A stretch of 64,000 nt of DNA. Origin: Longimicrobiales bacterium (GTDB taxonomy: Bacteria; Gemmatimonadota; Gemmatimonadetes; Longimicrobiales; Gaopeijiaceae). Every line of letters begins with the position of its first letter. The stretch's first letter is position 1. Shown piece after piece: positions 1-64,000 of this stretch. The translations under genes and the position numbers were made by a program. The stretch spans positions 1,392,501 through 1,456,500 of the forward strand of contig OY282361.1 of assembly GCA_958295645.1 (NCBI GenBank), given 5' to 3'. The notes under the pieces were generated by a model. That model was not told the DNA's origin. It did not search any database and was given only the letters and a program-made list of their open reading frames with translations.

Positions 1-97
1 CCGAGCCCCAGATCGGGGGCGCCAGCACCGCCAGCAGAGCCAGTACGACGGCGACTTCGATGATCGCGAACCCGGATCGCGACGCGCAGGCGCCCAT
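1..97 (-). CDS. Type IV pilin-like prepilin, partial (runs off left edge)
   Basis: Reading from an ATG at 97 gives a short leader ending in Gly followed by FAIIEV and a hydrophobic stretch to the window edge. This is the prepilin signature: cleavage after Gly, Phe as first mature residue, Glu at +5, then the N-terminal helix that packs pilins into a fibre. It starts 14 bases after the stop of the pilin gene at 112-510 on the same strand, so the two are probably one operon encoding a major and a minor pilin or pseudopilin. Only about 32 residues are visible, so the subfamily cannot be assigned. The ribosome-binding site is weak, which suggests coupling to the upstream gene. Confidence 0.6.
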   Translation of the reverse strand, partial: MGACASRSGFAIIEVAVVLALLAVLAPPIWGS

Positions 98-111
98 CGG
101 CCGCCGACCGC

Positions 112-510
112 TCAGCCCGTGCACGCGACGACTCCCTTGGCAGTCGGCGCCACTGGACTCGTCGGCTTCGCGGCGTCGCCGAAGAAGATCGCGCATCCTT
201 CCGTTCCGGCGTCCAGCGCCTTGTGGGTCACGGTCGCCGACCAGCCGGACTTCGTGGCCGTCTTGACCGCGACCGAGTCGCCTTCGGAAGGCACGAACCC
301 CAGGCTGTCGAGGGACTTCGTGTAGCTGTAGTGCGTCGCGTAGTACAACTCCTGCTGCGCCGCCAAGTTCCTGAGGTCCGACTTCATCGCCGCGTAGTAG
401 GCCATCTCCCGCGTCTCCGAGAACTGCGGCACGGCAATCGCCGAAATGATGCCGATGATGACCAACACGACCAGCAGCTCGATGAGCGTGAATCCCTTCT
501 CGCCGTTCAT
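112..510 (-). CDS. Type IV pilin / GspG-like pseudopilin
   Basis: A 132-residue protein starting MNGEKGFTLIELLVVLVII, a textbook class III signal: GFTLIE with Glu at +5 and a long hydrophobic N-helix, to be processed by prepilin peptidase. The remainder is a short globular domain with two Cys near the end (GCAIFF, ACTG) that could form the C-terminal disulfide loop of pilins. The start at 510 is set by a strong AAAGGAGG site about 9 bases upstream and by the motif lying right after the Met. A longer reading upstream has no support. It precedes another prepilin at 97. It could serve in a type IV pilus or a type II secretion pseudopilus; the window does not decide which. Confidence 0.85.
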   Translation of the reverse strand: MNGEKGFTLIELLVVLVIIGIISAIAVPQFSETREMAYYAAMKSDLRNLAAQQELYYATHYSYTKSLDSLGFVPSEGDSVAVKTATKSGWSATVTHKALDAGTEGCAIFFGDAAKPTSPVAPTAKGVVACTG

Positions 511-767
511 TCTGGTGTCCTCCTTTTCGAAGCCGTTCCCGGGGTTCGGATTGCCCGCATCGGAAGCCCGCCGCGGGGCCGCCGGTCTGTCCACGGACGG
601 CAGTCGCGGCCGGGCCAGTTCGGCGTGGACATGAACGGTCGCCCCGATCGAGGGGCGATGGCATGGCTGAATCGGACCACTTTTCGACGTGGTTCCGAGC
701 GGGGCGGCCGGTCCCCCAGTCCCAAGAATCGGCCCGCAATCGCGCGGCGCCGGAGCCAACCGTCCGC

Positions 768-1676
768 CTAGGTTCGCCCGTCCTCGCTCGCGACGTCGTC
801 GGAGGCGCCGACCCCCCGGCTGTCCCCCGCAAGTCCCGCAGGCCGCGAGCCGTTGGGCCGCCATGGCGGCGGCTTCGGCCCAAGAAGGCCGCAGTGGAGA
901 ATGTGCCAGACGGCCGCTAGTCCGTCCTTCCAGCCGATCTTCTTACCCTCCGCGTAGCCTCGAGCCTCGTAGGTTGCCCGGACTTCAAGCACGCGAGCCC
1001 CGGCCTGAGCCAGGCGCGCGGTGATCTCGGGCTCGATCCCGAAGCGGTCGGAGGCCAGCGGCAACGTCCGCAGCAGGTCGGCCCGGACGGCCTTCTGGCA
1101 TGTCTCCATGTCGGTCAGCCGGAGGCCCGTCGTCGCGTTGCTGAGCAACGTCAGCGCCCGGTTGCCCAGCGTGTGCAAGGACATGAGCGCCCACCTGGAA
1201 CGCCCCAGGAACCGCGAACCGTAGACCGCGTCCGCCTCGTCGCGGAGGATGGGCTCGATCAGCCTGGGGATTTCCGCCGGAACGTATTCCAAGTCGGCGT
1301 CCTGGACTACCACGATGTCTCCTCTGGCCCGCGCGAAGCCGGTCCGCACGGCCGCGCCCTTGCCCTGGTTCCGGCCATGGATGATCAGCTGGTCGATCAG
1401 CCCCTCTTCCTTGAGGCGCGCCAGCAACCCTTGCGTCCCGTCCGTCGACCCGTCGTCCACCACGACGACTTCCTTCGACAAGGGCACCTCGGCCACGCCC
1501 CTGAGCAGAGGCTCGGCAGTGGCGGCCTCGTTGTACGCGGGCACCACGATCGACACGAGTCCCGCGACACGGGCGCTCCGAGCGCTGCCGGTGGTCCCGG
1601 AAGCCGCCGAAACGCCCGGCTCCGACTGGGCGGCAACGGACGCAGGCCCGCCGTCCGCCGAAGATGCCGTGGCCAA
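768..1676 (-). CDS. Glycosyltransferase family 2 (dolichol-phosphate mannose synthase-like)
   Basis: A 302-residue GT-A fold enzyme expected to transfer a sugar from a nucleotide-sugar to a lipid carrier or glycan at the cytoplasmic membrane face. The GT2 hallmarks are present in order: VVPAYNE near residue 45, VVVDDGSTDGT about 30 residues later, GRNQGKGAAVRTGF, and VVQDADLEY carrying the metal-binding acidic motif. No transmembrane segment is evident, as in the single-domain DPM1/ArnC-type enzymes. The first 40 residues are Ala/Ser-rich and poorly conserved. The start (TTG at 1676) lacks a clear Shine-Dalgarno and sits 9 bases after the stop of the LysM gene, so the true start may lie further inside. 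The acceptor and sugar are unknown. Confidence 0.85.
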   Translation of the reverse strand: MATASSADGGPASVAAQSEPGVSAASGTTGSARSARVAGLVSIVVPAYNEAATAEPLLRGVAEVPLSKEVVVVDDGSTDGTQGLLARLKEEGLIDQLIIHGRNQGKGAAVRTGFARARGDIVVVQDADLEYVPAEIPRLIEPILRDEADAVYGSRFLGRSRWALMSLHTLGNRALTLLSNATTGLRLTDMETCQKAVRADLLRTLPLASDRFGIEPEITARLAQAGARVLEVRATYEARGYAEGKKIGWKDGLAAVWHILHCGLLGPKPPPWRPNGSRPAGLAGDSRGVGASDDVASEDGRT

Positions 1677-1685
1677 ACGAGGCCG

Positions 1686-2453
1686 CTAGGAGCCGTTCAA
1701 CGGTACTTCCAGCAACTGGCCGGCGTAGATCCGCGAGCTGCGGAGTCTGTTGACCGACTTGAGGCGGTCCACAGTGATCCCGTGAGCGCGCGCGATGGTC
1801 CAGAGGGAGTCTCCGTTGCGAACCTTGTATCGCTTGACTCGTGCTCTCGGCGCCTCCCCCGCGGCCAAGCGAGCCCGCCGGTTCGCCTCCAAGCGCTGCA
1901 CGTACCGCTCGTACGGCTTGGGGTACACCGCGACATGGTAGTGGGGCGGGCGCCGCTCGCGAGTGGCCTCGAGCACCGACGCATTCTCGAGGTCGAGCAG
2001 AACGTTCTCGAGCCATGAGCGACAAGCAATCGAGTTGCTGCGCCGCAGGTCGACCGCCATGCCGGTCGGATGCACCGACAGATGAGAGGAGTTGCGTGGC
2101 TGGCGCGACTTGGGACGGGTCAAGCTCGTCACGACGAGCAACTCGCCGCAGGCGCGGCGGTACTGGCTGGACAGGCGCTCGACGAACGTCCGAACCTGGG
2201 GGCGCGCATGCTTGAACGACACGCCCCGGTGCACCACGTAGTCGGCATTCCCCCGGACGGGAACGAGCAGTCCCAGTTCGACGAACCGGCTCACGTGGGA
2301 CGTATTCGCGAGGAACGTGAAGTCGTGCGCCTTGGCTTGGCTGTTCTGCTCCTGCATGGCCCGCGTGGAGCCCCGGAGGCTTTGCGCCCAACCAGACGTG
2401 GGCGTCGCGCAAGCGCAAACGACGAGCACCCCGACGAGAATCTTGCTCCGCAC
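1686..2453 (-). CDS. Secreted DUF5715/M15-like protein with C-terminal LysM domain
   Basis: A 255-residue exported protein. A signal peptide (about residues 1-23, ending GWAQ) leads into a domain with SSHLSVHPTGMAVDLRR and later PPHYHVAVY, which resembles the SxHxxGxAxD and HxH zinc sites of M15/LAS-type peptidoglycan peptidases. The C-terminus is a clear LysM repeat (YKVRNGDSLWTIARAHGI), which binds peptidoglycan or chitin-like glycans. Probably a cell-wall-associated hydrolase or binding protein; catalysis is inferred only from the motifs. The GTG start at 2453 has a strong AAGGAGG about 8 bases upstream. It is followed 9 bases later by the GT2 gene, so the two are probably co-transcribed. 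Confidence 0.75.
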   Translation of the reverse strand: MRSKILVGVLVVCACATPTSGWAQSLRGSTRAMQEQNSQAKAHDFTFLANTSHVSRFVELGLLVPVRGNADYVVHRGVSFKHARPQVRTFVERLSSQYRRACGELLVVTSLTRPKSRQPRNSSHLSVHPTGMAVDLRRSNSIACRSWLENVLLDLENASVLEATRERRPPHYHVAVYPKPYERYVQRLEANRRARLAAGEAPRARVKRYKVRNGDSLWTIARAHGITVDRLKSVNRLRSSRIYAGQLLEVPLNGS

Positions 2454-2498
2454 GGCAAGCGCCTCCTTGGGCTAAGCGAACCCGGCAAACCGCAAAGT

Positions 2499-2514
2499 AA
2501 CGTAAACTAACGTT
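2499..2514. promoter_or_regulatory. AT-rich inverted repeat upstream of the LysM gene
   Basis: AACGT and ACGTT form a perfect 5-bp inverted repeat around a 6-base spacer, 46 bases upstream of the GTG at 2453. The patch is much more AT-rich than its surroundings, as expected for a promoter or operator of the LysM-GT2 pair. No regulator can be named. Confidence 0.3.
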
Positions 2515-2569
2515 CCCGACAATGTTGGACGTGCGACTACCGGACGACGCGCCATGATCCAGCCATGCC

Positions 2570-3211
2570 CTACCATCCGCCCCACGAAGAGACCACGCCC
2601 GTCGCCCCGTTGATCACGAACTGCACGCCCACCACCATCACCAGCAAACCCATGATCCGGATGACCACGTTGAGGCTGGTCCGGCCCAGCGCGCCCATGA
2701 CCGCCGGCGCGAGCAGCAGCAACGGCAGCGTCGCCACGCCCACCAGCACCGCCGACAGATGCACCGCCACCACCTGAAACGGGTTGGCCGCCTCGCCCGT
2801 CAGCGCGATCATCGTGACGATCGTGCCCGGCCCGGAGAGCGTCGGCAGTCCCAGGGGGATGATGGCCGTGGTGTTGCGGTGGGCCGCCTCGTCCTGCTCC
2901 TGGCGCGTCGTGTTGAGGCGGGAGCGCCTGGCCGCCAGCATGTCGGAGCCGACGCCGAAGAAGATGATTCCGGCGGCGATCTGAAAGGCCTCCGTCGTGA
3001 TGCCGAAGAACGCCAGGATGGCCGGGCCGGCCGCCCCGAAGGCCACCATCACCACGACCGACGCGGTCACGCCGATCACGGCCGTGGTGCGTCGCCCGCG
3101 GTCCGTGTCGCCCTCCGTGAGCGACACGAAGATGGGCATCGCGCTCAACGGATTGTACACGACCAGCAAGGACGTGAACGCGATTACGGCAAAAGCGAGA
3201 TCGTCTTGCAT
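2570..3211 (-). CDS. MarC/UPF0056 family integral membrane protein
   Basis: A 213-residue inner-membrane protein with about six hydrophobic segments. Family signatures are visible: NPLSAMPIF near the N-terminus, the loop PLGLPTLSGPGTI in the middle, and RIMGLLVMVVGVQFVINGA at the end. The length matches the family. MarC proteins were first named for antibiotic resistance, but no transport or resistance function is established, so none is assigned. It follows the superoxide dismutase gene by 45 bases on the same strand and may share its transcript. A short non-coding stretch separates it from the LysM gene. Confidence 0.88.
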   Translation of the reverse strand: MQDDLAFAVIAFTSLLVVYNPLSAMPIFVSLTEGDTDRGRRTTAVIGVTASVVVMVAFGAAGPAILAFFGITTEAFQIAAGIIFFGVGSDMLAARRSRLNTTRQEQDEAAHRNTTAIIPLGLPTLSGPGTIVTMIALTGEAANPFQVVAVHLSAVLVGVATLPLLLLAPAVMGALGRTSLNVVIRIMGLLVMVVGVQFVINGATGVVSSWGGW

Positions 3212-3256
3212 GTGCGCTCACCGAGTCCGCAGTGGAGGTCCGGCGGGCCGACGCCC

Positions 3257-3871
3257 TCAACCCTGCCCGAAGTTCTCCCCGGCGACTGTCCAGTTCACCA
3301 CGTTCCAGAAGGCCGCCACGTAGTCGGGACGGCGGTTCTGGTACTTGAGGTAGTAGGCGTGCTCCCACACGTCCAAACCGAGGACGGGCGTGCGGCCCTC
3401 CATCACGGGCGTGTCCTGGTTGGCCGTGGAAGATACCGCAAGCGAGCCGTCGGCGCCCCGGGAAAGCCAAGCCCAGCCCGAGCCGAAACGGGTGGCGGCC
3501 GCCTTCGCGAACTCGTCCTTGAAGGCGCCAAGGCTCCCGAAGGCCTCGTCGATCGCCTGCGCCAGCGTCCCTTCGGGCGAGGCGGCTCCTCCCGGCGCCA
3601 GCAGCTTCCAGAAGAAGCCGTGGTTGACGAAGCCGCCTCCGTTGTTGCGCACGGCGGTGCGGATCGTCTCCGGCAGCGCAGCGAGATCGCCCAGCAACTC
3701 TTCGGCAGACTTGCCGTGCAGGCCGGGGTGGGCCTCGAGCGCGGCGTTGAGGTTGGCGGTGTAGGCGGCGTGATGCTTGCCGTGGTGAATCTCCATCGTG
3801 CGGGCGTCGATGCTGGGCTCCAGCGCATCCTGCGGGTATCCGAGGTCGGGGAGCTGAAACGGGTAGGCCAT
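3257..3871 (-). CDS. sodB: Superoxide dismutase, Fe/Mn family
   Basis: A 204-residue cytoplasmic enzyme converting superoxide to oxygen and hydrogen peroxide. The metal ligands are recognisable: the His in [14 protein letters not shown], the His in [13 protein letters not shown], and Asp/His in [16 protein letters not shown]. The C-terminal FWNVVNW is also typical, and the length matches a standard tetrameric or dimeric Fe/Mn SOD. The metal cannot be fixed from sequence by eye, so the symbol is provisional (sodA is the alternative). ATG at 3871 has a GGAG about 10 bases upstream. It is divergent from the polymerase IV gene, with which it shares a region of little more than 100 bases. Confidence 0.93.
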
Positions 3872-3991
3872 GCAAGCGTCTCCAGGAGGACGAGAGGGAT
3901 TGGGGGAGCGGCCCGGGCGTTAGGTTTGCGGAGCCGGAGGTAGAACCTGTCGAATTCAGTCCCCCGCCTGCAAGGCCCGCGGCGCATCCTG

Positions 3992-5191
3992 TTGGCCGAC
4001 TGCGACGCGTTCTTCGTCCAGGTCGCGCGCCTGGAGGATCCCGAGGGCTTGGGCCGGGAGCCCTTCCTGCTCGTGGGCGGCTCGAGCGCCCGGGGAGTGG
4101 TCACCTCCGCCTCCTACGCCGCAAGGGCCAAGGGCGTCCGGTCGGCCATGCCGACGGCCCGGGCGAAGCGGCTGTGTCCCGAGGCCGTGGTGGTCCCCGT
4201 GCCGCGCGGGGCTTGCGTGGAGCGGAGCCGCCAAGTCGCGCGCGTCCTGTCGGAACATGCTCCCGTCGTGCAACCCGCCTCCATCGACGAGTTCTACCTC
4301 GATCTCACCGGGACCGAGCGCATGCTGCGCGGCGAAGACCTGACCCGCACCGCGGATCGCATCCGCCGGGAGGTGCGAGCGCGCACCGGCGTGGCCGTGT
4401 CGGTGGGCGGCGGAACGCAGCGGCTGATCGCCAAGATGGCCGTTGGGGCGGCGAAGCCGGACGGGGTTCACGTCGTGCCGCCGGGACGGGAGGCCGCGTT
4501 CATGCTGGGCTTCGACTTGAAGGATCTTCCCGGGATCGGGCCGGCGTTCCTGGCCAAGCTGCAGCGGCGGGGGCTGGGCAGCGTCGCCGACGCCGTGGCG
4601 GTCGAGCGCGACTGGCTGGTTCGGTGGTTCGGCGAGGTCCGCGGGCGCTGGCTGTGGGAGAGGGTGCGGGGGATCGATCCCAGCGAAGTGGACGCCCGGG
4701 AGCGGAGGAAGTCGATCAGCTCGGAGCGGACCTTCTTCGAAGACGTGCGCGACGACGACGTGCTGGAGCGGCGGCTTCTGCGGCTCTGCTGTTCGGTGGG
4801 ACGCCAGCTGCGGGCCAAGGAGCTGAGGGCCCGCACCGTCACCGTCAAGATCCGCGACCACGACTTCAGGACGCGCCAAGCCGGCAGCACGCAGCCGGAA
4901 GGCGTCGAGACGGACCGGGGAATCTTCGCCGTCGCGGCCTCCCTGCTCCGCGAGCTTCGGAACCGCCGCCGAGCCGCCGTGCGCCTCCTGGGCGTCGGGG
5001 CAACCAACCTCGTGCGCCAGTCGGAGGGAACGCAGACGGAGATGTTCGACCCCCGGACCACTGCCGCGACGGGCCGCGAAACCGACAAGGATCGCGACGC
5101 CGCCCGCGCCGCCGACCACGTTCGCGGCCGCTGGGGACGAAGCGCGCTTGCCCCGGCCAGAGTCCTGGAGGCGCCGGGCAAGGACGGCTGA
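3992..5191 (+). CDS. dinB: DNA polymerase IV (Y family), start uncertain
   Basis: A translesion polymerase that extends past damaged bases. Catalytic sites are intact: ADCDAFF (first carboxylate) at the N-terminus and SIDEFYLDLTG for the palm Asp-Glu pair. The helix-hairpin-helix DLPGIGPAFLAKL and a little-finger domain follow. The C-terminal QTEMFD resembles a beta-clamp-binding motif, though a tail of about 50 residues follows it. The start is a problem: the frame reads RRILL just before ADCDAFF, as family members do, but no ATG or GTG exists there. Either TTG at 3992 is used, with catalytic Asp at residue 3, or a CTG at 3947 is used, which sits 6 bases after a GGAGG. The second gives a normal N-terminus. 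Confidence 0.87.
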   Translation: MADCDAFFVQVARLEDPEGLGREPFLLVGGSSARGVVTSASYAARAKGVRSAMPTARAKRLCPEAVVVPVPRGACVERSRQVARVLSEHAPVVQPASIDEFYLDLTGTERMLRGEDLTRTADRIRREVRARTGVAVSVGGGTQRLIAKMAVGAAKPDGVHVVPPGREAAFMLGFDLKDLPGIGPAFLAKLQRRGLGSVADAVAVERDWLVRWFGEVRGRWLWERVRGIDPSEVDARERRKSISSERTFFEDVRDDDVLERRLLRLCCSVGRQLRAKELRARTVTVKIRDHDFRTRQAGSTQPEGVETDRGIFAVAASLLRELRNRRRAAVRLLGVGATNLVRQSEGTQTEMFDPRTTAATGRETDKDRDAARAADHVRGRWGRSALAPARVLEAPGKDG

Positions 5192-5205
5192 CCCTCGCGA
5201 CGGCC

Positions 5206-5304
5206 GGCGGCAAAGGCCGGCCTGGGGCGGCCCCTCTCAACGCCACCTGCTGGGGCGGCCCTCCCAGCGCCACCTACGCTGGGCCGGCCGCCCCGGCGCT
5301 AGGC
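5206..5304. repeat. GC-rich degenerate tandem repeat between convergent genes
   Basis: Two to three copies of a roughly 28-base unit, each beginning near GGGGCGGCCC and ending CGCCACCT, followed by a GGGCCGGCC/CCCCGGCG palindrome-like stretch. It fills the gap between the convergent polymerase IV and symporter genes, where a bidirectional terminator would be expected. No T-tract follows the palindrome, so a terminator role is only a suggestion. Confidence 0.4.
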
Positions 5305-5306
5305 CC

Positions 5307-7049
5307 TCATTCCTCCTGGCCCCGGCCCTCCCACGGCTTGCGGTCGAAGTAGTCCTTCGTCATGTCCACCACCTTCGGCGCCAGGAGCCCGAGGGCGATC
5401 AGGTTGGGCCAGATGACGATGGCCAGCAGCACGTCTCCCAAGTCCCAGACCACGTCCAGCGCCGCGCGGGCGCCCAGGAAGTGGAACAGGACGAACAGCA
5501 CCTTGTAGGGAACGATGGCCTTCGCGCCGAACAGGTAGTTCGCGCAGCGGTCGCCGTAGTAGCTCCAGGCGATCGCCGTCGAAATGCCGAACAGCAGCAC
5601 CGAGAGGATGACGATGTAGTGGCCCCAGTCGCCCAGCGGCGAGAGCCCCCGCCGGAACGCGGCCATGGTCATCGGCGCCCCGCTCTCCACGGCCATTCCG
5701 TGAAGCGCCGCGTAGGTTCGTCCGTCGTCGCCCCTGGCCACGCCCGCCACCGGGTCGATCACGCCCGTGAACGGCTGGGCCTGCGCCTCGTCCGTGAACA
5801 GCCGTTCGACCGGCACCTCGTGCCACGACACGCGCGGGTCGGTGGTACCGGTGTCCATGTGGAAGCCGTCGTCGATGCGTATCTCGGCGACCGGCGTCAC
5901 CTCCAGGTAGTTGCCGTCCAACTGCTCCGCGCGGTAGGACAGGTCGCCGCCCTCCAGCGTGATCTCGGTCTCGAAGCGGTCGTTCCAGGCGCCCGTCATG
6001 ATGACCAGGAGACCCGTCAGCGTGCAGATCACCAGCGTGTCGATGAAGGGCTCCAGCAAGGCCACCACGCCTTCCGAAACGGGCTCGTCGGTCTTGGCCG
6101 CCGAGTGCGCGATGGGCGCGGAGCCCTGGCCGGCCTCGTTGGAGAACAGCCCCCTCCTCACGCCCCACATGAGCGTGACCAGGAAGGCGCCGACCCCGGT
6201 TCCGGCCACCCCGGCGGTCGGGTTGAACGCCTCGCTGAAGATGAGCCCGAAGGTGGGGAAGACCTCCCCCGCGTTGAAGATGAGGATGATCAGGGCGCCG
6301 GTCACGTAGAGCACCGCCATCATCGGCGCCAGCACGGCGGTGACCCGCCCGATCCGCTTGATGCCGCCCAGAATCACCGCGCCCACCAAGCTGGCCGTGA
6401 TCAGCCCCGTGATCCACGGCGGGATGCCGAACTGCGTCTCCATGCTGTCGGCGACGGTGTTGGCCTGCACTCCGTTGCCCGTCGCGAACGCGGTCAGCCC
6501 CAGGACGACCGCGAAGAAGACCGCCATCCACTTCCACCTCGGCCCCAATCCGCGTTCGATGTAGTACATGGGGCCGCCCGACACCGTGCCCGTCTGCACC
6601 CCCTCGTGCTCGGTCACGCGGTACCTCTGCGCGAGCGTCACCTCCGAGTACTTGGTGGCCATGCCCAGCGCCGCGGTCACCCACATCCAGAACAGCGCCC
6701 CCGGCCCGCCCCAGTGAATGGCCAGCGCCACGCCCGCGATGTTGCCGATGCCGACCGTGGCCGACAACGCCGTCGAGAGCGCCTGGAAGTGCGTGACGTC
6801 TCCTTCGTCCTCGGGGTCGTCGTACTTGCCCGAAGCCACCGCCGCGCCGTGGCGCAGCCGCCTGACCTGGACGAAGCCCAGGCGCAACGTGAGATATCCG
6901 CCGATCCCGAGCAGCAGGATCACCATGAAGGGGATGTTTTCGCCCCCGACCGATATGCCGCGCTCGACGACGTTCCTGCCGAGCCAGCCGGTCAGTCGCG
7001 CGACGTTTTCGGAGAGGAAGCCGGTGAGGCTCGCGTAGAGTTCCGTCAT
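5307..7049 (-). CDS. Sodium:alanine symporter family protein (AGCS) with large extracytoplasmic insert
   Basis: A 580-residue inner-membrane carrier importing alanine or glycine with sodium. AGCS signatures include ALSTALSATVGIGNIAGVA, VSGGPMYYIERGLG, NEAGQGSAPIAHSAAKTDEP and LEPFIDTLVICTLTG. Between the last of these and the next helix (FGISTAIAWSYYG) lies a hydrophilic insert of roughly 90-100 residues. It is absent from the second AGCS gene at the right edge of this window and explains the extra length over the usual 440-480. ATG at 7049 is supported by AAGGAG about 9 bases upstream; the long upstream extension is antisense to the methylase gene and is not coding. Substrate is inferred from the family. 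Confidence 0.9.
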   Translation of the reverse strand: MTELYASLTGFLSENVARLTGWLGRNVVERGISVGGENIPFMVILLLGIGGYLTLRLGFVQVRRLRHGAAVASGKYDDPEDEGDVTHFQALSTALSATVGIGNIAGVALAIHWGGPGALFWMWVTAALGMATKYSEVTLAQRYRVTEHEGVQTGTVSGGPMYYIERGLGPRWKWMAVFFAVVLGLTAFATGNGVQANTVADSMETQFGIPPWITGLITASLVGAVILGGIKRIGRVTAVLAPMMAVLYVTGALIILIFNAGEVFPTFGLIFSEAFNPTAGVAGTGVGAFLVTLMWGVRRGLFSNEAGQGSAPIAHSAAKTDEPVSEGVVALLEPFIDTLVICTLTGLLVIMTGAWNDRFETEITLEGGDLSYRAEQLDGNYLEVTPVAEIRIDDGFHMDTGTTDPRVSWHEVPVERLFTDEAQAQPFTGVIDPVAGVARGDDGRTYAALHGMAVESGAPMTMAAFRRGLSPLGDWGHYIVILSVLLFGISTAIAWSYYGDRCANYLFGAKAIVPYKVLFVLFHFLGARAALDVVWDLGDVLLAIVIWPNLIALGLLAPKVVDMTKDYFDRKPWEGRGQEE

Positions 7050-7230
7050 GGGCCGAAGGCTCCTTGGGAAGGAATCGGGCCGCTCCCCCGGCCGGGGAAC
7101 AGCGCAAGAACGGCGGGGGGAACCTATCGCCGTCCCCGCGTTGGGGACAACTAGGACGAATCGCCGAGCCGGCGATGGTACATTCTCTTGGCATTCTTCG
7201 CCATCTCTCGTCCTACGGCCTTGGTGGGCC

Positions 7231-10173
7231 ATGCCGGCCAACAGCGAAGCCACGATCAACGTCCAGTTGGGCGAGATCCTGCGCACCAAGCACCCGGGCT
7301 GGCGCGACGGGATCGGCACGGAACAGTCGCAGGTCTTTCGGGAGGCGGCCCTCCGTCCCGACATCGTGGTGGGCCATCCGGGGGGACAGGTCGTGGTCGT
7401 GGAGACGGAGTTCGCTCCGGGCCGCAGCGTCGAGGCCGACGCGGTCGCTCGTCTGGGCGCGGTCGTCAAGGCGACGGATGGGGAGGTGGAGCAGACCGTC
7501 GCCGTGCTGTTGCCCCAGGAACTCAAGGAGGGCCAGGCCGGCTTGGCCGAGCGCGTCGGCAGTGCGCGGTTCCGGTACGCCGTCTTCTCCGGGGCGCCCC
7601 TTAGGCCGACGCGGTGGCCGAGGTCGGGCTGGCTGTCCGGCGGCGTGGACAGCTTGGCGGCGTGCATCGAGCATGCGTCCCTATCGGAGAAGAAGGTCGC
7701 CGAAGGCGCCAGGGTACTTGAAGAAGGCGTCAGTCAAGCGGCTGCCCGGCTCCAGCAGATGGTCGCTTGGCGCAAGACCGACACGCTCGACCAGATCGCC
7801 GCCACGCTTCATCAGGAGAAGAGCGAGCAGACGACGCGCATGGCGATGGCGATCATCGCCAACGCACTGACGTTCCACATCAACATCGCGGGCGCCCACT
7901 CCATTCCGAGCCTTAGTCGGCTTCGCGAGGAGGGCGTGCCCGGGGTGAGCCAGACCGAGCTGCTGGACTGCTGGCGCTTCGTTGTGCTAAAGATCAACTA
8001 CTGGCCGATCTTCAAGATCGCGACCGAGCTGCTGCTGCCGATTCCGATCCCCATGGGGGTCCATGTCCTGAACCGGCTGGTGAAGGTCGCGAACCACTTG
8101 ACTACGACCGGGGTCGCGAGCTCGCACGACCTCTCGGGCCAGATGTTCCAGCGGCTGATCGTGGACAGGAAGTTCCTCGCCACTTTCTACACGTTGCCGG
8201 CGTCGGCGATGCTGCTGGCGGAGCTCGCGACGTCGCGCCTGGACGTGGACTGGGGCGACGCCGAGGCGGTGAGCCAACTGCGGATCGCCGACTTGGCCTG
8301 CGGCACCGGCATGCTTCTCAACGCGGCCTACCAAGCCATGCGGATGCGGCACCGCCACCGCGGACGAGACGATGCCGCCCTGCACCCGGCCATGATGGAG
8401 AAGGTCCTGTTCGCCGCCGACATCATGCCCGCCGCCACGCATCTCACGGCCTCGGTCCTGTCGGGCGCGCATCCGAGCGTCACCTTCGCGGGCACCCGCA
8501 TCGTGACCATGCCCTACGGCGAGCAGCCGCCGGAGACCGGCCATCCTCTTTCGATCGGTTCGCTGGACCTGCTGGCGGGCGGGACGGCGCGTTCCGTGCT
8601 GGGCACCGGCCCCGGCGAGCAGATCGACGCCTTCGGCACCGGCCGCAAACAGGTTCGGGGCACTGGCGAAGCGTCCGAAGCCGCCGACCCGCATTCGGTG
8701 GAACTCCCGCACGAGAGCGGCGACCTGCTGATCATGAATCCGCCGTTCACGAGGCCCACAAACCACGAGTCCACCACGATTCCGGTGCCTTCCTTCGCCG
8801 GGTTCGACACGTCGCGAGCCGAGCAGCGGGCCATGTCGGGCAAGCTGGCCGGGCTGCGCAAGGGGCTGAAGTCGCCGGCGGGCCACGGCAACGCGGGACT
8901 GGCGTCCTACTTCGTGGACTTGGCCCACGTGAAGACCAAGCCCGGCGGCGTGATGGCGCTGGTGTTGCCGGCGTCGTTCGTGCAAGGCGGATCGTGGGCC
9001 GCGGCGCGGGCGTTGATGGACCGCCACTACGAGGACTTGGTGGTCATGTCGATCGCGGCCAGCGGCAACACGGACCGGGCGTTCTCGGCCGACACGGGGA
9101 TGGCCGAGGTGCTGGTCGTGGGGACCAAGAAGCACGACCTGGACTCGCCGTGCGGGGACACGTTGTTCGTCAACCTTCTGCGCCGCCCCCGCAGCTTGGC
9201 GGAAGCCGCGGTGCTGGCCGCCACGGTCCGCGGCCTCCCCGAGAGCCGCCAGAGCGGACGATTCCACCTGGGCAGCCGCGACGAAGCCGGGACCTTCGTT
9301 CGGGCGCCGCTGGCCAAAGGAGGGGGTTGCGCGGGGCTGCGCGAGCCCGCTCTGGCCGACGCCATGCTGTCGCTGCACGACGGCCGGCTAGTGCTTCCGC
9401 GCTCCAACGACCGCCCAAGGGTTCCTGTGACCCATCTGGACGAACTGGGCACGAAGGGCAAGCTGGACCGCGACATCTCTGGCAAGTACCGCGACGGTTC
9501 CCCCCGCGGCCCGTTCGACATCTTCGTGGCCCGCGACATGCCACTGTACCCGGTCTTGTGGTCTCATGACGCGAAGCGGGAGCGGAGCTTGGTGGTCGCT
9601 CCGCGCCAGGAGGGGGTGATCCGAGAGGGTCTCAGGGAACAGGCGGTGGACCTGTGGCAAGCCACGGCGACCCGCCTGCACTTCAGCCGCGACTTCAGGA
9701 TCAACTCGCAGAGTCTGGCCGCGTGCTTGACGCCGGCGAAGTGCATCGGCGGCCGCGCGTGGCCCAGCTTCGTCGTAGAGCCGGAGGAGTGGGAGAAGCC
9801 GTTGGCGCTTTGGGCGAACAGCACGCTGGGCCTGATGTGTTTTTGGTGGGCCGGCACGCGCCAGCAGCAAGGGCGGGCCATGCTGACGATCAGTCGCTTG
9901 CCCACCTTGCTGGCGCTCGACCCCCGGCGCCTTTCGGAGGCGCAGATGCAGGCCGCCCACCGCGTGTTCGACGAGTTCCGCGACCGCGAGATGCTGCCCG
10001 CCAACGAGGCCTACCGCGACGAAGTGCGCCACGACCTGGACCGGGCGCTCCTCCTGGACGTGCTGGGCCTGCCCGAGGCGCTTCTCGGTCCGCTTGCCAT
10101 GCTGCGCAAGAGCTGGTGCGCTGAGCCCACGGTGCACGGGGGCAAGGCTACCCGGCCCACCAAGTCCAGCTAG
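7231..10173 (+). CDS. Large N6-adenine DNA methylase with nuclease-like N-terminus (type IIG-like)
   Basis: A 980-residue protein likely to be a defence-associated DNA methyltransferase. SAM-binding motif I is ADLACGTGMLL near residue 353 and catalytic motif IV is NPPF at about 503, the gamma-class N6-adenine arrangement. The first 120 residues contain RPDIVV followed by VVVETEF (Asp44, Glu58, Glu60), a layout like a PD-(D/E)xK nuclease core but with Glu where Lys is expected. The C-terminal 450 residues probably hold target recognition. No separate restriction or specificity gene flanks it. It could be a one-protein restriction-modification enzyme, or a methylase with a dead nuclease domain. 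The ATG at 7231 is the first good start; the Shine-Dalgarno is weak. Confidence 0.75.
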   Translation: MPANSEATINVQLGEILRTKHPGWRDGIGTEQSQVFREAALRPDIVVGHPGGQVVVVETEFAPGRSVEADAVARLGAVVKATDGEVEQTVAVLLPQELKEGQAGLAERVGSARFRYAVFSGAPLRPTRWPRSGWLSGGVDSLAACIEHASLSEKKVAEGARVLEEGVSQAAARLQQMVAWRKTDTLDQIAATLHQEKSEQTTRMAMAIIANALTFHINIAGAHSIPSLSRLREEGVPGVSQTELLDCWRFVVLKINYWPIFKIATELLLPIPIPMGVHVLNRLVKVANHLTTTGVASSHDLSGQMFQRLIVDRKFLATFYTLPASAMLLAELATSRLDVDWGDAEAVSQLRIADLACGTGMLLNAAYQAMRMRHRHRGRDDAALHPAMMEKVLFAADIMPAATHLTASVLSGAHPSVTFAGTRIVTMPYGEQPPETGHPLSIGSLDLLAGGTARSVLGTGPGEQIDAFGTGRKQVRGTGEASEAADPHSVELPHESGDLLIMNPPFTRPTNHESTTIPVPSFAGFDTSRAEQRAMSGKLAGLRKGLKSPAGHGNAGLASYFVDLAHVKTKPGGVMALVLPASFVQGGSWAAARALMDRHYEDLVVMSIAASGNTDRAFSADTGMAEVLVVGTKKHDLDSPCGDTLFVNLLRRPRSLAEAAVLAATVRGLPESRQSGRFHLGSRDEAGTFVRAPLAKGGGCAGLREPALADAMLSLHDGRLVLPRSNDRPRVPVTHLDELGTKGKLDRDISGKYRDGSPRGPFDIFVARDMPLYPVLWSHDAKRERSLVVAPRQEGVIREGLREQAVDLWQATATRLHFSRDFRINSQSLAACLTPAKCIGGRAWPSFVVEPEEWEKPLALWANSTLGLMCFWWAGTRQQQGRAMLTISRLPTLLALDPRRLSEAQMQAAHRVFDEFRDREMLPANEAYRDEVRHDLDRALLLDVLGLPEALLGPLAMLRKSWCAEPTVHGGKATRPTKSS
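10113..10157 (+). repeat. 45-bp direct repeat, copy 1 (inside methylase 3' end)
   Basis: This stretch encodes the last residues of the methylase and recurs at 13621-13665 in the same orientation with four mismatches in 45 bases. The central part, around GTGCACGGGGGCAAGG, is identical. Together the two copies bracket the TonB-dependent receptor gene and the rlmN fragment. Confidence 0.75.
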
Positions 10174-10207
10174 ACCTGCTCGCAGAGCCGAGAACGGCCC
10201 GGCGCGC

Positions 10208-13200
10208 CTACAGTCGGCCCGCCTTCCACGTAGCCGAGAGCTTGATCCGGCGGCCCCGGGCGCTGTGCGTGAAGGCGTCGAACCCGTGTTCCCAAGCCAC
10301 GAACGGCGCCGGCGTGTCCAGCAGATTTGCGGCAGTCAGCGCCACGTCGAACCCGCGGCCGGCGCGGCGCAGAAGGCTCAGGTCCCACGTGACCACCCGG
10401 GGGATCGTCTCGTACTGGGTGCCGATGAACTCTTCGTTGGTGTACGACGAGACGGAGGTGATCCAGTTCACCAAACTGTAGTCGCCCCGGTGGACGCCGG
10501 CGGAAAACCGCGTCTTCCACTGAGGCAGGGGCGGTGCGACGGGGTTGAACCAGTTCAGAAAGCCGGCGGCCGACTGCTCGGGGAAGAGCTCGGCTCCGTT
10601 CACCTGCAACGCCTTGACGCGGTACTCCCGCGTGTAGGTCCCGTCCGTGCCCAGCGATACAACGCCCTGTCCTGCCGGTAGTCGCACGCTCGCGTGCCAG
10701 TCGATCCCCGAGGTCTCCGCGCCCGGCCAGTTCACCAGACCGACCCGAATCCGCTCGATGTCGGTCGATGCGCACGTGCCGGTGCCCGGTCCGTCGGGAC
10801 AGCTGATGAACTCCTTGACCGCATCCCGCGACGCGCCTCCGGCGTGGTACAGCCGCGTGACGCCGGCGTAGGGCAGCACGTCGATCAACTTCCGAAAGTC
10901 GTAGCTCCAATAGTCGACGGCGGCCCGCATTCGGGGCGACTGAAAGCTGACGCCGGCGTTGTACGTGAACGCTTGCTCCGGTTCGAGACCGGGGTTGCCG
11001 AAGTTGTCGGTGGCCCGCCACGCTTCGGCCTCGGGCACGTACACCGTCGCCGTGTTCTGCTGCTCGTTCACGTCGTCCACCGAAGGCGTGCGGATCGTTG
11101 TCTGCACCGACATACGCAACGCCAGCGCGTCGGAAAGCTGCACGCGCAGCGCCAGCCTGGGATCAAAGCTGCTGGTCAAGTTGTGGAACTCGTAGTTGGC
11201 GGCCGCCTGCGCGCTTATGCGGTCGCCGATCGTCACGGGAACTTCCGCGAAGAACCGGTGCACCGTCTGCGAGGCGTCGTCCGGGTAGAAGCCGTTGATG
11301 ATGCTGAACGGGCCGATCTTTTCGCTGCAACTATGGTCGCCGAGAACGGGACACGGGTTGATCGACAGGTTGCCTGCGTCGTTGGGCTGGGCGGAGACGC
11401 CGAACCAACGAAACTGATACCCGACCGCGAAGTTGGCGACGCCCTCCGCAAGCGCGCCCTTCAGCATTGCGTCGGCGACCACCAAGTTGGTCTTGCTCCG
11501 CAGGTCGACTTGGTCGAAGAGCCACGTGCGCAGCTCGGGCGAATTGGCCAGCGACGCGACGTAGCCGGGGTTCGCCTGGGTCTCGAACCGCGCGCCGGGC
11601 TGCTGCGAGTATTGGATTGCGCTGTTGAAGGGGTTGTAGTATTCGCAACCGCCCTGTCCCGCTACGGCCCCGTTCAGCGGTCCGACGGCCATTCCCGACG
11701 GACTCGACGGATCCGGCACGACGCCCACGCCGCAGTTCGGGCCGCCGAACCCCCGGAACGCCAGGAACCGGCGGTGAGCGTACTCGCCCGGCAGGCTCAC
11801 GTTGCCGGTGGCGCGGGAGTAGCCGACAGCCGTTTCGAGCGCCAACTCTTCGCCCGCCCAACGTCCCACTGTTCGGCTGGCGGAGGCCGCAACGCGCAAC
11901 GTTTGCGACCTTCGCGACACAAGACGGGCGGGACCGCTGTTCCCCACCGTGCGCCCGTAGAAGTACCAGTCGCCGTCGAGGCACTCGGTGGACGATGCGA
12001 ACCCGGCGGCCGGGGCGTCGTTGTTGCAGAAGTGTTGTCGGCCCGGGTTCTCCGGCGCCACCAAGTGAGCGCCGTCGTACTGGTAGATCGGCGCAAACGA
12101 CGGCGTGGTCGACCACTTCGGCGTCGTCGTTCGGGCAAGCAGCGCCTCGACGTGATACTCCCCTCCGCTTCCCCACGTGCCGTTGACCTCGCCAAAGGCC
12201 CGAACGTACCTCGACGCTTGCTGCAAGTCGTCCCAGGCTTGGTAGCGCATGCGGCAGGTCTCGACTTCGCGGTAGCCGCCGAAGTCCTCGCAGGCCGGGT
12301 CCACGAACGCGCCGCCGCCGAACTGGGCCTTGCGAAGGGCCGCCGCGAACTCCTTGGGCGTCTCGTCGCCGGCGAGCTCGGGGAAGAGGAACGCGCCCGG
12401 GTTGCCGACGAAAGACCAACCGCCGGCGCCGGCGACGAAGGGAGCCAGAGCAAACTCCCGGTCCCGAACCTTCAGGTACTGGGTTTGCAGCACTTCCGCC
12501 GAGATCACGGCGTGGGCGTTTTCTCCCAGCGGCCGGCCCCAGATGCCGCCGGCGCCGGTGTTGCCCGATGCGGCGTAGTACTCGTGAGCCGCGGTCAACT
12601 CGACCCCCTCGAAGTCGCTCCGCGTAAGAAAGTTGGCCACGCCCGCCACGGCGTCGGAGCCGTACACCGCCGACGCGCCTTCCTTGAGGACCTCGATCCG
12701 GTCCAGCGAGATCGACGGAAACGAGTTCACGTCCACGAACCGGCCCCCGTACATCCGCACCGGCACGTAGGTGTGCCGGCGGCCGTTGAGCAGCACCAGC
12801 GTTCGAGAAGGCCCCAAGCCTCGGAGGTTCACGCTGGCGATCGTCTCCGGCACGGCGCCCGGCTGGGCCGTGTTGGCGTAGCTGTGTCGTTCGCCCAGGG
12901 CGCCGTGGCTGGCGCTCAAGTTCTTGAAGAAGTCGGTGGCCTGTGGCGACCCCTGCTCGGCGAGGCTTCGCCGACTCGAAACCGCAACCGAGTAGGGCAA
13001 GGTGACAGGGGATTCCTTGAAGGCGGTGCCCGTCACCACGATCTCGACCAGCTCGAGCGCCGTGGAGTGGAGCTGCACGTCCACGGTCGTCGTCTCGCCG
13101 GCGGCGACGGTCACGGTTCGGACGACGCTCGTGAACCCGATCAGCTCCACATGCAGGTCGTGGACGCCCGCCTCGACGCCGGGAAGCGCGAACCGACCGT

Positions 13201-13411
13201 CTTCTCTCGACAGCGCGCCCGCGTCCACGGCCGGGAGACGAACCTGGGCCGACGGAAGAGGGGCGCCCGTACCAGCGTCGGAGACGGTGCCCGCGATCGT
13301 GCCGGTTTGAGCCCAGGCCGCCGTCGGCGTTCCGAACGCAAGGGCGGTCGCGACGAGTGCCGGCAACGACGACCGCGTGGCTCTGCGGCTAGGCGTACGA
13401 ATCAAGTCCAT
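10208..13411 (-). CDS. TonB-dependent outer membrane receptor with carboxypeptidase-like N-terminal domain
   Basis: An active-transport channel of about 1067 residues in the outer membrane, energised by TonB. A signal peptide ends TPTAAWAQ. Next is a carboxypeptidase regulatory-like beta-sandwich (TGTIAGTVSDAGTGAPLPSA), then the plug with IASVNLRGLGPSRTLVLLNG and IEVLKEGASAVYGSDAVAGV, then the 22-strand barrel ending in an amphipathic strand. The substrate is unknown; homologues with this layout often import glycans, peptides or metal complexes. Starts at 13411 (GAGAG upstream) or 13429 are both possible. The coding reading further upstream is the rlmN fragment region and does not belong to this gene. 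No partner SusD-like gene is nearby. Confidence 0.9.
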   Translation of the reverse strand: MDLIRTPSRRATRSSLPALVATALAFGTPTAAWAQTGTIAGTVSDAGTGAPLPSAQVRLPAVDAGALSREDGRFALPGVEAGVHDLHVELIGFTSVVRTVTVAAGETTTVDVQLHSTALELVEIVVTGTAFKESPVTLPYSVAVSSRRSLAEQGSPQATDFFKNLSASHGALGERHSYANTAQPGAVPETIASVNLRGLGPSRTLVLLNGRRHTYVPVRMYGGRFVDVNSFPSISLDRIEVLKEGASAVYGSDAVAGVANFLTRSDFEGVELTAAHEYYAASGNTGAGGIWGRPLGENAHAVISAEVLQTQYLKVRDREFALAPFVAGAGGWSFVGNPGAFLFPELAGDETPKEFAAALRKAQFGGGAFVDPACEDFGGYREVETCRMRYQAWDDLQQASRYVRAFGEVNGTWGSGGEYHVEALLARTTTPKWSTTPSFAPIYQYDGAHLVAPENPGRQHFCNNDAPAAGFASSTECLDGDWYFYGRTVGNSGPARLVSRRSQTLRVAASASRTVGRWAGEELALETAVGYSRATGNVSLPGEYAHRRFLAFRGFGGPNCGVGVVPDPSSPSGMAVGPLNGAVAGQGGCEYYNPFNSAIQYSQQPGARFETQANPGYVASLANSPELRTWLFDQVDLRSKTNLVVADAMLKGALAEGVANFAVGYQFRWFGVSAQPNDAGNLSINPCPVLGDHSCSEKIGPFSIINGFYPDDASQTVHRFFAEVPVTIGDRISAQAAANYEFHNLTSSFDPRLALRVQLSDALALRMSVQTTIRTPSVDDVNEQQNTATVYVPEAEAWRATDNFGNPGLEPEQAFTYNAGVSFQSPRMRAAVDYWSYDFRKLIDVLPYAGVTRLYHAGGASRDAVKEFISCPDGPGTGTCASTDIERIRVGLVNWPGAETSGIDWHASVRLPAGQGVVSLGTDGTYTREYRVKALQVNGAELFPEQSAAGFLNWFNPVAPPLPQWKTRFSAGVHRGDYSLVNWITSVSSYTNEEFIGTQYETIPRVVTWDLSLLRRAGRGFDVALTAANLLDTPAPFVAWEHGFDAFTHSARGRRIKLSATWKAGRL

Positions 13412-13448
13412 GCCGAATCTCTCGAACATCGGCTCGCGACCCGCGCCG

Positions 13449-13617
13449 CCCGCAGCTGCCGGACGAGCGCGGCCAGGGGCGGCACCAACTCCAGGGCGTC
13501 GTTCACGTCTCGGATCATAGTATACTCGAAGGCGAGCCGCCGTCCACCCCGCCGAGCATACGCCGCCACGGCTTCGATCACCTCTTCCAGCGGGTAGCGC
13601 TTCTCCAGGAGCACCAG
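13449..13617 (-). pseudogene. rlmN: Fragment of 23S rRNA/tRNA methyltransferase RlmN
   Basis: The minus-strand reading contains EKRYPLEEVIEAV, then GGRRLAFEYTMIRDVNDALE and LAALVRQLRA. These match the order of RlmN segments (NRRYPL, then the TFEYVLLDGVND-type strand). The radical-SAM CxxxCxxC part that should lie upstream and the C-terminal part after HVNLIP are absent. Only about 55 recognisable residues remain, so this is a truncated, non-functional remnant. It lies directly upstream of the receptor gene and next to copy 2 of a 45-bp repeat, which suggests that a rearrangement left it here. A full-length rlmN would be expected elsewhere in the genome. Confidence 0.6.
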
Positions 13618-13620
13618 CTG

Positions 13621-13665
13621 CTGGCGCGCGGAGCCGACGGTGCACGGGGGCAAGGATACCCGGCC
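13621..13665 (+). repeat. 45-bp direct repeat, copy 2 (non-coding)
   Basis: Second copy of the repeat at 10113-10157, 41 of 45 bases identical and in the same direction, 3508 bases away. Here it is outside any intact gene, abutting the rlmN fragment. It may mark the endpoint of a duplication or recombination. Confidence 0.75.
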
Positions 13666-13799
13666 GTGAGGGTGGGCGGGCTCGGCATCGCAACCCCGCG
13701 CCGAAGCGCCGGACGCGAAACCGATCCGAAGTGGCGGACGTAAGGGAACGTGGCCTTTTCATTTGTCGACGAAGCCCGTCCTTCACCTTGAGCGCACCG

Positions 13800-15164
13800 A
13801 TGCTGCTTCGCCGCCGCGGGTCGCCAACCCTGCCCCTCCTGGCCGCGGTCGTCCTGGCCGTGTCGCTTCCCGCCGCAGCGCAGGAATCGGCAACCGGGGC
13901 CGCTGCGCGCTCCGCGTCGGCACAGGACGAAGACAGGATCTGGGGACAGGTTCGTACCGTGGAAGGCAAAGAATACTCGGGCTTCATCGTCTGGGCCGGA
14001 CGGGGGCCGCACGACGCCGCGAACTGGGCGGACTTCCTGGAGGCCGACCGCTTCGTGGCCCCCGCGGTCTACGACGCGTGGCTTGCGGCCACGGGAGGCA
14101 CGCGGCCGGTGCGGATCATCGAGGTAGAGGGACATCGAGTGTCGTGGAACGAGGAGGATCCCGAGTTTCCCTCGACGAGCCCTGCCGCCGTCCGGTTCGG
14201 CAGGCTGGCCGAAGTCTTGGTGACTGGAGACGGCCAAGTCGAGATGACGCTTCGTTCGCCCGACGGAGGATCCGAGAGGCCGGTCTTCCGCTTCCGCCGC
14301 CCGCTGAGGAATCGCAAGGCGCTCACGGTCTTCGACCCCGGTGCGGGCGAAGAGGACATTCGATGGGGCGACTTGCTGCGGGTCGAGTTCTCCTCGCCGC
14401 CAGCGGACGCCCGGGCTTCGTCGCGCAGGCTGCACGGAACCGTGGAGGACCGGTTCGGCCGTTCCTACACGGGATACGTGGCCTGGGACTCCGACGAAAT
14501 CCTCGACTCCGAAGTGCTCGACGGAACGGACGAACAGGGAGACGACACCGACCTCCTCTTCGGCGACGTCCGGCGGATCGAGCAGCGCCGCAACGAGGCC
14601 CGGATCACGTTGGCCTCGGGCCGCGAGCTGGTCTTGTCGGGGACGAACGACGTCGACCGGCGCAACCGCGGCGTGCGTGTCTTCGACGCCGCGCTGGGGA
14701 TGGTGGAAGTGGAGTGGGACGAGTTCGACGTGTTGCGCTTGGAGCCGCCCGTGAACCCGGTGCGGTACGCGGAGTTCCACGACAGTTGGCGCTTGGCGGG
14801 CACGGTCGTGACCCAGGAGGGCGACACCATCGCGGGGCGCTTGCGCTGGGACGCCGAACACGAATGGTCGTGGGAGCTGCTGCACGGCGAGTCCCGCGGC
14901 GTGAAGTTCGCGATCGAGTTCGGCGCGGTGGCGAAGATTGAACGAGAGCTTGAAGGCGCGGTTGTCACTCTGGTCGGCGGGAGGGTTCTCGAACTCGCAG
15001 GCTCGGGCGACGTGGACTGGGACAACCGCGGCATCTTCGTGGCGCCGTCCGCGGAGCCGGGAGGAAATCCGGGCTCGTGGCGCTACGTGGACTGGAACGA
15101 CTTCCGGGAAGTGCGCTTCGTGCGCGACGCGACGCCAGGAAAAAACGGCGGAGCAAGCCGGTGA
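13800..15164 (+). CDS. Secreted protein with three internal repeats, unknown function
   Basis: A 454-residue exported protein that I do not recognise. A signal peptide (LLAAVVLAVSLPAAAQ) favours the ATG at 13800 over the one at 13731. The mature part contains the same module three times: a strand such as IWGQVRTVEGKEYSGFIVW, LHGTVEDRFGRSYTGYVAW or LAGTVVTQEGDTIAGRLRW. Each is followed by a segment ending in a VFD...VEWDEFDVLRLE-like motif (IRWGDLLRVEF; VEVEWDEFDVLRL; YVDWNDFREVRF). This suggests a repeated beta-rich fold. Its stop overlaps the GTG start of the next gene by four bases, so it is probably translated in a coupled manner with that outer-membrane barrel protein and works with it in the envelope. 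Confidence 0.7.
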   Translation: MLLRRRGSPTLPLLAAVVLAVSLPAAAQESATGAAARSASAQDEDRIWGQVRTVEGKEYSGFIVWAGRGPHDAANWADFLEADRFVAPAVYDAWLAATGGTRPVRIIEVEGHRVSWNEEDPEFPSTSPAAVRFGRLAEVLVTGDGQVEMTLRSPDGGSERPVFRFRRPLRNRKALTVFDPGAGEEDIRWGDLLRVEFSSPPADARASSRRLHGTVEDRFGRSYTGYVAWDSDEILDSEVLDGTDEQGDDTDLLFGDVRRIEQRRNEARITLASGRELVLSGTNDVDRRNRGVRVFDAALGMVEVEWDEFDVLRLEPPVNPVRYAEFHDSWRLAGTVVTQEGDTIAGRLRWDAEHEWSWELLHGESRGVKFAIEFGAVAKIERELEGAVVTLVGGRVLELAGSGDVDWDNRGIFVAPSAEPGGNPGSWRYVDWNDFREVRFVRDATPGKNGGASR

Positions 15165-17587
15165 GGCCCCGGGGTTGCAAGCTTCGCCGACCCAGTGCGA
15201 TCGAGCCAGCCGCGGGGGGCCGACCGCGTCCGAGAGAACGCCATGGCACGCGCGGCGTCCTTCTGGCGGCGGCCGCGGCCTTGTTGGCGTCACAGCCTTC
15301 GAACATCGCAGCGCAGTCGGACTCCGCGGCGGCGGGCTTGAACGGTGCCCCCGACGCGCCCGTCTTCCTCGACCCCACCGCTCGCGAACTGTACCAGGCG
15401 GCCGTGGCCAACTGGAGCTCGCTGGACGAATCCATCCAGCGCTACACCGCGCTCATCGAGCAGCGCGCCGCCGCCGCCATCCGAACTCCCCTCAAGGACC
15501 GAGTCGTGTACCGAAACGAGACGGCGGTGCGCGCCTTCTGGGATCGCGACCACGACCCGGTGGTCCAGGTTCTGGGGAACCGCTCCCGCTACCCCGGGCG
15601 CGACATCGCCATGCGCGCGGGCGACTTGGACTGGCTGGACGATCTGCCGTTCGACCGACCCTTCGAGCCCGGCGACGACCGGCTGTTGTTCGGCATAGGA
15701 GACGCGGACGAGGAACTCTTCCGGTTGGACACGGACGACTTGGGGAGCGACGAAGTCGAAAACGCCTTCTGGTTGGCACACCCGCTGGGCGCCAAGGCGG
15801 CCGACTTCTACCAGTTCAGGAGCGGCGACACGCTCACGCTTTCCTTCCCCGACGGCCGCACGCTGTCCACGGTGCGGCTGGACGTCCTCCCGCTCGAAGC
15901 CGACGTCCACAGCATCAGCGGCGTGCTGTGGATCGAGCCGGAGTCCGGCGCGCTGGTGCGGGCCGTGTACCGGATGAGCCGCCGCTTCGACGCCGTTCGG
16001 GACATCCCCGAACTCCAGCGCGAGCAAGAACTGGGGACGTTCCGGTACGTGCCGGGCATGCTCAAGCCGTGGACGTTCGAACTCAAGATGATCGCCGTGG
16101 ACTACGGGCTCTGGGACTTCAAGGTCTGGTTGCCGCGCAGCATGAGGGTGGAAGGGGAGGCCGCGGCGGGGATTCTGAAGCTGCCCGTCTCGCTGGACCT
16201 GTCCTATCGGATGGAATCGGTGACCACGGAGCAAGACGAAGCGGTGGCGGCCGACGGCGCGGTGGCCGGGTTGAAGCACGTCCACTTCGAGAGCCGGCGC
16301 GAAGCGATGGCGTTCATCGGCGAACTCCTGTCGGAAGGCGACGTGGCCTACGAGCCGGTGGACCGTTCCGAATTCGCGGCGACCGCGAGGAGATCCCTTC
16401 TGATGGCGCCGGTGGACCGTTCCGTCGTGGACGGCAGTCCGCATCTGCCGCCTCCGATATGGGCGGAGGCGACGGGCTTCCCCTCGGACGCCGAACTGGA
16501 AGCATACGCCCGGAGCTTGGCGCAGTTGCCCGCGGCCCCCGTGGACGGGTTTCCCTGGACGGCGGACCTGGGATGGTTCGGAGGAAAGGGACTTCGCTAC
16601 AACCGGGTCGAAGGACCCGCCGCAGGAGGCTCGTTCTCGGTGGACTTGGGGCGGCGCTTCTCGGCCGACGCCACCGGACTCCTTGGACTGGCCAACCTCA
16701 GGCCCGACGTTCACGTCGAGATCGAGCGCTCCACGGTGCTGCGCAGACTGTCGTTGGATTTGTTCTACGAGTTGCGCGCAACCGACCGGCTGGCGAACCA
16801 CTTCGGGCTGCGCAACTCCATGAGCGCCTTCTTCCTGGGCAACGACCGCGGCGACTACTACCGAGCCGCCGGGGCCGCCTTCGCCTGGCGTCCCCCTGCC
16901 CTGGCGCGGGAGTCGTTTCTGCTGCGCCTGTACGCCGAACGCCATGCCTCCGTCTCCACGGCGACCAACTTCGCGCTCTTCAAGGCGTTCAACGACGGGT
17001 GGTCGTTCCGTCCCAACCCGGCCGTGGACGAGGTTCGCGAGGCCGGGGCCGACCTGCGGCTGGCGCCGTGGTGGGGCCGCGATCCGACCGGGGCGCAGTT
17101 CGGGCTGGAGATGGAGCTGCGCGGCGCCGCTTGGCGGGCGGGCGGCGAAGGCGAACTCCGGCAGTACGCGGACGCGGCGGTCGTAGCGAGGGCGGCGTTT
17201 CCGCTGGCGGGGCGGGAATGGGAGGCTTGGCGTCTGGGGGCCGAAGTGGGCGGCGGGACCACTTGGGGGCGCGCACCCGTGCAGCGTCGCTTCTACGTTG
17301 GAGGATCGCCGACCTTGCGAGGCCATGAGTGGGGGGCCGCGTCGGGCGGATCGTTCCTGCGGGGGCGGCTGGAAGTCGCGCGAACCTACCATGTCGTCGC
17401 GGGGGCCGTCTTCGGCGACGTGGGATGGGCGGGCGACCGCCGAAACTTCGACTCCGACGCGTTGCTCTACAGCGCGGGAATCGGCGTGAGCATCATGGAC
17501 GGCCTGTTGCGGCTGGACGTGGCCCGCGGGCTGAACGGGCCCGACCCCGGTTTCCGGGTGCACCTGAAGCTGGACTCGATCCTGTAG
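15161..17587 (+). CDS. Outer-membrane beta-barrel protein, Omp85-like C-terminus
   Basis: An 808-residue exported protein. After a signal region ending SNIAAQ come about 400 residues of mixed strand and helix, then a barrel-like region. That region carries RRFYVGGSPTLRGHEWGAAS, close to the conserved (I/V)RG(F/Y) substrate-cradle motif of Omp85/BamA proteins, and it ends in alternating hydrophobic strands. No obvious POTRA repeats are seen. The GTG start at 15161 overlaps the previous stop as GTGA with GGAG upstream, so translation is probably coupled to the repeat protein. The partner may be a cargo or periplasmic adaptor. The last 95 bases overlap the convergent aroA-cmk gene. Function is unknown beyond the outer-membrane prediction. 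Confidence 0.7.
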   Translation: MRPRGCKLRRPSAIEPAAGGRPRPRERHGTRGVLLAAAAALLASQPSNIAAQSDSAAAGLNGAPDAPVFLDPTARELYQAAVANWSSLDESIQRYTALIEQRAAAAIRTPLKDRVVYRNETAVRAFWDRDHDPVVQVLGNRSRYPGRDIAMRAGDLDWLDDLPFDRPFEPGDDRLLFGIGDADEELFRLDTDDLGSDEVENAFWLAHPLGAKAADFYQFRSGDTLTLSFPDGRTLSTVRLDVLPLEADVHSISGVLWIEPESGALVRAVYRMSRRFDAVRDIPELQREQELGTFRYVPGMLKPWTFELKMIAVDYGLWDFKVWLPRSMRVEGEAAAGILKLPVSLDLSYRMESVTTEQDEAVAADGAVAGLKHVHFESRREAMAFIGELLSEGDVAYEPVDRSEFAATARRSLLMAPVDRSVVDGSPHLPPPIWAEATGFPSDAELEAYARSLAQLPAAPVDGFPWTADLGWFGGKGLRYNRVEGPAAGGSFSVDLGRRFSADATGLLGLANLRPDVHVEIERSTVLRRLSLDLFYELRATDRLANHFGLRNSMSAFFLGNDRGDYYRAAGAAFAWRPPALARESFLLRLYAERHASVSTATNFALFKAFNDGWSFRPNPAVDEVREAGADLRLAPWWGRDPTGAQFGLEMELRGAAWRAGGEGELRQYADAAVVARAAFPLAGREWEAWRLGAEVGGGTTWGRAPVQRRFYVGGSPTLRGHEWGAASGGSFLRGRLEVARTYHVVAGAVFGDVGWAGDRRNFDSDALLYSAGIGVSIMDGLLRLDVARGLNGPDPGFRVHLKLDSIL

Positions 17588-19664
17588 CTCCGGGCAGGCC
17601 GCCTGGGCCGTCTCGCCGCACGAGATCGACTATGGCGCCGACCTGAGCGTCGAAGTCCATCGCGGTCGTGTCCAGCGGCTTCGCATCGGCGGCCTGCGCC
17701 AGCGGGGCCGATGCGCGCGACGCATCTATGCGGTCCCGTTCGGCCAGGCGCCCGGCCTCGGCGGAGACTTGCTCGGGACTGGGATCCGCGATTCCCTCCT
17801 GCAAGAGGCGGCGGCGGGCCCTCTCCTGCACGCCGGCGACGAGGAAGACCTTCACCTGCGCCTGCGGGAACACGACCGTGCCCATGTCTCGGCCGTCGGC
17901 GACCAGTCCCGGTCCTCGCGCGGCCTCGCGTTGCAAGGCGAGCAGGCCCGCGCGGACGGCGGGCGCAGCGGAGACCTGCGAGACGAGCGCAGTGACGCGG
18001 GCCGCCCGGATGGCCTCGTCGGCCACTCGCTCGCCGTTCAGACGGACATGCATCTCCTCGCCGTCCCATCCGGCGGAGACGCGCAACCCGGCGACGTCCT
18101 CCTCGCCTATCGCGGCCAAGTCCTCGTCCGACCGGCCCGAATCGAGCAAGGCGAGCGTCATGGCGCGGTAGAGCGCCCCGGAATCCAGATGGCGAAAACC
18201 CAGCTTGCGGGCAACCGCTCTCGCCGTCGTGGACTTGCCGGCGCCGGCGGGGCCGTCGATGGCGACGACGACGCAGGGGTCGGCCGAACGGCTGGATTGC
18301 AGGTGGGCCGGGGAGGGCCCCGCGGGCGCTGCATGGCCCCTGGCCACCTGCCCGGCCGTCCGGGCGAGGAGGTCCCAGAAGCCGGGGAAGCTGACGTCGG
18401 CCACGGCAGGATCGTCGATCTCGAATTCGCAGCCGGGCGTGGCGCCCAGCACGCCGAAGGCCATCGCCACACGATGGTCGCCGAAGCTCCGAACCAAGCC
18501 GGAGAGCGGACGCCGCGTGCCTTCGATCTCCAGCCCGTCGGGAAGCTCCTCGACCTGCGCTCCCGCTTCTCGAAGGTTGGCGGCCAACGCGGCCAAGCGG
18601 TCCGATTCCTTGACGCGCAACTCCCCCGCGCCCGTGATCCGCGTGACGCCCTCGGCGCGAGCCGCCATGGCCGCCAGGAGAGGAATCTCGTCGATCATCC
18701 CGGGGACTTCGCTCTCGGCCACATCGACCGCCCGCAGGCCGCCCTGCCCCACCACCCGCACGTCGCCCACGGGCTCGCCCCCCGCCGAACCCCGGCGCGA
18801 CACGTCCACCGCCGCCCCCATCCGCTCCAGCGCTCGGAAGAAGCCAATGCGCGTCTCGCTCAGTCCCACGCCCGGCACCAGGACGGCCAGCCGCTCCGAG
18901 AGGGCAGCCAGCGCAAGGAAGAACGCGGCGGAGGACGGGTCGGCCGGCACCTGCATGTCCAGCGGCGCCAGCGCCCCGGCGGGCGGGACTACCCTCACGC
19001 TCCACCGGCCGTCCTGTTCTTCCTCTTGAACGGCCGCGCCCATGGCTTCCAGCATTCGCTCGGTGTGGTCGCGCGAGCGCCGGGGCTCCGACACCTGGGT
19101 CTCGACGCCCGAACTCACGCCGGCCAGCAGGACCGCGCTCTTGACCTGCGCGCTCGCCACGGGGCTCTCGTAGACGGTCGCGGCGAGGGTCCCGCCTTTG
19201 ATCCGCAACGGCAGGAGGCCGGGTCGGCGCAGGTAGGAGACGGTCGCGCCCATCCGCCGGAGGGGCTCGGCGATGCGCTCCATGGGGCGGCGGCGCAGCG
19301 ACCGGTCCCCGTCCAGCACGACCGCTAAGGGGTGGGCGGCCAGCGCACCGGCCAGGAGCCGAACGCCCGTGCCGCTGTTGCGGAGGTCCAACACGCCCAC
19401 TGGCTGCCGCCAGGAGCGCCGACCCTTGCCGCGAATCAGCACGGGAGCCGGGTGGCCCCATTCCATGGCCCCGTCGTCTCCGTTCAAGCCGGCGATCTCG
19501 GTCCCCAACGCCTGGACGGCACGGCTCGTCGCGAGCGGGTCGGCGCTGCGGAGCATGCCTCGAACCCGGCTCTCGCCGGACGCGAGCGCACCCAGGATCA
19601 ACGCCCGCTGGCTCACCGACTTGTCGCCGGGAACCCGGACGGTCAGCTCCGTTCGGCCGCCCAC
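17493..19664 (-). CDS. aroA-cmk: Bifunctional EPSP synthase / cytidylate kinase fusion
   Basis: A 723-residue fusion. Residues 1-430 are 3-phosphoshikimate 1-carboxyvinyltransferase (shikimate step 6), with VPGDKSVSQRALILGALASG, LRNSGTGVRLLAG and VKESDRLAALAANL plus SFGDHRVAMAFG. After a linker, residues 462-690 are (d)CMP kinase, with IDGPAGAGKSTTARAVA, LDSGALYRAM, GRDMGTVVFP and the RDRIDASRASAPL lid region. aroA and cmk are neighbours in many bacteria, which explains the fusion. The start overlaps the end of tyrA by 22 bases. The last 40 residues, rich in Pro, Gly and Ser, lie past the kinase fold and are encoded opposite the end of the convergent barrel gene, so they are probably dispensable. 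Confidence 0.93.
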   Translation of the reverse strand: MGGRTELTVRVPGDKSVSQRALILGALASGESRVRGMLRSADPLATSRAVQALGTEIAGLNGDDGAMEWGHPAPVLIRGKGRRSWRQPVGVLDLRNSGTGVRLLAGALAAHPLAVVLDGDRSLRRRPMERIAEPLRRMGATVSYLRRPGLLPLRIKGGTLAATVYESPVASAQVKSAVLLAGVSSGVETQVSEPRRSRDHTERMLEAMGAAVQEEEQDGRWSVRVVPPAGALAPLDMQVPADPSSAAFFLALAALSERLAVLVPGVGLSETRIGFFRALERMGAAVDVSRRGSAGGEPVGDVRVVGQGGLRAVDVAESEVPGMIDEIPLLAAMAARAEGVTRITGAGELRVKESDRLAALAANLREAGAQVEELPDGLEIEGTRRPLSGLVRSFGDHRVAMAFGVLGATPGCEFEIDDPAVADVSFPGFWDLLARTAGQVARGHAAPAGPSPAHLQSSRSADPCVVVAIDGPAGAGKSTTARAVARKLGFRHLDSGALYRAMTLALLDSGRSDEDLAAIGEEDVAGLRVSAGWDGEEMHVRLNGERVADEAIRAARVTALVSQVSAAPAVRAGLLALQREAARGPGLVADGRDMGTVVFPQAQVKVFLVAGVQERARRRLLQEGIADPSPEQVSAEAGRLAERDRIDASRASAPLAQAADAKPLDTTAMDFDAQVGAIVDLVRRDGPGGLPGATGSSPASGAPGNRGRARSARGPRPAATGRP

Positions 19665-20569
19665 AGCCCCGCCTTCCGAATCGCCGTCCGCAAGGCGGCC
19701 TCGTCGCCGTCCGCCAGCGCTTCGCGCACCCCGGCGAGCGCTCTTTCCAGCCGCTTCAGCGCTTCGGCGTCGTCTGCTGCGGCCGCTTCAAGCAACGGGA
19801 GCCACATCTCCGGCGACGAGGCGGCGAGCCGGGTCATGCCGCGCCCTCCCGGACCCAGGTCGGCGCGGGACACGCCTTCGGCCGCCAGCACCCCGGCCAG
19901 CGCCCAGGCAACCAGCTGGGGCAGATGGCTGGCGCGGGACATGGTTCGGTCGTGCCACGCAGGGTCCACGACTCGAGGCCGACCCCCGAGCGCCCCCCAG
20001 AAGGCCTTCGCGCGGGCAACCGCGTCTGTCGTGGAAACGCCCGCGTCGCTTGCGGCCGCCTCGCTCTCGGCGTCACGCCCGGCGTCCGCAGCCGCCTCTT
20101 CAGCCGATGGACAGAGCCAGACCGTTGCGCCCTCGAACAGGTCGGCGCGTGCCGCCGCGTACCCAGCGGACTCGGAGCCGCACATGGGGTGGGCGCCCAC
20201 GAACGTCCCGGAGCCCGCGTGCCGGGCCGCGGCGAGGACGGGCGCCTTGAGGCTCGCCACGTCGGTGGCGAGGGCGGCGCGGCTCCACTGCCTGGCCTCG
20301 GCCGCGACGAGCGAGGCGACGGCATCCAGCGGCGCCGCGTATACAACGACCGCGCTGGCGAGCCGACACTCGCCGAGCCCGCCGACGACCTCCACTCCGT
20401 CGCGAGCCGCCAAGCCCGCGTTCTCCGGCGACGGGTCGACCCCCTGCACGGAGACCTGCGGAAAGCGCGCCATCGCCGCCTTGGCGACGGAGCCCCCCAT
20501 CGCCCCCAGGCCCACGACGACCACAGCGCCGCCGACAGGCACGGGCCAATCCGGGGGGCTCGGCGACAT
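19643..20569 (-). CDS. tyrA: Prephenate dehydrogenase
   Basis: A 308-residue cytoplasmic enzyme converting prephenate to 4-hydroxyphenylpyruvate with NAD, the tyrosine branch of aromatic synthesis. The nucleotide-binding turn VVGLGAMGGS is at the N-terminus. TDVASLKAPV, GAHPMCGSESAGYAAA and HDRTMSRASHLPQLVAWAL carry the His and Ser residues of the active site. A 30-residue Ala/Glu-rich insertion (EEAAADAGRDAESEAAASDA) is unusual. The start is taken at ATG 20569; an in-frame ATG at 20584 would add five residues. Overlap with aroA-cmk shows that the two aromatic genes are one unit, giving coordinated chorismate and tyrosine supply. Confidence 0.9.
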   Translation of the reverse strand: MSPSPPDWPVPVGGAVVVVGLGAMGGSVAKAAMARFPQVSVQGVDPSPENAGLAARDGVEVVGGLGECRLASAVVVYAAPLDAVASLVAAEARQWSRAALATDVASLKAPVLAAARHAGSGTFVGAHPMCGSESAGYAAARADLFEGATVWLCPSAEEAAADAGRDAESEAAASDAGVSTTDAVARAKAFWGALGGRPRVVDPAWHDRTMSRASHLPQLVAWALAGVLAAEGVSRADLGPGGRGMTRLAASSPEMWLPLLEAAAADDAEALKRLERALAGVREALADGDEAALRTAIRKAGLWAAERS

Positions 20570-20660
20570 CGACTTCCGCCCCATCCATCCAATCGTCCGT
20601 ATCGAGCACAGGGCACGTTCCGCACGACGACACGTGGGCTTCACTTCCCCAAGGGCCCGT

Positions 20661-21599
20661 CTAGTCGCGGAAGCCGATTTCGACCAAGAGGCCGTCGTGC
20701 GCGACGACGGATGCCGGAAAGACGTCTCTGGCCTCCGCTTCCAGGACCCTGGGCCGGTCGGAGTAGCGGGCCGACACGTGGGTGAGGACGAGCCGTCCCG
20801 CACCAGCGCGGGCTGCGACCTCGGCGGCTTCGGCCGCGGTGGAGTGGCGCGTCTCGCGGGCGCGCACGCCCTCTTCGGCCGCGAACGTGGCCTCGTGGAC
20901 GAGGAGATCGGCGCCCCGAGCCATCGAGACCGTCTCTCGGCAAGGCCGCGTGTCTCCCGCATAGACGACCTTGCGTCCCGGCCGCGACGGACCCACCACG
21001 TCGGCCGGCGACACCGAGCGGCCCTCGATCTCGACGGTCTCGCCCCGGTGCAGCCGCCCGAAAAGCGGCCCCTCCGGGATACCCAGGGCACGCGCACGCT
21101 CAATGTCGAAGCGGCCTAGACGAGCCTCCTCCACCAGCGCGTATCCCACCGCAGGCACTCCGTGGTCCACGCGGAAGACGTGCATCGACCAGCCGTCGAA
21201 GGCGATCCTCTCTCCCGGCTCCACTCCCCGCACCTCCACGCGAAACGTGGGCTTGCCGACCCCCAGTTGGACGGCGGTCTGCAGCACGGCCCGCGCGCTC
21301 GGCGGCCCGTACACCGTCAGGTCCTCCTGCCGGCCCTGCAACCCCATGGTTCGCAGGAGGCCAGGAAGTCCCAGGAAGTGGTCCGCGTGCGCATGCGTGA
21401 CGAAGACGTGCGAGAACGAAAAGCCGGCGCCGAACCGCATGAGCTGGCGCTGAGTGCCCTCGCCGCAGTCCCACAGGACGGTTTCGGCTTCGACGTTGAG
21501 ACCGGCCGCGCGCCCTGTGCGGTGGACGGCGATCCCAGCCACGTTTCGGGCGACCGTCGGGCGGGCCGCGGCCGTGCCCAGGAACCGGACTCGAATCAT
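20661..21599 (-). CDS. rnz: Ribonuclease Z
   Basis: A 312-residue metallo-beta-lactamase-fold endonuclease that cuts the 3' trailer of tRNA precursors. It starts MIRVRFLGTAAARPT, the typical strand with the TSGS-like turn. The zinc motif is THAHADHFLGLPGLL, further ligands are in VYAGDTRP, HEATF and TRHSTAAEAAE, and the C-terminal LTHVSARY is present. The length matches the long bacterial form. The local tRNA-Leu lacks an encoded CCA, so tRNAs of this organism would be substrates for this enzyme. It lies about 90 bases upstream of tyrA on the same strand and may be co-transcribed. Confidence 0.93.
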   Translation of the reverse strand: MIRVRFLGTAAARPTVARNVAGIAVHRTGRAAGLNVEAETVLWDCGEGTQRQLMRFGAGFSFSHVFVTHAHADHFLGLPGLLRTMGLQGRQEDLTVYGPPSARAVLQTAVQLGVGKPTFRVEVRGVEPGERIAFDGWSMHVFRVDHGVPAVGYALVEEARLGRFDIERARALGIPEGPLFGRLHRGETVEIEGRSVSPADVVGPSRPGRKVVYAGDTRPCRETVSMARGADLLVHEATFAAEEGVRARETRHSTAAEAAEVAARAGAGRLVLTHVSARYSDRPRVLEAEARDVFPASVVAHDGLLVEIGFRD

Positions 21600-21668
21600 T
21601 GAGGCCGGACGATTCTCCGAACCTGTGCACAACTCGTGCCGAGATGGGGAGTTCGGACAGTTCGCCGC

Positions 21669-22997
21669 TCACTCACGAGCCCGCACGATCCCTCGTGCTT
21701 GCACGAACTGCTCCTCCAGCTCTTCGGTTTGGCCCAGGAGCACCGCCACCTCGTCCGAGCCCCCGAGAAGGGTCCAATCCTGGCCAACGGTCACGGTCGC
21801 CCGCACCGTCCCCGTACCAGGATCCACGACGAGCCAGTCCGGTTGCCCATCTAGATCGGGCGAGAATGGCTGAACCCACACGTCGCGCCCCATCCGCACC
21901 ATCCGCAGAATGGATGGCGCCAGCGCCGGCAGCTCGTCCAGCACTCCGTCAAACTGCTTCCGGACCAGCACGGCGTCCTCGCCGGATGCTGCCGACGATT
22001 CCTTGGCCCTCAACGCTCGAATCGCCTCCCGGCCGTATGGAGCCCGGGCGACAGGCAACGCCACGCGGCGCTCTGGCGAACGCCCGCCCGGCGGCCACAC
22101 TTCCAGCACCGCTTCGTCCATCGGCGCGAACAGCAATTTGCCGCCGGCCGCCGCGGTCTGCGCCCCGCCAAGAAACCACAGGCTGTTCGCCAAGTTGCCG
22201 CCTTCGATCTGGAGGAGGTAGTCGTAGCCGACATGCCGCACGCCCAAGGACGCCGTTTCTTGCGTGACGGCGTCGAAGAAAAGGAGTTCGCGCTCTCGTT
22301 CCATCAGGCCCGGCTCCGCGTCGGGCGAAGGATACGAATTCGACTCGAGAAGCCAATCCTTGGACGACGCAACTGCCTTCAACGTCGTTGGCACGCCATC
22401 CATCTGGGGCAACGATTGGACTTCCGGATCCTCGGCGCCCGGATGCCAGACGGTGACCCGCCGCAGTCCGGAATCGTACGCCACGATCGTGTCGGCCAAA
22501 GCGAAGACGTGTTGGAGCCAACGGAACTCGCCCGGCCCCCGTCCCAACCCGCCCAGGACATCAACCACCTCCCCGTCCGGCGACAATCGCAGAACTTGGC
22601 GCGGCCCCCGATCCGCCACCAATACGCTCCCGTCGGCCATGACGGCGGCGTCTCCCACGTACTCGAAGAGCACGTTGCCGTCCTTGCCGACTTCGAAGAC
22701 GGGAGGATCGGCCAGGGTCCATTGCGGGGGCAGTTGACGCGGAGGCGGTTCGACCCCCCGGCCGGCGGGAGACAGCCGCAGAATCTGCGCGGACTGCTGA
22801 TCCACCAACAGCACGCCTCCGTCGGCCGTCACGGCGGCTCCCTGTACGTCTCCCAGCACGACACCGTCGTTCCGGCCGACTTCCGCAAGAGGACGATCGG
22901 CTACGCTCCACCGCGGGAGCTGGCCAGCCCGCGCCGACCCGGCCAGGGCCAGCACGCAACCGATGGCCACGATTCGGCAACTCGCACGTGCTGTCAT
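21669..22997 (-). CDS. Secreted six-bladed beta-propeller (NHL-like) protein
   Basis: A 442-residue exported protein with signal peptide IVAIGCVLALAGSARA. Repeats such as DAAVMADGSVLVADRGPRQV and QGAAVTADGGVLLVDQQSAQ are propeller blades, each followed by a LRLSP strand. GGLGRGPGEF is the loop common to bacterial 6-bladed propeller proteins. No catalytic residues can be named; such proteins usually bind ligands or partners in the periplasm. The ATG at 22997 has CGGAG upstream and is divergent from the aminotransferase gene, with about 210 bases of shared promoter region. It resembles, but is clearly distinct from, the tandem pair at 43620-46129. Confidence 0.75.
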   Translation of the reverse strand: MTARASCRIVAIGCVLALAGSARAGQLPRWSVADRPLAEVGRNDGVVLGDVQGAAVTADGGVLLVDQQSAQILRLSPAGRGVEPPPRQLPPQWTLADPPVFEVGKDGNVLFEYVGDAAVMADGSVLVADRGPRQVLRLSPDGEVVDVLGGLGRGPGEFRWLQHVFALADTIVAYDSGLRRVTVWHPGAEDPEVQSLPQMDGVPTTLKAVASSKDWLLESNSYPSPDAEPGLMERERELLFFDAVTQETASLGVRHVGYDYLLQIEGGNLANSLWFLGGAQTAAAGGKLLFAPMDEAVLEVWPPGGRSPERRVALPVARAPYGREAIRALRAKESSAASGEDAVLVRKQFDGVLDELPALAPSILRMVRMGRDVWVQPFSPDLDGQPDWLVVDPGTGTVRATVTVGQDWTLLGGSDEVAVLLGQTEELEEQFVQARGIVRARE

Positions 22998-23209
22998 GGG
23001 ACCACGCTCCGAACGATCTCCCGCACCTGAACGAATTCCTCCCCGGATCCCCGAGATTACGGCAACGCGCCCGGGCCGGCAAGCACAACGCCGCAATCTT
23101 GCTACGCCCGGCGACGCGCGCTATGGTGACGCCGCATCCGGGAGACCGCACTCCATGTCCGGCGTGCTTTCCCCCATGGCCCGACACGGCACGAGAGAGG
23201 AGAAGCCCC

Positions 23210-24535
23210 ATGGCCACCACGACGAGCACGGCCAGCCGAACCGCCAGCCGCAGGAACTTCCTCGGCCGAGCCACCGCCGCGCTGGGCGCGTCCTGCCTGC
23301 CGGCGCTGAGGGCCGAAGCCGCCGAGATCGCGTCCGAGTTCCGCGCCTACCCCGGCGACCCGGCGACGGTCGCGTCCGACGAGACCTACTGGGCCATGGT
23401 GGCGCGCGCCTTCACCGTGGACCGCACGCTGGTCAACCTGAACAACGGCGGCGTGAGTCCGTCCCCCGCCTTCGTCCAGGACGCGATGAAGCGCCATCTG
23501 GACTATTCCAACGAGGCGCCCACGTACACGATGTGGAAGATCCTGGAGCCCCAACGCGAGGGCGTGCGCGCCCGCATGGCCCGCGAGTGGGGCGTGGACG
23601 CCGAGGAAGTCGCCTTCACCCGCAACGCTTCCGAAGGCCTCCAGGCCTGCCAGTTCGGCTACGACCTGGAGGCGGGCGACGAGGTGCTGACGACGACCCA
23701 GGACTACGGCCGCATGCTCACGACCTTCCGCCAGCGGGAGCGCCGGGAGGGCATCGTCATGCGGCAGATCAAGATTCCGGTGCCAGCCGAAGACCCCGCG
23801 GAGGTGGTGCGGCGGTTCGAAGAGGCGATCACGCCCCGCACGCGCCTCATCCTCATGTGCCACATGATCAATCTGACCGGGCAGATCCTGCCGGTGCGCG
23901 ACGTGGTGCGGATGGCCCGGCGACACGACGTGCCGGTGATCGTGGACGGCGCCCACGCCATGGCCCACTTCAGCTTCAAACTGCCGGAACTGGAGTGCGA
24001 CAACTACTCGACCAGCCTGCACAAGTGGCTGTTCGCCCCCCACGGAACCGGCCTCCTCTACGTCCGCAAAGAGGAAATTTCCAGCATCTGGCCGCTGATG
24101 GCCGCACCCGATCCGATGGACGACGACATCCGCAAGTATGAGGAGATCGGCACGCACCCCGCGGCCAACTACTTGGCCATCGGCGAAGCTCTGACCTTTC
24201 ACCAAGGCATCGGCAGCGACCGCAAGACCGCCCGCCTCACCTACCTGCGCGACTACTGGGCGAACCGGCTCCTGGAGAACGACCGCGTCAGCCTCAACAC
24301 CAGCCAGAAGCCCGGCTTCGCCTGCGGCATCGCCAACGTCCACGTGGACGGACTGGACACCGCCCAGCTCAGCAACTGGCTGTGGGCCGAACACCGCATC
24401 ATCAACGTCCCCATCGGACACGAGGAGTGCAACGGCCTGCGGATTTCCCCGAGCGTCTACACCACGCTGGAGGAACTCGACCGGTTCGCCGAAGCGATGG
24501 AGTGGGCGATGAAGCATGGGCTGCCTGCGGCGTGA
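23210..24535 (+). CDS. Tat-exported class V aminotransferase (isopenicillin N epimerase-like)
   Basis: A 441-residue PLP enzyme with the fold of cysteine desulfurases and isopenicillin N epimerases. The N-terminus has SRRNFLGRATAALGASCLPA, a twin-arginine signal, so the folded cofactor-loaded enzyme is probably exported. PLP-site features are VDGAHAMAH (Asp for the pyridine nitrogen) and TSLHKWLFAPHGTGLLY with the Schiff-base Lys. EDPAEVVRRFEEAITPRTRL precedes the cofactor strand. ATG at 23210 has GAGGAG about 8 bases upstream. The substrate is unknown. It is divergent from the propeller gene. A periplasmic location for a PLP enzyme is uncommon but typical of this subfamily. Confidence 0.85.
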   Translation: MATTTSTASRTASRRNFLGRATAALGASCLPALRAEAAEIASEFRAYPGDPATVASDETYWAMVARAFTVDRTLVNLNNGGVSPSPAFVQDAMKRHLDYSNEAPTYTMWKILEPQREGVRARMAREWGVDAEEVAFTRNASEGLQACQFGYDLEAGDEVLTTTQDYGRMLTTFRQRERREGIVMRQIKIPVPAEDPAEVVRRFEEAITPRTRLILMCHMINLTGQILPVRDVVRMARRHDVPVIVDGAHAMAHFSFKLPELECDNYSTSLHKWLFAPHGTGLLYVRKEEISSIWPLMAAPDPMDDDIRKYEEIGTHPAANYLAIGEALTFHQGIGSDRKTARLTYLRDYWANRLLENDRVSLNTSQKPGFACGIANVHVDGLDTAQLSNWLWAEHRIINVPIGHEECNGLRISPSVYTTLEELDRFAEAMEWAMKHGLPAA

Positions 24536-25085
24536 TGCGTCCGCGTGGTCATTGACTTTCGTTCAACGGCGACATATCACCTAGTCCCCGCCTGCAATCG
24601 GCCAAGCCTATCTGCCGTGCCTGCCGCTCTTCTGCACGACCCGCTCCAATCTCGCTCGCCACGCCTTCGCGCATGGCACACGCCCGCGCAACCGATTCGG
24701 CGGCTTGGCACAGGCCGACATCGTAACGCTATCCGAAACGGGCAAGCTGGCACCTTGGCGAGACTGAGGATATCCCGGTTGTTGTCCGGCGACGGCATGG
24801 TCTGCCCAGCAGGGTCGTCCCGACCAGACAGCACGCCCTAAACGACGCCCACCCACGGTCGAGCCAGCACGACGGCCTGCCCTCCAGTCTCCGTGCACCG
24901 AGTCGCCGCCCGGATTTCGTGGGCGGGCGCGACGGCCGGTTGCGGCAAGGGTCTCTGCGTCGACAATTGGCCGCGGGTTGCCCAGGCGCGTCCGTCGGCT
25001 CCACCGCCATGTCGCCGCCCAAGGCCTGCCCGGCTATCTTTAGGGGGCGCGTCCGTCGCCCGAGCCGGAGGAGAGAGATCAGATC
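24536..25085. other. 550-bp intergenic region upstream of the restriction-modification pair
   Basis: No convincing gene is seen. Short frames on both strands lack family features and ribosome-binding sites. The first 60 bases are AT-rich relative to the surroundings. The stretch ends with GGAGGAGAG in front of the XamI-like gene. It contains the 10-mer GCACGCCCTA at 24830-24839, which recurs on the far side of the R-M pair. Confidence 0.5.
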
Positions 25086-26051
25086 ATGGCCGTCAACATG
25101 AACAGGCCGGAGCGATGGAAGGCGGACATCGCCGCGTCCGTTGACGCATTCAATCGGTGGTTCTTGGCGAGCGCGCCGGCGGCCTTTCGCGAACAACGCA
25201 CGAAAGCAACCGCGGACGTCCGGGACGCCATGGCCAAGACGGGCAACTTCGCCCACGTGAGCCCGGACGTCCTGATGAATGATCCGGGGATCCTGCCGAC
25301 CCTTCGAATGGCAACCTGCCCTCCCTTGGCCCGTGATCGCCTCGTCGGTATCGCGGGCGTAGGCAGGAATCTGGTTCAGACGATGGAGAAGAAGGCGGCA
25401 TTGCCCGAGCGGATGGCTGCCGCCGAAGTCGAGGACGACCTAGCTCGCATCTGTCGAGTCGTCGGGCGATTGATGGACGCCGACATCTGTCCATGGATTT
25501 CCGAACAGCGGCTTCCCACGGGCGACGAGGCCCGCCGGGCAGCAATGGTCGTGGCGGACCGGCTTTGCGGAGCCGTCGCCCATCCGATCATTCGCAACGC
25601 CCAGGAAGAGAGACAACTTGGCAGGATCCGCGACTGGCTAGAGAGCCGCGGGTATCGTTTGCTGCCGACAAGTGAGCTGATGGAACCGACGGCGATGCTC
25701 CCAGGTACGTTCGCTTTTCGCATGACTGTGCAGGGTTGGATGGACGGAACAGGTGCCAGGGTTGTCAACATTCCCGTAGACGTCGTGATTCGGTCCAGTA
25801 GTGCCCGCGCCGGTGATCTGCCGCTGTTCGTCGAGGCGAAGTCGGCAGGCGATTTTGCCAACGTCAACAAGCGACGAAAGGAAGAGGCGGCGAAGGCGCG
25901 ACACATGAGAAAGCGGTATGGTCCGCTTGCCCGTTTCGTGCTGTTTCTCGGCGGCTACTTTGATTCCGGCTATCTGGGGTACGAAGCGGCGGAGGGCATC
26001 GACTGGGTTTGGGAGCATCGCGTCGGCGACTTGGCGGAGTTCGGCCTGTGA
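25086..26051 (+). CDS. XamI-family type II restriction endonuclease
   Basis: A 321-residue endonuclease matching the RE_XamI family over its whole length. Blocks include LARDRLVGIAGVGRNLV, MVVADRLCGAVAHPIIRNAQ and VEAKSAGDFANVNKRRKEEA. The catalytic PD-(D/E)xK core is Asp232, Glu250 and Lys252 (VDVV, then VEAK). The C-terminal GYLGYEAAEGIDWVWEHR is characteristic. XamI itself cuts GTCGAC; whether this homologue shares that site is inference. Its stop overlaps the GTG start of the methylase gene (GTGA), which is unusual for a toxic nuclease, because it is translated before its protective partner. No controller gene is seen. Confidence 0.88.
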   Translation: MAVNMNRPERWKADIAASVDAFNRWFLASAPAAFREQRTKATADVRDAMAKTGNFAHVSPDVLMNDPGILPTLRMATCPPLARDRLVGIAGVGRNLVQTMEKKAALPERMAAAEVEDDLARICRVVGRLMDADICPWISEQRLPTGDEARRAAMVVADRLCGAVAHPIIRNAQEERQLGRIRDWLESRGYRLLPTSELMEPTAMLPGTFAFRMTVQGWMDGTGARVVNIPVDVVIRSSSARAGDLPLFVEAKSAGDFANVNKRRKEEAAKARHMRKRYGPLARFVLFLGGYFDSGYLGYEAAEGIDWVWEHRVGDLAEFGL

Positions 26052-27664
26052 GCCACCTCGAACGGCAACGGGAGCGACTGCAGGCGGCCCTGGACGGATG
26101 CAAGACGCGCCAGGAGAGAAACGCCTTGGGCCAGTTCGCCACGCCGGGGCCTCTTGCGTTGGAAATCGTTCGCACGGCGCGACACATGCTTGGTGCAAAC
26201 GGCAGAATCGTGTTCATGGACCCGGCGTTCGGCACGGGGGCGTTCTATTCGGCGTTGCTTCGTGTCTTTCCCCCTGGCGTCGTCAAGACCGCTCGAGGGC
26301 ACGAGATCGACGCTCACTACGGCACACCAGCGCAAGAGCTTTGGGCACCGGCCGGCTTCCATCTCCAGCTTGGAGACTTCACGACGGCCAAGCCCCGCGC
26401 GGACGGCCCGGAACTCGCGGACTTGTTGGTGTGCAATCCGCCCTACGTCCGGCATCATCACATGCAGCCTGCCGCGAAGGTTCGTTTGGCGGGCGTAGTC
26501 GAGAAGGACTTGGGCATTCGCGTGTCCGGGCTGGCGGGCCTCTACGTGTACTTCATGCTTCTAAGCCACAAGTGGCTCAAGCCCGGCAGTCTTTCGGTGT
26601 GGCTGATCCCCAGCGAGTTCATGGATGTGAACTACGGTTCCGCCCTCAAGAACTACTTGCTGGACCACGTCGACTTGCTTCGAGTTCATCGCTTTGATCC
26701 CAGCCAAGTTCAGTTCGGCGACGCTCTTGTGTCTTCCGCTATCGTCTGGTTCCGCAACAGACTGCCTTCGAGCGGCCTCGACCCGGAATTCACGTTCGGC
26801 GGGTCGATCGCCAAGCCGAGAACGGGATGCCGCGTGAGGCGAACCGAGCTTCGGCTTGCACGGAAGTGGACGCAATTCCCCGCGGCAATCGGCTCTCGCG
26901 TGGAGATGGAGGACCGGCCGGTACTCGACGGCGTCGCCGACGGGGCGGAGGCGCCAGGCGCAGGCTCAGGCGCGACGTTGGGGGACTTTTTCTCGATTCG
27001 GCGCGGCGTCGTCACAGGCGCCAACCATTTCTTCGTGCTGGACGAGGCTCGAATCGCCGCCTTGCCAATCCCGCCGCGCTTCTTGACGCCGATCCTGCCC
27101 AGCCCACGCCGCCTCGGCAGCGACATCGTGAATTCGGCGGGCAACGGGCATCCCGATCTGGACGAGAGGCTCTTCTTGTTCGACTGTCGCATGCCCCGCG
27201 CCGACTTGGCCCAAAACGCGCCGGAGGCCGCCGCGTACGTCGCGACCGGCGAAGCGACCGGCGTTCACAAGGGCTACTTGGCTTTGCGCCGCGATCCCTG
27301 GTACGCGCAGGAACATCGCGATCCTGCTCCGTTCCTTTGCACCTACATGGGTCGTTCCGCCAGCGGCAAGGCGCCGTTTCGCGTCATTCTCAACCGGTCG
27401 CGGGCCATCGCCACCAACGTCTACCTCATGCTGTACCCGAAGGGCGGACTCCCGCGGATGATGAAGGACGTCTCCGTGCAGACCACCGTCTGGGAGTCGC
27501 TTCGCCGAATCGTGGACGTGGCATGGCATTCCGGGGGACGAGTCTACGGCGGCGGACTGCACAAGGTCGAGCCTCGGGAACTGGCGCGGTTCCCCGCCGA
27601 AGCCCTTGTGGAGAGGCTGCCCGAACTGCGTTGCGGCGTGGCCAGCCAGCTTCCTCTCTTGTGA
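26048..27664 (+). CDS. N6-adenine DNA methyltransferase partner of the XamI-like enzyme
   Basis: A 538-residue methylase that should protect host sites from the adjacent endonuclease. It begins with the helical segment RNALGQFATP seen in gamma-class enzymes. Motif I is FMDPAFGTGAFYSALL and motif IV is LLVCNPPYVRHHH. The C-terminal half, including FSIRRGVVTGANHFFVLDE and KVEPRELARFPAEAL, is the target-recognition part of Eco57I/TaqI-like methylases. The GTG at 26048 overlaps the preceding TGA by four bases and has GGAG upstream, so expression is probably coupled to the nuclease. An earlier in-frame start at 26009 would overlap the nuclease gene by more and is less likely. Confidence 0.88.
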   Translation: MSHLERQRERLQAALDGCKTRQERNALGQFATPGPLALEIVRTARHMLGANGRIVFMDPAFGTGAFYSALLRVFPPGVVKTARGHEIDAHYGTPAQELWAPAGFHLQLGDFTTAKPRADGPELADLLVCNPPYVRHHHMQPAAKVRLAGVVEKDLGIRVSGLAGLYVYFMLLSHKWLKPGSLSVWLIPSEFMDVNYGSALKNYLLDHVDLLRVHRFDPSQVQFGDALVSSAIVWFRNRLPSSGLDPEFTFGGSIAKPRTGCRVRRTELRLARKWTQFPAAIGSRVEMEDRPVLDGVADGAEAPGAGSGATLGDFFSIRRGVVTGANHFFVLDEARIAALPIPPRFLTPILPSPRRLGSDIVNSAGNGHPDLDERLFLFDCRMPRADLAQNAPEAAAYVATGEATGVHKGYLALRRDPWYAQEHRDPAPFLCTYMGRSASGKAPFRVILNRSRAIATNVYLMLYPKGGLPRMMKDVSVQTTVWESLRRIVDVAWHSGGRVYGGGLHKVEPRELARFPAEALVERLPELRCGVASQLPLL

Positions 27665-27725
27665 GGAGAGGCGTCCCTCTCGCGCTAGGCCACGCGCGAT
27701 TCCTCGCCCCTCGCCAATCGGTTCG

Positions 27726-27767
27726 GCACGCCCTACGATGGACGCACGCCCTAGGATGAACGCACGC
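27726..27767 (+). repeat. 18-bp tandem repeat before the S9 peptidase gene
   Basis: Two copies of an 18-base unit beginning GCACGCCCTA start at 27726 and 27744, with two mismatches; a partial third copy starts at 27762. The same 10-mer also occurs at 24830, so it flanks the R-M pair. Role unknown; it may be a boundary scar of the inserted module. Confidence 0.5.
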
Positions 27768-27817
27768 GCACGTTCCCAAGCCAACGCACCCCGACCACTT
27801 GCTATTCGGAGGAACCC

Positions 27818-29941
27818 ATGAAGACGAGACCCGCCCCCGCCTTCGTCGCCACCCCGACCACGTTCGCCTCGATCGCGTTCTGCGTGGCCGTGTCCACCGC
27901 CCTGGTCGCCCTCTCCGCCCCGGCGCCCGCCGTCGCCCAGGAGACCCCCGCAGCCGACCTGCTCACCGTGGGCCACTACCTGGACATGGAGCGGGTGTCC
28001 GATCCGCAGATGTCGCCGGACGAAAGCCAGGTCGTCTACACCCGATCGTGGGTCGACAAGATGGAGGATCGGTTCCGGTCGGCGGTGTGGATCATGGACG
28101 CCGACGGTGGGCGGAACCGCTTTCTGCTGGAGGGATCGAGCCCGCGGTGGTCTCCGGACGGCACGCGGCTCGCTTTCGTCGCGCCCGGCGGCGAGGGCGG
28201 CCCCGAGGGTCCCCAGATACACGTCCGCTGGATGGACGCGGAGGGCGCGACGAGCCAAGTCACCCGCGAGACGGAGGCGCCGTCGAACTTCAAGTGGTCG
28301 CCCGACGGGATGCACGTCTACTTCCAGCGCTTCGTCCCCGAATCCGAGCCCTGGCCGATCGACCTCCCGGCCGCTCCGAAGGGAGCCACCTGGACGCCGA
28401 CGCCCAGGATCGTGGACCGCATCCACTACCGCTTCGACCGCATCGGCTTCCTCGAAGAGGGCTTCACGCACCTGTTCCGCGTGCCCAGCGACGGCGGCAC
28501 CGCCCAGCAGCTCACCAGCGGCTCGTGGAACGCGGGCGCCACCTTCGTCTCCGGCGTCGGCAACGTGGGCTACGACCTCACGCCCGACGGCGGCACGCTG
28601 GTCTTCGACGGCTTGATGGAGGACGCGGACGACCGCTACCGGGAGTCCCACGTCTACGCCATGGACTTGGCCACCATGGAGATTCGGCAACTGACGTCCG
28701 AGAAGGGGCCGTGGGCCAATCCCAAGGTTTCGCCCAACGGACGCACGATCGCCTATGCCGGCTACCCCTGGACGTCCCAGACGTACAAGACCACCGACCT
28801 GTACATGATGGACGCCGACGGCGGCAACGCGCGCTTGGCCTCCGGCGGTCTGGACAGGGACGTGGGCGCGCTCCGCTGGGCCGCCAACTCCAGCGGCGTC
28901 TACTTCACGGCCGGCGACCGCGGAACCATGAACGTGCACTTCGCATCGCGCTCGGGGGACGTTCGGCAGGTCACCGAAGGCGTGCACATGCTGTCGCTGT
29001 CCTCGGCGACCGAGGGCGGGCAGGCCGTGGGAGTTCTCACGTCGCCCCACGAGCCCGGCGACGTGGTGGCCTACGAACTGGACGGCGCGGGCGACATTCG
29101 GCGGCTCACCGAAGTCAACGCCGACGTGCTTGCCGGGAAGCAGCTGGGGGAAGTCGAGGAGATATGGTACGAGTCGACCGGCGGGACGCAGGCGCAGGGC
29201 TGGATCGTCAAGCCGCCCGACTTCGATCCGAGCCGCGAGTATCCGCTGATCCTGCACATCCACGGCGGCCCTCACGGCATGTACAACGTCGGCTTCAGCT
29301 ACCCGTACCAGAACTTCGCCGCCAACGGATACGTCACCCTCTACACAAACCCCCGCGGCAGCACCGGGTACGGCACGGACTTCGGCAACGCCATCGACAA
29401 CGGCTACCCGTCGGTGGACTACGACGACCTGATGGCCGGCGTCGATGCGCTGCTCGAGCGAGGCTACGTCGCCGAGGACCAGATGTACGTGACCGGATGC
29501 AGCGGCGGCGGCGTCCTCTCAAGCTGGGTGATCGGACACACGACCCGGTTCGCCGCCGCCGGCGTCCGCTGTCCCGTGATCAACTGGATGAGCTTCGCAG
29601 GCAACGCCGACATCACGGTGTGGGGCTACTACCGCTACCACGGCTACCCCTGGGACAACCCGGACAAGTACCTGGAGCACTCGCCCCTGATGTACGTCCA
29701 GAACGTGACCACGCCGACCATCCTCATGACCGGCGAACTCGACCTGCGCACCCCGATGGCCCAAACGGAGGAATACTACCAAGCGCTGAAGCAGCTGGGC
29801 GTCCCCACGAAGATGATCCGCTTCCACGGCGAATACCACGGAACCAGCTCCAAGCCGTCCAACTTCATGCGGACCCAGCTTTACTTGATGAAGTGGTTCG
29901 AGGAGCACGGGGGTGCGCCCAAGCCTGCGACGGACGGCTGA
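27818..29941 (+). CDS. Secreted S9 family peptidase (prolyl oligopeptidase/acylaminoacyl peptidase-like)
   Basis: A 707-residue exported serine peptidase. The signal peptide ends ALSAPAPAVAQ. Residues 50-430 form a TolB-like propeller with repeated SPDG-type turns (QMSPDESQVVYTRS, VSPNGRTIAYAG). The C-terminal alpha/beta hydrolase has LHIHGGPHGMYNVGFSYPYQ for the oxyanion region, nucleophile Ser in VTGCSGGGVLSSW (about residue 561), Asp in MTGELDLRTPM and His in HGEYHGTS. GCSGGG replaces the more usual GxSxGG with two small residues. It probably releases short peptides or dipeptides in the periplasm, consistent with the amino-acid and peptide uptake genes here. GGAGG lies 6 bases before the ATG. 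Confidence 0.92.
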   Translation: MKTRPAPAFVATPTTFASIAFCVAVSTALVALSAPAPAVAQETPAADLLTVGHYLDMERVSDPQMSPDESQVVYTRSWVDKMEDRFRSAVWIMDADGGRNRFLLEGSSPRWSPDGTRLAFVAPGGEGGPEGPQIHVRWMDAEGATSQVTRETEAPSNFKWSPDGMHVYFQRFVPESEPWPIDLPAAPKGATWTPTPRIVDRIHYRFDRIGFLEEGFTHLFRVPSDGGTAQQLTSGSWNAGATFVSGVGNVGYDLTPDGGTLVFDGLMEDADDRYRESHVYAMDLATMEIRQLTSEKGPWANPKVSPNGRTIAYAGYPWTSQTYKTTDLYMMDADGGNARLASGGLDRDVGALRWAANSSGVYFTAGDRGTMNVHFASRSGDVRQVTEGVHMLSLSSATEGGQAVGVLTSPHEPGDVVAYELDGAGDIRRLTEVNADVLAGKQLGEVEEIWYESTGGTQAQGWIVKPPDFDPSREYPLILHIHGGPHGMYNVGFSYPYQNFAANGYVTLYTNPRGSTGYGTDFGNAIDNGYPSVDYDDLMAGVDALLERGYVAEDQMYVTGCSGGGVLSSWVIGHTTRFAAAGVRCPVINWMSFAGNADITVWGYYRYHGYPWDNPDKYLEHSPLMYVQNVTTPTILMTGELDLRTPMAQTEEYYQALKQLGVPTKMIRFHGEYHGTSSKPSNFMRTQLYLMKWFEEHGGAPKPATDG

Positions 29942-29986
29942 GCACGCGAACGACCGGCCGAGCGCGTTGGCGACAGGCCGGCTCGC

Positions 29987-31291
29987 CTAGCTGCGAGTCG
30001 CGCCCTCGTTTCGCGTCTCGCCCATCGCCCTCCCGAAGTCCGCGCCCGTCGGCGACTGGAACACCCTCAGTCCGAACTCCGGCAGCACGGCGATCAGGTG
30101 GTCGAAGATGTCGGCTTGGAAGGCTTCGTAGGAGGCCCAGGCGGTGTCGGAGGAGAAGCAGTATATCTCGATGGGGACGCCTTGGGGGCCGGGGGCCAGC
30201 TGCCGCACGATGAGGGTCATGTCCTGGTGCGTGTTGGGATGCGCGGACAGGTACTTCTGCACGTAGACGCGGAAGGTCCCCAGGTTGGTGAGGCGGCGGA
30301 CTTCGGGGGCGACGCCGGGGTCGGAAGCGGTCGCGCGGGCTTCGTTGTGCTCGCCGATCTCGCCGAGCTTCTCGGTCATGTAGGGGCGGAGGAGTTCGCG
30401 CTGGGAGAGCCTCTCGATCTCGTCGTCGGTCAGGAAGCGCACCGAGCCTTGGTCGATTCGAAGCGAGCGCTTGACTCGCCGGCCGCCGGCGTCCGCCATC
30501 CCCCGCCAGTTCCGGAACGACTCGCTGATGAACTTGTGGGTGGGGATGGTGGAGATGGTCTTGTCCCAGTTCTGGATCTTGACCGTGTGCAGGGCCACGT
30601 CGATGACGTCGCCGTCCGCGCCGGCCTGGGGCATCTCCACCCAGTCGCCAATCCGAATCATGTCGTTGGACATGATCTGCACGCTCGCCACGAGCGACAG
30701 GATCGTGTCCTTGAAGACCAGCATGAGCACGGCGGCCAATGCGCCGAGCCCGGACAGCAACACTACGGGCGAAACTCCTGCGACCATCGAGACGATGGTG
30801 ATGGCCGCCGCGAGGTAGCCCAGGAGGCTGGCGACCTGCAGGTATCCCTTGATGGGGGCGGACTTGGCGTCCGCGTACGTGTCGTTGTAGATGTCGTTGA
30901 CGGCGTCCAGCGCCGCGCTGAAGGCCCGGGCGACGACGAGCACGGCGTAGGCGGCGGCGACGGTGCGCACGACCATCCAAGTCCAGAAGAGGAACGCCGC
31001 GGCTCCCCCCGTCGCGGCAGCGGCCTCCGCTTGCGCGCCGGTCATGCCCAAGGCGGGACCGATCCCGGCGTAGACGGCGAGCGCGGGCACGGTGCGGGCG
31101 AGGCGGGAAACGACCTGGCGGCCCACCAAGCGGTCGTCCCAGGTGGTGCGCGTGCGCGCGGCCAGCGTGCGGACGGCCCCAGCCAAGAGGCGCGACGCGA
31201 TCCACTTCGCGGCGAACGCGACGACCACCAAGATCCCGAGCCCCGCCAGGACTCGCGGCCAGCTCTCGAACAACGTCAGCAACGATTCCAT
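29987..31291 (-). CDS. Mechanosensitive ion channel, MscS family (YbdG-like)
   Basis: A 434-residue inner-membrane channel releasing solutes under osmotic downshock. About four to five helices come first; the pore-lining helix is GLGALAAVLMLVFKDTILSLVASVQI. The MscS beta domain follows (MIRIGDWVEMPQAGADGDVIDVALHTVKIQNWDKT, containing the family GDVxxI-like turn). A C-terminal domain with IEIYCFSSDTAWASYEAFQADIFDHL matches the YbdG/MscM subgroup rather than small MscS. It is convergent with the S9 peptidase gene, with a 45-base gap. ATG at 31291 is the clear start. Confidence 0.9.
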   Translation of the reverse strand: MESLLTLFESWPRVLAGLGILVVVAFAAKWIASRLLAGAVRTLAARTRTTWDDRLVGRQVVSRLARTVPALAVYAGIGPALGMTGAQAEAAAATGGAAAFLFWTWMVVRTVAAAYAVLVVARAFSAALDAVNDIYNDTYADAKSAPIKGYLQVASLLGYLAAAITIVSMVAGVSPVVLLSGLGALAAVLMLVFKDTILSLVASVQIMSNDMIRIGDWVEMPQAGADGDVIDVALHTVKIQNWDKTISTIPTHKFISESFRNWRGMADAGGRRVKRSLRIDQGSVRFLTDDEIERLSQRELLRPYMTEKLGEIGEHNEARATASDPGVAPEVRRLTNLGTFRVYVQKYLSAHPNTHQDMTLIVRQLAPGPQGVPIEIYCFSSDTAWASYEAFQADIFDHLIAVLPEFGLRVFQSPTGADFGRAMGETRNEGATRS

Positions 31292-31520
31292 TTTGCCTCG
31301 GCTCTGATCCCTGGAGACGGCCGCGAGCCCTGCGTCGCAAAGCCTATGTGTCGCCCCCGGAAGGAAGGTGTCGGAAGCCGGCGCCCCGCGCCAGCGGGCC
31401 GTCCGGCATGGCGATGCGGCGGGTTCGGTAGCGGGCGGACCCGACGACGCCGAAGCCGGCTCGGCCGCCGGGCCGGGCTCTTGGTTCCCGGGGAAGACGG
31501 CACGCGCCTCCTCCGATGGG

Positions 31521-32441
31521 TCAGTGTCCGGTGGCGCCCCCGGAACCGCTCGCCGGGGGCGAGAACCCGGTCAGCAAGGCTGTCGCGAGCACGACGGCCT
31601 GGGCCAGCGCCAGCTCGGCGACGGCGGCGCGGCGCAACGCATCCGGGCCGCCGGGGCGGTTGAGAGCGGGCCCGAGGCGCTTCCAGTTCCACGCGCCGAG
31701 GGCCAACACCGCCGTCACCAGGAGAAGCTTGACCAGAAACGTGCGGCCCCACGCCGTGTGCACGAGCGCCGGAAGCGATCCGAGGTGCAGGAACGCCAGG
31801 ACGGCGCCCGTGCAGGCCAAGACGGCGGCCGCCCCGAGCGCCAAGGGCGAGAAGGCGGGCACGATTGCGGGCAGCGCCGACGCGCCCCCGCCCCGTCGCG
31901 CCGCCCGCTCCGTAGCGACCACTACCAGCAGTCCCCCCGTCCACGCGCCCGCGGCGAGCACGTGAATCGCGTCCGCCGGAAGGGAAAGCCAGCGGACGCC
32001 CGTGCCGGCGGCGTGTCCGGCGAACGCGGTGAAGACGCACAGCCCGCCCGAGAGCGCGGCAGCCGCGGCCCAACGCCACGCCGCCCCGTTGTCCGCAGCC
32101 GAACTCTCGCCCCTAGCCCGGCCCTCGTCGGCGCCCGCCTCCCGAACCGCCACGAGCACGAAGGCCGTCAACGCCGCCAGAGCCGCCGCCGTCGCACCGA
32201 TCCATGCCCGGCCCCACGAGGTCCCCGCGACCAGAAGCCGAAGCTCCCCGGCCCAAGGCGAAAACGGGTCCCGGAAATCGGCGAACTGGCGCCAGAGCAG
32301 GCCGGCCATCGCCACGGGGAGGCAAACGCCCGCCGCAAGCCCCACGCGGGCCGCCGTTTGCACCAGCAGGCGCTTGGCCGTTCCGGACACCCGCGGCGCC
32401 GCGATCCAGCGCGTCGCGACCGCGCCGCACGCCCCGATCAC
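31521..32441 (-). CDS. copD: CopD family copper-resistance membrane protein, start uncertain
   Basis: An eight-helix-type inner-membrane protein related to PcoD/CopD, thought to take up copper received from CopC. The region WLSLPADAIHVLAAGAWTGG is the conserved His-containing segment, and FLVKLLLVTAVLALGAWNW is the other. The coordinates use the first canonical start, GTG at 32441, but this lies inside the first helix. The open frame continues upstream through LAGAVAGWLLYAAV to the end of copC, where no ATG, GTG or TTG is available. The copC stop at 32477 is offset by only one base from this frame. A CopC-CopD fusion split by a frameshift, or a non-standard start near 32480, fits better. Confidence 0.8.
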   Translation of the reverse strand: MIGACGAVATRWIAAPRVSGTAKRLLVQTAARVGLAAGVCLPVAMAGLLWRQFADFRDPFSPWAGELRLLVAGTSWGRAWIGATAAALAALTAFVLVAVREAGADEGRARGESSAADNGAAWRWAAAAALSGGLCVFTAFAGHAAGTGVRWLSLPADAIHVLAAGAWTGGLLVVVATERAARRGGGASALPAIVPAFSPLALGAAAVLACTGAVLAFLHLGSLPALVHTAWGRTFLVKLLLVTAVLALGAWNWKRLGPALNRPGGPDALRRAAVAELALAQAVVLATALLTGFSPPASGSGGATGH

Positions 32442-32476
32442 GGCCGCGTAGAGCAGCCAGCCGGCGACCGCCCCCG

Positions 32477-32953
32477 CTAACGCGCTCGCACCGAGAACGA
32501 GAAGTCGCTCCTCACGGCGTGTCCGTCCTGCCCGATGCCGCGCCAGCGCACCGAGTACTCGCCTGCCTCCAGCGGCCGGCCCACCTCGAGGCGGAACATC
32601 TTGCGATCCCCGGCGTCCTGGTGCAGAGAGTCCGTCTCCACGAGCGCGCCCCCGCCGTCGACCAAGCGCACGGCGATGGAATTGTCGGCAGGCACTTGGG
32701 TGAACCAGAGCGTGATCTCTTCCGGCGATTCGACGGCGGCGCCCTCCTCCGGCTCCGACTTCGCCAGGCCGAAGTGAGCCGAGGCCGCCCCCAACGAGAA
32801 GGCGAATCCAGTCGCGGCCACGCCGGCCAAGATCGCCATCGCCCAGAGGCCGCTTCGGCGCCGCCCCCGACGCGCCGGTTCGCCCCCGCCGTTGGGAACG
32901 CGCCTCCAAGGGTATATTCTATGTGTGCCACGCGATCCCTCGAGAAAGGACAT
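32477..32953 (-). CDS. copC: CopC domain periplasmic copper-binding protein
   Basis: A 158-residue exported beta-barrel protein. After a basic N-region and the helix MAILAGVAATGFAFSLGAASA, the mature chain would begin AHFGLAKSEPEEGAAV, the CopC N-terminal His plus the LxxSxPxxG turn. The C-terminal GHAVRSDFSFSVRAR matches the second His region (DGHxxxGxFxF). These His residues bind Cu(II) in CopC and YobA proteins. The gene lies directly before copD, the usual order for copper handling. A Met at MAILAG offers a shorter start, but the upstream ATG gives a normal positively charged n-region. The stop at its end is one base out of frame with copD. Confidence 0.82.
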   Translation of the reverse strand: MSFLEGSRGTHRIYPWRRVPNGGGEPARRGRRRSGLWAMAILAGVAATGFAFSLGAASAHFGLAKSEPEEGAAVESPEEITLWFTQVPADNSIAVRLVDGGGALVETDSLHQDAGDRKMFRLEVGRPLEAGEYSVRWRGIGQDGHAVRSDFSFSVRAR

Positions 32954-32998
32954 CCCTGACGTGACGGCGCCGCGCCCGAGCTCCCTGCCGAAGGCCCG

Positions 32999-33562
32999 TT
33001 GACGGACTCCGCCGAAGGCCCGGCGACGAACTCCGGTGGAGGCCGGCCGGCCGGCTCCGCTGGTGGCCCGCCGACCGATCCCGACGGAAATCCGCCCACC
33101 GGTGCCGCCGGAAGCTCGCCCAACCGGGCGCCCCCGCGGCCGCGCCGCCGTCCGCCGTTGTGCTCCGACCGGATGCTCATCACCGTGGACCCCGTGTACT
33201 CGCCGCGTCATTCGACTCCTCCCGATCAATACGTTTTCGCGTACTTCGTGCGGATAGAGAATATCGGCGAAGTCCCCGCGCAGTTGTTCTGGCGCCACCT
33301 CAAGATTCACGACCCGATAGCCGGGAACCAAGAAGTGCAAGGCGAAGGCGTGGTGGGACGGTCCCCCGTCCTGGAGCCGGGTGCAGTCCACAAGTACGAG
33401 AGCTTCTGCCAGCTCGAGGGCGAGAGCGGATACATGGAGGGCTTCTACCACTTCCGCGAGGAAGACGGGTCGGTGTTCCGCGCCGAAATCCCGCGTTTCC
33501 TGATGCGCGCGCCGCCCAGCATGTTCCCGCTCCCGGGATTCGTCGAGGACGACCCGGCCTAG
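32999..33562 (+). CDS. apaG: ApaG domain protein with repetitive N-terminal extension
   Basis: The last 130 residues are an ApaG fibronectin-like domain: DRMLITVDPVYSPRHS, VFAYFVRIENIGEVPAQLFW, GEGVVGRSPVLEPGAVHKYE and GYMEGFYHFREEDG. ApaG proteins are small cytoplasmic proteins linked to cobalt/magnesium handling and Ap4A metabolism; their exact role is not settled. Here the domain follows a Pro/Gly-rich extension of about 57 residues made of an 8-residue repeat, absent from standard ApaG proteins of about 125 residues. If translation begins at ATG 33173 the extension is lost; TTG 32999 would include it. The gene is divergent from copC with fewer than 50 bases between starts. Confidence 0.85.
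   Translation: MTDSAEGPATNSGGGRPAGSAGGPPTDPDGNPPTGAAGSSPNRAPPRPRRRPPLCSDRMLITVDPVYSPRHSTPPDQYVFAYFVRIENIGEVPAQLFWRHLKIHDPIAGNQEVQGEGVVGRSPVLEPGAVHKYESFCQLEGESGYMEGFYHFREEDGSVFRAEIPRFLMRAPPSMFPLPGFVEDDPA
33005..33124 (+). repeat. Five degenerate 24-bp tandem repeats at the 5' end of apaG
   Basis: Five consecutive 24-base units encode DSAEGPAT, NSGGGRPA, GSAGGPPT, DPDGNPPT and GAAGSSPN. Every unit keeps the frame, and substitutions favour small residues, Gly and Pro. A related but frame-disrupted unit lies just before the TTG start. This looks like a coding minisatellite giving a flexible N-terminal linker. Confidence 0.7.
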
Positions 33563-33567
33563 CCGCT

Positions 33568-34095
33568 CTACTGAATCCGCCGGTAGACGGCGTGGCTGAC
33601 GCGCTCGGTGCCGTCCTCGAGCGTCCGCCGGTACTCGTTGTCGATGCTGGCCCCGTCTTCGGACAAGACGTTGACGACGACTTGGTAGACCTCGCCGTCC
33701 CGCTGGTTGAGGATGCGGTTCGTGCGCTCGTCCACGACCTCGACCGCCGTGAAGGCCCCCTCCTGCCCTTCCACCGGGCGGAAGACCCCGTCGAACATCG
33801 TCACGTAGCCCCACTCGGACGTCTCGCCGTCCTCGCCCGTGGTGGCGACGGTGATCTTCATGCCGCCGTCGCCGTAGGGCTCGTAGGTCATCACGTTGCG
33901 GTACGGGGCGGGCCGGTCGGTCTCCAGCTCCCACATGCCGAAGCGCGGATTGGCGGGCGCCTCTTCCGCCGTCTCGGCCTGCCCTGCTCCAGCCTCTTCC
34001 GCACCGTCGCCGGCTTGATCCGGCGGGGCGCCGCAACCGGCGGCCAAGGCCAGGACCAAGGGGAATGTTGTCCTTGCGATCTCCAAACGTCTCAT
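33568..34095 (-). CDS. Putative lipoprotein, unknown function
   Basis: A 175-residue protein with signal peptide MRRLEIARTTFPLVLALAAGC; the LAAGC lipobox predicts lipidation of Cys21 and membrane anchoring. A 30-residue acidic, Ala/Glu-rich linker leads to a compact domain with FGMWELETDRPAPY, MTYEPYGDGGMKITVATTGE and a C-terminal VSHAVYRRIQ. Blocks such as RPVEGQEGAFTAVEVVDERT suggest a small beta-barrel of the kind seen in DUF-type lipocalin-like lipoproteins. I do not recognise a named family. It is convergent with apaG (5-base gap). GAGAGG precedes the start. Confidence 0.7.
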   Translation of the reverse strand: MRRLEIARTTFPLVLALAAGCGAPPDQAGDGAEEAGAGQAETAEEAPANPRFGMWELETDRPAPYRNVMTYEPYGDGGMKITVATTGEDGETSEWGYVTMFDGVFRPVEGQEGAFTAVEVVDERTNRILNQRDGEVYQVVVNVLSEDGASIDNEYRRTLEDGTERVSHAVYRRIQ

Positions 34096-34205
34096 GCTGC
34101 CGGCCTCTCTTTCGTGCGGGGCGGGTCTTCTCGAAGAAGGGATTCTACGCCAGCTCAGGCTACGCTACAAGGTGCGTCGCCGGGACGCGGTCGCGCGGGG
34201 CGGAC

Positions 34206-35585
34206 TCACGATCCGGCGTCCTCCAACATGCGGCGAGCCTTGGCGATGGCGGCCTGGATGCCACCCAGGCGCAGTTCGGCGTCTGCCCGGTTCAGTAACC
34301 AAGCTTCGAACAGGGGCGACAGGGAGCGGTTCTGGCCGCGCCGGGCAACGACGGTCTCCATGTGGCGGGCCAAGGCTTCGCGGGAGGGCCCGTCGGGAGC
34401 GTCCGTCTCCAAGGCGCGGGTCCAGTAGTCGACTTCGTCGGCGTGGGCGATGGCCATGACGTCTTCCGAGACGGCGTCCAGCGACGATCCCCGTTGCCGC
34501 AGGTCGGTCAGGCGGAGTTCGCGGGTGGCCAGCTCTCGGACCAGGCCCGCCTGCGCTTCGTCCCCGGCGACGGCGAGCTCCGCCCTGGATTCGAGGGGCA
34601 GGAAAATGGCGTAGCGGGCGGCGACGGCAGCGGCGAGCGCCCCGCCCTCCCATTCGGCCAAGGGAAGGGTCGAGTTCAGCCAGTCCGCGGGCTCGGCAGC
34701 GATCCGGCCCATCGTCTCGGCGGCCCCCTGCCCGACCCGCAGGTCGCGCTCGGCCCGCGCCCGTTCGCCCCCCGCGGCGTCGGCCTCCGCCAGCCTTCGT
34801 TCGCGCAAGCGGCCCGCGAAGAGCGTCCGCACCTCGTCCAACCGGGGGCGATAGACAACGTGAAAGCCGGCCCGGCTTTGGACTACCCCGGAGATCTGGC
34901 CCGGCTGCAGGCGGAAGGCGGCAAGCTCCAGGCCCGTGGGCAAGTCCCCTCGCGCCACCAAACCGAGCACCCCGGAAGCGCCGCGAGACTCCGAGTCCTG
35001 GCTCTGGGCCACCGCATCGGTCCACGAACCGCCGTCCGCCAAGGACTGGACGATGCCCTCCGCCGTCCGCTGCTGCTGCACCCGTTCCGACGACGACGTC
35101 TCCGGGCCGACCCTGCGCAGGACGTGGGCCACGAGCCGCAGCGAGCCTTCGTGAAAGACGCTGTCCACCGCTCCCGTCGCGAGCACGCCCTGCGCCCCCA
35201 GCCGTTCTTCGCGGTCGGCGGCCAGCAGCGCCTCCCGCCGGTCCAGCCACGAGGCCTCCGCCAGGGCCTCGGACCCGAGAAGGGAGTCGCCCGCCGCCGT
35301 GCGCAGCGCCAGGGACGCCGCCCCCTGCCAATGGCGAACCAGCGCCAACGCCGGCGCCGAATCCAGCGGAAACGGCTGGGCCAGGACGAGCAGCTCCGCC
35401 AAGCGGTCTTCGGAGAGAGTCCACTCGCCGGCCTTGGCCACCAGCTCGCGCCGCGCCAAGTCGTCGCAGGCGGAGGCGGCGAGAAGCAGGGCAAGGATCA
35501 GCGTCCACAAGGCCTTGCGCGGGAAGGCCTTGCGCGACAACTGTTCAGCGGAGGGGCGTCGTGCCGGGTGCGCGATGGGGATCAT
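34206..35585 (-). CDS. Lipoprotein with parvulin-type peptidyl-prolyl isomerase domain (SurA/PrsA-like)
   Basis: A 459-residue exported protein. The signal segment LWTLILALLLAASACDD contains a lipobox-like ASAC, so lipidation is likely. Residues about 40-120 resemble the SurA N-terminal chaperone helices. Residues about 125-235 are a rotamase-like domain with DSESRGASGVLGLVARGDLP and LQPGQISGVVQSRAGFHVVY, the classic parvulin ending. About 200 residues of helix follow. It probably assists folding of outer-membrane or secreted proteins, which are numerous here. The ATG at 35585 is chosen for its AAGGAG; the longer upstream reading has no support. It follows no obvious operon partner. Confidence 0.82.
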   Translation of the reverse strand: MIPIAHPARRPSAEQLSRKAFPRKALWTLILALLLAASACDDLARRELVAKAGEWTLSEDRLAELLVLAQPFPLDSAPALALVRHWQGAASLALRTAAGDSLLGSEALAEASWLDRREALLAADREERLGAQGVLATGAVDSVFHEGSLRLVAHVLRRVGPETSSSERVQQQRTAEGIVQSLADGGSWTDAVAQSQDSESRGASGVLGLVARGDLPTGLELAAFRLQPGQISGVVQSRAGFHVVYRPRLDEVRTLFAGRLRERRLAEADAAGGERARAERDLRVGQGAAETMGRIAAEPADWLNSTLPLAEWEGGALAAAVAARYAIFLPLESRAELAVAGDEAQAGLVRELATRELRLTDLRQRGSSLDAVSEDVMAIAHADEVDYWTRALETDAPDGPSREALARHMETVVARRGQNRSLSPLFEAWLLNRADAELRLGGIQAAIAKARRMLEDAGS

Positions 35586-35908
35586 GGTTGGCTCCTTTCG
35601 TCCACCGCCGCCCCCCTTACGAAACGGTCGCGACAGGCTCACGCACGGCCCTTTCAGCAAGGGCGGTTCGCGGGTCTGGTCGGGCGACAACAACTTGCGC
35701 ATCTGGTTGGACGCGGCGGGCGACAATCTGCCAGCGTAACCGAGAACGAGCGCAACGTCAAAGGTCGGAACTGCCTCGCCATCGCGGGCCGTCCCCGCTC
35801 GGAGCCGCCGCGGCGTAGCATTGGGCTCGGATTGGCTCAAGGAACGCGATTGGGTGTGGGTTAGGTTTCTGGCCAAGTATCCGAGAATCGGCTCCAAGGA
35901 GAAGATCG
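35586..35908. other. 323-bp intergenic region between divergent genes
   Basis: Holds the promoters of the isomerase gene (minus) and the HicB-like gene (plus, AAGGAG at about 35896). A plus-strand stretch at about 35658-35739 reads KGGSRVWSGDNNLRIWLDAA before a stop at 35737. It has no start of its own and could be the tail of a lost gene. Nothing else is recognisable. Confidence 0.35.
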
Positions 35909-36169
35909 GTGACCAAGACGCTGGCCGCGATCATTGGGCGCGAGGGCGATCTGTACGTCGCGACGTGTCCCCAGTTCGACGTGGTTACGCAGGGTCGCAC
36001 CATCCAGGAAGCGCGCGACAACCTGAAGGAAGCCGTCGAGCTGTTTCTGGAATGCGCGTCGCCAGCCGAGAAGGCGGAGAGGTTCCGCTCGGAGTTCCAC
36101 ATTACTGACGTGGAAGTCGCGGTTGGGCAGGCTCGGTGGTCTTTTCCGCCCAAGACTTCAAGCGCCTAG
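35909..36169 (+). CDS. HicB-like antitoxin-family protein, orphan
   Basis: An 86-residue protein with the HicB RNase H-like partial fold: LAAIIGREGDLYVATCPQFD, then VTQGRTIQEARDNLKEAVEL. In HicAB systems HicB neutralises the mRNA-cleaving toxin HicA and represses the operon. No HicA gene is found on either side: the 13 bases downstream reach a convergent gene, and upstream is intergenic. It could be a solitary HicB regulator, common in bacteria, or the remains of a lost pair. The GTG start has AAGGAG 8 bases upstream, so expression is plausible. Confidence 0.75.
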   Translation: MTKTLAAIIGREGDLYVATCPQFDVVTQGRTIQEARDNLKEAVELFLECASPAEKAERFRSEFHITDVEVAVGQARWSFPPKTSSA

Positions 36170-36182
36170 TCAAGTAGTCCTA

Positions 36183-37337
36183 TCATCGCGTCGGCTCTTG
36201 CAGCCGCGCCAACTCCATGGCGTCTCGGCCGGACGAGGTGGCCGCGGCCCGCTGGAGGATTTGGCGGGCCCGCTTGGGGTCGCCGCTCGCCACCAAGGCT
36301 TCGGCTAAGGCGTTGGCGACGTGGGCAACCGCGACCGCCGGTTCTTGGGCCTTGAAGGTGCGGAACACCTCTTCGGCTCGGGCCATCTCGCCCGCCCTGG
36401 CGTAGGCCCGGATCAACTCGACGGCGAGCACCCCGGACGCTCGGTTGCCGCGCCATGCCGATTCAATGCGGCCAAGCGCATCGTCTTCGTCTCCCAGCGC
36501 ACGCAAGTGGGCCGCGTCTCGCAAGGCCGACAGCACCACGTATTCGGGGTGGGCGGGCAACGTCGCCTGAAAGTAGGTCCGCTCTTCGTCGAACTCGAAC
36601 CGCGGCAACGGCGACCCATTGGCCTCCATGGCCTTGTATATCTTCGCGAGCCCGGACATCCGCATCTCCGCGTGTTTCAGCTCCTTCAGGAATTCCCCAA
36701 TCCGGCGGTTTCGGGTGGGAGTTCCCTTGAATGTGGCCCCGGGCTCAAAGTGCTCTCGCTCGACGCCCTGCACGGGGCCGGGATAGCTGATGATCTCGAC
36801 CCTGTCCGGGAAGACGTACACCTTCGTGGGATCTGGATGCGGCACGTCGTAGCTACGGTGATACAATGCGTTGACCAAAGTCTCTCGAATCGCCTGTACC
36901 GGGTAGTTGACCCACGCCCGAATTTGACTTCGGTGCTCCCTCTTCTGAAGGTGATTCACCGAACGGTTCTCCAGATAGGTCATGCAGCCGCGGTACTGGT
37001 CCAAGAGGCCACCGGCGAAGACCCGCTCCTCCTGCACGTCGCCGGCGCGGTCGGTAGCGAACTGGACTACTTCAATCTTGGCGCCGCGGAACCAAGTCGC
37101 CGGATTCGCCGAAAAGCAAAGGAGCCCAGCGTTGCGAGGCACTTCGTGGTCGTTCACCTTCGCCGTGAGCAGCATATCGCGATAGATGTTCTCAGCTCTG
37201 GGCTCGTCCAGGAGTCCGCTCTTCACGTCGCGAAGGAACTCGCGAACCTGCCCTTCGCGCATGTCCTCGATGCGGGCGCCGACGGCTGGACGGTCGTCCC
37301 ACGTCACGCTGGGCTCAACCGTCTTGCCCAGGCCCAC
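36183..37337 (-). CDS. Schlafen/RecG-like ATP-binding protein lacking the AlbA_2 domain
   Basis: A 384-residue protein matching the middle and C-terminal parts of bacterial Schlafen-AlbA_2 proteins. Features are VPRNAGLLCFSANPATWFRGAKIEVVQF, AIRETLVNALYHRSYDVPHP (the GHKL-like ATP-binding N-box) and RVEIISYPGPVQGVEREHF. A last 130 residues follow with TPR-like helices. The N-terminal AlbA_2 nucleic-acid-binding domain of about 120 residues that normally precedes the WDDRPAVGAR region is missing, and a stop lies two codons before the GTG start, at the end of the HNH gene. The gene is therefore probably 5'-truncated. Such proteins are linked to stress and phage defence; no function is assigned. 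Confidence 0.7.
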   Translation of the reverse strand: MGLGKTVEPSVTWDDRPAVGARIEDMREGQVREFLRDVKSGLLDEPRAENIYRDMLLTAKVNDHEVPRNAGLLCFSANPATWFRGAKIEVVQFATDRAGDVQEERVFAGGLLDQYRGCMTYLENRSVNHLQKREHRSQIRAWVNYPVQAIRETLVNALYHRSYDVPHPDPTKVYVFPDRVEIISYPGPVQGVEREHFEPGATFKGTPTRNRRIGEFLKELKHAEMRMSGLAKIYKAMEANGSPLPRFEFDEERTYFQATLPAHPEYVVLSALRDAAHLRALGDEDDALGRIESAWRGNRASGVLAVELIRAYARAGEMARAEEVFRTFKAQEPAVAVAHVANALAEALVASGDPKRARQILQRAAATSSGRDAMELARLQEPTR

Positions 37338-37340
37338 GAC

Positions 37341-38255
37341 CTACGCCATCTCTTCCAGACGTGGCGGCGTCTGGAACACCCACTTGCGGTGCCAGTCGAC
37401 GAACGAAGCCGACGGAGCCAGCGCTGGAGTCCGCGGCCGACTCACGGGCCTGCCGTGCAGGTCGAGCAGTCTGGCGGTGGCCGGGCTGGAGCCGGCTACC
37501 TTGTCGGAGACGAGGACTCGGTAGCCCGATCGGTCGGGCTGGAGACCGAGCGCACCGCGGTTCAAGGCCCTCTGGTGGAGCAGGCAAGCGGCGAGCGCGT
37601 TCGAAACGTCATTGGGGCCGCCGTGGGAGGACCACTTGAGGCGGACGGCGTCCAATCCAAGGGCGCGGTCGCCAAGGTGGGCGTCGAAATCGCAGATGGA
37701 GCACCGCCGGCCGTACTCGTCCAGGACGTGCGTGCGGAAAGCCGCACTTTCGGGTTGCTCTGGGTACCGCTGGGTCACGCTCCAATCCCAGCGGAGTCCG
37801 GCCGCCGCCCGAAGGCCGTCGTGGTGCGAAGGCGGAAAATGCCGCGCAAGCAGTTGCTCGGCCGCCGTCACAACCAAGCTCGGGTTGGCGGCGAGCAGTT
37901 GATGGACCTCCCTCGGGAATCCGCCAACTACGTCCCGCTCCCGAAGTTGCTTGACGTGAAGATTCCCGCTGGACGTGGTCGCCAGCAACCCGTCCCCCGG
38001 AATCTCCCAGAGCCCGTCGTTCCGGAGTCTTCCGAACGGGTAGACCGGATGCCTCGCGTCCCTCGGCGGCCCGAACTTGACCAACAGACGGCGCAATTCC
38101 GGCTCGATGCTCGAGAACGCTACGAGCCGCCTCCGCCCCTGCACGACCCGGCCGAGCGCCAACAAGAGCAGAAGCGGCTTGTGAGGCGCGCGCTGGCCCT
38201 TCCATGCCCCAGTCCTGACCCGGGCCAAGCGGTGGAGGAACTCGGCTCCCGTCAT
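37341..38255 (-). CDS. Sulfur-recognising (SBD) HNH endonuclease with degenerate active site
   Basis: A 304-residue protein with the architecture of ScoMcrA/SprMcrA-type enzymes that cut phosphorothioate-modified DNA. Residues 1-140 form the sulfur-binding domain (RAPHKPLLLLLALGRVVQGR, FGPPRDARHPVYPFGRLRND). Residues 172-245 form the HNH domain. The zinc Cys pair Cys185/Cys188 and Asn219 are present. The catalytic His of the GLEAAHI motif is Arg205 here (LDAVRLKW), and the LHHKLFDRGAF motif reads LHQRALNRGAL, with Gln228 for the second His. Cleavage is therefore unlikely; it may still bind modified DNA. No phosphorothioation (dnd/ssp) genes are in view. Start at 38255 has a poor Shine-Dalgarno and is tentative. 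Confidence 0.75.
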   Translation of the reverse strand: MTGAEFLHRLARVRTGAWKGQRAPHKPLLLLLALGRVVQGRRRLVAFSSIEPELRRLLVKFGPPRDARHPVYPFGRLRNDGLWEIPGDGLLATTSSGNLHVKQLRERDVVGGFPREVHQLLAANPSLVVTAAEQLLARHFPPSHHDGLRAAAGLRWDWSVTQRYPEQPESAAFRTHVLDEYGRRCSICDFDAHLGDRALGLDAVRLKWSSHGGPNDVSNALAACLLHQRALNRGALGLQPDRSGYRVLVSDKVAGSSPATARLLDLHGRPVSRPRTPALAPSASFVDWHRKWVFQTPPRLEEMA

Positions 38256-38437
38256 CGGACCCACGCCGATTCCCACTCGGCAACGGCTGCGCGGTCGTCC
38301 AACCCTCTCTTCTCGGCCATGATCGCAATATCGGCCGTCAAGCGGTTGCTTCGCAATCCCAAATCGACGACAATGGGGCACGCGAACGGCCCGGCCACCT
38401 TCCGGCCTTCGGACATCTCGGGCCGCAGAACAGCGCC

Positions 38438-39364
38438 GTGACTCAAATCAAGCGCCTGCACATCAAGGGCTTTCGGTCGTTGGCGGATGTCGAAATCACC
38501 GACATGCCGCGCACCGCCGTCATGATCGGTCCCAACGGGTCCGGGAAGTCGAACGTCATTGACTTCTTTGTCATGGTCCATCGGATGCTCAAATCTGGCA
38601 AGTTGAACGACTTCGTGCGGCGAAACGGCGGCGCAAGCGATCAGTTGTTTGGTGGAAGCAACACGACGCGGCACATGGAAGCCCACATCGTCATCGGAGC
38701 CGGCAAGGGGACCGCAGAGTACGCATTCAAACTCGCATGCGGTCATCCAGATCGCTTCGTCTTCGTCGATGAGAGGTACCGGTCCGCTCCCGATGGCTCA
38801 GCCGGGGAGCTGAGCTGGGAACACCTGGGCAGCGGACACGGCGAGGCGAAGATTCGCGAGGCTTGTGCTGAAGAACAAGCAGCGCAACTCGGCGTGAGTC
38901 GCCAGGCAGCAAGAACCGTTTCCGACCTGCTTCGCAATATGGCTGCATATCAGTTTCACGACACATTCTTTGATTCCTGGTTCATGAAGACTTGCGACAC
39001 GACCGACGATGCTCAATTGGGCAGTCATGGAGGCAACTTGGCCGCCGTCTTGCACAAGTTGGAACACGACGATCCAGATCGCTATGGCGCCATTTGCGAG
39101 CACATCAAGCGGATTCTGCCGATATTCGATGGCTTCGCCCTTGAAGAACGCCATGGGACAATCGCGCTTCAATGGAGACACGCTCAAGGCGGTCAGATCG
39201 TCGGAGCCCACCTAACGTCAGGCGGCTCGCTATTGTTCGTTCTCGACTTGAGACAAGGCAAGACGGAGATAACGAGGCACCAGCGGGCCGATTACGAACA
39301 TTGGCTGACCGAGTACTCGCTCGGACAGCTATGGCAAAAGAACTTGCTCGGAGGTCGCCCGTAA
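38438..39364 (+). CDS. SMC-like (AAA_21) ATPase with internal deletion of Walker B and H-loop
   Basis: A 308-residue protein of the predicted-ATPase family COG4637. Walker A is GPNGSGKS at residues 31-38, and family blocks FIDFF-like (NVIDFFVMVHRML) and MAAYQFHDT follow. The C-terminal WLTEYSLGQLWQKNLLGGRP is the standard family ending. Between GAHLTSGGSLLF and VLDLRQGKTE, near residue 267, the roughly 65-70 residues that carry Walker B (DEPELGLHP-type) and the TTHSP-like switch are missing. The reading frame stays open. ATP hydrolysis should be lost, so this is probably a decayed gene. The GTG at 38438 has no clear ribosome-binding site. It ends 4 bases before the convergent DUF5916 gene. 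Confidence 0.65.
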   Translation: MTQIKRLHIKGFRSLADVEITDMPRTAVMIGPNGSGKSNVIDFFVMVHRMLKSGKLNDFVRRNGGASDQLFGGSNTTRHMEAHIVIGAGKGTAEYAFKLACGHPDRFVFVDERYRSAPDGSAGELSWEHLGSGHGEAKIREACAEEQAAQLGVSRQAARTVSDLLRNMAAYQFHDTFFDSWFMKTCDTTDDAQLGSHGGNLAAVLHKLEHDDPDRYGAICEHIKRILPIFDGFALEERHGTIALQWRHAQGGQIVGAHLTSGGSLLFVLDLRQGKTEITRHQRADYEHWLTEYSLGQLWQKNLLGGRP

Positions 39365-39368
39365 CCCC

Positions 39369-41618
39369 CTACCGCGAAACCATATAAGTCGCCTTCACCA
39401 CCAGCCGCCGCTCCATCTTCTGGTCCAGCGGGACGTCGTCGCGGCGCACCTCGTCGTAGGCGATGTAGATGTCGCTTCCCGCGGCATAGGTGTAGCGCAG
39501 CCGCGCGCTCGCGCCGAGCTGGCCGGTCAGCGAGTTGTACTGGGCGACGGAGCGCAGGGTGGCGGCGGGGGAGATCGCGAAGTCGATTCGCAGGGAGGCC
39601 AAGTCCACTTCGAAGTCGCCGCCGGGCAGGGAGACTTGGTTGCGGGAGTAGCGGGTCTCGACGGCGAACTGGTCGGTCAGGCGGCCGCCGAGGCGAGCGT
39701 TGGCGTCGGTTCGGGTTCCGCCGAAGAAGGTCTGCGGGGAATAGGTCGCGCCGTAGTAGAGGCGCCGGGACGGGTTGCTGTCGAAGGACACGCGCCACTC
39801 GCCGAAGTCGTAGTCGCCCGCCGGAATCTCGACGCCGTTCAGGACGAAGGGTCGGTCCAGGCGTTCGAAGTGGTCGTTGTACCACACGTTCAGGAAGGCG
39901 CCGTTGTCGAAGCGAGTGCCCACCATGTAGTGCCAGCGGCGCGACAGCAGGCGTCCGCTTTGGTCCGTGGTGCGCGTCAGATTGACCATGGGAGACATCA
40001 CGCGCACGCCCCAGCGTCCCGGCCTGGGGCTGCGCTCCAAGTGCAGCTTGGACACGCGGATGCCCGCCCGGGGCAGGAATCCCACTTCCGGATTGAAGTC
40101 GTCGCCGAAGCTGGCGAACTCGCCGTATATCCGCCAGCGCGTGTCCAGCCACGTGGCGTTCAGGTAGCTGCCGGTCTCGCCGCCGGTGGCGCCGGGCGTC
40201 TGGGTCTTCGCCAGGAAGCCGGTGACGGCCATCGCGGGGTGCGGAGCAAGCGCCACGTCGGCCGCGTAGGTGCGGTTGAAGTGCGGGCCGTCCGTCTCCG
40301 CTCGGTTGATGAACAGGCCGCCGATCCGGGAACGCGAGAACACGCGCCTGCCGTAGCGGGCCACGAAGAAGTTCTCGCCCGATCTGCCGTGCGCCCCGTC
40401 CGTCTGCACGTCGAGCAGGGCGAGGTCGTTCCTGCCCATCCGGCCCGTCATCCGGGCGCCGCCCACGATCGGCACCGTCTCGCCGGCCTCGGAAATGCCG
40501 ATGCGGCGCGTGAAGAACAAGTCCGCCAGCCGGTTGAAGGGCGTGGCCGATCCCACGTTGAACTGCGCGGCGTTCTCCAGGAAGAAGTCGCGCTTCTCGG
40601 GGAAGAAGAGCGGGAAGCGGGTCAGGTTGACCTGTTCGTCGTCCACTTCCGCCTGCGCGAAGTCGGTGTTGAAGGTGAGGTCGAGGTTGACGCCGGGGGC
40701 GATTCCGTACTTGAGGTCCAGGCCGGCGTCGCGATCGAACGAGCGGCGCGTGCCGCCCTCCGCCAGGGAGAGTTGGTTGGCCCCGCCGGTGGCGAAGGGA
40801 GTCACGCGCAGGTCGAGGCCTCGGTTCAGGGACTCCATGCCGTCGAGCGTGCCCGCCAAGCTCACGCGCGTGATGCCGTACGCCTTCGGGACCGGGGCCC
40901 AGAAGGACTGCTCGTTGATGCGGGCCACGTTGCGCATGACGTTGAAGCCCCAGCTCTGCACCTCCGCCTTGGGGAAGCGCAGCGTCACCACGGGAATGGC
41001 GATCTCGGCCACCCATCCTTCGGGTCCGGCGGCTGCCGCGACGCGCCACACGCCGTCCCAGTCGCGGTTGATGTTGGACGTGGATCTCCCGAAGTGCCCG
41101 CCTTCCCCCTCGTTGAAGACCTGCTGGTCCAGCTTCGCGCCCAGGGGATTGGTCGCGAACATATAGGCCGAGCGCGAGTCCTCGAAGGTGTCGAAGACGA
41201 TCTGGACGTTGTCTTCCTCGATGATGCGCTCCGAGTCGCGGCGCATCTCGGTGGCGGTCACGGCGCCGCTCGAATCGAAGGCGGTGATGCCGAGGTAGAT
41301 GGTCTCGGCGTCGTAGAGGACGCGCACGACGGTGCGTTGCGTGGCCGGGGCGCCCTCGTCGGGCTCCTGCTGGACGAAGAGGTCGATCAGGCCCGCGCCG
41401 CGCCAAGCTTCTTCGTCCAGCTTGGCGTCCAGGACGGGGGGCCGGTCCGTCCGCACAGCGCCCACTTGGTAGAGGCGGGCCGGCTCCCGGGGTTGCGCGG
41501 CTTGGCCGACGGGCTCCTGGGACGCCGCCGCCAAGCCGACCGCGCTCGAGGCCAAGGCAAGTGAAAGCGAGATCGCCAACGACAACGGGCTTCTGAAGCG
41601 TTCGAACAATTGGGACAT
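39369..41618 (-). CDS. DUF5916 outer-membrane protein with N-terminal family-9 carbohydrate-binding-like domain
   Basis: A 749-residue exported protein. A signal peptide (LSLAISLSLALASSAVGLA) leads into a CBM9-like beta-sandwich, with RTDRPPVLDAKLDEEAWRGA, FVQQEPDEGAPATQRTVV and IYLGITAFDSS. Then comes a long DUF5916 region with FPLFFPEKRDFFLENAAQFN and RIGISEAGETVPIVGGARMTG, and a C-terminal set of alternating strands ending in YMVSR, consistent with an outer-membrane barrel. DUF5916 proteins have no established activity; glycan binding is inferred from the first domain. ATG at 41618 is chosen for the signal peptide. The antisense frames across this gene are shadows. Confidence 0.85.
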   Translation of the reverse strand: MSQLFERFRSPLSLAISLSLALASSAVGLAAASQEPVGQAAQPREPARLYQVGAVRTDRPPVLDAKLDEEAWRGAGLIDLFVQQEPDEGAPATQRTVVRVLYDAETIYLGITAFDSSGAVTATEMRRDSERIIEEDNVQIVFDTFEDSRSAYMFATNPLGAKLDQQVFNEGEGGHFGRSTSNINRDWDGVWRVAAAAGPEGWVAEIAIPVVTLRFPKAEVQSWGFNVMRNVARINEQSFWAPVPKAYGITRVSLAGTLDGMESLNRGLDLRVTPFATGGANQLSLAEGGTRRSFDRDAGLDLKYGIAPGVNLDLTFNTDFAQAEVDDEQVNLTRFPLFFPEKRDFFLENAAQFNVGSATPFNRLADLFFTRRIGISEAGETVPIVGGARMTGRMGRNDLALLDVQTDGAHGRSGENFFVARYGRRVFSRSRIGGLFINRAETDGPHFNRTYAADVALAPHPAMAVTGFLAKTQTPGATGGETGSYLNATWLDTRWRIYGEFASFGDDFNPEVGFLPRAGIRVSKLHLERSPRPGRWGVRVMSPMVNLTRTTDQSGRLLSRRWHYMVGTRFDNGAFLNVWYNDHFERLDRPFVLNGVEIPAGDYDFGEWRVSFDSNPSRRLYYGATYSPQTFFGGTRTDANARLGGRLTDQFAVETRYSRNQVSLPGGDFEVDLASLRIDFAISPAATLRSVAQYNSLTGQLGASARLRYTYAAGSDIYIAYDEVRRDDVPLDQKMERRLVVKATYMVSR

Positions 41619-41926
41619 CCTGCGCCGTGGCCGATTCGGACAAGGATCGGCGCTGGCTCTCGCCTTTCGGTGTTCCACGGTCTGCCTTAGCGAGTGTGAG
41701 CGAGGCGCCAGATATTGACGAATTCTTGTCCACCGTCGCGATAGGCAACTTCGGACACCATCCCTTCTTCGACGAAATTCATCAATACACCATCGTGCCA
41801 CTGAGATGCGAGAGTGCCGGGAGCAGGCGCCGCCTTTCCCCACCCAGCCGGCCGCCGTAAGCTGTCCGTTCGGCATCCCCCTTCCCTTCCCCAAGCGAAC
41901 CCTGTCCGACTGGAGGAATCACGGCC
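41619..41926. other. 308-bp divergent promoter region
   Basis: Separates the DUF5916 and M20 peptidase genes. The stretch 41695-41810 is noticeably richer in A and T and is a likely promoter zone for both. A 77-codon plus-strand frame from a GTG at 41627 has no ribosome-binding site or known motif and is not called as a gene. Confidence 0.4.
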
Positions 41927-43594
41927 ATGCGTCGTCCCATTCTCGCTCTCCCCATTCCGGCCCCTGCCGTCCTCGCACGGCCCGTCTTCGCCCTAGCCGC
42001 ATTGTGCGTCTCCCTCGCCGGGTTCGCTGTCGCCGTGCCCGCGGGGCCTGCCGCCGGCCAGTCCATGTCCGAGGCCGAGCTCGCGCCTCTGCTGGAACGC
42101 GTCGAAGCCGGGGTGAGCGACCGCGCCAAGATGGTGCAGGTCATGATCGACAAAATCTTCTCCTTCTCCGAACTCGGACAACAGGAGGTCGAGACTTCCG
42201 CTTACGTCACAGGCATCCTGGAAGAAAACGGATTCGAGGTGGAGCGTGGGGCGGCCGGGATTCCCACGGCTTGGTTCGCGCGTTGGGGATCGGGCTCGCC
42301 GGTGATCTCGCTGGGCTCCGACATCGACGGCATTCCGAAGGCCAGCCAGAAGCCGGGCGTCGCCTATCACGATCCGCTGGTGGCGGGCGCGCCGGGCCAC
42401 GGCGAAGGGCACAACTCGGGCCAGGCGGTGAACGTGGTCGCGGCGCTGGCGCTCAAGGACGTGATGGAGGCAGAAGGCGTCGGGGGCACGATCGTGCTCT
42501 GGCCGGGGGTCGCCGAGGAGCAGTTGGGAAGCAAGGCCTGGTTCGTGCGGGACGGGTACTTGGAGGGCGTGGACGTGACGATCTTCACGCACGTGAGCAG
42601 CAACTTGTCCGTCGGCTGGGGCCAGGGCAACGGGACGGGGCTGGTGTCGGTCGAGTTCACCTTCGAGGGCGAGGCGGCGCATGGGGCCGGCGCTCCTTGG
42701 CGCGGACGCAGCGCGCTGGACGCGGTGGAGCTCATGAACGTGGCCTGGAACTTCAAGCGCGAGCACCTGCGGCCCGACCAGCGGTCGCACTACGTGATCT
42801 CGGACGGCGGGGACCAGCCCAACGTAGTGCCGCCGAGCGCCTCCGTCTGGTACTTCATCCGCGAGATGGACTACGAGGACATTCGGCGCAACTTCGAGAC
42901 GGCGGTGCGGATCGCCGAGGGGGCCGCCCTCATGACCGACACCGAGATGTCGTACCGGATCATCGGCGCGGCTTGGCCCCGGCACTTCAACCGCGTGGTC
43001 GCCGAGACGATGCACGAGCACATCCAGGACGTGGGCCTGCCGGAGTGGACCGAGGACGACCACCAGTTCGCCCGGGCGGTGCAGCAGTCGGTCGGCAGCG
43101 AGCCCGGCGGAATGCCGACGGAACTAGCGGCCTTGGGACAGCCCGGCGGCCCTCGCCGTAGCGGGGGATCCGACGACATCGGCGACATTTCCTGGCAGAT
43201 GCCGACGGTGACGCTGCGCTTCCCGTCCAACGTGCCCGGCCTGCCCGGCCATCACTGGTCCAGCGCCATGGCCATGGCCACGCCGATCGCGCACAAGGGC
43301 GGAGTCGCGGGCGCCCGAGTGGTGGCGCGCACGGCCCTGCAGCTGTTCGCCCAGCCCGAGCGGGTCGGCCAAGCGTGGGACTACTTCAACGACGTGCAGA
43401 CCGCCGAGACCAGCTACGTCCCCTTCATCGGTCCCGACGACCCGCCGCCGACCCACCTCAACAAGCAGATCATGGACCTGTACCGGCCCCTGCTCCGCCC
43501 GTTCTACTACGACGAGACCCGCTTCGAGACGTACTTGGAGCAGCTCGGAATCACGTACCCGACGCTGGAGCGGCGCGCCCCGGTACCCGAATGA
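41927..43594 (+). CDS. M20 family metallohydrolase (AbgB-like), exported
   Basis: A 555-residue zinc aminoacylase/carboxypeptidase-type enzyme. The signal region runs to VPAGPAAGQ. The metal site is at APGHGEGHNSGQAVNVVAAL, equivalent to the GHxxGHN segment of aminobenzoyl-glutamate hydrolase AbgB, with further ligands in VAEEQLGSKAWF and the C-terminal PGLPGHHWSSAMAM. The dimerisation domain contains FTFEGEAAHGAGAPWRGRSA. It probably hydrolyses an N-acyl or aryl amino-acid conjugate in the periplasm; the substrate is not predictable. GGAGG precedes the ATG by about 11 bases. The next gene, a propeller lipoprotein, starts 25 bases later, so they may be co-transcribed. Confidence 0.88.
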   Translation: MRRPILALPIPAPAVLARPVFALAALCVSLAGFAVAVPAGPAAGQSMSEAELAPLLERVEAGVSDRAKMVQVMIDKIFSFSELGQQEVETSAYVTGILEENGFEVERGAAGIPTAWFARWGSGSPVISLGSDIDGIPKASQKPGVAYHDPLVAGAPGHGEGHNSGQAVNVVAALALKDVMEAEGVGGTIVLWPGVAEEQLGSKAWFVRDGYLEGVDVTIFTHVSSNLSVGWGQGNGTGLVSVEFTFEGEAAHGAGAPWRGRSALDAVELMNVAWNFKREHLRPDQRSHYVISDGGDQPNVVPPSASVWYFIREMDYEDIRRNFETAVRIAEGAALMTDTEMSYRIIGAAWPRHFNRVVAETMHEHIQDVGLPEWTEDDHQFARAVQQSVGSEPGGMPTELAALGQPGGPRRSGGSDDIGDISWQMPTVTLRFPSNVPGLPGHHWSSAMAMATPIAHKGGVAGARVVARTALQLFAQPERVGQAWDYFNDVQTAETSYVPFIGPDDPPPTHLNKQIMDLYRPLLRPFYYDETRFETYLEQLGITYPTLERRAPVPE

Positions 43595-43619
43595 GCCCAC
43601 GCGATACGGGATCGCGAGC

Positions 43620-44831
43620 ATGACGAGCCGGCAGTCGGCGCTGGCGGCGGGCGCATCGATCCTCCTGGCCGGTTGCGGCGATTCCGCGAACTCGGCGGCC
43701 TCCGGCGGTGTGGTGGCAACGACCGTGGACACCGTGGGCTCGTGGGTGCGGGTCGTGAACTCCGGCGCCGCGCCGGAGTGGGAGTTGGCCCTGGTGGCGA
43801 CCATCGGTCCGGGGCCCCCGCTGGGCGAGGCGACGCCGGGAGACTTCGGTGAAGCCGTGAGCGTGGCCTTGAGCCCCGGCGAGGACGCCGTGTACGTCGC
43901 CGACCGGCAGAACTGCGAAGTAAGGGTCTTCGGACTGGACGGCGCTCACCTGCGCACGTTCGGACGATGCGGGGAGGGGCCGGGCGAGTTCTCGCGATTC
44001 TTCTACTCGATTGCGTGGACCGGCGACAAGTTGCTGGCCTTCGACTTCGGCGGGGGCCGGATCGGCGAGTTCACGTCCCAAGGGGAGTGGCTCGGGCAGC
44101 GGAGGACGCTGGGCGTAGGCTTCGGGGCGACGTACTTCGCGCTGTACCCGGTCGGCGACGGAGTGGTTTACGCCCGTTCCCTCGCAGGCGACCAGTACGC
44201 GATCACGTACGTGGGCCAGGACGCCGCCGGCGAGACCTCCGACACCGTGGCGCCGCTTCCGCCGCCGGAGGACGCGGGCTGGTGGCTGACATGCGTGCTG
44301 CAGAGCGGATCCGCCACCGTGATCAACAGCTTCGACAACATCTATGCGCCGCACCTTCTCCAGCACCCGGGGCCTGGGGGCACGCTCTATTCGGCCATGT
44401 CGGACGAGTACCGCATCGCCGTCACCCGAGGAGGCGACACGTTGCGGGTGATCGAGCGCGAGTTGGCGCCCGAGCCCGTGGCCGACGAGGAGTGGGACGC
44501 CCTGTCCCAGGAGTTCGAGGCGCTGATGGACGAGATGCCCGGCGCGTCCTGCGAGCCCCGCGCACGTCCGAGGAGACCGGCCCAGAAGCCCTTCATGAAA
44601 GGCATCTTCTTCGACGCGACGGGACGCCTGTGGGTCGAAGTGGTGCGGACGGACGGCAACCGCTGGGAGCTGTTCGACGCGGAAGGCAGGTTGCTGGCCC
44701 AAATGCCCGTGGGCCCACGCAAGGAGGGCGCGCTGCCTGCGCTCGGAGCCCGTCACGCCGCCACCATCCGCCAGGACAGCCTGGACTTGGACCACGTGGA
44801 CATCTGGCGAATCGAGGCGCCGGGACGGTAG
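43620..44831 (+). CDS. Six-bladed beta-propeller lipoprotein, tandem copy 1
   Basis: A 403-residue protein with signal MTSRQSALAAGASILLAGC; the LAGC lipobox predicts lipid anchoring at Cys19. Blades include VALSPGEDAVYVADRQNCEV and IAWTGDKLLAFDFGGGRIGE, with the loop GRCGEGPGEFS typical of bacterial 6-bladed propellers. Ligand unknown. It is the first of two tandem paralogues. A 210-base stretch (43785-43994) differs from copy 2 by only three bases, and the last 239 bases are also nearly identical, while the middle is divergent. A 10-codon frame starting within the M20 stop lies in the 25-base gap; its role, if any, is unclear. Confidence 0.75.
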   Translation: MTSRQSALAAGASILLAGCGDSANSAASGGVVATTVDTVGSWVRVVNSGAAPEWELALVATIGPGPPLGEATPGDFGEAVSVALSPGEDAVYVADRQNCEVRVFGLDGAHLRTFGRCGEGPGEFSRFFYSIAWTGDKLLAFDFGGGRIGEFTSQGEWLGQRRTLGVGFGATYFALYPVGDGVVYARSLAGDQYAITYVGQDAAGETSDTVAPLPPPEDAGWWLTCVLQSGSATVINSFDNIYAPHLLQHPGPGGTLYSAMSDEYRIAVTRGGDTLRVIERELAPEPVADEEWDALSQEFEALMDEMPGASCEPRARPRRPAQKPFMKGIFFDATGRLWVEVVRTDGNRWELFDAEGRLLAQMPVGPRKEGALPALGARHAATIRQDSLDLDHVDIWRIEAPGR

Positions 44832-44878
44832 GTTGGCGGCAGGCGGATCCGCGAGAGCCCACGAGAGGAGCACGAACA

Positions 44879-46129
44879 GTGAGAAGCACGACGACACTAG
44901 CCGCCCGCCTAGTCTTGGCGGCCGGGGCGGCCTCCCTGGCGGCCGGCTGCGGCGACGTACGCACTTCGGGAGACTCCCCAGGCGGCAGTCCTCTGACGAC
45001 GACCGTGGACACCGTGGGCTCGTGGGTGCGGGTCGCGAGTGCCGGCGACCCGCCCGAATGGAACTTGGCCCTGGTGGCGTCCATCGGTCCGGGGCCCCCG
45101 CTAGGCGAGGCGACGCCGGGAGACTTCGGCGAAGCCGTGAGCGTGGCCTTGAGCCCCGGCGAGGACGCCGTGTACGTCGCCGACCGGCAGAACTGCGAAG
45201 TAAGGGTCTTCGGACTGGACGGCGCTCACCTGCGCACGTTCGGACGATGCGGGGAGGGGCCGGGCGAGTTCTCGCCTTTCTTCTATTCCATTGCGTGGGC
45301 TGGCGACAGACTGTTGGCCTTCGACGTTGGCGGAGGCCGCATCGGCGAATTGACGGCCGAAGGCGAATGGGTTGGGCAACGAAGGGTAGTGGGCATAAAG
45401 GGCGGCGGATACTCGTTTGCGCTTTTCCCCGTCGGCAACGGGGAGGTCTACGCCCGTGCGCTCACCGGCGACCGAATCGCCGGAGGAAGGTTCGGCGGAA
45501 GACGGCTGAGCGATGCGTATATGGGCCACAACGCCACCGGCGAGACTGCCGACACCGTGGCGCCGCTTCCGCCGCCGGAGCGCGTGGGCGGCTCGATGTT
45601 CTGCGAATGGGGCGAAGGGTTCGTCAACCTCTTCACCAACCCCTTTGCGCCGGGATCCGTTCAGCATCCGGGCCCCGGCGGCACTCTCTACTCCGCCGTT
45701 TCCGACGAATACCGCATCGCCGTGACTCGAGGGGGCGACACGTTGCGGGTGATCGAGCGCACCCTAGCCCCCGAGCCCGTCGCCGACGACGAGTGGGACG
45801 CCCTTGCGCAACAGTTCGACGCTTGGCTTGAGGAGAAGCCCGGCGCCACCTGCGAGCCCCGTAGGCTGACTAGGCCATCCGCGAAGCCCTTCATGAAAGA
45901 CATCTTCTTCGACGCGACGGGACGCCTGTGGGTCGAAGTGGTGCGGGCGGCCGGCAACCGCTGGGAGCTGTTCGACGCGGAAGGCAGGTTGCTGGCCCAA
46001 ATGCCCACGGGCCCACGCAAGGAGAGCGCGCTGCCTGCGCTCGGAGCCCGGCACGCGGCCACCATCCGCCAGGACAGCCTGGACTTGGACCACGTGGACA
46101 TCTGGCGAATCGAGGCGCCGGGACGGTAG
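44879..46129 (+). CDS. Six-bladed beta-propeller lipoprotein, tandem copy 2
   Basis: A 416-residue paralogue of the preceding gene with lipobox LAAGC. It shares nearly identical blocks (45065-45274 and 45891-46129) with copy 1, but the centre differs, for example YAYM-type replacements and SMFCEWGEGFVNLFTNPFAP. The start is GTG at 44879 with GGAG about 10 bases upstream; the long open frame before it runs through copy 1 in the wrong frame and is not coding. The pattern fits duplication followed by gene conversion at both ends or by selection for a variable central face. The propeller ligand is unknown. It is convergent with the tRNA gene and arginase. Confidence 0.75.
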   Translation: MRSTTTLAARLVLAAGAASLAAGCGDVRTSGDSPGGSPLTTTVDTVGSWVRVASAGDPPEWNLALVASIGPGPPLGEATPGDFGEAVSVALSPGEDAVYVADRQNCEVRVFGLDGAHLRTFGRCGEGPGEFSPFFYSIAWAGDRLLAFDVGGGRIGELTAEGEWVGQRRVVGIKGGGYSFALFPVGNGEVYARALTGDRIAGGRFGGRRLSDAYMGHNATGETADTVAPLPPPERVGGSMFCEWGEGFVNLFTNPFAPGSVQHPGPGGTLYSAVSDEYRIAVTRGGDTLRVIERTLAPEPVADDEWDALAQQFDAWLEEKPGATCEPRRLTRPSAKPFMKDIFFDATGRLWVEVVRAAGNRWELFDAEGRLLAQMPTGPRKESALPALGARHAATIRQDSLDLDHVDIWRIEAPGR

Positions 46130-46174
46130 CGAAAGGTTGCGCGAACGCGGCCTGTTGCCGTGCGGCGCGCGGGA

Positions 46175-46258
46175 TGCCGGGGGCGGGACTCGAACCCGCA
46201 AGGGATTGCTCCCAGGGGATTTTAAGTCCCCTGTGTTTGCCGATTTCACCACCCCGGC
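46175..46258 (-). tRNA. tRNA-Leu (anticodon UAA)
   Basis: An 84-nt class II tRNA. The acceptor stem is GCCGGGG paired with CCCCGGC, with discriminator A. The anticodon stem GGGGA/TCCCC encloses the loop CTTAAAA, giving anticodon UAA, which reads UUA and UUG. A long variable arm (GGGAGCAATCCC) is typical of Leu, and the T-arm is GCGGG TTCGAGT CCCGC. CCA is not encoded; the bases after the discriminator are TCCC, so CCA must be added after 3' processing. Confidence 0.95.
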
Positions 46259-46267
46259 GAGGAGTGC

Positions 46268-47191
46268 CTACAGAATAGTCTTTCCCAGCGCCGAAGCCAC
46301 CAGGTCGGCCGCGAGCACAGCGGTGTTGTTGCGGTGGTCCAGCACCGGGTTCAGTTCAACGACGTCCATGCTGGTCATGAGGCCGGAGCGTGCCGCCTTC
46401 TCGCAGACCAAGTGGCCTTCCCGGTTGGTGAGGCCGCCCGGCAACGGCGTTCCGACGCCTGGGGCGAAGCGCGGGTCCAGCGCGTCCAAGTCCAGGGAGA
46501 GGTGGAAGCCGGCCGTGCCGTCGGCGACGCGTTCCAGAGCCTCGTCCATGCAGGGGCCGACCCCGCGGGAGTCGATCTCGGACATGGTGAAGACGCGGAC
46601 GCCCAGCTCGGCGATCAACCGGCGCTCCCCTGGGTCGAGTTCGCGCGCGGCGAGAACGCAGACGTTGGCGGGGAGGACGCTGGGAAACGGGCCGGCCAGC
46701 CGAGGCGGGCCCCTGCCCATGAGGATCGCGAGCGACATCCCGTGAATGTTGCCGCTGGGCGTCGTCTCGGGACGGTTCATGTCGGCGTGGGCGTCCACCC
46801 AGAGCACGCCGATCTTCCTGCGGCGCTCCCGGAAGTGGTCGGCGACCCCTCCAACGGATCCGATGGAAAGCGAGTGGTCGCCGCCCAGCACCACCGGCGT
46901 CTGGCCCCGTTCCAGCGCACGCGCCACCAGGAACCTCGTGCGCGCCGCCACCTTCGCCACTTCGTCGGCGAACCGTAGCGAGGGATCGCCGGCGTCGGTC
47001 GTCTCGATTCCTCCGGCGGTCACTGAGCCCGCTTCCTGCACGGTGCACCCGGCCGACTCGAGCCGTCCCGCGATGTCGGCGATCCGCAAGGCCGACGGTC
47101 CCATGTCCACGCCCCGGCGCCCGGCGCCCAAGTCGATCGAAACCGAGATCAGCGCTATGTCGCGAGAAGCCTCTCCGTCCATGGCGTGCAA
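46268..47191 (-). CDS. rocF: Arginase
   Basis: A 307-residue manganese enzyme hydrolysing arginine to ornithine and urea. The metal motifs are VVLGGDHSLSIGS, WVDAHADMNRPETTPSGNIHG and HLSLDLDALDPRFAPGVGTP. GPSALRIADI near the N-terminus favours arginase over agmatinase. The start may be ATG 47191 or 47182. The ornithine it would produce is the head group used by OlsB-type acyltransferases, and an OlsB/OlsA-like pair lies about 8 kb away, though the two loci are not in one operon. It sits next to tRNA-Leu without relation. Confidence 0.92.
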   Translation of the reverse strand: MHAMDGEASRDIALISVSIDLGAGRRGVDMGPSALRIADIAGRLESAGCTVQEAGSVTAGGIETTDAGDPSLRFADEVAKVAARTRFLVARALERGQTPVVLGGDHSLSIGSVGGVADHFRERRRKIGVLWVDAHADMNRPETTPSGNIHGMSLAILMGRGPPRLAGPFPSVLPANVCVLAARELDPGERRLIAELGVRVFTMSEIDSRGVGPCMDEALERVADGTAGFHLSLDLDALDPRFAPGVGTPLPGGLTNREGHLVCEKAARSGLMTSMDVVELNPVLDHRNNTAVLAADLVASALGKTIL

Positions 47192-47537
47192 CGTCCGGCA
47201 GGTGGTGCGTTGGGTGGGCTTTGCGCCCTTACCGCACTTGATCCAGCTTCCTCAAAATAGCCCCTCGCCCGGACTAACCGAGAGGCGGCGGGGTTCGGCG
47301 CACGGCGTCGGCGGCCGAGAGCCGCGCCGTGACGGTGGTCGCCCGGTAGCGGCCTAGTTGCGCTGTCCCGCGCCGGGCGCTGAACGAACCCGGCGCCGTA
47401 GCTTGGGCCTGGGCAGAGTACTACCTTTCCTTGGTCGCGCCGCCCCGTTTGGGGATGCGGTAGCGGGCGGCTCCGGCGTTGTCGGACCAGCTCGCCTGGC
47501 GCGGCGGTGTTTCCTACTTCCGAACGGAGCTGGCGTC
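47192..47537. other. 346-bp intergenic region
   Basis: Separates the divergent arginase and propeller-amidohydrolase genes and should hold both promoters. I see no gene, no clear hairpin terminator and no known riboswitch. A small AT-rich patch near 47243-47258 is the most promoter-like spot. Confidence 0.35.
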
Positions 47538-50500
47538 ATGCGCATCATTGACCGCGGCCTCACGGCAGCCGCGTTGATCGTCCTTTCCCCTCTGGCAGCC
47601 ACGGCGCAGGAAGCGGATCTCGATCCCGACCGTGGTCTTCCCCTCGAGCCTACCCGCTGGGCCCGCTTCACGACCAGCGAGGGAACCTGGATCTCGCTCG
47701 ACGTGAGTCCGGACGGCGCCACGATCGCCTTCGACCTCCTGGGCGACCTCTACTCGATGCCCGCGTCCGGCGGCGCGGCGACCCGCCTCACGAGCGGCCT
47801 GGCGCACGACATGCAACCGCGCTTCAGCCCGGACGGCGCCACGATCGCCTTCGTTTCGGATCGCAGCGGCGACAACAACGTCTGGACGATGCCGGCCGGC
47901 GGCGGCGAACCGCGCCAGCTGAGCAAGGGCGTCGGCAGCCGCTTCCTCTCTCCGGAGTGGATGCCGGACGGGAAGTACGTGCTGGTCTCGCGGGCCGCGC
48001 CGCGCCGGGGACTGGAGAAGCTCTGGCTCTACCACGTGGACGGCGGGACGGGACTGGAGATGGTGGGAGGATCGTTCGGCCAGCGGTTCCTCGGCCCCGC
48101 CGTCGGCCCGGAAGGCCGCTACGTCTGGTACGCGCAGCGGCAGGGCACCTGGAGCTACAACGCCATCTTCCCGCAGTACCAGCTTTGGATGTACGACCGC
48201 CAGACCGGCACTCGGACGCCCGCGACGAACCGCTACGGCTCCGCGTTTCGGCCCGCGGTGTCGCCCGACGGCAAGCTGCTCGCCTACGGCAGCCGCGACG
48301 ACGCCGACACCGGCATTCGCCTGCGCGACTTGGCCTCGGGCGAGGAGCGTTGGCTCGCCTACCCCGTTCAGCGCGACGACAAGGAGTCCACGGCCAACAT
48401 GGACGTGCTCCCGGGCTACGCCTTCACGCCGGAGTCGGACGCGCTGGCGCTCTCCTACGGCGGCGGCATCTGGAGAGTCCCGGTCGACGGGTCCGAGGCC
48501 ACCGAGATCCCCTTCACCGTCGAAGCCGAAGTGGCGGTCGGGCCGGAGGTCGAGTTCGAGTATCCGGTCGAGGACACGCCTACCTTCACGGTCAAGCAGA
48601 TTCGCTCCGCGCGGCCTTCCCCCAGCGGCGACCGGATCGCGTTCGTGGCCCTGGACAGGCTGTACGCCGCCACCTTGCCGGACGGCCGGCCGGAGCGCCT
48701 GACGGACGACGAAGTGGGCGAGTTCGGGCCGGTCTGGTCCCCGGACGGCCGCTACGTCGCCTACGTGACCTGGGACGACGACGCGGGCGAAGGACACGTC
48801 CGCCGCGTCCCCGCGGACGGCGGGCGGCCCACCACGCTGACCACCTCGCCAGCGTACTACCAAGCCCCCGCCTGGTCGCCGGACGGCGAGCGGATCGTGG
48901 CCGTGCGCTCGGCGCGCCGCAATCTCCAGGAGGCCGTCGAGCCCTTCGGCTTCAATCTGGACACGGAGTTCGTGTGGATTCCGGCTTCGGGCGGACCGGC
49001 CACCGTCATCGGCCCCACCGCCGGCAGGCGCCAGCCGCACTTCACCGACGACCCAAGCCGCATCTACTACTACGGCTTCGGGCAGGCGGACCCGATTCCA
49101 GGTTCGCCCGCCGCGCCCCCGCCCGCATTGGCCCTGAGCTCGGCCCGTTGGGACGACACCGACGCCCGGCTCCATCTGCGGGTCACCGCGCGCATCGACT
49201 TGGACGCGGGGAGCGTGGCGCCGGGATACCAAGTGTCGCCGAAGTCCGGCTTGGTGATGCCCGAGGACTTCGGCCAGGAGGAGCCGCGCGAGGTGGTGCC
49301 GCGGCGTTCGGCTGGACTCGTGATGATGGCGCCCGCAGGGGATCAGGCGCTGGCGCAGATAGGCGGCGACCTGTACTCGGTGACGGTGCCGGATCTGGGC
49401 GCGACTCTGCCGGAGGTGGACGTGTTCAAGCCGGACTCGGCGGCCGTGCCGGTCCGCAAGCTCAACCAGCTCGGCGCGGAGTTCCCCGCGTGGGGCGCGA
49501 ACGGACGCACCGTGCATTGGTCGCTCGGCAACGCCTTGTTCACCTACGACTTGGACGCGGCGTCGGGCGACGCGGACTACGAGCCCGCCGAACAGCGGAT
49601 TCGCGTCGAGGCGCCGCGCGACATTCCCGAGGGAGTGGTGGTGCTGCGCGGGGCCACGGCCATCACCATGAACGGCGACGAGATCGTCGAGAACGCCGAC
49701 ATCGTGATCGCAAACAATCGCATTCAGTCGGTGTCGGCGGGTCCCGGCCAGACCCCCGAGGGCGCCAGCGTGATCGACGTCTCCGGCAAGACCATCGTGC
49801 CCGGATTCGTGGACACGCACGCGCATATGTGGAACATGTGGGGCGTGCACTGGGCGCGTCCGTGGATCTACTTGGCGAACTTGGCCTACGGCGTCACCAC
49901 CACGCGCGATCCGCAGACCGCCACCACCGACGTCCTGTCGTACGAAGACATGGTGCGGGCGGGCAAGATCACGGGGCCCCGGGTCTATCACACTGGGCCG
50001 GGAGTCTTTTCCAGCGACGCGGTGCGCAGCTACGAGCACGCGGTGGATGTGCTGCGCAAGTACAGCGACTACTACGACACCAAGACGTTCAAGATGTACA
50101 TGTCCGGCAACCGCCGGCAGCGGCAGTGGCTGATCATGGCCGCCCACGAACTCGAGCTGATGCCCACGACCGAGGGCGGGCTGGACTACCGGCTGAACAT
50201 GACGCACGCCATGGACGGCTATCCGGGCATCGAGCATTCGCTGCCGATCGTCCCGGCCTACGACGACGTCGTGAGGCTGTTCGCGGAGTCGGGGACGGTC
50301 AACTCCCCGACCCTGCTGGTGAGCTACGGCGGACCCTGGGCGGAGAACTACTTCTACACGCACGAGGACGTCTTTGGAGACGAGAAGCTCGTGCACTTCA
50401 CGCCCAAGCGCGAACTCGACTTCAAGGCCCGGCGCCTGCAAACCACCGGGCCGGGGCCGGGCGGGTGGTTCATGGACGAGGAATACGCGTTCGAGAAGCA

Positions 50501-50912
50501 CTCGGGCTGGCTGGCCGAACTCGTGGAGGGCGGCGGGAAGACGGGCGTGGGCAGCCACGGCCAGCTGCAGGGGCTGGGCTACCACTGGGAGCTCTGGGCG
50601 CTTCAGAGCGGCGGAATGGACGAGCACGACGCCTTGCGCGCCGCCACGATCATGGGCGCGGAGGCGATCGGCCTGGGCGGCGACCTGGGGTCCCTCGAAC
50701 CCGGCAAGCTCGCCGACCTCGTGGTGCTGGACCGCAATCCGCTGGCCGACATACGCAACACCAACAGCATCGACAAAGTGATGATGAACGGACGACTGTA
50801 CGACGGCGACACGCTGGACGAGATATGGCCGCGGCAGAGGCCGGCGCCCCCGGAGCCGTGGAGGAACACGGCGCCCAACGTGCGGGCCGGCATCCAGGGA
50901 GAGGCCCGATGA
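47538..50912 (+). CDS. TolB-propeller/amidohydrolase fusion, tandem copy 1
   Basis: A 1124-residue exported protein. The signal peptide ends SPLAATAQ. Residues about 40-690 are WD40-like TolB blades with repeated SPDGxxIAF turns (VSPDGATIAFDLLGDLYSMP, RFSPDGATIAFVSDRSGDNN). The C-terminal 400 residues are an amidohydrolase-superfamily TIM barrel: ISGKTIVPGF-like DVSGKTIVPGFVDTHAHMWN with the HxH metal pair near residue 758, NMTHAMDGYPGIEHSLP, and VGSHGQLQGLGYHWELWA. Such proteins are thought to hydrolyse cyclic amide or dipeptide-like substrates; the substrate is unknown. It overlaps the next gene by ATGA and shares about the same architecture, so the two probably work together. Confidence 0.87.
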   Translation: MRIIDRGLTAAALIVLSPLAATAQEADLDPDRGLPLEPTRWARFTTSEGTWISLDVSPDGATIAFDLLGDLYSMPASGGAATRLTSGLAHDMQPRFSPDGATIAFVSDRSGDNNVWTMPAGGGEPRQLSKGVGSRFLSPEWMPDGKYVLVSRAAPRRGLEKLWLYHVDGGTGLEMVGGSFGQRFLGPAVGPEGRYVWYAQRQGTWSYNAIFPQYQLWMYDRQTGTRTPATNRYGSAFRPAVSPDGKLLAYGSRDDADTGIRLRDLASGEERWLAYPVQRDDKESTANMDVLPGYAFTPESDALALSYGGGIWRVPVDGSEATEIPFTVEAEVAVGPEVEFEYPVEDTPTFTVKQIRSARPSPSGDRIAFVALDRLYAATLPDGRPERLTDDEVGEFGPVWSPDGRYVAYVTWDDDAGEGHVRRVPADGGRPTTLTTSPAYYQAPAWSPDGERIVAVRSARRNLQEAVEPFGFNLDTEFVWIPASGGPATVIGPTAGRRQPHFTDDPSRIYYYGFGQADPIPGSPAAPPPALALSSARWDDTDARLHLRVTARIDLDAGSVAPGYQVSPKSGLVMPEDFGQEEPREVVPRRSAGLVMMAPAGDQALAQIGGDLYSVTVPDLGATLPEVDVFKPDSAAVPVRKLNQLGAEFPAWGANGRTVHWSLGNALFTYDLDAASGDADYEPAEQRIRVEAPRDIPEGVVVLRGATAITMNGDEIVENADIVIANNRIQSVSAGPGQTPEGASVIDVSGKTIVPGFVDTHAHMWNMWGVHWARPWIYLANLAYGVTTTRDPQTATTDVLSYEDMVRAGKITGPRVYHTGPGVFSSDAVRSYEHAVDVLRKYSDYYDTKTFKMYMSGNRRQRQWLIMAAHELELMPTTEGGLDYRLNMTHAMDGYPGIEHSLPIVPAYDDVVRLFAESGTVNSPTLLVSYGGPWAENYFYTHEDVFGDEKLVHFTPKRELDFKARRLQTTGPGPGGWFMDEEYAFEKHSGWLAELVEGGGKTGVGSHGQLQGLGYHWELWALQSGGMDEHDALRAATIMGAEAIGLGGDLGSLEPGKLADLVVLDRNPLADIRNTNSIDKVMMNGRLYDGDTLDEIWPRQRPAPPEPWRNTAPNVRAGIQGEAR

Positions 50913-53900
50913 GCCCCCGCGAGCGCGGATCGAGGCCACAGCCGGCCGACGGAGAGCGTGGTGGTCAGCTACGGCGCGGGGAGACGAGCGCCCGCGAGCG
51001 TGGATCGAGGACGTTGCGGACCAGCGCCACGAGCGCGACCGCGACCCCGGCCTGCGGCGGACGAGCAGGCGCGACGGCCAAGCTGGCCGGGACGCTCGCC
51101 TGCTTGGCCGTCGTCCTCTGGCCGGCGGCGGGAGCGGGAGCAGTGCAACGAGGCGGTCCCGGCGGCCGGGAGAAGCCCCTGCCGCTTCCTGCGGAGCGGA
51201 CCGCGGAGTTCACGGCCACCGAGGGGACGTGGATGTCCCTGGACGTGAGCCCAGACGGCCAGACGATCGTGTTCGACCTGCTGGGCGATCTCTATACGAT
51301 GCCCGTCACGGGCGGAGAGGCGTCCCCGCTGCTCACCGGCATGGCCTACGAGACGCAACCCCGGTTCAGCCCCGACGGCGAGACGGTCGCGTTCGTGTCC
51401 GACCGCAGCGGCGGCGACAACCTGTGGACGATGCGCATCGACAAGACGGACACCACGCAGGTGTCGCGCGGCAACTCCAACCTGTTCCTGTCCCCGGAGT
51501 GGGCGCCCGACGGCGAATTCATCGCAGTCAGCCGCTCTTCGGGACTGGGCGGTTCGGCCAAGCTCTTCCTGTATCACGCCGAACGCGGCTCCCCGCTCGC
51601 GGTCGGCAGCCACGCGGGCACCGCGAAGATGGTGGGCGCCGCCTTCAGCCCGGACGGCCGCCACATCTGGTACGCGCGCGCTTTCGGGGACTGGGACTAC
51701 AACGCGGCCCTCCCGCTCTACCAGCTGTTCCGCTACGACCGCGACACCGGCGTCGCGACCCTCGCGACCAACCGCTACGGCTCGGCCATGCGTCCGGCGG
51801 TGTCGCCCGACGGCCGGTGGCTGGTCTACGCGTCGCGCTACAACGCCGACACCGGGCTTCGCAAGCGCGACTTGCAGACCGGCGACGAAGAATGGCTGGC
51901 CTACCCGGTGCAGCGCGACGAGCAGGAGTCGCGGGCGCCGCTGGACGTGATGCCCGGCTACTCCTTCCTGCCGGACGGGTCGGCCGTCGTCGTCTCCTAC
52001 GGCGGCAAGATCTGGAGCGTGCCCATGGACGGGAGCGATCCGTCCGAGATCGCCTTCGAGGTTCCGGTCGAGCTGGCCATCGGGCCGCAGGTCAAGTTCG
52101 GCTACCAGATCGACACGACCGCCATGGTCACGGCCAGCCAGATCCGCAGCCCCGCGCCCTCCCCCGACGGGAACAGCGTCGTCTTCACCGCCTTCGACCG
52201 GGTGTGGACCAAGGACCTTGCCGACGGCGAGGCCCGCCGCCTTACCGACGGCGACTTGGGCGAGTTCCACCCGCAGTGGTCTCCCGACGGGCAGTGGATC
52301 GCCTACGCCACCTGGGACGACGCGGACGGCGGCCACCTCATGAAGGCTCCCGCTTCCGGCGGCGCGCCCGTGCAGCTGACCGCCTCGGCCGCCATGTACT
52401 ACAACGTGGCCTGGTCGCCGGGCGGCGACCGCATCGTGGCGTCGCGCGGGGAGGCCCGGCAGCTCAAGGAAGCATCCGGCGCCTTCTTCGGGCCGCTCGG
52501 CGGCGAGTTCGTCTGGGTGCCCTCCTCCGGTGCGGCGCCCGCCGAGCCCACCCTGATTTCGCCGACCGGGCTTCGCGACGCGGCCCACTTCGCCGCCGCC
52601 GAGCCCGACCGCATCTACGCCTACAGTCCCATCGAGGGCCTCGTCTCGTTCCGCTGGGACGGCACCGACGTGAAGCGCCACCTCGTGGTGCGAGGCCGCC
52701 AGGGCGTCGCAGGGATCGGCGACCCTCACGCGAGCGAGTGGGAGCATCTCCCCCGCCGCGTCTTCCCGTGGCGCAAGAGGCCGGCGGCCCAGACCGCGAA
52801 CCGGTCGGCGAGGCGGGCCTGGGGGCAGGAGCCGGGCCAGCCGGCGGCCCAGGAGATCGATCCGCCGGGCGAGGCGGGCGGCATCGGGCCGGCCGGCCTG
52901 ATCATGTTGTCGCCGCAGGGCGGCCGGGCCTTCGTGCAGATCGGCCGGGACATCTACGTGGTGGACTTGGCCGAGCTGGGCGAGAATCCGCCCACGGTCA
53001 ACTTGGTCAACTTGGGCGCGTCCCCGCTCCCCATACGCAAGGTCTCCGACATCGGCGGCGAGTTCCCCGCCTGGGCCGCCGACGGGACCGCGGTTCACTG
53101 GGCGTTGGGCAACGTGCTGTTCTCGTACGACTTGGCCGAGGTGGAGTCCGAGGAGGAGGCCGAAGAGCAGACTGCGCACGCGCGGGCCCTGCTCCGCGTG
53201 CGCGCCGCCGCCGTGACGGACACGCTCAAGGAGAAGCGCGCCGAAGCGGACAGCTTGGAGAAGGCGGACGAAGAGGTGCCCGAGGACCTCGAGGAGACGA
53301 TCCGCAGGCTGTCGGCCGACTCCGTGCAGGTGGCGGCCGACTCCATGCTGGCGCGCGCGGACTCCATTCGCCAAGCGGCGGAGGAGATCGCGGCCAAGGC
53401 GACCGCGGTTCGAGGCGGCGACGAGGAAGTCCTGGCCGACTCCACCGAGAGCTACGAGGCGCGCGAACGCAAGATCGAGGCCGAGATGCCTCGCGACGTG
53501 CCTCGCGGAGTGGTGGCGCTTCGGGGAGGACGCGTCGTCACCATGGCCTCGCCCCCTCCGGGCGACTCCTCGGGAGGGCCGCACGTCGTCGAGAACGGCG
53601 TCGTGCTGGTCGAGGACAACCGAATCGTGGCGGTCGGCCCTGCCGATTCCGTCGAGATCCCCGACAGCGCCCGAGTCGTCGACGTGTCGGGCAAGACGCT
53701 GGTCCCCGGCTACGTGGACACCCACTACCACGCCCAGTGGCTGGTGCCGGAAATCCATCCGGAAGAAGTCTGGCAGTACTTGGCCACCCTGTCCTACGGC
53801 GTCACCACCACGCGCGATCCGCAGACCGCCTCCACGGACATCCTCAGCTACGCCGACCGAGTCAATACGGGGGGCATGACGGGGCCGCGCATCTACTCCA

Positions 53901-54841
53901 CCGGACCCGGCGTCTTCCTCAGCGAGAACATCCGCAACGCCGACCACGCCAAGTCGGTCCTGCGCCGCTATTCGCAGTACTTCGACACCAAGACGATCAA
54001 GATGTACATGTCGGGCAACCGGCAGCAGCGGCAGTGGATCATCCAGGCGGCCAAGGCGCTCAAGCTGATGCCCACGACCGAGGGCGGGCTGGACTTCAAG
54101 ATCGACATGACCCATGCGATCGACGGCTACCCCGGCATCGAGCACAACCTGCCCATCGCGCCGATCTACTCGGACGTGGTGGAGCTGTTCAAGAAGTCCC
54201 AGACGACCAACACGCCCACGTTGCTGGTGTCCTACGGCGGTCCGTTCGGCGAGAACTACTTCTACGCCACCGAAGACGTGCACGACGACCCGAAGTTGAA
54301 CGTCTTCCTGCCGGCGGAGAACATCGACGCGCGGACGCGCAGGCGGGGGCCGGGCGCGGGCGGCAGTCCAGGCATGGCAGGCTGGTTCCTGGAGGAGGAA
54401 TACGTCTTCCCCCGCCACGGCGAGTTCGTCAAGAAGATGCTGGAAGACAGCGCGCGGATGGCGGTCGGCAGCCACGGCCAGCTGCAGGGGCTCGGGTACC
54501 ACTGGGAGCTCTGGGCGATGGCGGCCGGCGGCGCCTCCAACCACGACATCCTGCGGGCCGCCACCATTCTCGGGGCCGAGGCGATTGGATTCGGCGACCA
54601 GATCGGCAGCATCGAGAAGGACAAGTTCGCGGACATCGTGGTGCTCGACGGCAACCCGCTGGACGATCTTCGGAACACGGCCGCAATCCGCTACGTCATG
54701 AAGGACGGACGCCTGCACGACGGAACGACGCTGGACGAAATCCATCCCGTGGCCCGAACCTTGGAGCGGCAACGGCCGCCGGAAGCGCGCGCTTCCGGGA
54801 CCTCGGCAGGAGTCCGCACGCCGGCCCGCGCCCGCCGGTAG
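50909..54841 (+). CDS. TolB-propeller/amidohydrolase fusion, tandem copy 2 with coiled-coil insert
   Basis: A 1310-residue paralogue of the preceding gene. After a long basic N-region, the export segment is LAGTLACLAVVLWPAAGAGA. The propeller then repeats SPDG turns, and the amidohydrolase barrel has LVPGYVDTHYHAQWLVPE with its HxH near residue 936, DMTHAIDGYPGIEHNLP and VGSHGQLQGLGYHWELWA. Between the two domains (residues about 744-857) is an acidic, Ala/Glu-rich helical insert (EVESEEEAEEQTAHARALL, then ADSVQVAADSMLARADSIRQ), absent from copy 1. The ATG at 50909 overlaps the preceding stop with GGGAGAGG upstream; internal starts are possible, because the first 45 residues are unusual for a signal peptide. 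Confidence 0.85.
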   Translation: MSPRERGSRPQPADGERGGQLRRGETSARERGSRTLRTSATSATATPACGGRAGATAKLAGTLACLAVVLWPAAGAGAVQRGGPGGREKPLPLPAERTAEFTATEGTWMSLDVSPDGQTIVFDLLGDLYTMPVTGGEASPLLTGMAYETQPRFSPDGETVAFVSDRSGGDNLWTMRIDKTDTTQVSRGNSNLFLSPEWAPDGEFIAVSRSSGLGGSAKLFLYHAERGSPLAVGSHAGTAKMVGAAFSPDGRHIWYARAFGDWDYNAALPLYQLFRYDRDTGVATLATNRYGSAMRPAVSPDGRWLVYASRYNADTGLRKRDLQTGDEEWLAYPVQRDEQESRAPLDVMPGYSFLPDGSAVVVSYGGKIWSVPMDGSDPSEIAFEVPVELAIGPQVKFGYQIDTTAMVTASQIRSPAPSPDGNSVVFTAFDRVWTKDLADGEARRLTDGDLGEFHPQWSPDGQWIAYATWDDADGGHLMKAPASGGAPVQLTASAAMYYNVAWSPGGDRIVASRGEARQLKEASGAFFGPLGGEFVWVPSSGAAPAEPTLISPTGLRDAAHFAAAEPDRIYAYSPIEGLVSFRWDGTDVKRHLVVRGRQGVAGIGDPHASEWEHLPRRVFPWRKRPAAQTANRSARRAWGQEPGQPAAQEIDPPGEAGGIGPAGLIMLSPQGGRAFVQIGRDIYVVDLAELGENPPTVNLVNLGASPLPIRKVSDIGGEFPAWAADGTAVHWALGNVLFSYDLAEVESEEEAEEQTAHARALLRVRAAAVTDTLKEKRAEADSLEKADEEVPEDLEETIRRLSADSVQVAADSMLARADSIRQAAEEIAAKATAVRGGDEEVLADSTESYEARERKIEAEMPRDVPRGVVALRGGRVVTMASPPPGDSSGGPHVVENGVVLVEDNRIVAVGPADSVEIPDSARVVDVSGKTLVPGYVDTHYHAQWLVPEIHPEEVWQYLATLSYGVTTTRDPQTASTDILSYADRVNTGGMTGPRIYSTGPGVFLSENIRNADHAKSVLRRYSQYFDTKTIKMYMSGNRQQRQWIIQAAKALKLMPTTEGGLDFKIDMTHAIDGYPGIEHNLPIAPIYSDVVELFKKSQTTNTPTLLVSYGGPFGENYFYATEDVHDDPKLNVFLPAENIDARTRRRGPGAGGSPGMAGWFLEEEYVFPRHGEFVKKMLEDSARMAVGSHGQLQGLGYHWELWAMAAGGASNHDILRAATILGAEAIGFGDQIGSIEKDKFADIVVLDGNPLDDLRNTAAIRYVMKDGRLHDGTTLDEIHPVARTLERQRPPEARASGTSAGVRTPARARR

Positions 54842-54870
54842 GCCTCGGAATCGCGAGAGGAGGACAGGCG

Positions 54871-55707
54871 ATGAACCTTCCCGTCGGCGACCCGCGCACC
54901 GGAGGAGGACTGCGCGGGAAGCGCGCCGCCGGCTATCCCGTCTCGCAGGAGGCGCTGCCCCACGAGGACTTGAAGTCCGGCGCCTACCGCCTGACCTTCG
55001 CTCGTTCGATGGAGCAGGTGCGGGCGCTGCAGCGGCTGCGCTTCGAAGTCTTCAACTTGGAACTGGGGGAAGGGCTGGAGGAGTCCTTCGCCTCCGGCCT
55101 GGACGAGGACGATCTCGACGAGGCCCTGCATCACCTGCTCATCGTGGACGACAGGACCGGCAAGGCCGTCGGTACCTACCGGATGCAGACGGCGGCGATG
55201 GCGGCGGCCAACTGCGGCTTCTACTCCGCGCGCGAGTTCGACGTCTCCGGGTTCCCGCTCGCGGTCGTGGACGACTCGGTGGAGGTGGGCCGGGCCTGCA
55301 TCGCCAAGGAGCACCGGAGCCGGCGGGTTCTGCACCTGCTGTGGCGAGGCTTGGCGCGCTACCTCATGTGGACGGACAAGCACTATCTCTTCGGGTGCTG
55401 CTCGCTGACCACGCAGGACGGGCGCGTGGGCAACGTCGTGCACGCGCAACTGGTGAAGGACGGGCGTCTGCATCCCACGGTGCGGGCCTGGCCGCTCCCC
55501 GGCTTCGAATGCGGCCTGCACGACCACGGGACCGGCTTGGCGGCGGAGGCCACGGAGATTCCGCCGCTGTTCGCGAGCTACCTGAGCTTGGGCGCCAAGA
55601 TTTGCGGGCCGCCCGCCGTGGACCGGGAGTTCGGCACGATCGACTTCCTGGTGGTCCTGGACGTCCGCGAGCTCGAAGACCATGTTCGGCGCAACTTCTT
55701 CCGCTAG
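54871..55707 (+). CDS. olsB: OlsB-like GNAT N-acyltransferase (ornithine lipid-type)
   Basis: A 278-residue member of the hemolysin-like GNAT acyltransferases (COG3176). These transfer a 3-hydroxyacyl chain from acyl carrier protein to the alpha-amino group of ornithine or another amino acid, the first step of ornithine-lipid synthesis. Family features are RALQRLRFEVFNLELGEGLE, VGTYRMQTAAMAAAN, DSVEVGRACIAKEHRSRRVL and the C-terminal LGAKICGPPAVDREFGTIDF. A strong GAGAGGAGG precedes the ATG by about 8 bases. Its end overlaps the next acyltransferase gene by 26 bases, the OlsB-OlsA order, which supports the assignment. The amino-acid head group cannot be read from sequence; ornithine is the default. 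Confidence 0.82.
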   Translation: MNLPVGDPRTGGGLRGKRAAGYPVSQEALPHEDLKSGAYRLTFARSMEQVRALQRLRFEVFNLELGEGLEESFASGLDEDDLDEALHHLLIVDDRTGKAVGTYRMQTAAMAAANCGFYSAREFDVSGFPLAVVDDSVEVGRACIAKEHRSRRVLHLLWRGLARYLMWTDKHYLFGCCSLTTQDGRVGNVVHAQLVKDGRLHPTVRAWPLPGFECGLHDHGTGLAAEATEIPPLFASYLSLGAKICGPPAVDREFGTIDFLVVLDVRELEDHVRRNFFR

Positions 55708-56464
55708 GGCCGTCCTTCGCGTGCCGGCGGTCTTCGCCTGGACCGCCTCCGTAGCCCTGGTTCTCGCGGTCGCTTGGTTGCCCGCGCTGGTTGCCGCCGG
55801 TTCCGGAGGGGCTTGGCGGGACCGCGTCCGCCGCGTCCTTCACCGCCTGTGGGGACGAGGCGCGCTACGCATCCTGGGGGTCCGGGTGGCGTGCAGCGGG
55901 ACGCCCCCTCCGGCAGGCCGTCTCGTCGTGTCGAACCACCTGAGCTATCTGGACATCATGGTGCTGGGATCGCTGTTGCCGGTGGTGTTCGTTTCCAAGT
56001 CCGAGGTGCGGAACTGGCCGTTCGTCGGGCTGGTGGCGACGATGGCGGGGACCATCTACATCGACCGCAATCGCAAGCGGGACGCATTGCGGGTGCTCGC
56101 GCAGATGCAGACGGCGCAGGACGGAGGCGACTGCGTGGTGATCTTCCCGGAAGCCACCAGCACGGACGGATCCACCATTCTGCCGTTCCGGTCTTCGCTG
56201 TTCGCCGCCGCGGCGAGGGCGGGCGCTCCGGTGCGATGGACCACGCTGTCCTACCGGACGCCCTCCGGCGCGCCCCGGGCACGCGACCGGGTCTGCTGGT
56301 GGGGGGACGCCGGCTTCGTGGGCCACTTCCTGCGGCTGTGCGGCCTGAAGCGGATCGACTGCACCGTGCACTTCGGGGACTCGCCCGTGCGCTCGCAGGA
56401 CCGCAAAGCGCTGGCCAGGACGCTGCGCGAGGCCATGTTGCAACGGTTTCGGCCCGTTGCCTGA
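55682..56464 (+). CDS. olsA: 1-acylglycerol-3-phosphate acyltransferase-like (OlsA-type PlsC family)
   Basis: A 260-residue membrane-associated O-acyltransferase. A hydrophobic N-terminal helix (residues about 15-40) is followed by motif I NHLSYLD at 85-91 (the NHxxxxD catalytic His-Asp), IYIDRNRKR and motif III FPEATSTDG at about 155-163. In ornithine-lipid synthesis this family adds the second acyl chain to the lyso-lipid made by OlsB; general phosphatidic-acid synthesis is the alternative. Overlap with olsB by 26 bases and with the next gene by 8 bases indicates one translationally coupled operon. Confidence 0.82.
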   Translation: MFGATSSARAVLRVPAVFAWTASVALVLAVAWLPALVAAGSGGAWRDRVRRVLHRLWGRGALRILGVRVACSGTPPPAGRLVVSNHLSYLDIMVLGSLLPVVFVSKSEVRNWPFVGLVATMAGTIYIDRNRKRDALRVLAQMQTAQDGGDCVVIFPEATSTDGSTILPFRSSLFAAAARAGAPVRWTTLSYRTPSGAPRARDRVCWWGDAGFVGHFLRLCGLKRIDCTVHFGDSPVRSQDRKALARTLREAMLQRFRPVA

Positions 56465-56987
56465 CGCGCTGGCCCTCAACCTGGAGCTGCTCGGCCAGAC
56501 GGAAACGGCGATCGAGCTGCTGGCGGACGGCTTCTCCACGCCGGCGGCGGGCGGGGCGACGCCGGGGGCGCACTTCCGCCACCTGCTGGACCACTACCAG
56601 TGCCTGCTTGGCGGGCTCGAGGCCGGGCGCGTGGACTATCACGAGCGCCAGCGCGACCGGGGAACGGAATCCAACCCGGCCCTCGCGCTCGCCGTATGCA
56701 GGGCCTGCCGCGAAGAGCTGCTGAGGGCGACGGGGTCGCGCATGGAGGAGGTGGTCCACGTGCGCACCGGACACGATCCCGCCGAGCGCGACTGGGCGGC
56801 CACGACCGTCAAGCGCGAGCTGGCCTTCTGCGCCAGCCACACGCTCCACCACTTGGCCATCGTGAAGATGATGGCCCGCGAGAGGGGGGTGGACCTGGGC
56901 GAGCACGTGGGCGTCGCGCGTTCGACGGCGGATCATCGGAAGGGCGGAGGGGCGGAGGGGCAGGCGGCCGCGCTCCCGGAGCGCTGA
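56457..56987 (+). CDS. DinB-superfamily four-helix protein, unknown function
   Basis: A 176-residue protein with DinB/YfiT-like features: HFRHLLDHYQCLLGGLEAG, VDYHERQRDRGTE and ASHTLHHLAIVKMMARERG. The His residues in the first and last helices would form the metal site of this fold. Unlike the polymerase DinB, these are metal-dependent small-molecule or thiol transferases, or proteins of unknown role. Start is TTG 56457, overlapping the OlsA-like gene by 8 bases; alternatives further in would remove the first helix. Its place inside the lipid operon suggests a role in head-group chemistry, but nothing in the sequence proves this. Confidence 0.65.
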   Translation: MPDALALNLELLGQTETAIELLADGFSTPAAGGATPGAHFRHLLDHYQCLLGGLEAGRVDYHERQRDRGTESNPALALAVCRACREELLRATGSRMEEVVHVRTGHDPAERDWAATTVKRELAFCASHTLHHLAIVKMMARERGVDLGEHVGVARSTADHRKGGGAEGQAAALPER

Positions 56988-56988
56988 C

Positions 56989-57825
56989 TTGTGCACGATC
57001 AGCTGGATTCCCGAGCCGGGCGGCTACCGGCTTTGGATGAATCGCGACGAGGCGCGCAGTCGGGCGGCGGCGCGGGGGCCGCGGGCGCTGCGACTGCGGT
57101 TGGGGTCGGCCGTGGCGCCGCTCGACCCGCAGGGCGGCGGCTCCTGGATCGGGGCGACGGCGGGCGGGATGTCGCTGGCGCTCGCGAACGCCTATGCGGG
57201 CTTGCCGGCCTCGGGCGCGGCGGCGGCGAAGGCGGAGTTCGGAGCGCGAACCGGTCCAGTGTCGCGCGGACTCCTGTTGATGGAGGCGCTGGGGCGCGGG
57301 GAGGGCGAGGCGGTGCGGCGCATGGTGGCCGAGAAGGATCTTTCGGCGTACCGACCCTTTCGGCTTTGCGTCTTCGAGCCGGATGCGCCCGTCCGCAGGC
57401 TGGACTGGGACGGAGAGGCGCTGTCCGAGACGATGGTGGAGGAGGCTGGGCTCGTGGCCACGTCGTCCTCCTGGCAGCCGGAAGAGGTGGCGAGGCGGCG
57501 GGCCGCGTTGTTTCGGCGGGCGGGGCGGGAATGCGGGGGATTCTCGGCGGCCTTGCTGGATCGTCTGCACGCGAGCCGCGAGCCGGAGCCGGGGCCGTGG
57601 GCGGTGTCGATGGAGCGGCCTGACGCGGCAACGGTGAGCCTGAGCCGGATCAAGGTGTCGGAAGCGGAAGTGACGTTCTGGTACGCTGGCGGGCCGCCGC
57701 ATCGCACGGAGGCGGGGCCGCCCCGGGTGTTGGTTCGGGAAGCGGCGCCGTGCGAGCCGGTCGAGGAGTGCGGGGCGCCCCGGCCGCGGCGGCGGGAAGC
57801 GACGGTCGCGGGAAGGCGGCGGTAG
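56989..57825 (+). CDS. NRDE/TANGO2 family protein
   Basis: A 278-residue protein beginning MCTISWIPEPGGYRLWMNRDE: Cys2 and the NRDE motif at residues 18-21 define the TANGO2 family, which is related to Ntn-hydrolases. Cys2 would become the N-terminal nucleophile after Met removal. GGGSWIGATAGGMSLALANA is the other family block. Eukaryotic TANGO2 is linked to lipid or heme handling and Golgi organisation; bacterial members are uncharacterised. The start must be the TTG at 56989, one base after the preceding stop codon, since the Cys must be second. The last 40 residues are Arg/Pro-rich. It sits inside the lipid operon. Confidence 0.82.
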   Translation: MCTISWIPEPGGYRLWMNRDEARSRAAARGPRALRLRLGSAVAPLDPQGGGSWIGATAGGMSLALANAYAGLPASGAAAAKAEFGARTGPVSRGLLLMEALGRGEGEAVRRMVAEKDLSAYRPFRLCVFEPDAPVRRLDWDGEALSETMVEEAGLVATSSSWQPEEVARRRAALFRRAGRECGGFSAALLDRLHASREPEPGPWAVSMERPDAATVSLSRIKVSEAEVTFWYAGGPPHRTEAGPPRVLVREAAPCEPVEECGAPRPRRREATVAGRRR

Positions 57826-57830
57826 TTCGC

Positions 57831-60608
57831 TTGGCCGGGAGGCGGGAGGGCGGAGAGTCGCCGGGATCTGCGCGGCGCGGCGGGGCGGACGCCGGGAGCA
57901 GGCGGGAGCGCGGTAGGCGAACCGACCGGCGGGAGCCGCGCGCCGGAGAGTCGCCGCCGGGCAAGCGGCCCCGGATCAGGCGCTGGCTGTTGCTGGGCTA
58001 TCTCGTGTTGCTGGGCACCTCCCACTTGGTTCGCTGGCCGGCGGCGAGTCCCCAGGCCGGACCGGACCAGCATGTCCAGGAGGTCGCGGGGCATCCGGCC
58101 ATCGGCGTTCCGGTGGAGGTCGCCTACCGGGAGTGGACGCCGGCGTCCCCAGCGACGGGCGACCCCGTTCTTCTCATCCACGGAAGTCCCGGTTCGGGGC
58201 GCGCGTTCGGGGCGCTGGGTCCCGTGTTCGGGGCGGAACGCCGGACGCTGGCGCCCGACCTGCCCGGCTTCGGCGGCTCGACCGCCCAGGTGCCCGACTA
58301 TTCCATCCGAGCCCACGCCGCGGTCGTGCTCCAGTGGCTCGACTCGCTCGGCGTCGGCCGAGTTCACGCCGTCGGCTTCTCGCTGGGCGGCGGGGTAGCC
58401 CTGGAAATGCACCGGGCCGACCCCGAACGCCTCCTCTCCCTGACCCTGCTCTCTTCCGTCGGCGCGCAGGAATTCGAGCTCCTGGGCGACCATCACCTCA
58501 ATCGCGCCATCCACGGCCTCCAACTCGCGGCGCTCTGGTCCCTGAGGGAACTCGTCCCCCACTTCGGGGTTCTCGACGGCGGCTTCCTGACCCACGCCTA
58601 CGCCAGGAACTTCTTCGACACCGACCAGCGCCCCCTGCGCGGCATCCTCTCGGCCTACCCCGGCCCCGTGCTCGTCGTCCACGGAACGCAGGACCCGCTG
58701 GTGCCGGCGGAGGCCGCCCGCGAGCACCACCGCATCGTGCCGCAGTCGGAGCTCGTCATGCTCGACGGCGACCACTTCATGGCCTTCCAGCTGCCCGGCG
58801 TGATCGGCCCGCCGATCTCCGACTTCATCGCCCGAACCGAGGCCGGAACCGCAACCGTGAGGGCGAACGCATCCCCCGAACGCCTACGCGCCGCCGAAGC
58901 CCCGCTGGGCCGCCTGCCCCCCGTCTCCGGACTGGCGCTGGTCACCACCGTGCTGCTCGTCGCCCTGGCGACCTTCGTCTCCGAAGACTTGGCCTGCATC
59001 GGCGCCGGGCTCCTGATCGCGCGAGGCTCCCTGCCCTGGCTGCCCGGCGTCGCGGCCTGCTTCGCCGGCATCTTCGTGGGCGACCTGCTTCTGTACGCGG
59101 CCGGGCGCCTCGCCGGCTCGACGGTCGTGAAGGCCGCGCCCTTCAAGTGGTTCCTCCGCCCGGAAGACTTGGCGCGCTCCTGCCGCTGGTTCACGAAGCG
59201 GGGTCCGGCGCTCATCCTGTGGGGGCGGTTCGTTCCCGGAACCCGGCTTCCCACCTACGTCGCCGCCGGCGTGCTGCGCGTCCCCTCGGCGCTGTTCGCG
59301 ATCTGGACGCTGATCGCCGCTGTCCTGTGGACGCCGTTGCTGGTCGGCGCCGCAACCTTGTTCGGCGCGGCCTCGTCGGCTTGGTTCGTGGGCTTCCGGG
59401 AGCGCGCGTTTCCTTGGCTGGCGGTCACCGCCGTGGCCGCGCTGCTCGCGTTCCGCACCGTGGCCACCCTGTCGAACGCGGCCTCGCGACGGCGCCTCGC
59501 GACCCGCTGGGACCGCCTGCGCCGCTGGGAGTTCTGGCCCGCCTGGGTGTTCTACGCGCCCTTGGCCGCCTGGGTGGCTTGGCTGGCCTTGCGCCATCGG
59601 TCGCTCACGCTGTTCACGGTCGCCAATCCGGGGTTCCCGCACGGGGGACTCGTCGGCGAGTCGAAGGCGCACATCCTGTCCTCGTTCGCCGACCAGGAGA
59701 GCGTGGCGGAGACGTGGCTGCTGGACCCGGCTCAGGGGGGAGCGGCCCGGCTGGTGGCGGGCGAGGCGGTACGGGAGGCGGCGGACGCACCGGCTTCTTC
59801 GGGCGACAGCATGGCCATCGGCGAACCCGCCGCAACGGGCGAACCCGCACCGCGTCCGTGGACCTTCCCGCTCGTCGTCAAGCCGGACGTGGGCGAACGG
59901 GGAGCGGGCGTGGCCGTGGTTCACAGCCAAGAGGAACTCGATCGGGACTTGGCGACGAGGCGGTCGCGCGTTCTCCTGCAACGCTACGTGCACGGCGACG
60001 AACTCGGCGTCTTCTACTACCGCCTGCCCGGCGAGCCGCACGGCCGCGTCTTCGGCATCACCGAGAAGCGCCTGCCGTCCGTGACGGGCGACGGCCGCAG
60101 CGCCGTCGGCGATCTCATCCGCCGCGACGTCCGCCTTCGCTGCCAGGAGCGAACCCTTCGCCGGGGGCTGGGGAACGAGGCCGAACGGGTGCCCGCCCTG
60201 GACGAGAAGGTCGCCGTCGGCGAACTGGGCAACCACTGCCTGGGCTGCGAGTTCCGAGACGGCGCCCATCTGGGAACGCCCGCCCTCGCAACCGCGATCG
60301 ACGAGGTCAGCCTCGGCGTGCCCGGCTTCCACATCGGTCGCTACGACATCCGCGGCACGATGGAGGACATGCAAGCCGGCCGCTTCAAGGTCATCGAACT
60401 GAACGGCGTGTCGTCGGACGCCACCAACGTCTACGATCCCCGCAATTCGCTGCGCAGCGCCTACGGCACCTTGTTTCGGCAGTGGACCATCGCCTTCCGA
60501 ATCGCCGCCGCCAACCGCAGCCGGGGCGCCAAGCCGTCGGGGCTGTTGCCCGTGCTCGCGGCGGTGGCGCACCACTTCCGCCCGTCGGGAGCGAGGTGGG
60601 CTCCGTAG
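57831..60608 (+). CDS. Alpha/beta hydrolase - DedA/VTT - ATP-grasp tripartite fusion
   Basis: About 925 residues from a TTG at 57831, just after the preceding stop; a GTG at 57750 is an alternative. After a membrane helix (LLLGYLVLLGTSHLV), residues about 110-330 are an alpha/beta hydrolase: HGSPGSGR oxyanion turn, nucleophile Ser184 in GFSLGG, Asp288 in GTQDPLVP, His315 in DGDHFMAF. Residues about 365-545 are a DedA/VTT domain with SEDLACIGAG and GRFVPGTRLPTYVAAGVL, the family of lipid translocases and scramblases. One more helix follows. Residues about 600-905 are ATP-grasp: VVKPDVGERGAGV (Lys684), RYVHGDELGVFYY and FKVIELNGVSSDATNVYDP (metal-binding Glu-Asn). All three active sites look intact. 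ATP-grasp enzymes form amide or ester bonds, often to amino acids. The operon context suggests lipid modification. Confidence 0.8.
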   Translation: MAGRREGGESPGSARRGGADAGSRRERGRRTDRREPRAGESPPGKRPRIRRWLLLGYLVLLGTSHLVRWPAASPQAGPDQHVQEVAGHPAIGVPVEVAYREWTPASPATGDPVLLIHGSPGSGRAFGALGPVFGAERRTLAPDLPGFGGSTAQVPDYSIRAHAAVVLQWLDSLGVGRVHAVGFSLGGGVALEMHRADPERLLSLTLLSSVGAQEFELLGDHHLNRAIHGLQLAALWSLRELVPHFGVLDGGFLTHAYARNFFDTDQRPLRGILSAYPGPVLVVHGTQDPLVPAEAAREHHRIVPQSELVMLDGDHFMAFQLPGVIGPPISDFIARTEAGTATVRANASPERLRAAEAPLGRLPPVSGLALVTTVLLVALATFVSEDLACIGAGLLIARGSLPWLPGVAACFAGIFVGDLLLYAAGRLAGSTVVKAAPFKWFLRPEDLARSCRWFTKRGPALILWGRFVPGTRLPTYVAAGVLRVPSALFAIWTLIAAVLWTPLLVGAATLFGAASSAWFVGFRERAFPWLAVTAVAALLAFRTVATLSNAASRRRLATRWDRLRRWEFWPAWVFYAPLAAWVAWLALRHRSLTLFTVANPGFPHGGLVGESKAHILSSFADQESVAETWLLDPAQGGAARLVAGEAVREAADAPASSGDSMAIGEPAATGEPAPRPWTFPLVVKPDVGERGAGVAVVHSQEELDRDLATRRSRVLLQRYVHGDELGVFYYRLPGEPHGRVFGITEKRLPSVTGDGRSAVGDLIRRDVRLRCQERTLRRGLGNEAERVPALDEKVAVGELGNHCLGCEFRDGAHLGTPALATAIDEVSLGVPGFHIGRYDIRGTMEDMQAGRFKVIELNGVSSDATNVYDPRNSLRSAYGTLFRQWTIAFRIAAANRSRGAKPSGLLPVLAAVAHHFRPSGARWAP

Positions 60609-60774
60609 GGGCGAGGCGGAGCCGACAGGACCGGCTCGCGGGCTCGAGCGTCCGGCTTCCGGCGAGCGGCCGTGCGACGGCCCGACTTGTCGCGCTGCGC
60701 TCCTTGGCCCGATTATTCCCGGCGATGCCGAGAGCAGGCGCTAGCGCAGACGCCGTCGAGAGCGGAGGAGCCCC

Positions 60775-62094
60775 ATGCTGACGCGGTTGCGGGTCGAGGG
60801 ATACAAGTCCCTTCGAGAGGTTGACGTGAAGTTCGAGCCCCTGACCGCGTTGTTCGGGCCCAACGCCGCCGGCAAGAGCAACATTCTCGATGCGCTTCAG
60901 TTGCTGTCCCGACTGGCGACCAGCCGCACTCTGAAGGAGGCGTTCGAGCCGCCGTATCGCGGCAAGCCTCTCGAGTCGTTCAGCTTCGGTCCGGGAGGAC
61001 TTAAGGAGTTGGTGGCCAAAGACCATTTGCATTTCACCATTGAAGCCGACTTGGAGCTGTCCGATGGCGTGGTGGAGAAGGTGGAGAAAGAGATTCGCGA
61101 CATGCGGCAACCGAGCCGAATCGCTTCGTCCAACGGTGGCACACGTTCGCCGGCCCGTGTGCGCGAACGGTTCCTCCGGTACCGACTCAAGATCGAGATG
61201 CTGCCCCGGTCGGGAATCTTGAGGGTGGCCGACGAGTACTTGGCCGCGCTCGACGCCGCGGGAACGCCCAAGAAGAACCGCAGGCCCTTCCTTGAGCAGC
61301 AAGAAGGCAAGCTTCGCCTCCGCTTGGAGCAGCAGGCCCACCCGCGGTACTACGAACGCCATCTGGATCACACGATCCTCTCGATGCCTCATTATCCGCC
61401 CCACTATCCCCACGTGGCAGCCGCACGCCGCGAACTGGAGAGTTGGCTGTTCTTCTACTTCGAGCCGCGCGAGCGGATGCGAACGGCCAATCCGGTGAAA
61501 GAGGTCCGACACATCGGATTGATGGGCGAGAACTTGGCGTCGTTCCTGAACACGCTCAAGGCGACGGACGTGCGGCAGTTCGAAGGAGTCGAGAAGGCCC
61601 TGCGCCTGCTGATCCCAAACATCGACGGCATTGACGTGGACGTGAACGAGCTGGGCGAAGTCGAGCTTCGCATTCGGGAAAACGGCGTTTCATTTCCCGC
61701 CCGGGTCGTCTCGGAAGGCACGTTGCGGCTACTGGGCTTGCTCGCTCTCGCCGGCGCAGAAGACGACCCGTCGCTGGTGGGCTTCGAAGAACCCGAGAAT
61801 GGCGTCCATCCACGCCGAATCGAGCTGATCGCCGAGTTTCTGAAGACCCGCCAACTCATGGGCAAGACGCAATACATCGTCACGACCCACTCGCCGATCC
61901 TGCCCGACATGCTTCCCGACGAGTCCTTGTTCGCGGTTCGCCGCGGCGAGCGAAGTACGCGGGTCGATCCATCGGTTGCTTGGGGACCTTTGGGCCACTT
62001 GAATCGATCAGAAGACATCAAGCGAGCTTTGTCGGACGACGAACAGGCCCTGCCCGTGTCCGATCGAATCATGCGGGGCGACTTCGATGCGTGA
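60775..62094 (+). CDS. SMC-like ABC ATPase (AAA_21), defence-type
   Basis: A 439-residue ATPase with Walker A GPNAAGKS at residues 28-35 right after LRVEGYKSLREVDVKF. The signature region is VSEGTLRLLGLLALAG, Walker B is LVGFEEPENGVHP at about 334-346, and the switch is IVTTHSPILPD at about 369. It belongs to the OLD/RloA-like branch often paired with Toprim or other effectors in anti-phage systems. The stop overlaps the start of the DUF4276 gene by 8 bases, so the pair is translated together. GGAGGAG precedes the ATG. It is related to the damaged ATPase at 38438-39364 but is complete. Confidence 0.85.
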   Translation: MLTRLRVEGYKSLREVDVKFEPLTALFGPNAAGKSNILDALQLLSRLATSRTLKEAFEPPYRGKPLESFSFGPGGLKELVAKDHLHFTIEADLELSDGVVEKVEKEIRDMRQPSRIASSNGGTRSPARVRERFLRYRLKIEMLPRSGILRVADEYLAALDAAGTPKKNRRPFLEQQEGKLRLRLEQQAHPRYYERHLDHTILSMPHYPPHYPHVAAARRELESWLFFYFEPRERMRTANPVKEVRHIGLMGENLASFLNTLKATDVRQFEGVEKALRLLIPNIDGIDVDVNELGEVELRIRENGVSFPARVVSEGTLRLLGLLALAGAEDDPSLVGFEEPENGVHPRRIELIAEFLKTRQLMGKTQYIVTTHSPILPDMLPDESLFAVRRGERSTRVDPSVAWGPLGHLNRSEDIKRALSDDEQALPVSDRIMRGDFDA

Positions 62095-62704
62095 AGTGGC
62101 CATGTTCGTGGAAGACAAGGCACACGAACTCATAGTGGGCTCGTTGGTTCGGCGGATGGCCGCCGAGCAAGGCGTGCAGATCAAAGTGGACGTGCGCAGC
62201 GCTCACGGCGGACACGGCAGGGTCGCAAAGACATTCCGCCAGTACTTGCGTGACGTCGATCGTCAATCCGCCGATGTTGTCAGTCTGGTGGTCGTGGCGA
62301 CCGACACAAACTGCAAGGGGATCAACAAGCGAGCCGACGAGATCCGGACAGCAAGCGAGCCGATCCCCGTCGTCCGGGCCATTCCCGATCCGCACGTAGA
62401 GCGTTGGTTGCTGTTGGACGGTGCAGCCTTCAAGCAGGTCTTCGGCACGGGATGCGACGCGCCGGATCGCAAGTGCGAGCGCAACCTGTACAAGCAACGT
62501 CTCATGCAAGCAATCGTTACTACCGGGCGGAAGCCGCCTCTTGGCGGAATCGAACACGCCGAGGAAATCGTGGAGGCCATGGACATCCACCGGGCCTGCG
62601 AGGCGGACAATTCGTTCGACCGTTTCGTGAGCGACCTGCGCGCCGCATTTAGAACATGGCCCCGGCCGCCCGCTACGGCCGGTAGTTCTCCATCTCCCGT
62701 TTGA
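62087..62704 (+). CDS. DUF4276 Toprim-like protein, partner of the ATPase
   Basis: A 205-residue protein starting MREVAMFVEDKAHELI, with acidic Glu9 and Glu14 in the position of the Toprim Glu. VVVATDTNCKG has Asp73 and Asn75 in the DxD position, followed by DPHVERWLLLDGAAF, a DUF4276 hallmark. DUF4276 proteins resemble the nuclease domain of OLD-family proteins. Together with the upstream ATPase it would act as a two-part nuclease, triggered by infection. The last 32 bases overlap the convergent symporter gene, and the C-terminal residues after about 190 look like an extension read from that overlap. Nuclease activity is inferred only. Confidence 0.78.
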   Translation: MREVAMFVEDKAHELIVGSLVRRMAAEQGVQIKVDVRSAHGGHGRVAKTFRQYLRDVDRQSADVVSLVVVATDTNCKGINKRADEIRTASEPIPVVRAIPDPHVERWLLLDGAAFKQVFGTGCDAPDRKCERNLYKQRLMQAIVTTGRKPPLGGIEHAEEIVEAMDIHRACEADNSFDRFVSDLRAAFRTWPRPPATAGSSPSPV

Positions 62705-64000
62705 CCACCGGGGCCAGGAAGTACAGGCCCGCCAAGTTGGGGATGGCGATCACGAAGACCAAGGCGTCGGAGAAGTCCAGGAGCGCGGTGAGTTCCACGC
62801 TGGAACCCACGACGACGCAGATGCAGAAGAACAGCTTGAATCCCAGGTCGCGGGCGCGGCCTTGGCCCACCAAGTAGGTGAACGCCTTGAGGCCGTAGTA
62901 GGACCAAGCCAGCATGGTCGAGTAGGCGAAGAGGAGGGCGAAGACGGCGAGCGCCGCGGGGGCCCACGACACGGCGGTGGCGAAGGCGCGGGCCGTGAGT
63001 TCGATGCCGCTGGCTGCGCCGCCGGCCGTCAAGGGATCGTAGACGGTGGTGATGATGACGAGCGCCGTCATCGTGCAGATCACGACGGTGTCGATGAACG
63101 GCTCGAGGAGGGCGACGTAGCCTTCGCTGACGGGCTTGGCCGTCTGCGCGGTCGAATGGGCGATCGCGGCGCTCCCCAGGCCCGCCTCGTTGGAGAAGAC
63201 GGCCCTTCGGAACCCCAGAATCGCCACTCCCAGGGCGCCCCCGGCGATGCCCTCGGCGCCGAACGCACCGTTCCAGATGGCGGCAAACGCCCAGGGAACG
63301 CGGTCGGCGTTGACCGCGATCACCGCCAGCGCCGAACCCACGTACAACAGGGCCATGCCCGGCACCAGCTTCTCGGTCGTGTTGGCGATCGACCGGATGC
63401 CGCCCACGATGACGACGCCGACTAGCACGGCCAGGACGACCCCCAGAATCCACGCGTTGGCCGACAGCACGCTGTTGCCGAGCACGTCCAGCAGGATGGC
63501 CGTCGCCTGGTTGGACTGGAACATGTTGCCGATGCCCACGCAGCCCACCACGATGCTCGCCGCGTAGAAGACGCCGAGCGCCTTGCCCAGCCGCGGCAGG
63601 CCCCTGTCCGCGAGGCCGCGCGACAAGTAGTACATGGGGCCGCCCGAAACCGATCCGTCGGCGTGATTCTTGCGATAGAGCACGCCCAGGGTGCATTCGG
63701 CGAACTTCGTGGACATGCCCAGCAGGCCCGCCACGATCATCCAGAAGGTGGCGCCGGGTCCGCCGACGGAAATCGCCACCGCCACGCTCGCGATGTTGCC
63801 GATTCCGACCGTCCCGGACACCGCCGTAGTCAGCGCCTGGAACTGCGAGATCTCGCCCGGATCGCCCGGCCGGCGGTACTTGCCCGAGAGGATGCGCACC
63901 GCCTGCGCGAACCCGCGGACGTTGACGAACCGCAGATAGCTCGTGAAGAAGACGCCGCCCGCGACCAGCCAGACCACGATGAGCGGCACCTGCGCGCCCA
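62673..64000 (-). CDS. Sodium:alanine symporter family protein (AGCS), partial at right edge
   Basis: At least 440 residues; the frame runs off the window, so the first helix is incomplete. AGCS blocks are ALTTAVSGTVGIGNIASVAV, VSGGPMYYLSRGLADRG, NEAGLGSAAIAHSTAQTAKP and LEPFIDTVVICTMTALVII. It is a standard-length family member without the large insert of the paralogue at 5307-7049. It would import alanine or glycine with sodium. Its 3' end overlaps the convergent DUF4276 gene by 32 bases. The two AGCS genes in one window fit an amino-acid-consuming lifestyle. Confidence 0.92.
   Translation of the reverse strand, partial: GAQVPLIVVWLVAGGVFFTSYLRFVNVRGFAQAVRILSGKYRRPGDPGEISQFQALTTAVSGTVGIGNIASVAVAISVGGPGATFWMIVAGLLGMSTKFAECTLGVLYRKNHADGSVSGGPMYYLSRGLADRGLPRLGKALGVFYAASIVVGCVGIGNMFQSNQATAILLDVLGNSVLSANAWILGVVLAVLVGVVIVGGIRSIANTTEKLVPGMALLYVGSALAVIAVNADRVPWAFAAIWNGAFGAEGIAGGALGVAILGFRRAVFSNEAGLGSAAIAHSTAQTAKPVSEGYVALLEPFIDTVVICTMTALVIITTVYDPLTAGGAASGIELTARAFATAVSWAPAALAVFALLFAYSTMLAWSYYGLKAFTYLVGQGRARDLGFKLFFCICVVVGSSVELTALLDFSDALVFVIAIPNLAGLYFLAPVVKREMENYRP

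Follow-up and report, generated by a model that had tools for sequence, protein, structure and literature searches.

Phosphorothioate (PT)-dependent restriction endonucleases such as EcoWI and SprMcrA consist of a sulfur-binding domain (SBD) followed by an HNH domain, and have in common a set of sulfur-pocket residues and the zinc motifs CxxC and CxxH (PMC7470945; PMC7461809, where section 23 names the zinc motifs of SBD-HNH enzymes). In ScoMcrA (SBD-SRA-HNH; PDB 5zmm), the sulfur pocket is formed by H116, R117 (or Lys), Y164 and P165, and the substitution A168I lowered binding by 51% (PMC6224610); the H508A variant of this enzyme served as an inactive mutant or control (PMC3009677). For TagI, the first His of the HNH domain is thought to activate water and the second to be a metal ligand, and mutagenesis identified H229, N245 and H254 as essential and D258 as required for activity (PMC6212794). 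Natural SBD proteins have so far almost all been described as nucleases. Possible inactive relatives were mentioned earlier (PMC3009677; PMC7461809, section 24), and in the literature that we searched, a limited collection, we found no earlier description of a catalytically dead SBD-HNH protein that is maintained.

The locus described here lies in a 64,000-nt stretch of DNA (the window) from a Longimicrobiales bacterium (contig OY282361.1 of assembly GCA_958295645.1). Its product resembles EcoWI and SprMcrA in domain order, zinc motifs and sulfur-pocket residues, but the general-base His, the metal-binding His and the metal-binding Asp are replaced, and the gene is coupled to a HATPase_c_4/TPR gene. 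With ScoMcrA it shares the SBD fold, the pocket and HNH positions that can be aligned, but it has no SRA domain. McrA2P of Pseudomonas fluorescens Pf0-1, also of the McrA type, has likewise been proposed to lack activity; it differs from the present protein in being without two residues (GE) of the HNH motif and in having a host that makes PT-DNA (PMC3009677).

Results

A PT-dependent endonuclease relative with an intact sulfur pocket

The gene occupies positions 37341..38255 of the minus strand, from an ATG at 38255 to a TAG at 37343-37341, and its translation is 304 aa in length. This sequence matched the NCBIfam profile NF045808 ("phosphorothioated DNA-binding restriction endonuclease") with an E value of 5.3e-71 and 239 bits, against a cut-off of 180, and the match extended over positions 5-284 of the 284 in the profile, that is, over the full length of the family. 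By fold and family, as judged from this match, the protein is a relative of the PT-dependent restriction endonucleases. It has only one match in the host genome.

The SBD corresponds to residues 1-145 (37821..38255, minus strand). Residues 1-141 matched, by sequence, the SBDs of both ScoMcrA and SprMcrA (phmmer, 5zmo/7ccd), and the SBD of an AF2 model superposed on 5zmo with a TM score of 0.82 by target length and an rmsd of 2.4 A (Foldseek). The model built from 4 sequences was poor (pLDDT 46); the one built from 13 sequences was good and confident in the SBD but unusable for the HNH domain (pLDDT <50 from residue 194), and we therefore make no structural claim for the dead site. All four pocket residues are intact here and in the orthologue described below: H25-K26 (38178..38183, minus strand) align with ScoMcrA H116/R117, and Y72-P73 (38037..38042, minus strand) with Y164/P165, the residue roles being those given in PMC6224610. 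The SBD is thus kept, as the first-pass annotation had proposed, and the four residues suggest that the protein would bind PT-DNA. The position of ScoMcrA A168 is occupied by Arg76, a residue that many relatives also have there; as A168I weakens binding in ScoMcrA, this speaks to some extent against PT binding by the protein. SprMcrA contacts bases through an HGD motif, of which His102 and Asp104 lie in the major groove (PMC7470945); the residues aligned with it are S96-G97-N98 here vs R96-G97-D98 in the orthologue, and the sequence preferences of the two proteins may differ on this account.

Loss of catalytic residues from a zinc-binding HNH domain

The HNH (beta-beta-alpha-Me) domain, residues 176-304 (37344..37730, minus strand), was recognized by a profile match to the HNH domain of TagI (PDB 6ghs), with which it has the zinc site and the beta-beta-alpha-Me core in common, and by PADLOC HNH models. 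The zinc ligands are all present: C185 and C188 in the CxxC motif (37692..37703, minus strand), which is kept in all sequences, and C224 and H227 in the CxxH motif (37575..37586, minus strand). The first-pass annotation had noted the zinc Cys, and had also read the HNH His as Arg205 and the second His as Gln228; profile alignments with ScoMcrA and TagI bear out both readings. The spacing of R205, N219 and Q228 fits the motif Hx13Nx8H, and the three residues were placed on ScoMcrA H508/N521/H529 and on TagI H229/N245/H254. Accordingly, Arg205 (37641..37643, minus strand) takes the place of the general-base His and Gln228 (37572..37574, minus strand) that of a metal-binding His, while the structural Asn219 at the middle position is retained. 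Two further losses came to light: Asn232 (37560..37562, minus strand) replaces the metal-binding Asp (TagI D258), and Ala220 replaces a Gly that is invariant in other homologues. R205, Q228 and N232 align with catalytic positions of TagI, the first two also with those of ScoMcrA, so that three groups with a part in catalysis have been replaced by residues that are chemically unsuited to it (His by Arg, His by Gln and Asp by Asn). The enzymes of the family are defined by a catalytic His-Asn-His and a metal Asp; this protein has R205, N219, Q228 and N232, and for this reason we do not class it as a PT-dependent endonuclease. Asn215 (37611..37613, minus strand), at the position of TagI Asp241, was also considered as a catalytic loss, but was given little weight, as this column is variable and has Ser, Cys or Asn in relatives.

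We compared these positions in 39 distinct homologous sequences that cover residues 203-234 at an E value of 1e-10 or better, a count from which eight collected loci repeating the window or its orthologous locus were removed, and in which 11 viral-contig sequences, being close to each other, are non-independent. H205, N219, G220, H228 and D232 were found in 38 of them; the exception, which reads R, N, A, Q and N, is the orthologue. No alternative general base was seen. The only His residues between positions 194 and 266 are H211 and H227, of which the latter is a zinc ligand; the former occurs as well in a number of relatives with a full set of catalytic residues, and is thus not a compensating change. 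The search for another His able to serve as general base, by which the first-pass reading might have been overturned, therefore left that reading standing.

An orthologue in another genus

The orthologue is encoded by CATQHQ010000001.1, from a Longimicrobiales metagenome-assembled genome (G025) of the same family but another genus, and is 84% identical to the protein in the window. The two genomes agree in gene order: the HATPase_c_4/TPR gene, the dead nuclease, a divergent HEC-01A-like ATPase gene and a long, well-conserved minus-strand gene. In a tree of 24 sequences the two proteins share one branch (support 100/100, length 0.7) amid catalytically intact homologues, so that the simplest reading is a loss of catalysis before the two genera separated.

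We looked for further members in 121 genomes of the family, in 154 of the order and, by profile, in 395 of the phylum. Two other phyla contributed 302 genomes, and the search extended to viral contigs, plasmids and phages; these sets overlap, and the G424-phylum scan comprised 5 genomes only. Among the best matches listed, only the G025 orthologue had the same five residues as the window protein. Catalytic residues were read in the loci from the sets other than plasmids and phages, whose matches, 15 and 1 records, were all <60% identical. Among the loci read, a wider dead subfamily was thus not seen: a group sharing R205 and Q228, for which the first-pass annotation had advised a search, does exist, but with two members found, each from a single assembly.

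In other members of the same family we noted 2 open frames with an SBD in a different setting. In one (L007/L038/L086; G011, also G252), the SBD opens a frame of 1011 aa; in the other, a 270-aa frame in G024 (L008/L037/L087), little was matched beyond the SBD. Both are further candidates, by sequence, for SBDs without an HNH nuclease.

Purifying selection on the HNH core

The window and G025 genes align over 304 codons with no indel and no stop, and differ at 134 nucleotides (32 at the first codon position, 22 at the second and 80 at the third) and 48 amino acids. By the NG86 method, dN is 0.089, dS 0.425 and omega 0.21 for the whole gene; by parts, omega is 0.32 for the SBD, which is the less constrained half of the protein, 0.13 for the HNH domain and 0.02 for the HNH core of residues 199-250 (37506..37661, minus strand). 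Codon comparison showed a single amino-acid change between the two genera in the 52 codons of this core, against 10.9 expected, and none of 20000 neutral simulations, in which the same number of substitutions was placed randomly with the observed spectrum, gave one or fewer. For the gene, 48 changes compare with a neutral mean of 87.7, and none of 5000 simulations fell at or below 48. As 481 of these 5000 simulations were also free of stops, the lack of stops is weak evidence by itself, and it is the amino-acid count that decides.

For comparison, dS was measurable in twelve homologue pairs in which the catalytic residues are intact, meaning present in the sequence (a thirteenth pair was saturated); omega in the twelve was 0.14-0.36 for the gene and 0.02-0.25 for the core. 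Constraint on the dead core is therefore as tight as that on the cores of intact relatives, and this is our main evidence against decay. In addition, there are no indels in the 915 bp of the gene vs six in the ~150 bp upstream. Neither the neutral substitution pattern nor the frame damage of a pseudogene was found, and the gene has been maintained by selection after catalytic loss.

Neighboring genes and host context

Downstream, the HATPase_c_4/TPR gene (36183..37337, minus strand; Pfam PF13749, TPR_19) starts with a GTG 3 nt past the nuclease TAG and in the same frame. This junction, including the TAG, is conserved in both genomes, although a shared frame would occur by chance one time in three. 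We noted also that the HATPase_c_4/TPR frame runs on after the TAG in both genomes (37329-37343), such that amber read-through would fuse the 2 proteins. The downstream genes of the two genomes differ by indels of 15 bp and 360 bp, lengths divisible by three, the copy in the window being the one shorter by 360 bp, and omega between them is 0.24-0.30. Relatives from other genomes that align from the first residues of the HATPase_c_4/TPR protein do so starting at their own residues 147-206, so that the protein lacks an N-terminal domain of about 150-200 aa, which may be AlbA_2. A HATPase_c_4/TPR gene was found beside the nuclease gene in none of 22 other contexts (L002, L003, L070-L089), several of which end at contig ends. 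Separately, there are nine matches to this type of gene in the host genome, an expanded set of paralogues.

On the other side, the divergent gene (38438..39364, plus strand) encodes a short HEC-01A-like AAA ATPase (PADLOC HEC-01A, 1.4e-68, profile positions 4-257 of 363). It is frameshifted in G025 by an 85-bp deletion, and omega is 0.32-0.36 over its first 183 codons; an eroding defense gene thus adjoins the preserved SBD-HNH gene. Farther along, at 43620-46129 (plus strand), lie two similar genes in tandem, followed by a tRNA-Leu gene (46175-46258), and each of the two matches a counterpart pair in G025.

The search for PT-modification genes covered the Dnd type, as distinct from the Ssp type: DndC was detected in none of 18 genomes, both hosts included, and DndD in neither of the 2 hosts.

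Discussion

We consider it probable that the protein is a catalytically dead, selectively maintained relative of the SBD-HNH endonucleases, acting on incoming DNA as a reader of PT modification or as a roadblock. The SBD would grip an Rp-phosphorothioate, and the zinc-stabilized HNH domain would retain its fold along with the surface for DNA or dimer contact, adding grip or dimerization; with its general base and its two metal ligands gone, however, hydrolysis would not follow. The bound protein could then block replication or expression of the modified DNA or, as an alternative outcome, recruit the downstream HATPase_c_4/TPR protein. Restriction by tight binding of PT-DNA alone has been suggested in general terms (PMC7461809, section 26). 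The ligand would be foreign DNA if the hosts make no PT-DNA of their own, as the lack of detectable DndC and DndD in both suggests. The first-pass annotation had supposed that the protein probably binds but cannot cut PT-DNA, and that it was either decaying or repurposed. Binding without cutting fits a pocket that is retained and a catalytic site short of three residues that are essential in TagI; decay does not agree with a dN/dS of ~0.2 for the gene and ~0.02 for its dead core, and repurposing is favored because the substitution pattern rejects decay.

A more elaborate proposal, which we think conceivable though doubtful, is a two-part sensor in which the disarmed SBD-HNH protein reads PT on invading DNA and signals to a HATPase_c_4/TPR protein that has no N-terminal domain of its own, the two perhaps being fused at times by read-through. 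The former nuclease would then be the DNA-reading module of a defense or silencing system that does not cut. It is unlikely, in our estimation, that the protein has given up PT-DNA binding and now serves the HATPase_c_4/TPR protein as a scaffold or regulator: the weaker constraint on the SBD than on the HNH domain and a same-frame coupling found only in the dead pair could be read in this way, but both orthologues retain the four sulfur-pocket residues, and the SBD model superposes on 5zmo.

That the protein is still a nuclease or nickase, by way of a rearranged active site or residues supplied by a partner, seems to us quite improbable. The HNH core is as conserved as in intact relatives, and the third position of HNH enzymes can vary, as in SprMcrA, which cuts weakly with H-N-R (PMC7461809, which cites Yu et al. 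2018 for this enzyme); by analogy, weak residual nicking may occur here. Yet SprMcrA retains the first His (PMC7461809), whereas here the general base has become Arg and the two metal ligands Gln and Asn, neither H211 nor H227 is a likely substitute, and loss of the corresponding His inactivates ScoMcrA (PMC3009677).

Ordinary decay of a PT-dependent endonuclease gene is very improbable. Three conserved catalytic residues are gone and the surrounding island is eroding, as seen from the HEC-01A-like gene, short here and frameshifted in G025, and from the 360 bp by which the downstream gene is the shorter; but amino-acid changes are far fewer than neutral, conservation is strongest exactly in the dead core, and the indels found upstream stop short of the gene. 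Scarcely credible, too, is a role as a dominant-negative decoy holding an active paralogue in check: inactive partners in defense loci would be a general precedent for it, but the protein has just one match in the genome.

If the reading that we prefer is correct, the protein would be a ready-made candidate reagent for the capture of PT-DNA, and would offer a test of whether tight binding by itself suffices to restrict such DNA, as has been suggested. A natural SBD-HNH protein that is dead but selected would, moreover, show that recognizing sulfur in DNA can be of use even when no cut follows.

Follow-up and report, generated by a model that had tools for sequence, protein, structure and literature searches.

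A hydrolase–VTT–ATP-grasp fusion protein beside aminolipid acyltransferase genes in Gemmatimonadota

Aminolipids stand in for phospholipids in many bacteria. In a 64,000-nucleotide stretch of contig OY282361.1 from a Longimicrobiales bacterium, referred to below as the window, one reading frame following two aminolipid-type acyltransferase genes joins an alpha/beta hydrolase, a VTT domain of the DedA kind, and an ATP-grasp ligase. The locus raises the question of whether this is a genuine protein and, if so, what it does. Each domain is of a known kind, while the three-domain protein and the module of VTT, ATP-grasp, acyltransferase, DinB, and TANGO2 genes appear to be undescribed in the searchable literature. 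No such protein was found in the literature on ATP-grasp enzymes together with DedA, TANGO2, or ornithine lipid, older amidoligase surveys lying outside the reach of that search.

The three-domain protein and its recurrence

The stop-free frame at 57750-60608 (+ strand) encodes all three domains as one ORF. The candidate start is a TTG at 57831, located 5 bases past the stop of the upstream TANGO2 gene, and the frame is open upstream of it from 57750. The features of the protein and of the preceding genes are as follows.

54871..55707, + strand: OlsB-type N-acyltransferase (PF13444, Acetyltransf_5, 94.7 bits)
55682..56464, + strand: PlsC/OlsA-type O-acyltransferase (PF01553, 79.2 bits)
56457..56987, + strand: DinB-superfamily protein (PF12867)
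56989..57825, + strand: TANGO2/NRDE family protein (PF05742), with Met-Cys start and NRDE motif
57831..60608, + strand: three-domain protein whose start codon is uncertain, made up of an N-terminal anchor followed by alpha/beta hydrolase, VTT, and ATP-grasp domains
57978..58034, + strand: N-terminal membrane anchor, preceded by an Arg-rich stretch, predicted N-in
58080..58880, + strand: alpha/beta hydrolase domain, Ser-Asp-His invariant, predicted periplasmic
58905..59480, + strand: VTT domain of the E-D-motif subgroup, with GRFVPGTR
59481..59600, + strand: basic linker and amphipathic/hydrophobic helix RRWEFWPAWVFYAPLAAWVAWLALRHRS, also kept in unfused Pseudomonadota ligases
59601..60605, + strand: ATP-grasp ligase domain, K/E/D/E-x-N invariant in 19 relatives from two phyla, predicted cytoplasmic

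The same order of domains occurs in 22 Gemmatimonadota genomes from two families of the same class, as 15 complete frames (the window included) and 7 split by contig ends. Full-length matches were found in two of 58 related genomes besides the window's own, at 64% and 61% identity, and a scan of genome contigs with the ligase domain returned a single relative, L035, which is the same contig as G012. Across the phylum, the ligase is present in 20 of 249 sampled genomes, and no unfused copy of it was seen in the Gemmatimonadota genomes searched. Because other genera and a second family also have the fusion, at 47-63% identity, a chance read-through is excluded, as is an assembly error, and the fusion is genuine. 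A non-ATG start codon and a high GC content, which opens long frames in other registers, are what an artefact joining separate genes by read-through, frameshift, or misassembly might also produce. However, the 15 complete loci come from independent assemblies with the same order in one frame, and invariant residues run through all three domains and across the junctions, the linkers being conserved as well in an alignment of 11 fusions; the probability of an artefact is consequently negligible. A sequence-only reading of the locus had proposed this joined protein, with the reservation that its homologues might always be three separate genes. The recurrence of the fusion within Gemmatimonadota bears out the proposal and removes the reservation.

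Domain cores, membrane sides, and unfused relatives

In the Pfam search suggested by that reading, Abhydrolase_1 (PF00561) matched at aa 139-236 (E 6.8e-26, 91.9 bits against a cut-off of 25.8) and VTT_dom (PF09335) at aa 419-534 (E 9.4e-15, 55.6 bits against 33.9). The ATP-grasp region searched as a single sequence fell under the Pfam cut-offs, with a best E of 0.03, yet a profile of relatives did match. Three complete catalytic cores had been claimed, and their key residues are indeed invariant across the 11 aligned fusions (A1 numbering): Ser147-Asp251-His278 of the hydrolase, Glu348-Asp349 and Arg429/Arg435 of the VTT domain, and Lys647, Glu687, Asp802, Glu819, and Asn821 of the ligase.

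The profile, built from 19 ligase relatives, matched PDB sequences 7ta5 (4e-13) and 8fxh (3e-12) over profile positions 91-286, which reach the E-x-N site; the matches are ATP-grasp structures of the cyanophycin-synthetase/glutathione-synthase type. K110, D265, E282, and N284 are invariant in all 19 relatives from two phyla. Among NCBIfam models, the nearest were mostly amide ligases, including N-acetylglutaminylglutamine synthetase (2.3e-6) and cyanophycin synthetase (5e-6). The earlier doubt that this region might match no ATP-grasp profile is thereby settled, and judged by sequence the C-terminal region is a real ATP-grasp domain. ATP-grasp enzymes mostly join a carboxylate to an amine or thiol via an acyl phosphate, and the profile matches to carboxylate-amine ligases would fit a ligation of that kind here. 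The domain resembles the amide ligases that make cyanophycin, NAGGN, glutathione, and D-Ala-D-Ala in its Lys, metal-binding Asp, and Glu-x-Asn as well as in its profile matches. It differs from them in scoring under every curated family cut-off and in its apparent tethering to the membrane: in the forms seen, it is either fused to a VTT domain or encoded by a single gene in which a hydrophobic helix still precedes the domain, a hint that its substrate is membrane-bound.

Hydropathy and charge bias place the Arg-rich N-terminus inside, the hydrolase outside, the VTT part across the membrane with three crossings, and the ATP-grasp domain inside. The hydrolase is predicted outside because a single N-in anchor precedes it and it is net acidic, and the ligase inside because it needs ATP and its flanks are basic. 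This predicted arrangement agrees with the earlier suggestion that the two enzymes lie on opposite sides of the membrane. An AlphaFold2 model made from two sequences had a pLDDT of 30.

The VTT domain resembles the DedA/VTT transporters UptA and YqjA in its above-cut-off VTT_dom match, in GRFxPGxR, and in two Arg residues six apart, which correspond to R130/R136 of YqjA (PMC7818093). It differs from them in having two enzymes attached, in its E-D motif, and in its position in the tree. A 99/99 branch separates the fused and ligase-adjacent VTT domains of two phyla from 12 other VTT domains of Gemmatimonadota, in a tree whose comparison domains all come from one phylum and whose Paracoccus row is long-branched. 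Most generic domains in the alignment carry E-N-x-x-P-P-x-P, a motif missing from every fused and ligase-associated VTT aligned; these have E-D instead, or E-E in Paracoccus. Consequently, the earlier description of SED as a motif of DedA has to be revised, S/L/H-E-D being the mark of the VTT subgroup that travels with this ligase. Against the NCBIfam UptA equivalog, the domain scored 47.9 bits where 250 are needed (E 1.6e-12), and an UptA identity was rejected on the absent motif and the separate 99/99 group.

Beyond Gemmatimonadota, relatives come from plasmid-collection records only, where 28 Pseudomonadota records hold the ligase at 29-38% identity; a phage collection gave no match. In Pseudomonadota, the ligase stands beside a VTT gene, beside a hydrolase and a VTT gene, alone, or fused to VTT only. 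VTT and ligase are neighbouring genes in Vibrio, Photobacterium, and Salinivibrio, and Azospirillum has a two-domain VTT-ligase fusion that lacks the hydrolase. In Paracoccus, the ligase is followed by a hydrolase gene and then by a convergent VTT gene. Unfused homologues are available in Vibrionaceae, Variovorax, and Paracoccus, and a two-domain homologue in Azospirillum. Since one 99/99 VTT group spans two phyla and the Azospirillum fusion consists of VTT and ligase only, the VTT-ligase pairing is, on sequence grounds, old. Outside Gemmatimonadota, a hydrolase (about 30% identity) adjoins the ligase in Paracoccus only, most Pseudomonadota loci with ligase and VTT having no adjacent hydrolase match, and for this reason the hydrolase role is the weakest part of the scheme proposed below.

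Hydrolase pairs about 30% similar to the fused hydrolase were also seen in other Gemmatimonadota (L008, L010, L011, L013-L017, and L022), with no VTT or ligase match near them in the stretch read. In Variovorax and Komagataeibacter, genes for a methyltransferase and an iron-containing redox enzyme lie close to the ligase; at L077, L082, and L078, these upstream neighbours are a haem-oxygenase-like iron redox enzyme (PF14518) and the methyltransferase, and they may possibly perform further lipid-tailoring steps.

Aminolipid genes and TANGO2 around the fusion

The window genes OlsB, PlsC, DinB, TANGO2, and fusion follow one another at 54871-60608 in the same (+) orientation, overlapping slightly or lying less than 10 bases apart. 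The adjacent PF13444 and PF01553 acyltransferases recall ornithine-lipid synthesis by OlsB/OlsA or OlsF. There, OlsB attaches a 3-hydroxy fatty acid to the amino group of an amino acid, and the second acyl chain comes from a PlsC-type enzyme. At each of the 18 Gemmatimonadota loci with enough upstream contig to judge, OlsB-PlsC precedes the fusion, either directly or with only DinB-TANGO2 in between. The window, G012, and the second family have this intervening pair, and genus g25 lacks it. Among the 249 sampled genomes, OlsB occurs in 19 of the 20 that have the ligase, the locus of the twentieth being truncated at a contig end, and in 14 of the 229 others (Fisher 1e-18, uncorrected for kinship). 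A third Gemmatimonadota family has OlsB-PlsC without the fusion, which is therefore not needed for the basic lipid. One further locus, L132 (G172, 3641-6760), has OlsB-PlsC but lacks the fusion; its DinB and TANGO2 are truncated and continue into other sequence, and the module looks decayed.

The linkage to OlsB/PlsC or OlsF is conserved across two phyla. VTT, ATP-grasp, DinB, and TANGO2 genes are adjacent in Vibrionaceae, and in Vibrio and Photobacterium the run continues from TANGO2 through a YHS protein and ends in an OlsF-like PlsC-GNAT protein. Production of ornithine lipid has been demonstrated for two V. cholerae OlsF homologues, VC0489 and VCA0646 (PMC12186959). The ligase gene of Variovorax is followed by one of the OlsB type; no such gene was seen near the ligase in the stretch examined in Paracoccus, Komagataeibacter, and Azospirillum. 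The window system differs from the ols pathways in its further genes: among the pathway descriptions found, none includes an ATP-grasp ligase, VTT, DinB, or TANGO2.

The window TANGO2 scores 25.6 bits against a cut-off of 22.6 (PF05742). In 13 sampled Gemmatimonadota genomes with TANGO2, the gene lies beside PlsC/OlsB in 10, beside OlsF in one, and elsewhere in two of a single genus, while all 8 TANGO2 matches in the plasmid collection come from records where it adjoins the ligase. In two phyla, the DinB-TANGO2 pair is found with OlsB-PlsC or with OlsF, the aminolipid synthases, at window positions 56457-57825, L005 5054-6358, and L136 7047-10237; L136 is a DinB-TANGO2-OlsF run, and the stretch read there gave no match to ligase or VTT. 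Whether TANGO2 acts in the handling of heme or of lipids is a matter of debate (PMC10470608, PMC11867700, PMC12782551), and no paper treating it together with ornithine lipid, nor any description of an aminolipid link, was found in the literature searched. Its linkage to aminolipid genes argues for a role on the lipid side in these bacteria, which is not proof for the human protein. The tie to amino-acid-lipid synthesis nevertheless gives a bacterial system in which the lipid side of the dispute can be tested.

It is likely, given these neighbours, that the three-domain protein works in aminolipid metabolism. Since it clusters with amino-acid-lipid enzymes and a TANGO2 relative, it probably modifies and moves phosphorus-free amino-acid lipids by an undescribed route. 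The conserved acyltransferase neighbours thus lend strong independent weight to the earlier idea of a lipid-modifying machine, of which the chemistry, the movement of lipid by VTT, and the editing by the hydrolase are kept here as proposals.

Possible pathways

The favoured scheme, in which the fusion tailors and translocates lipids within an ornithine-lipid-type pathway, is tentative, its acceptance being close to an even call. We infer its substrates, the order and direction of its steps, the amine, and the hydrolase reaction, and the head group and amine are guesses. The OlsB and PlsC-type steps at the inner leaflet would yield an N-acyl-amino-acid lipid. The cytoplasmic ATP-grasp domain would activate the free alpha-carboxylate of this lipid as an acyl phosphate and couple a small amine to it, such as taurine or an amino acid, so that the head group becomes conjugated in the manner of cerilipin. 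The E-D-type VTT domain would then carry the lipid from one leaflet to the other, and in the periplasm the hydrolase might trim it, turn it over, or transfer an acyl or head group, with DinB and TANGO2 supplying accessory steps. One polypeptide would thus be the candidate ligase, translocator, and hydrolase for conjugated aminolipid head groups.

Known lipids offer partial parallels. Amine-conjugated aminolipids exist in the form of taurine-ornithine lipid (PMC4484230, PMC12493201). In cerilipin, the ornithine-taurine lipid of Gluconobacter cerinus, an amine is joined to an aminolipid head group, which is the predicted product type, and ligase relatives occur in Komagataeibacter of the same family, Acetobacteraceae; no gene named for cerilipin or other conjugated head groups such as taurine-ornithine was found in the literature searched. 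OlsI, the O-acyltransferase of planctomycete ornithine lipid, has an alpha/beta-hydrolase fold (PMC12493201). It is comparable to the window hydrolase by fold and indicates that such a fold is able to act on lyso-ornithine lipid, although the window cluster already has a PlsC-type O-acyltransferase.

The favoured sequence of events (amidation on the inner side, movement by VTT, then hydrolysis or a transfer reaction on the outer side) has two grounds: the free alpha-carboxylate of an N-acyl-amino-acid lipid suits a carboxylate-amine ligase, and the predicted sides agree. The ATP-grasp domain could instead act before the acyltransferases, making a dipeptide-like or amidated soluble head group that OlsB then acylates, with VTT and hydrolase handling the finished lipid. 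Its closest profiles are soluble amino-acid or peptide ligases (cyanophycin, N-acetylglutaminylglutamine, and glutathione synthetase), yet its own ties to the membrane suggest otherwise, and this order is judged unlikely. Somewhat less probable again is remodelling or salvage, in which the hydrolase deacylates lipid outside, VTT returns a lyso-lipid or fatty acid, the ATP-grasp domain re-activates the carboxylate inside, and TANGO2 handles acyl-CoA. The intact hydrolase triad and the predicted membrane sides would suit such a cycle, as would the reported binding of acyl-CoA by human TANGO2 (PMC11867700). However, the usual ATP-grasp chemistry and the amide-forming character of the closest profiles fit it poorly, and so do the many Pseudomonadota loci that pair ligase and VTT without an adjacent hydrolase.

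A cell-wall function, with VTT as an UptA-like undecaprenyl-phosphate flippase, the ligase making or editing a D-Ala-D-Ala-like peptide, and the aminolipid genes as bystanders, is quite improbable. Some records do annotate the ligase as a D-alanine--D-alanine ligase, and the UptA models do match the VTT part, though far below cut-off. The VTT subgroup nevertheless lacks the generic motif and stands apart from all 12 generic domains, and the linkage to OlsB, PlsC, and OlsF recurs in two phyla. Returning to the favoured scheme, a broader version of it would have a cross-phylum module (E-D-type VTT and ATP-grasp, OlsB/PlsC or OlsF, DinB, and TANGO2, with a fused periplasmic hydrolase in Gemmatimonadota) make and translocate a new class of amide-conjugated aminolipids, and would also trace TANGO2, the protein linked to human disease, back to an ancestor that served as an enzyme or carrier in the metabolism of N-acyl amino-acid lipids or acyl-thioesters. 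Taken as a whole, this compound claim is speculative and more doubtful than the scheme itself.

Other genes flank the cluster in the window. Upstream, at about 47660-54841 (+ strand), large genes read like periplasmic beta-propeller and amidohydrolase proteins, perhaps two tandem paralogues, and a 2294-aa ORF among them may read its first stretch out of the coding frame. Directly downstream, at 60775-62704, an AAA_21 ATPase gene overlaps that of a DUF4276 protein; PADLOC matches both proteins to HEC-01, a candidate defence system (6.5e-60 and 1.2e-6), and the pair is convergent with a sodium:alanine symporter family gene at 62673-63989 on the - strand (PF01235, E 1.5e-119).
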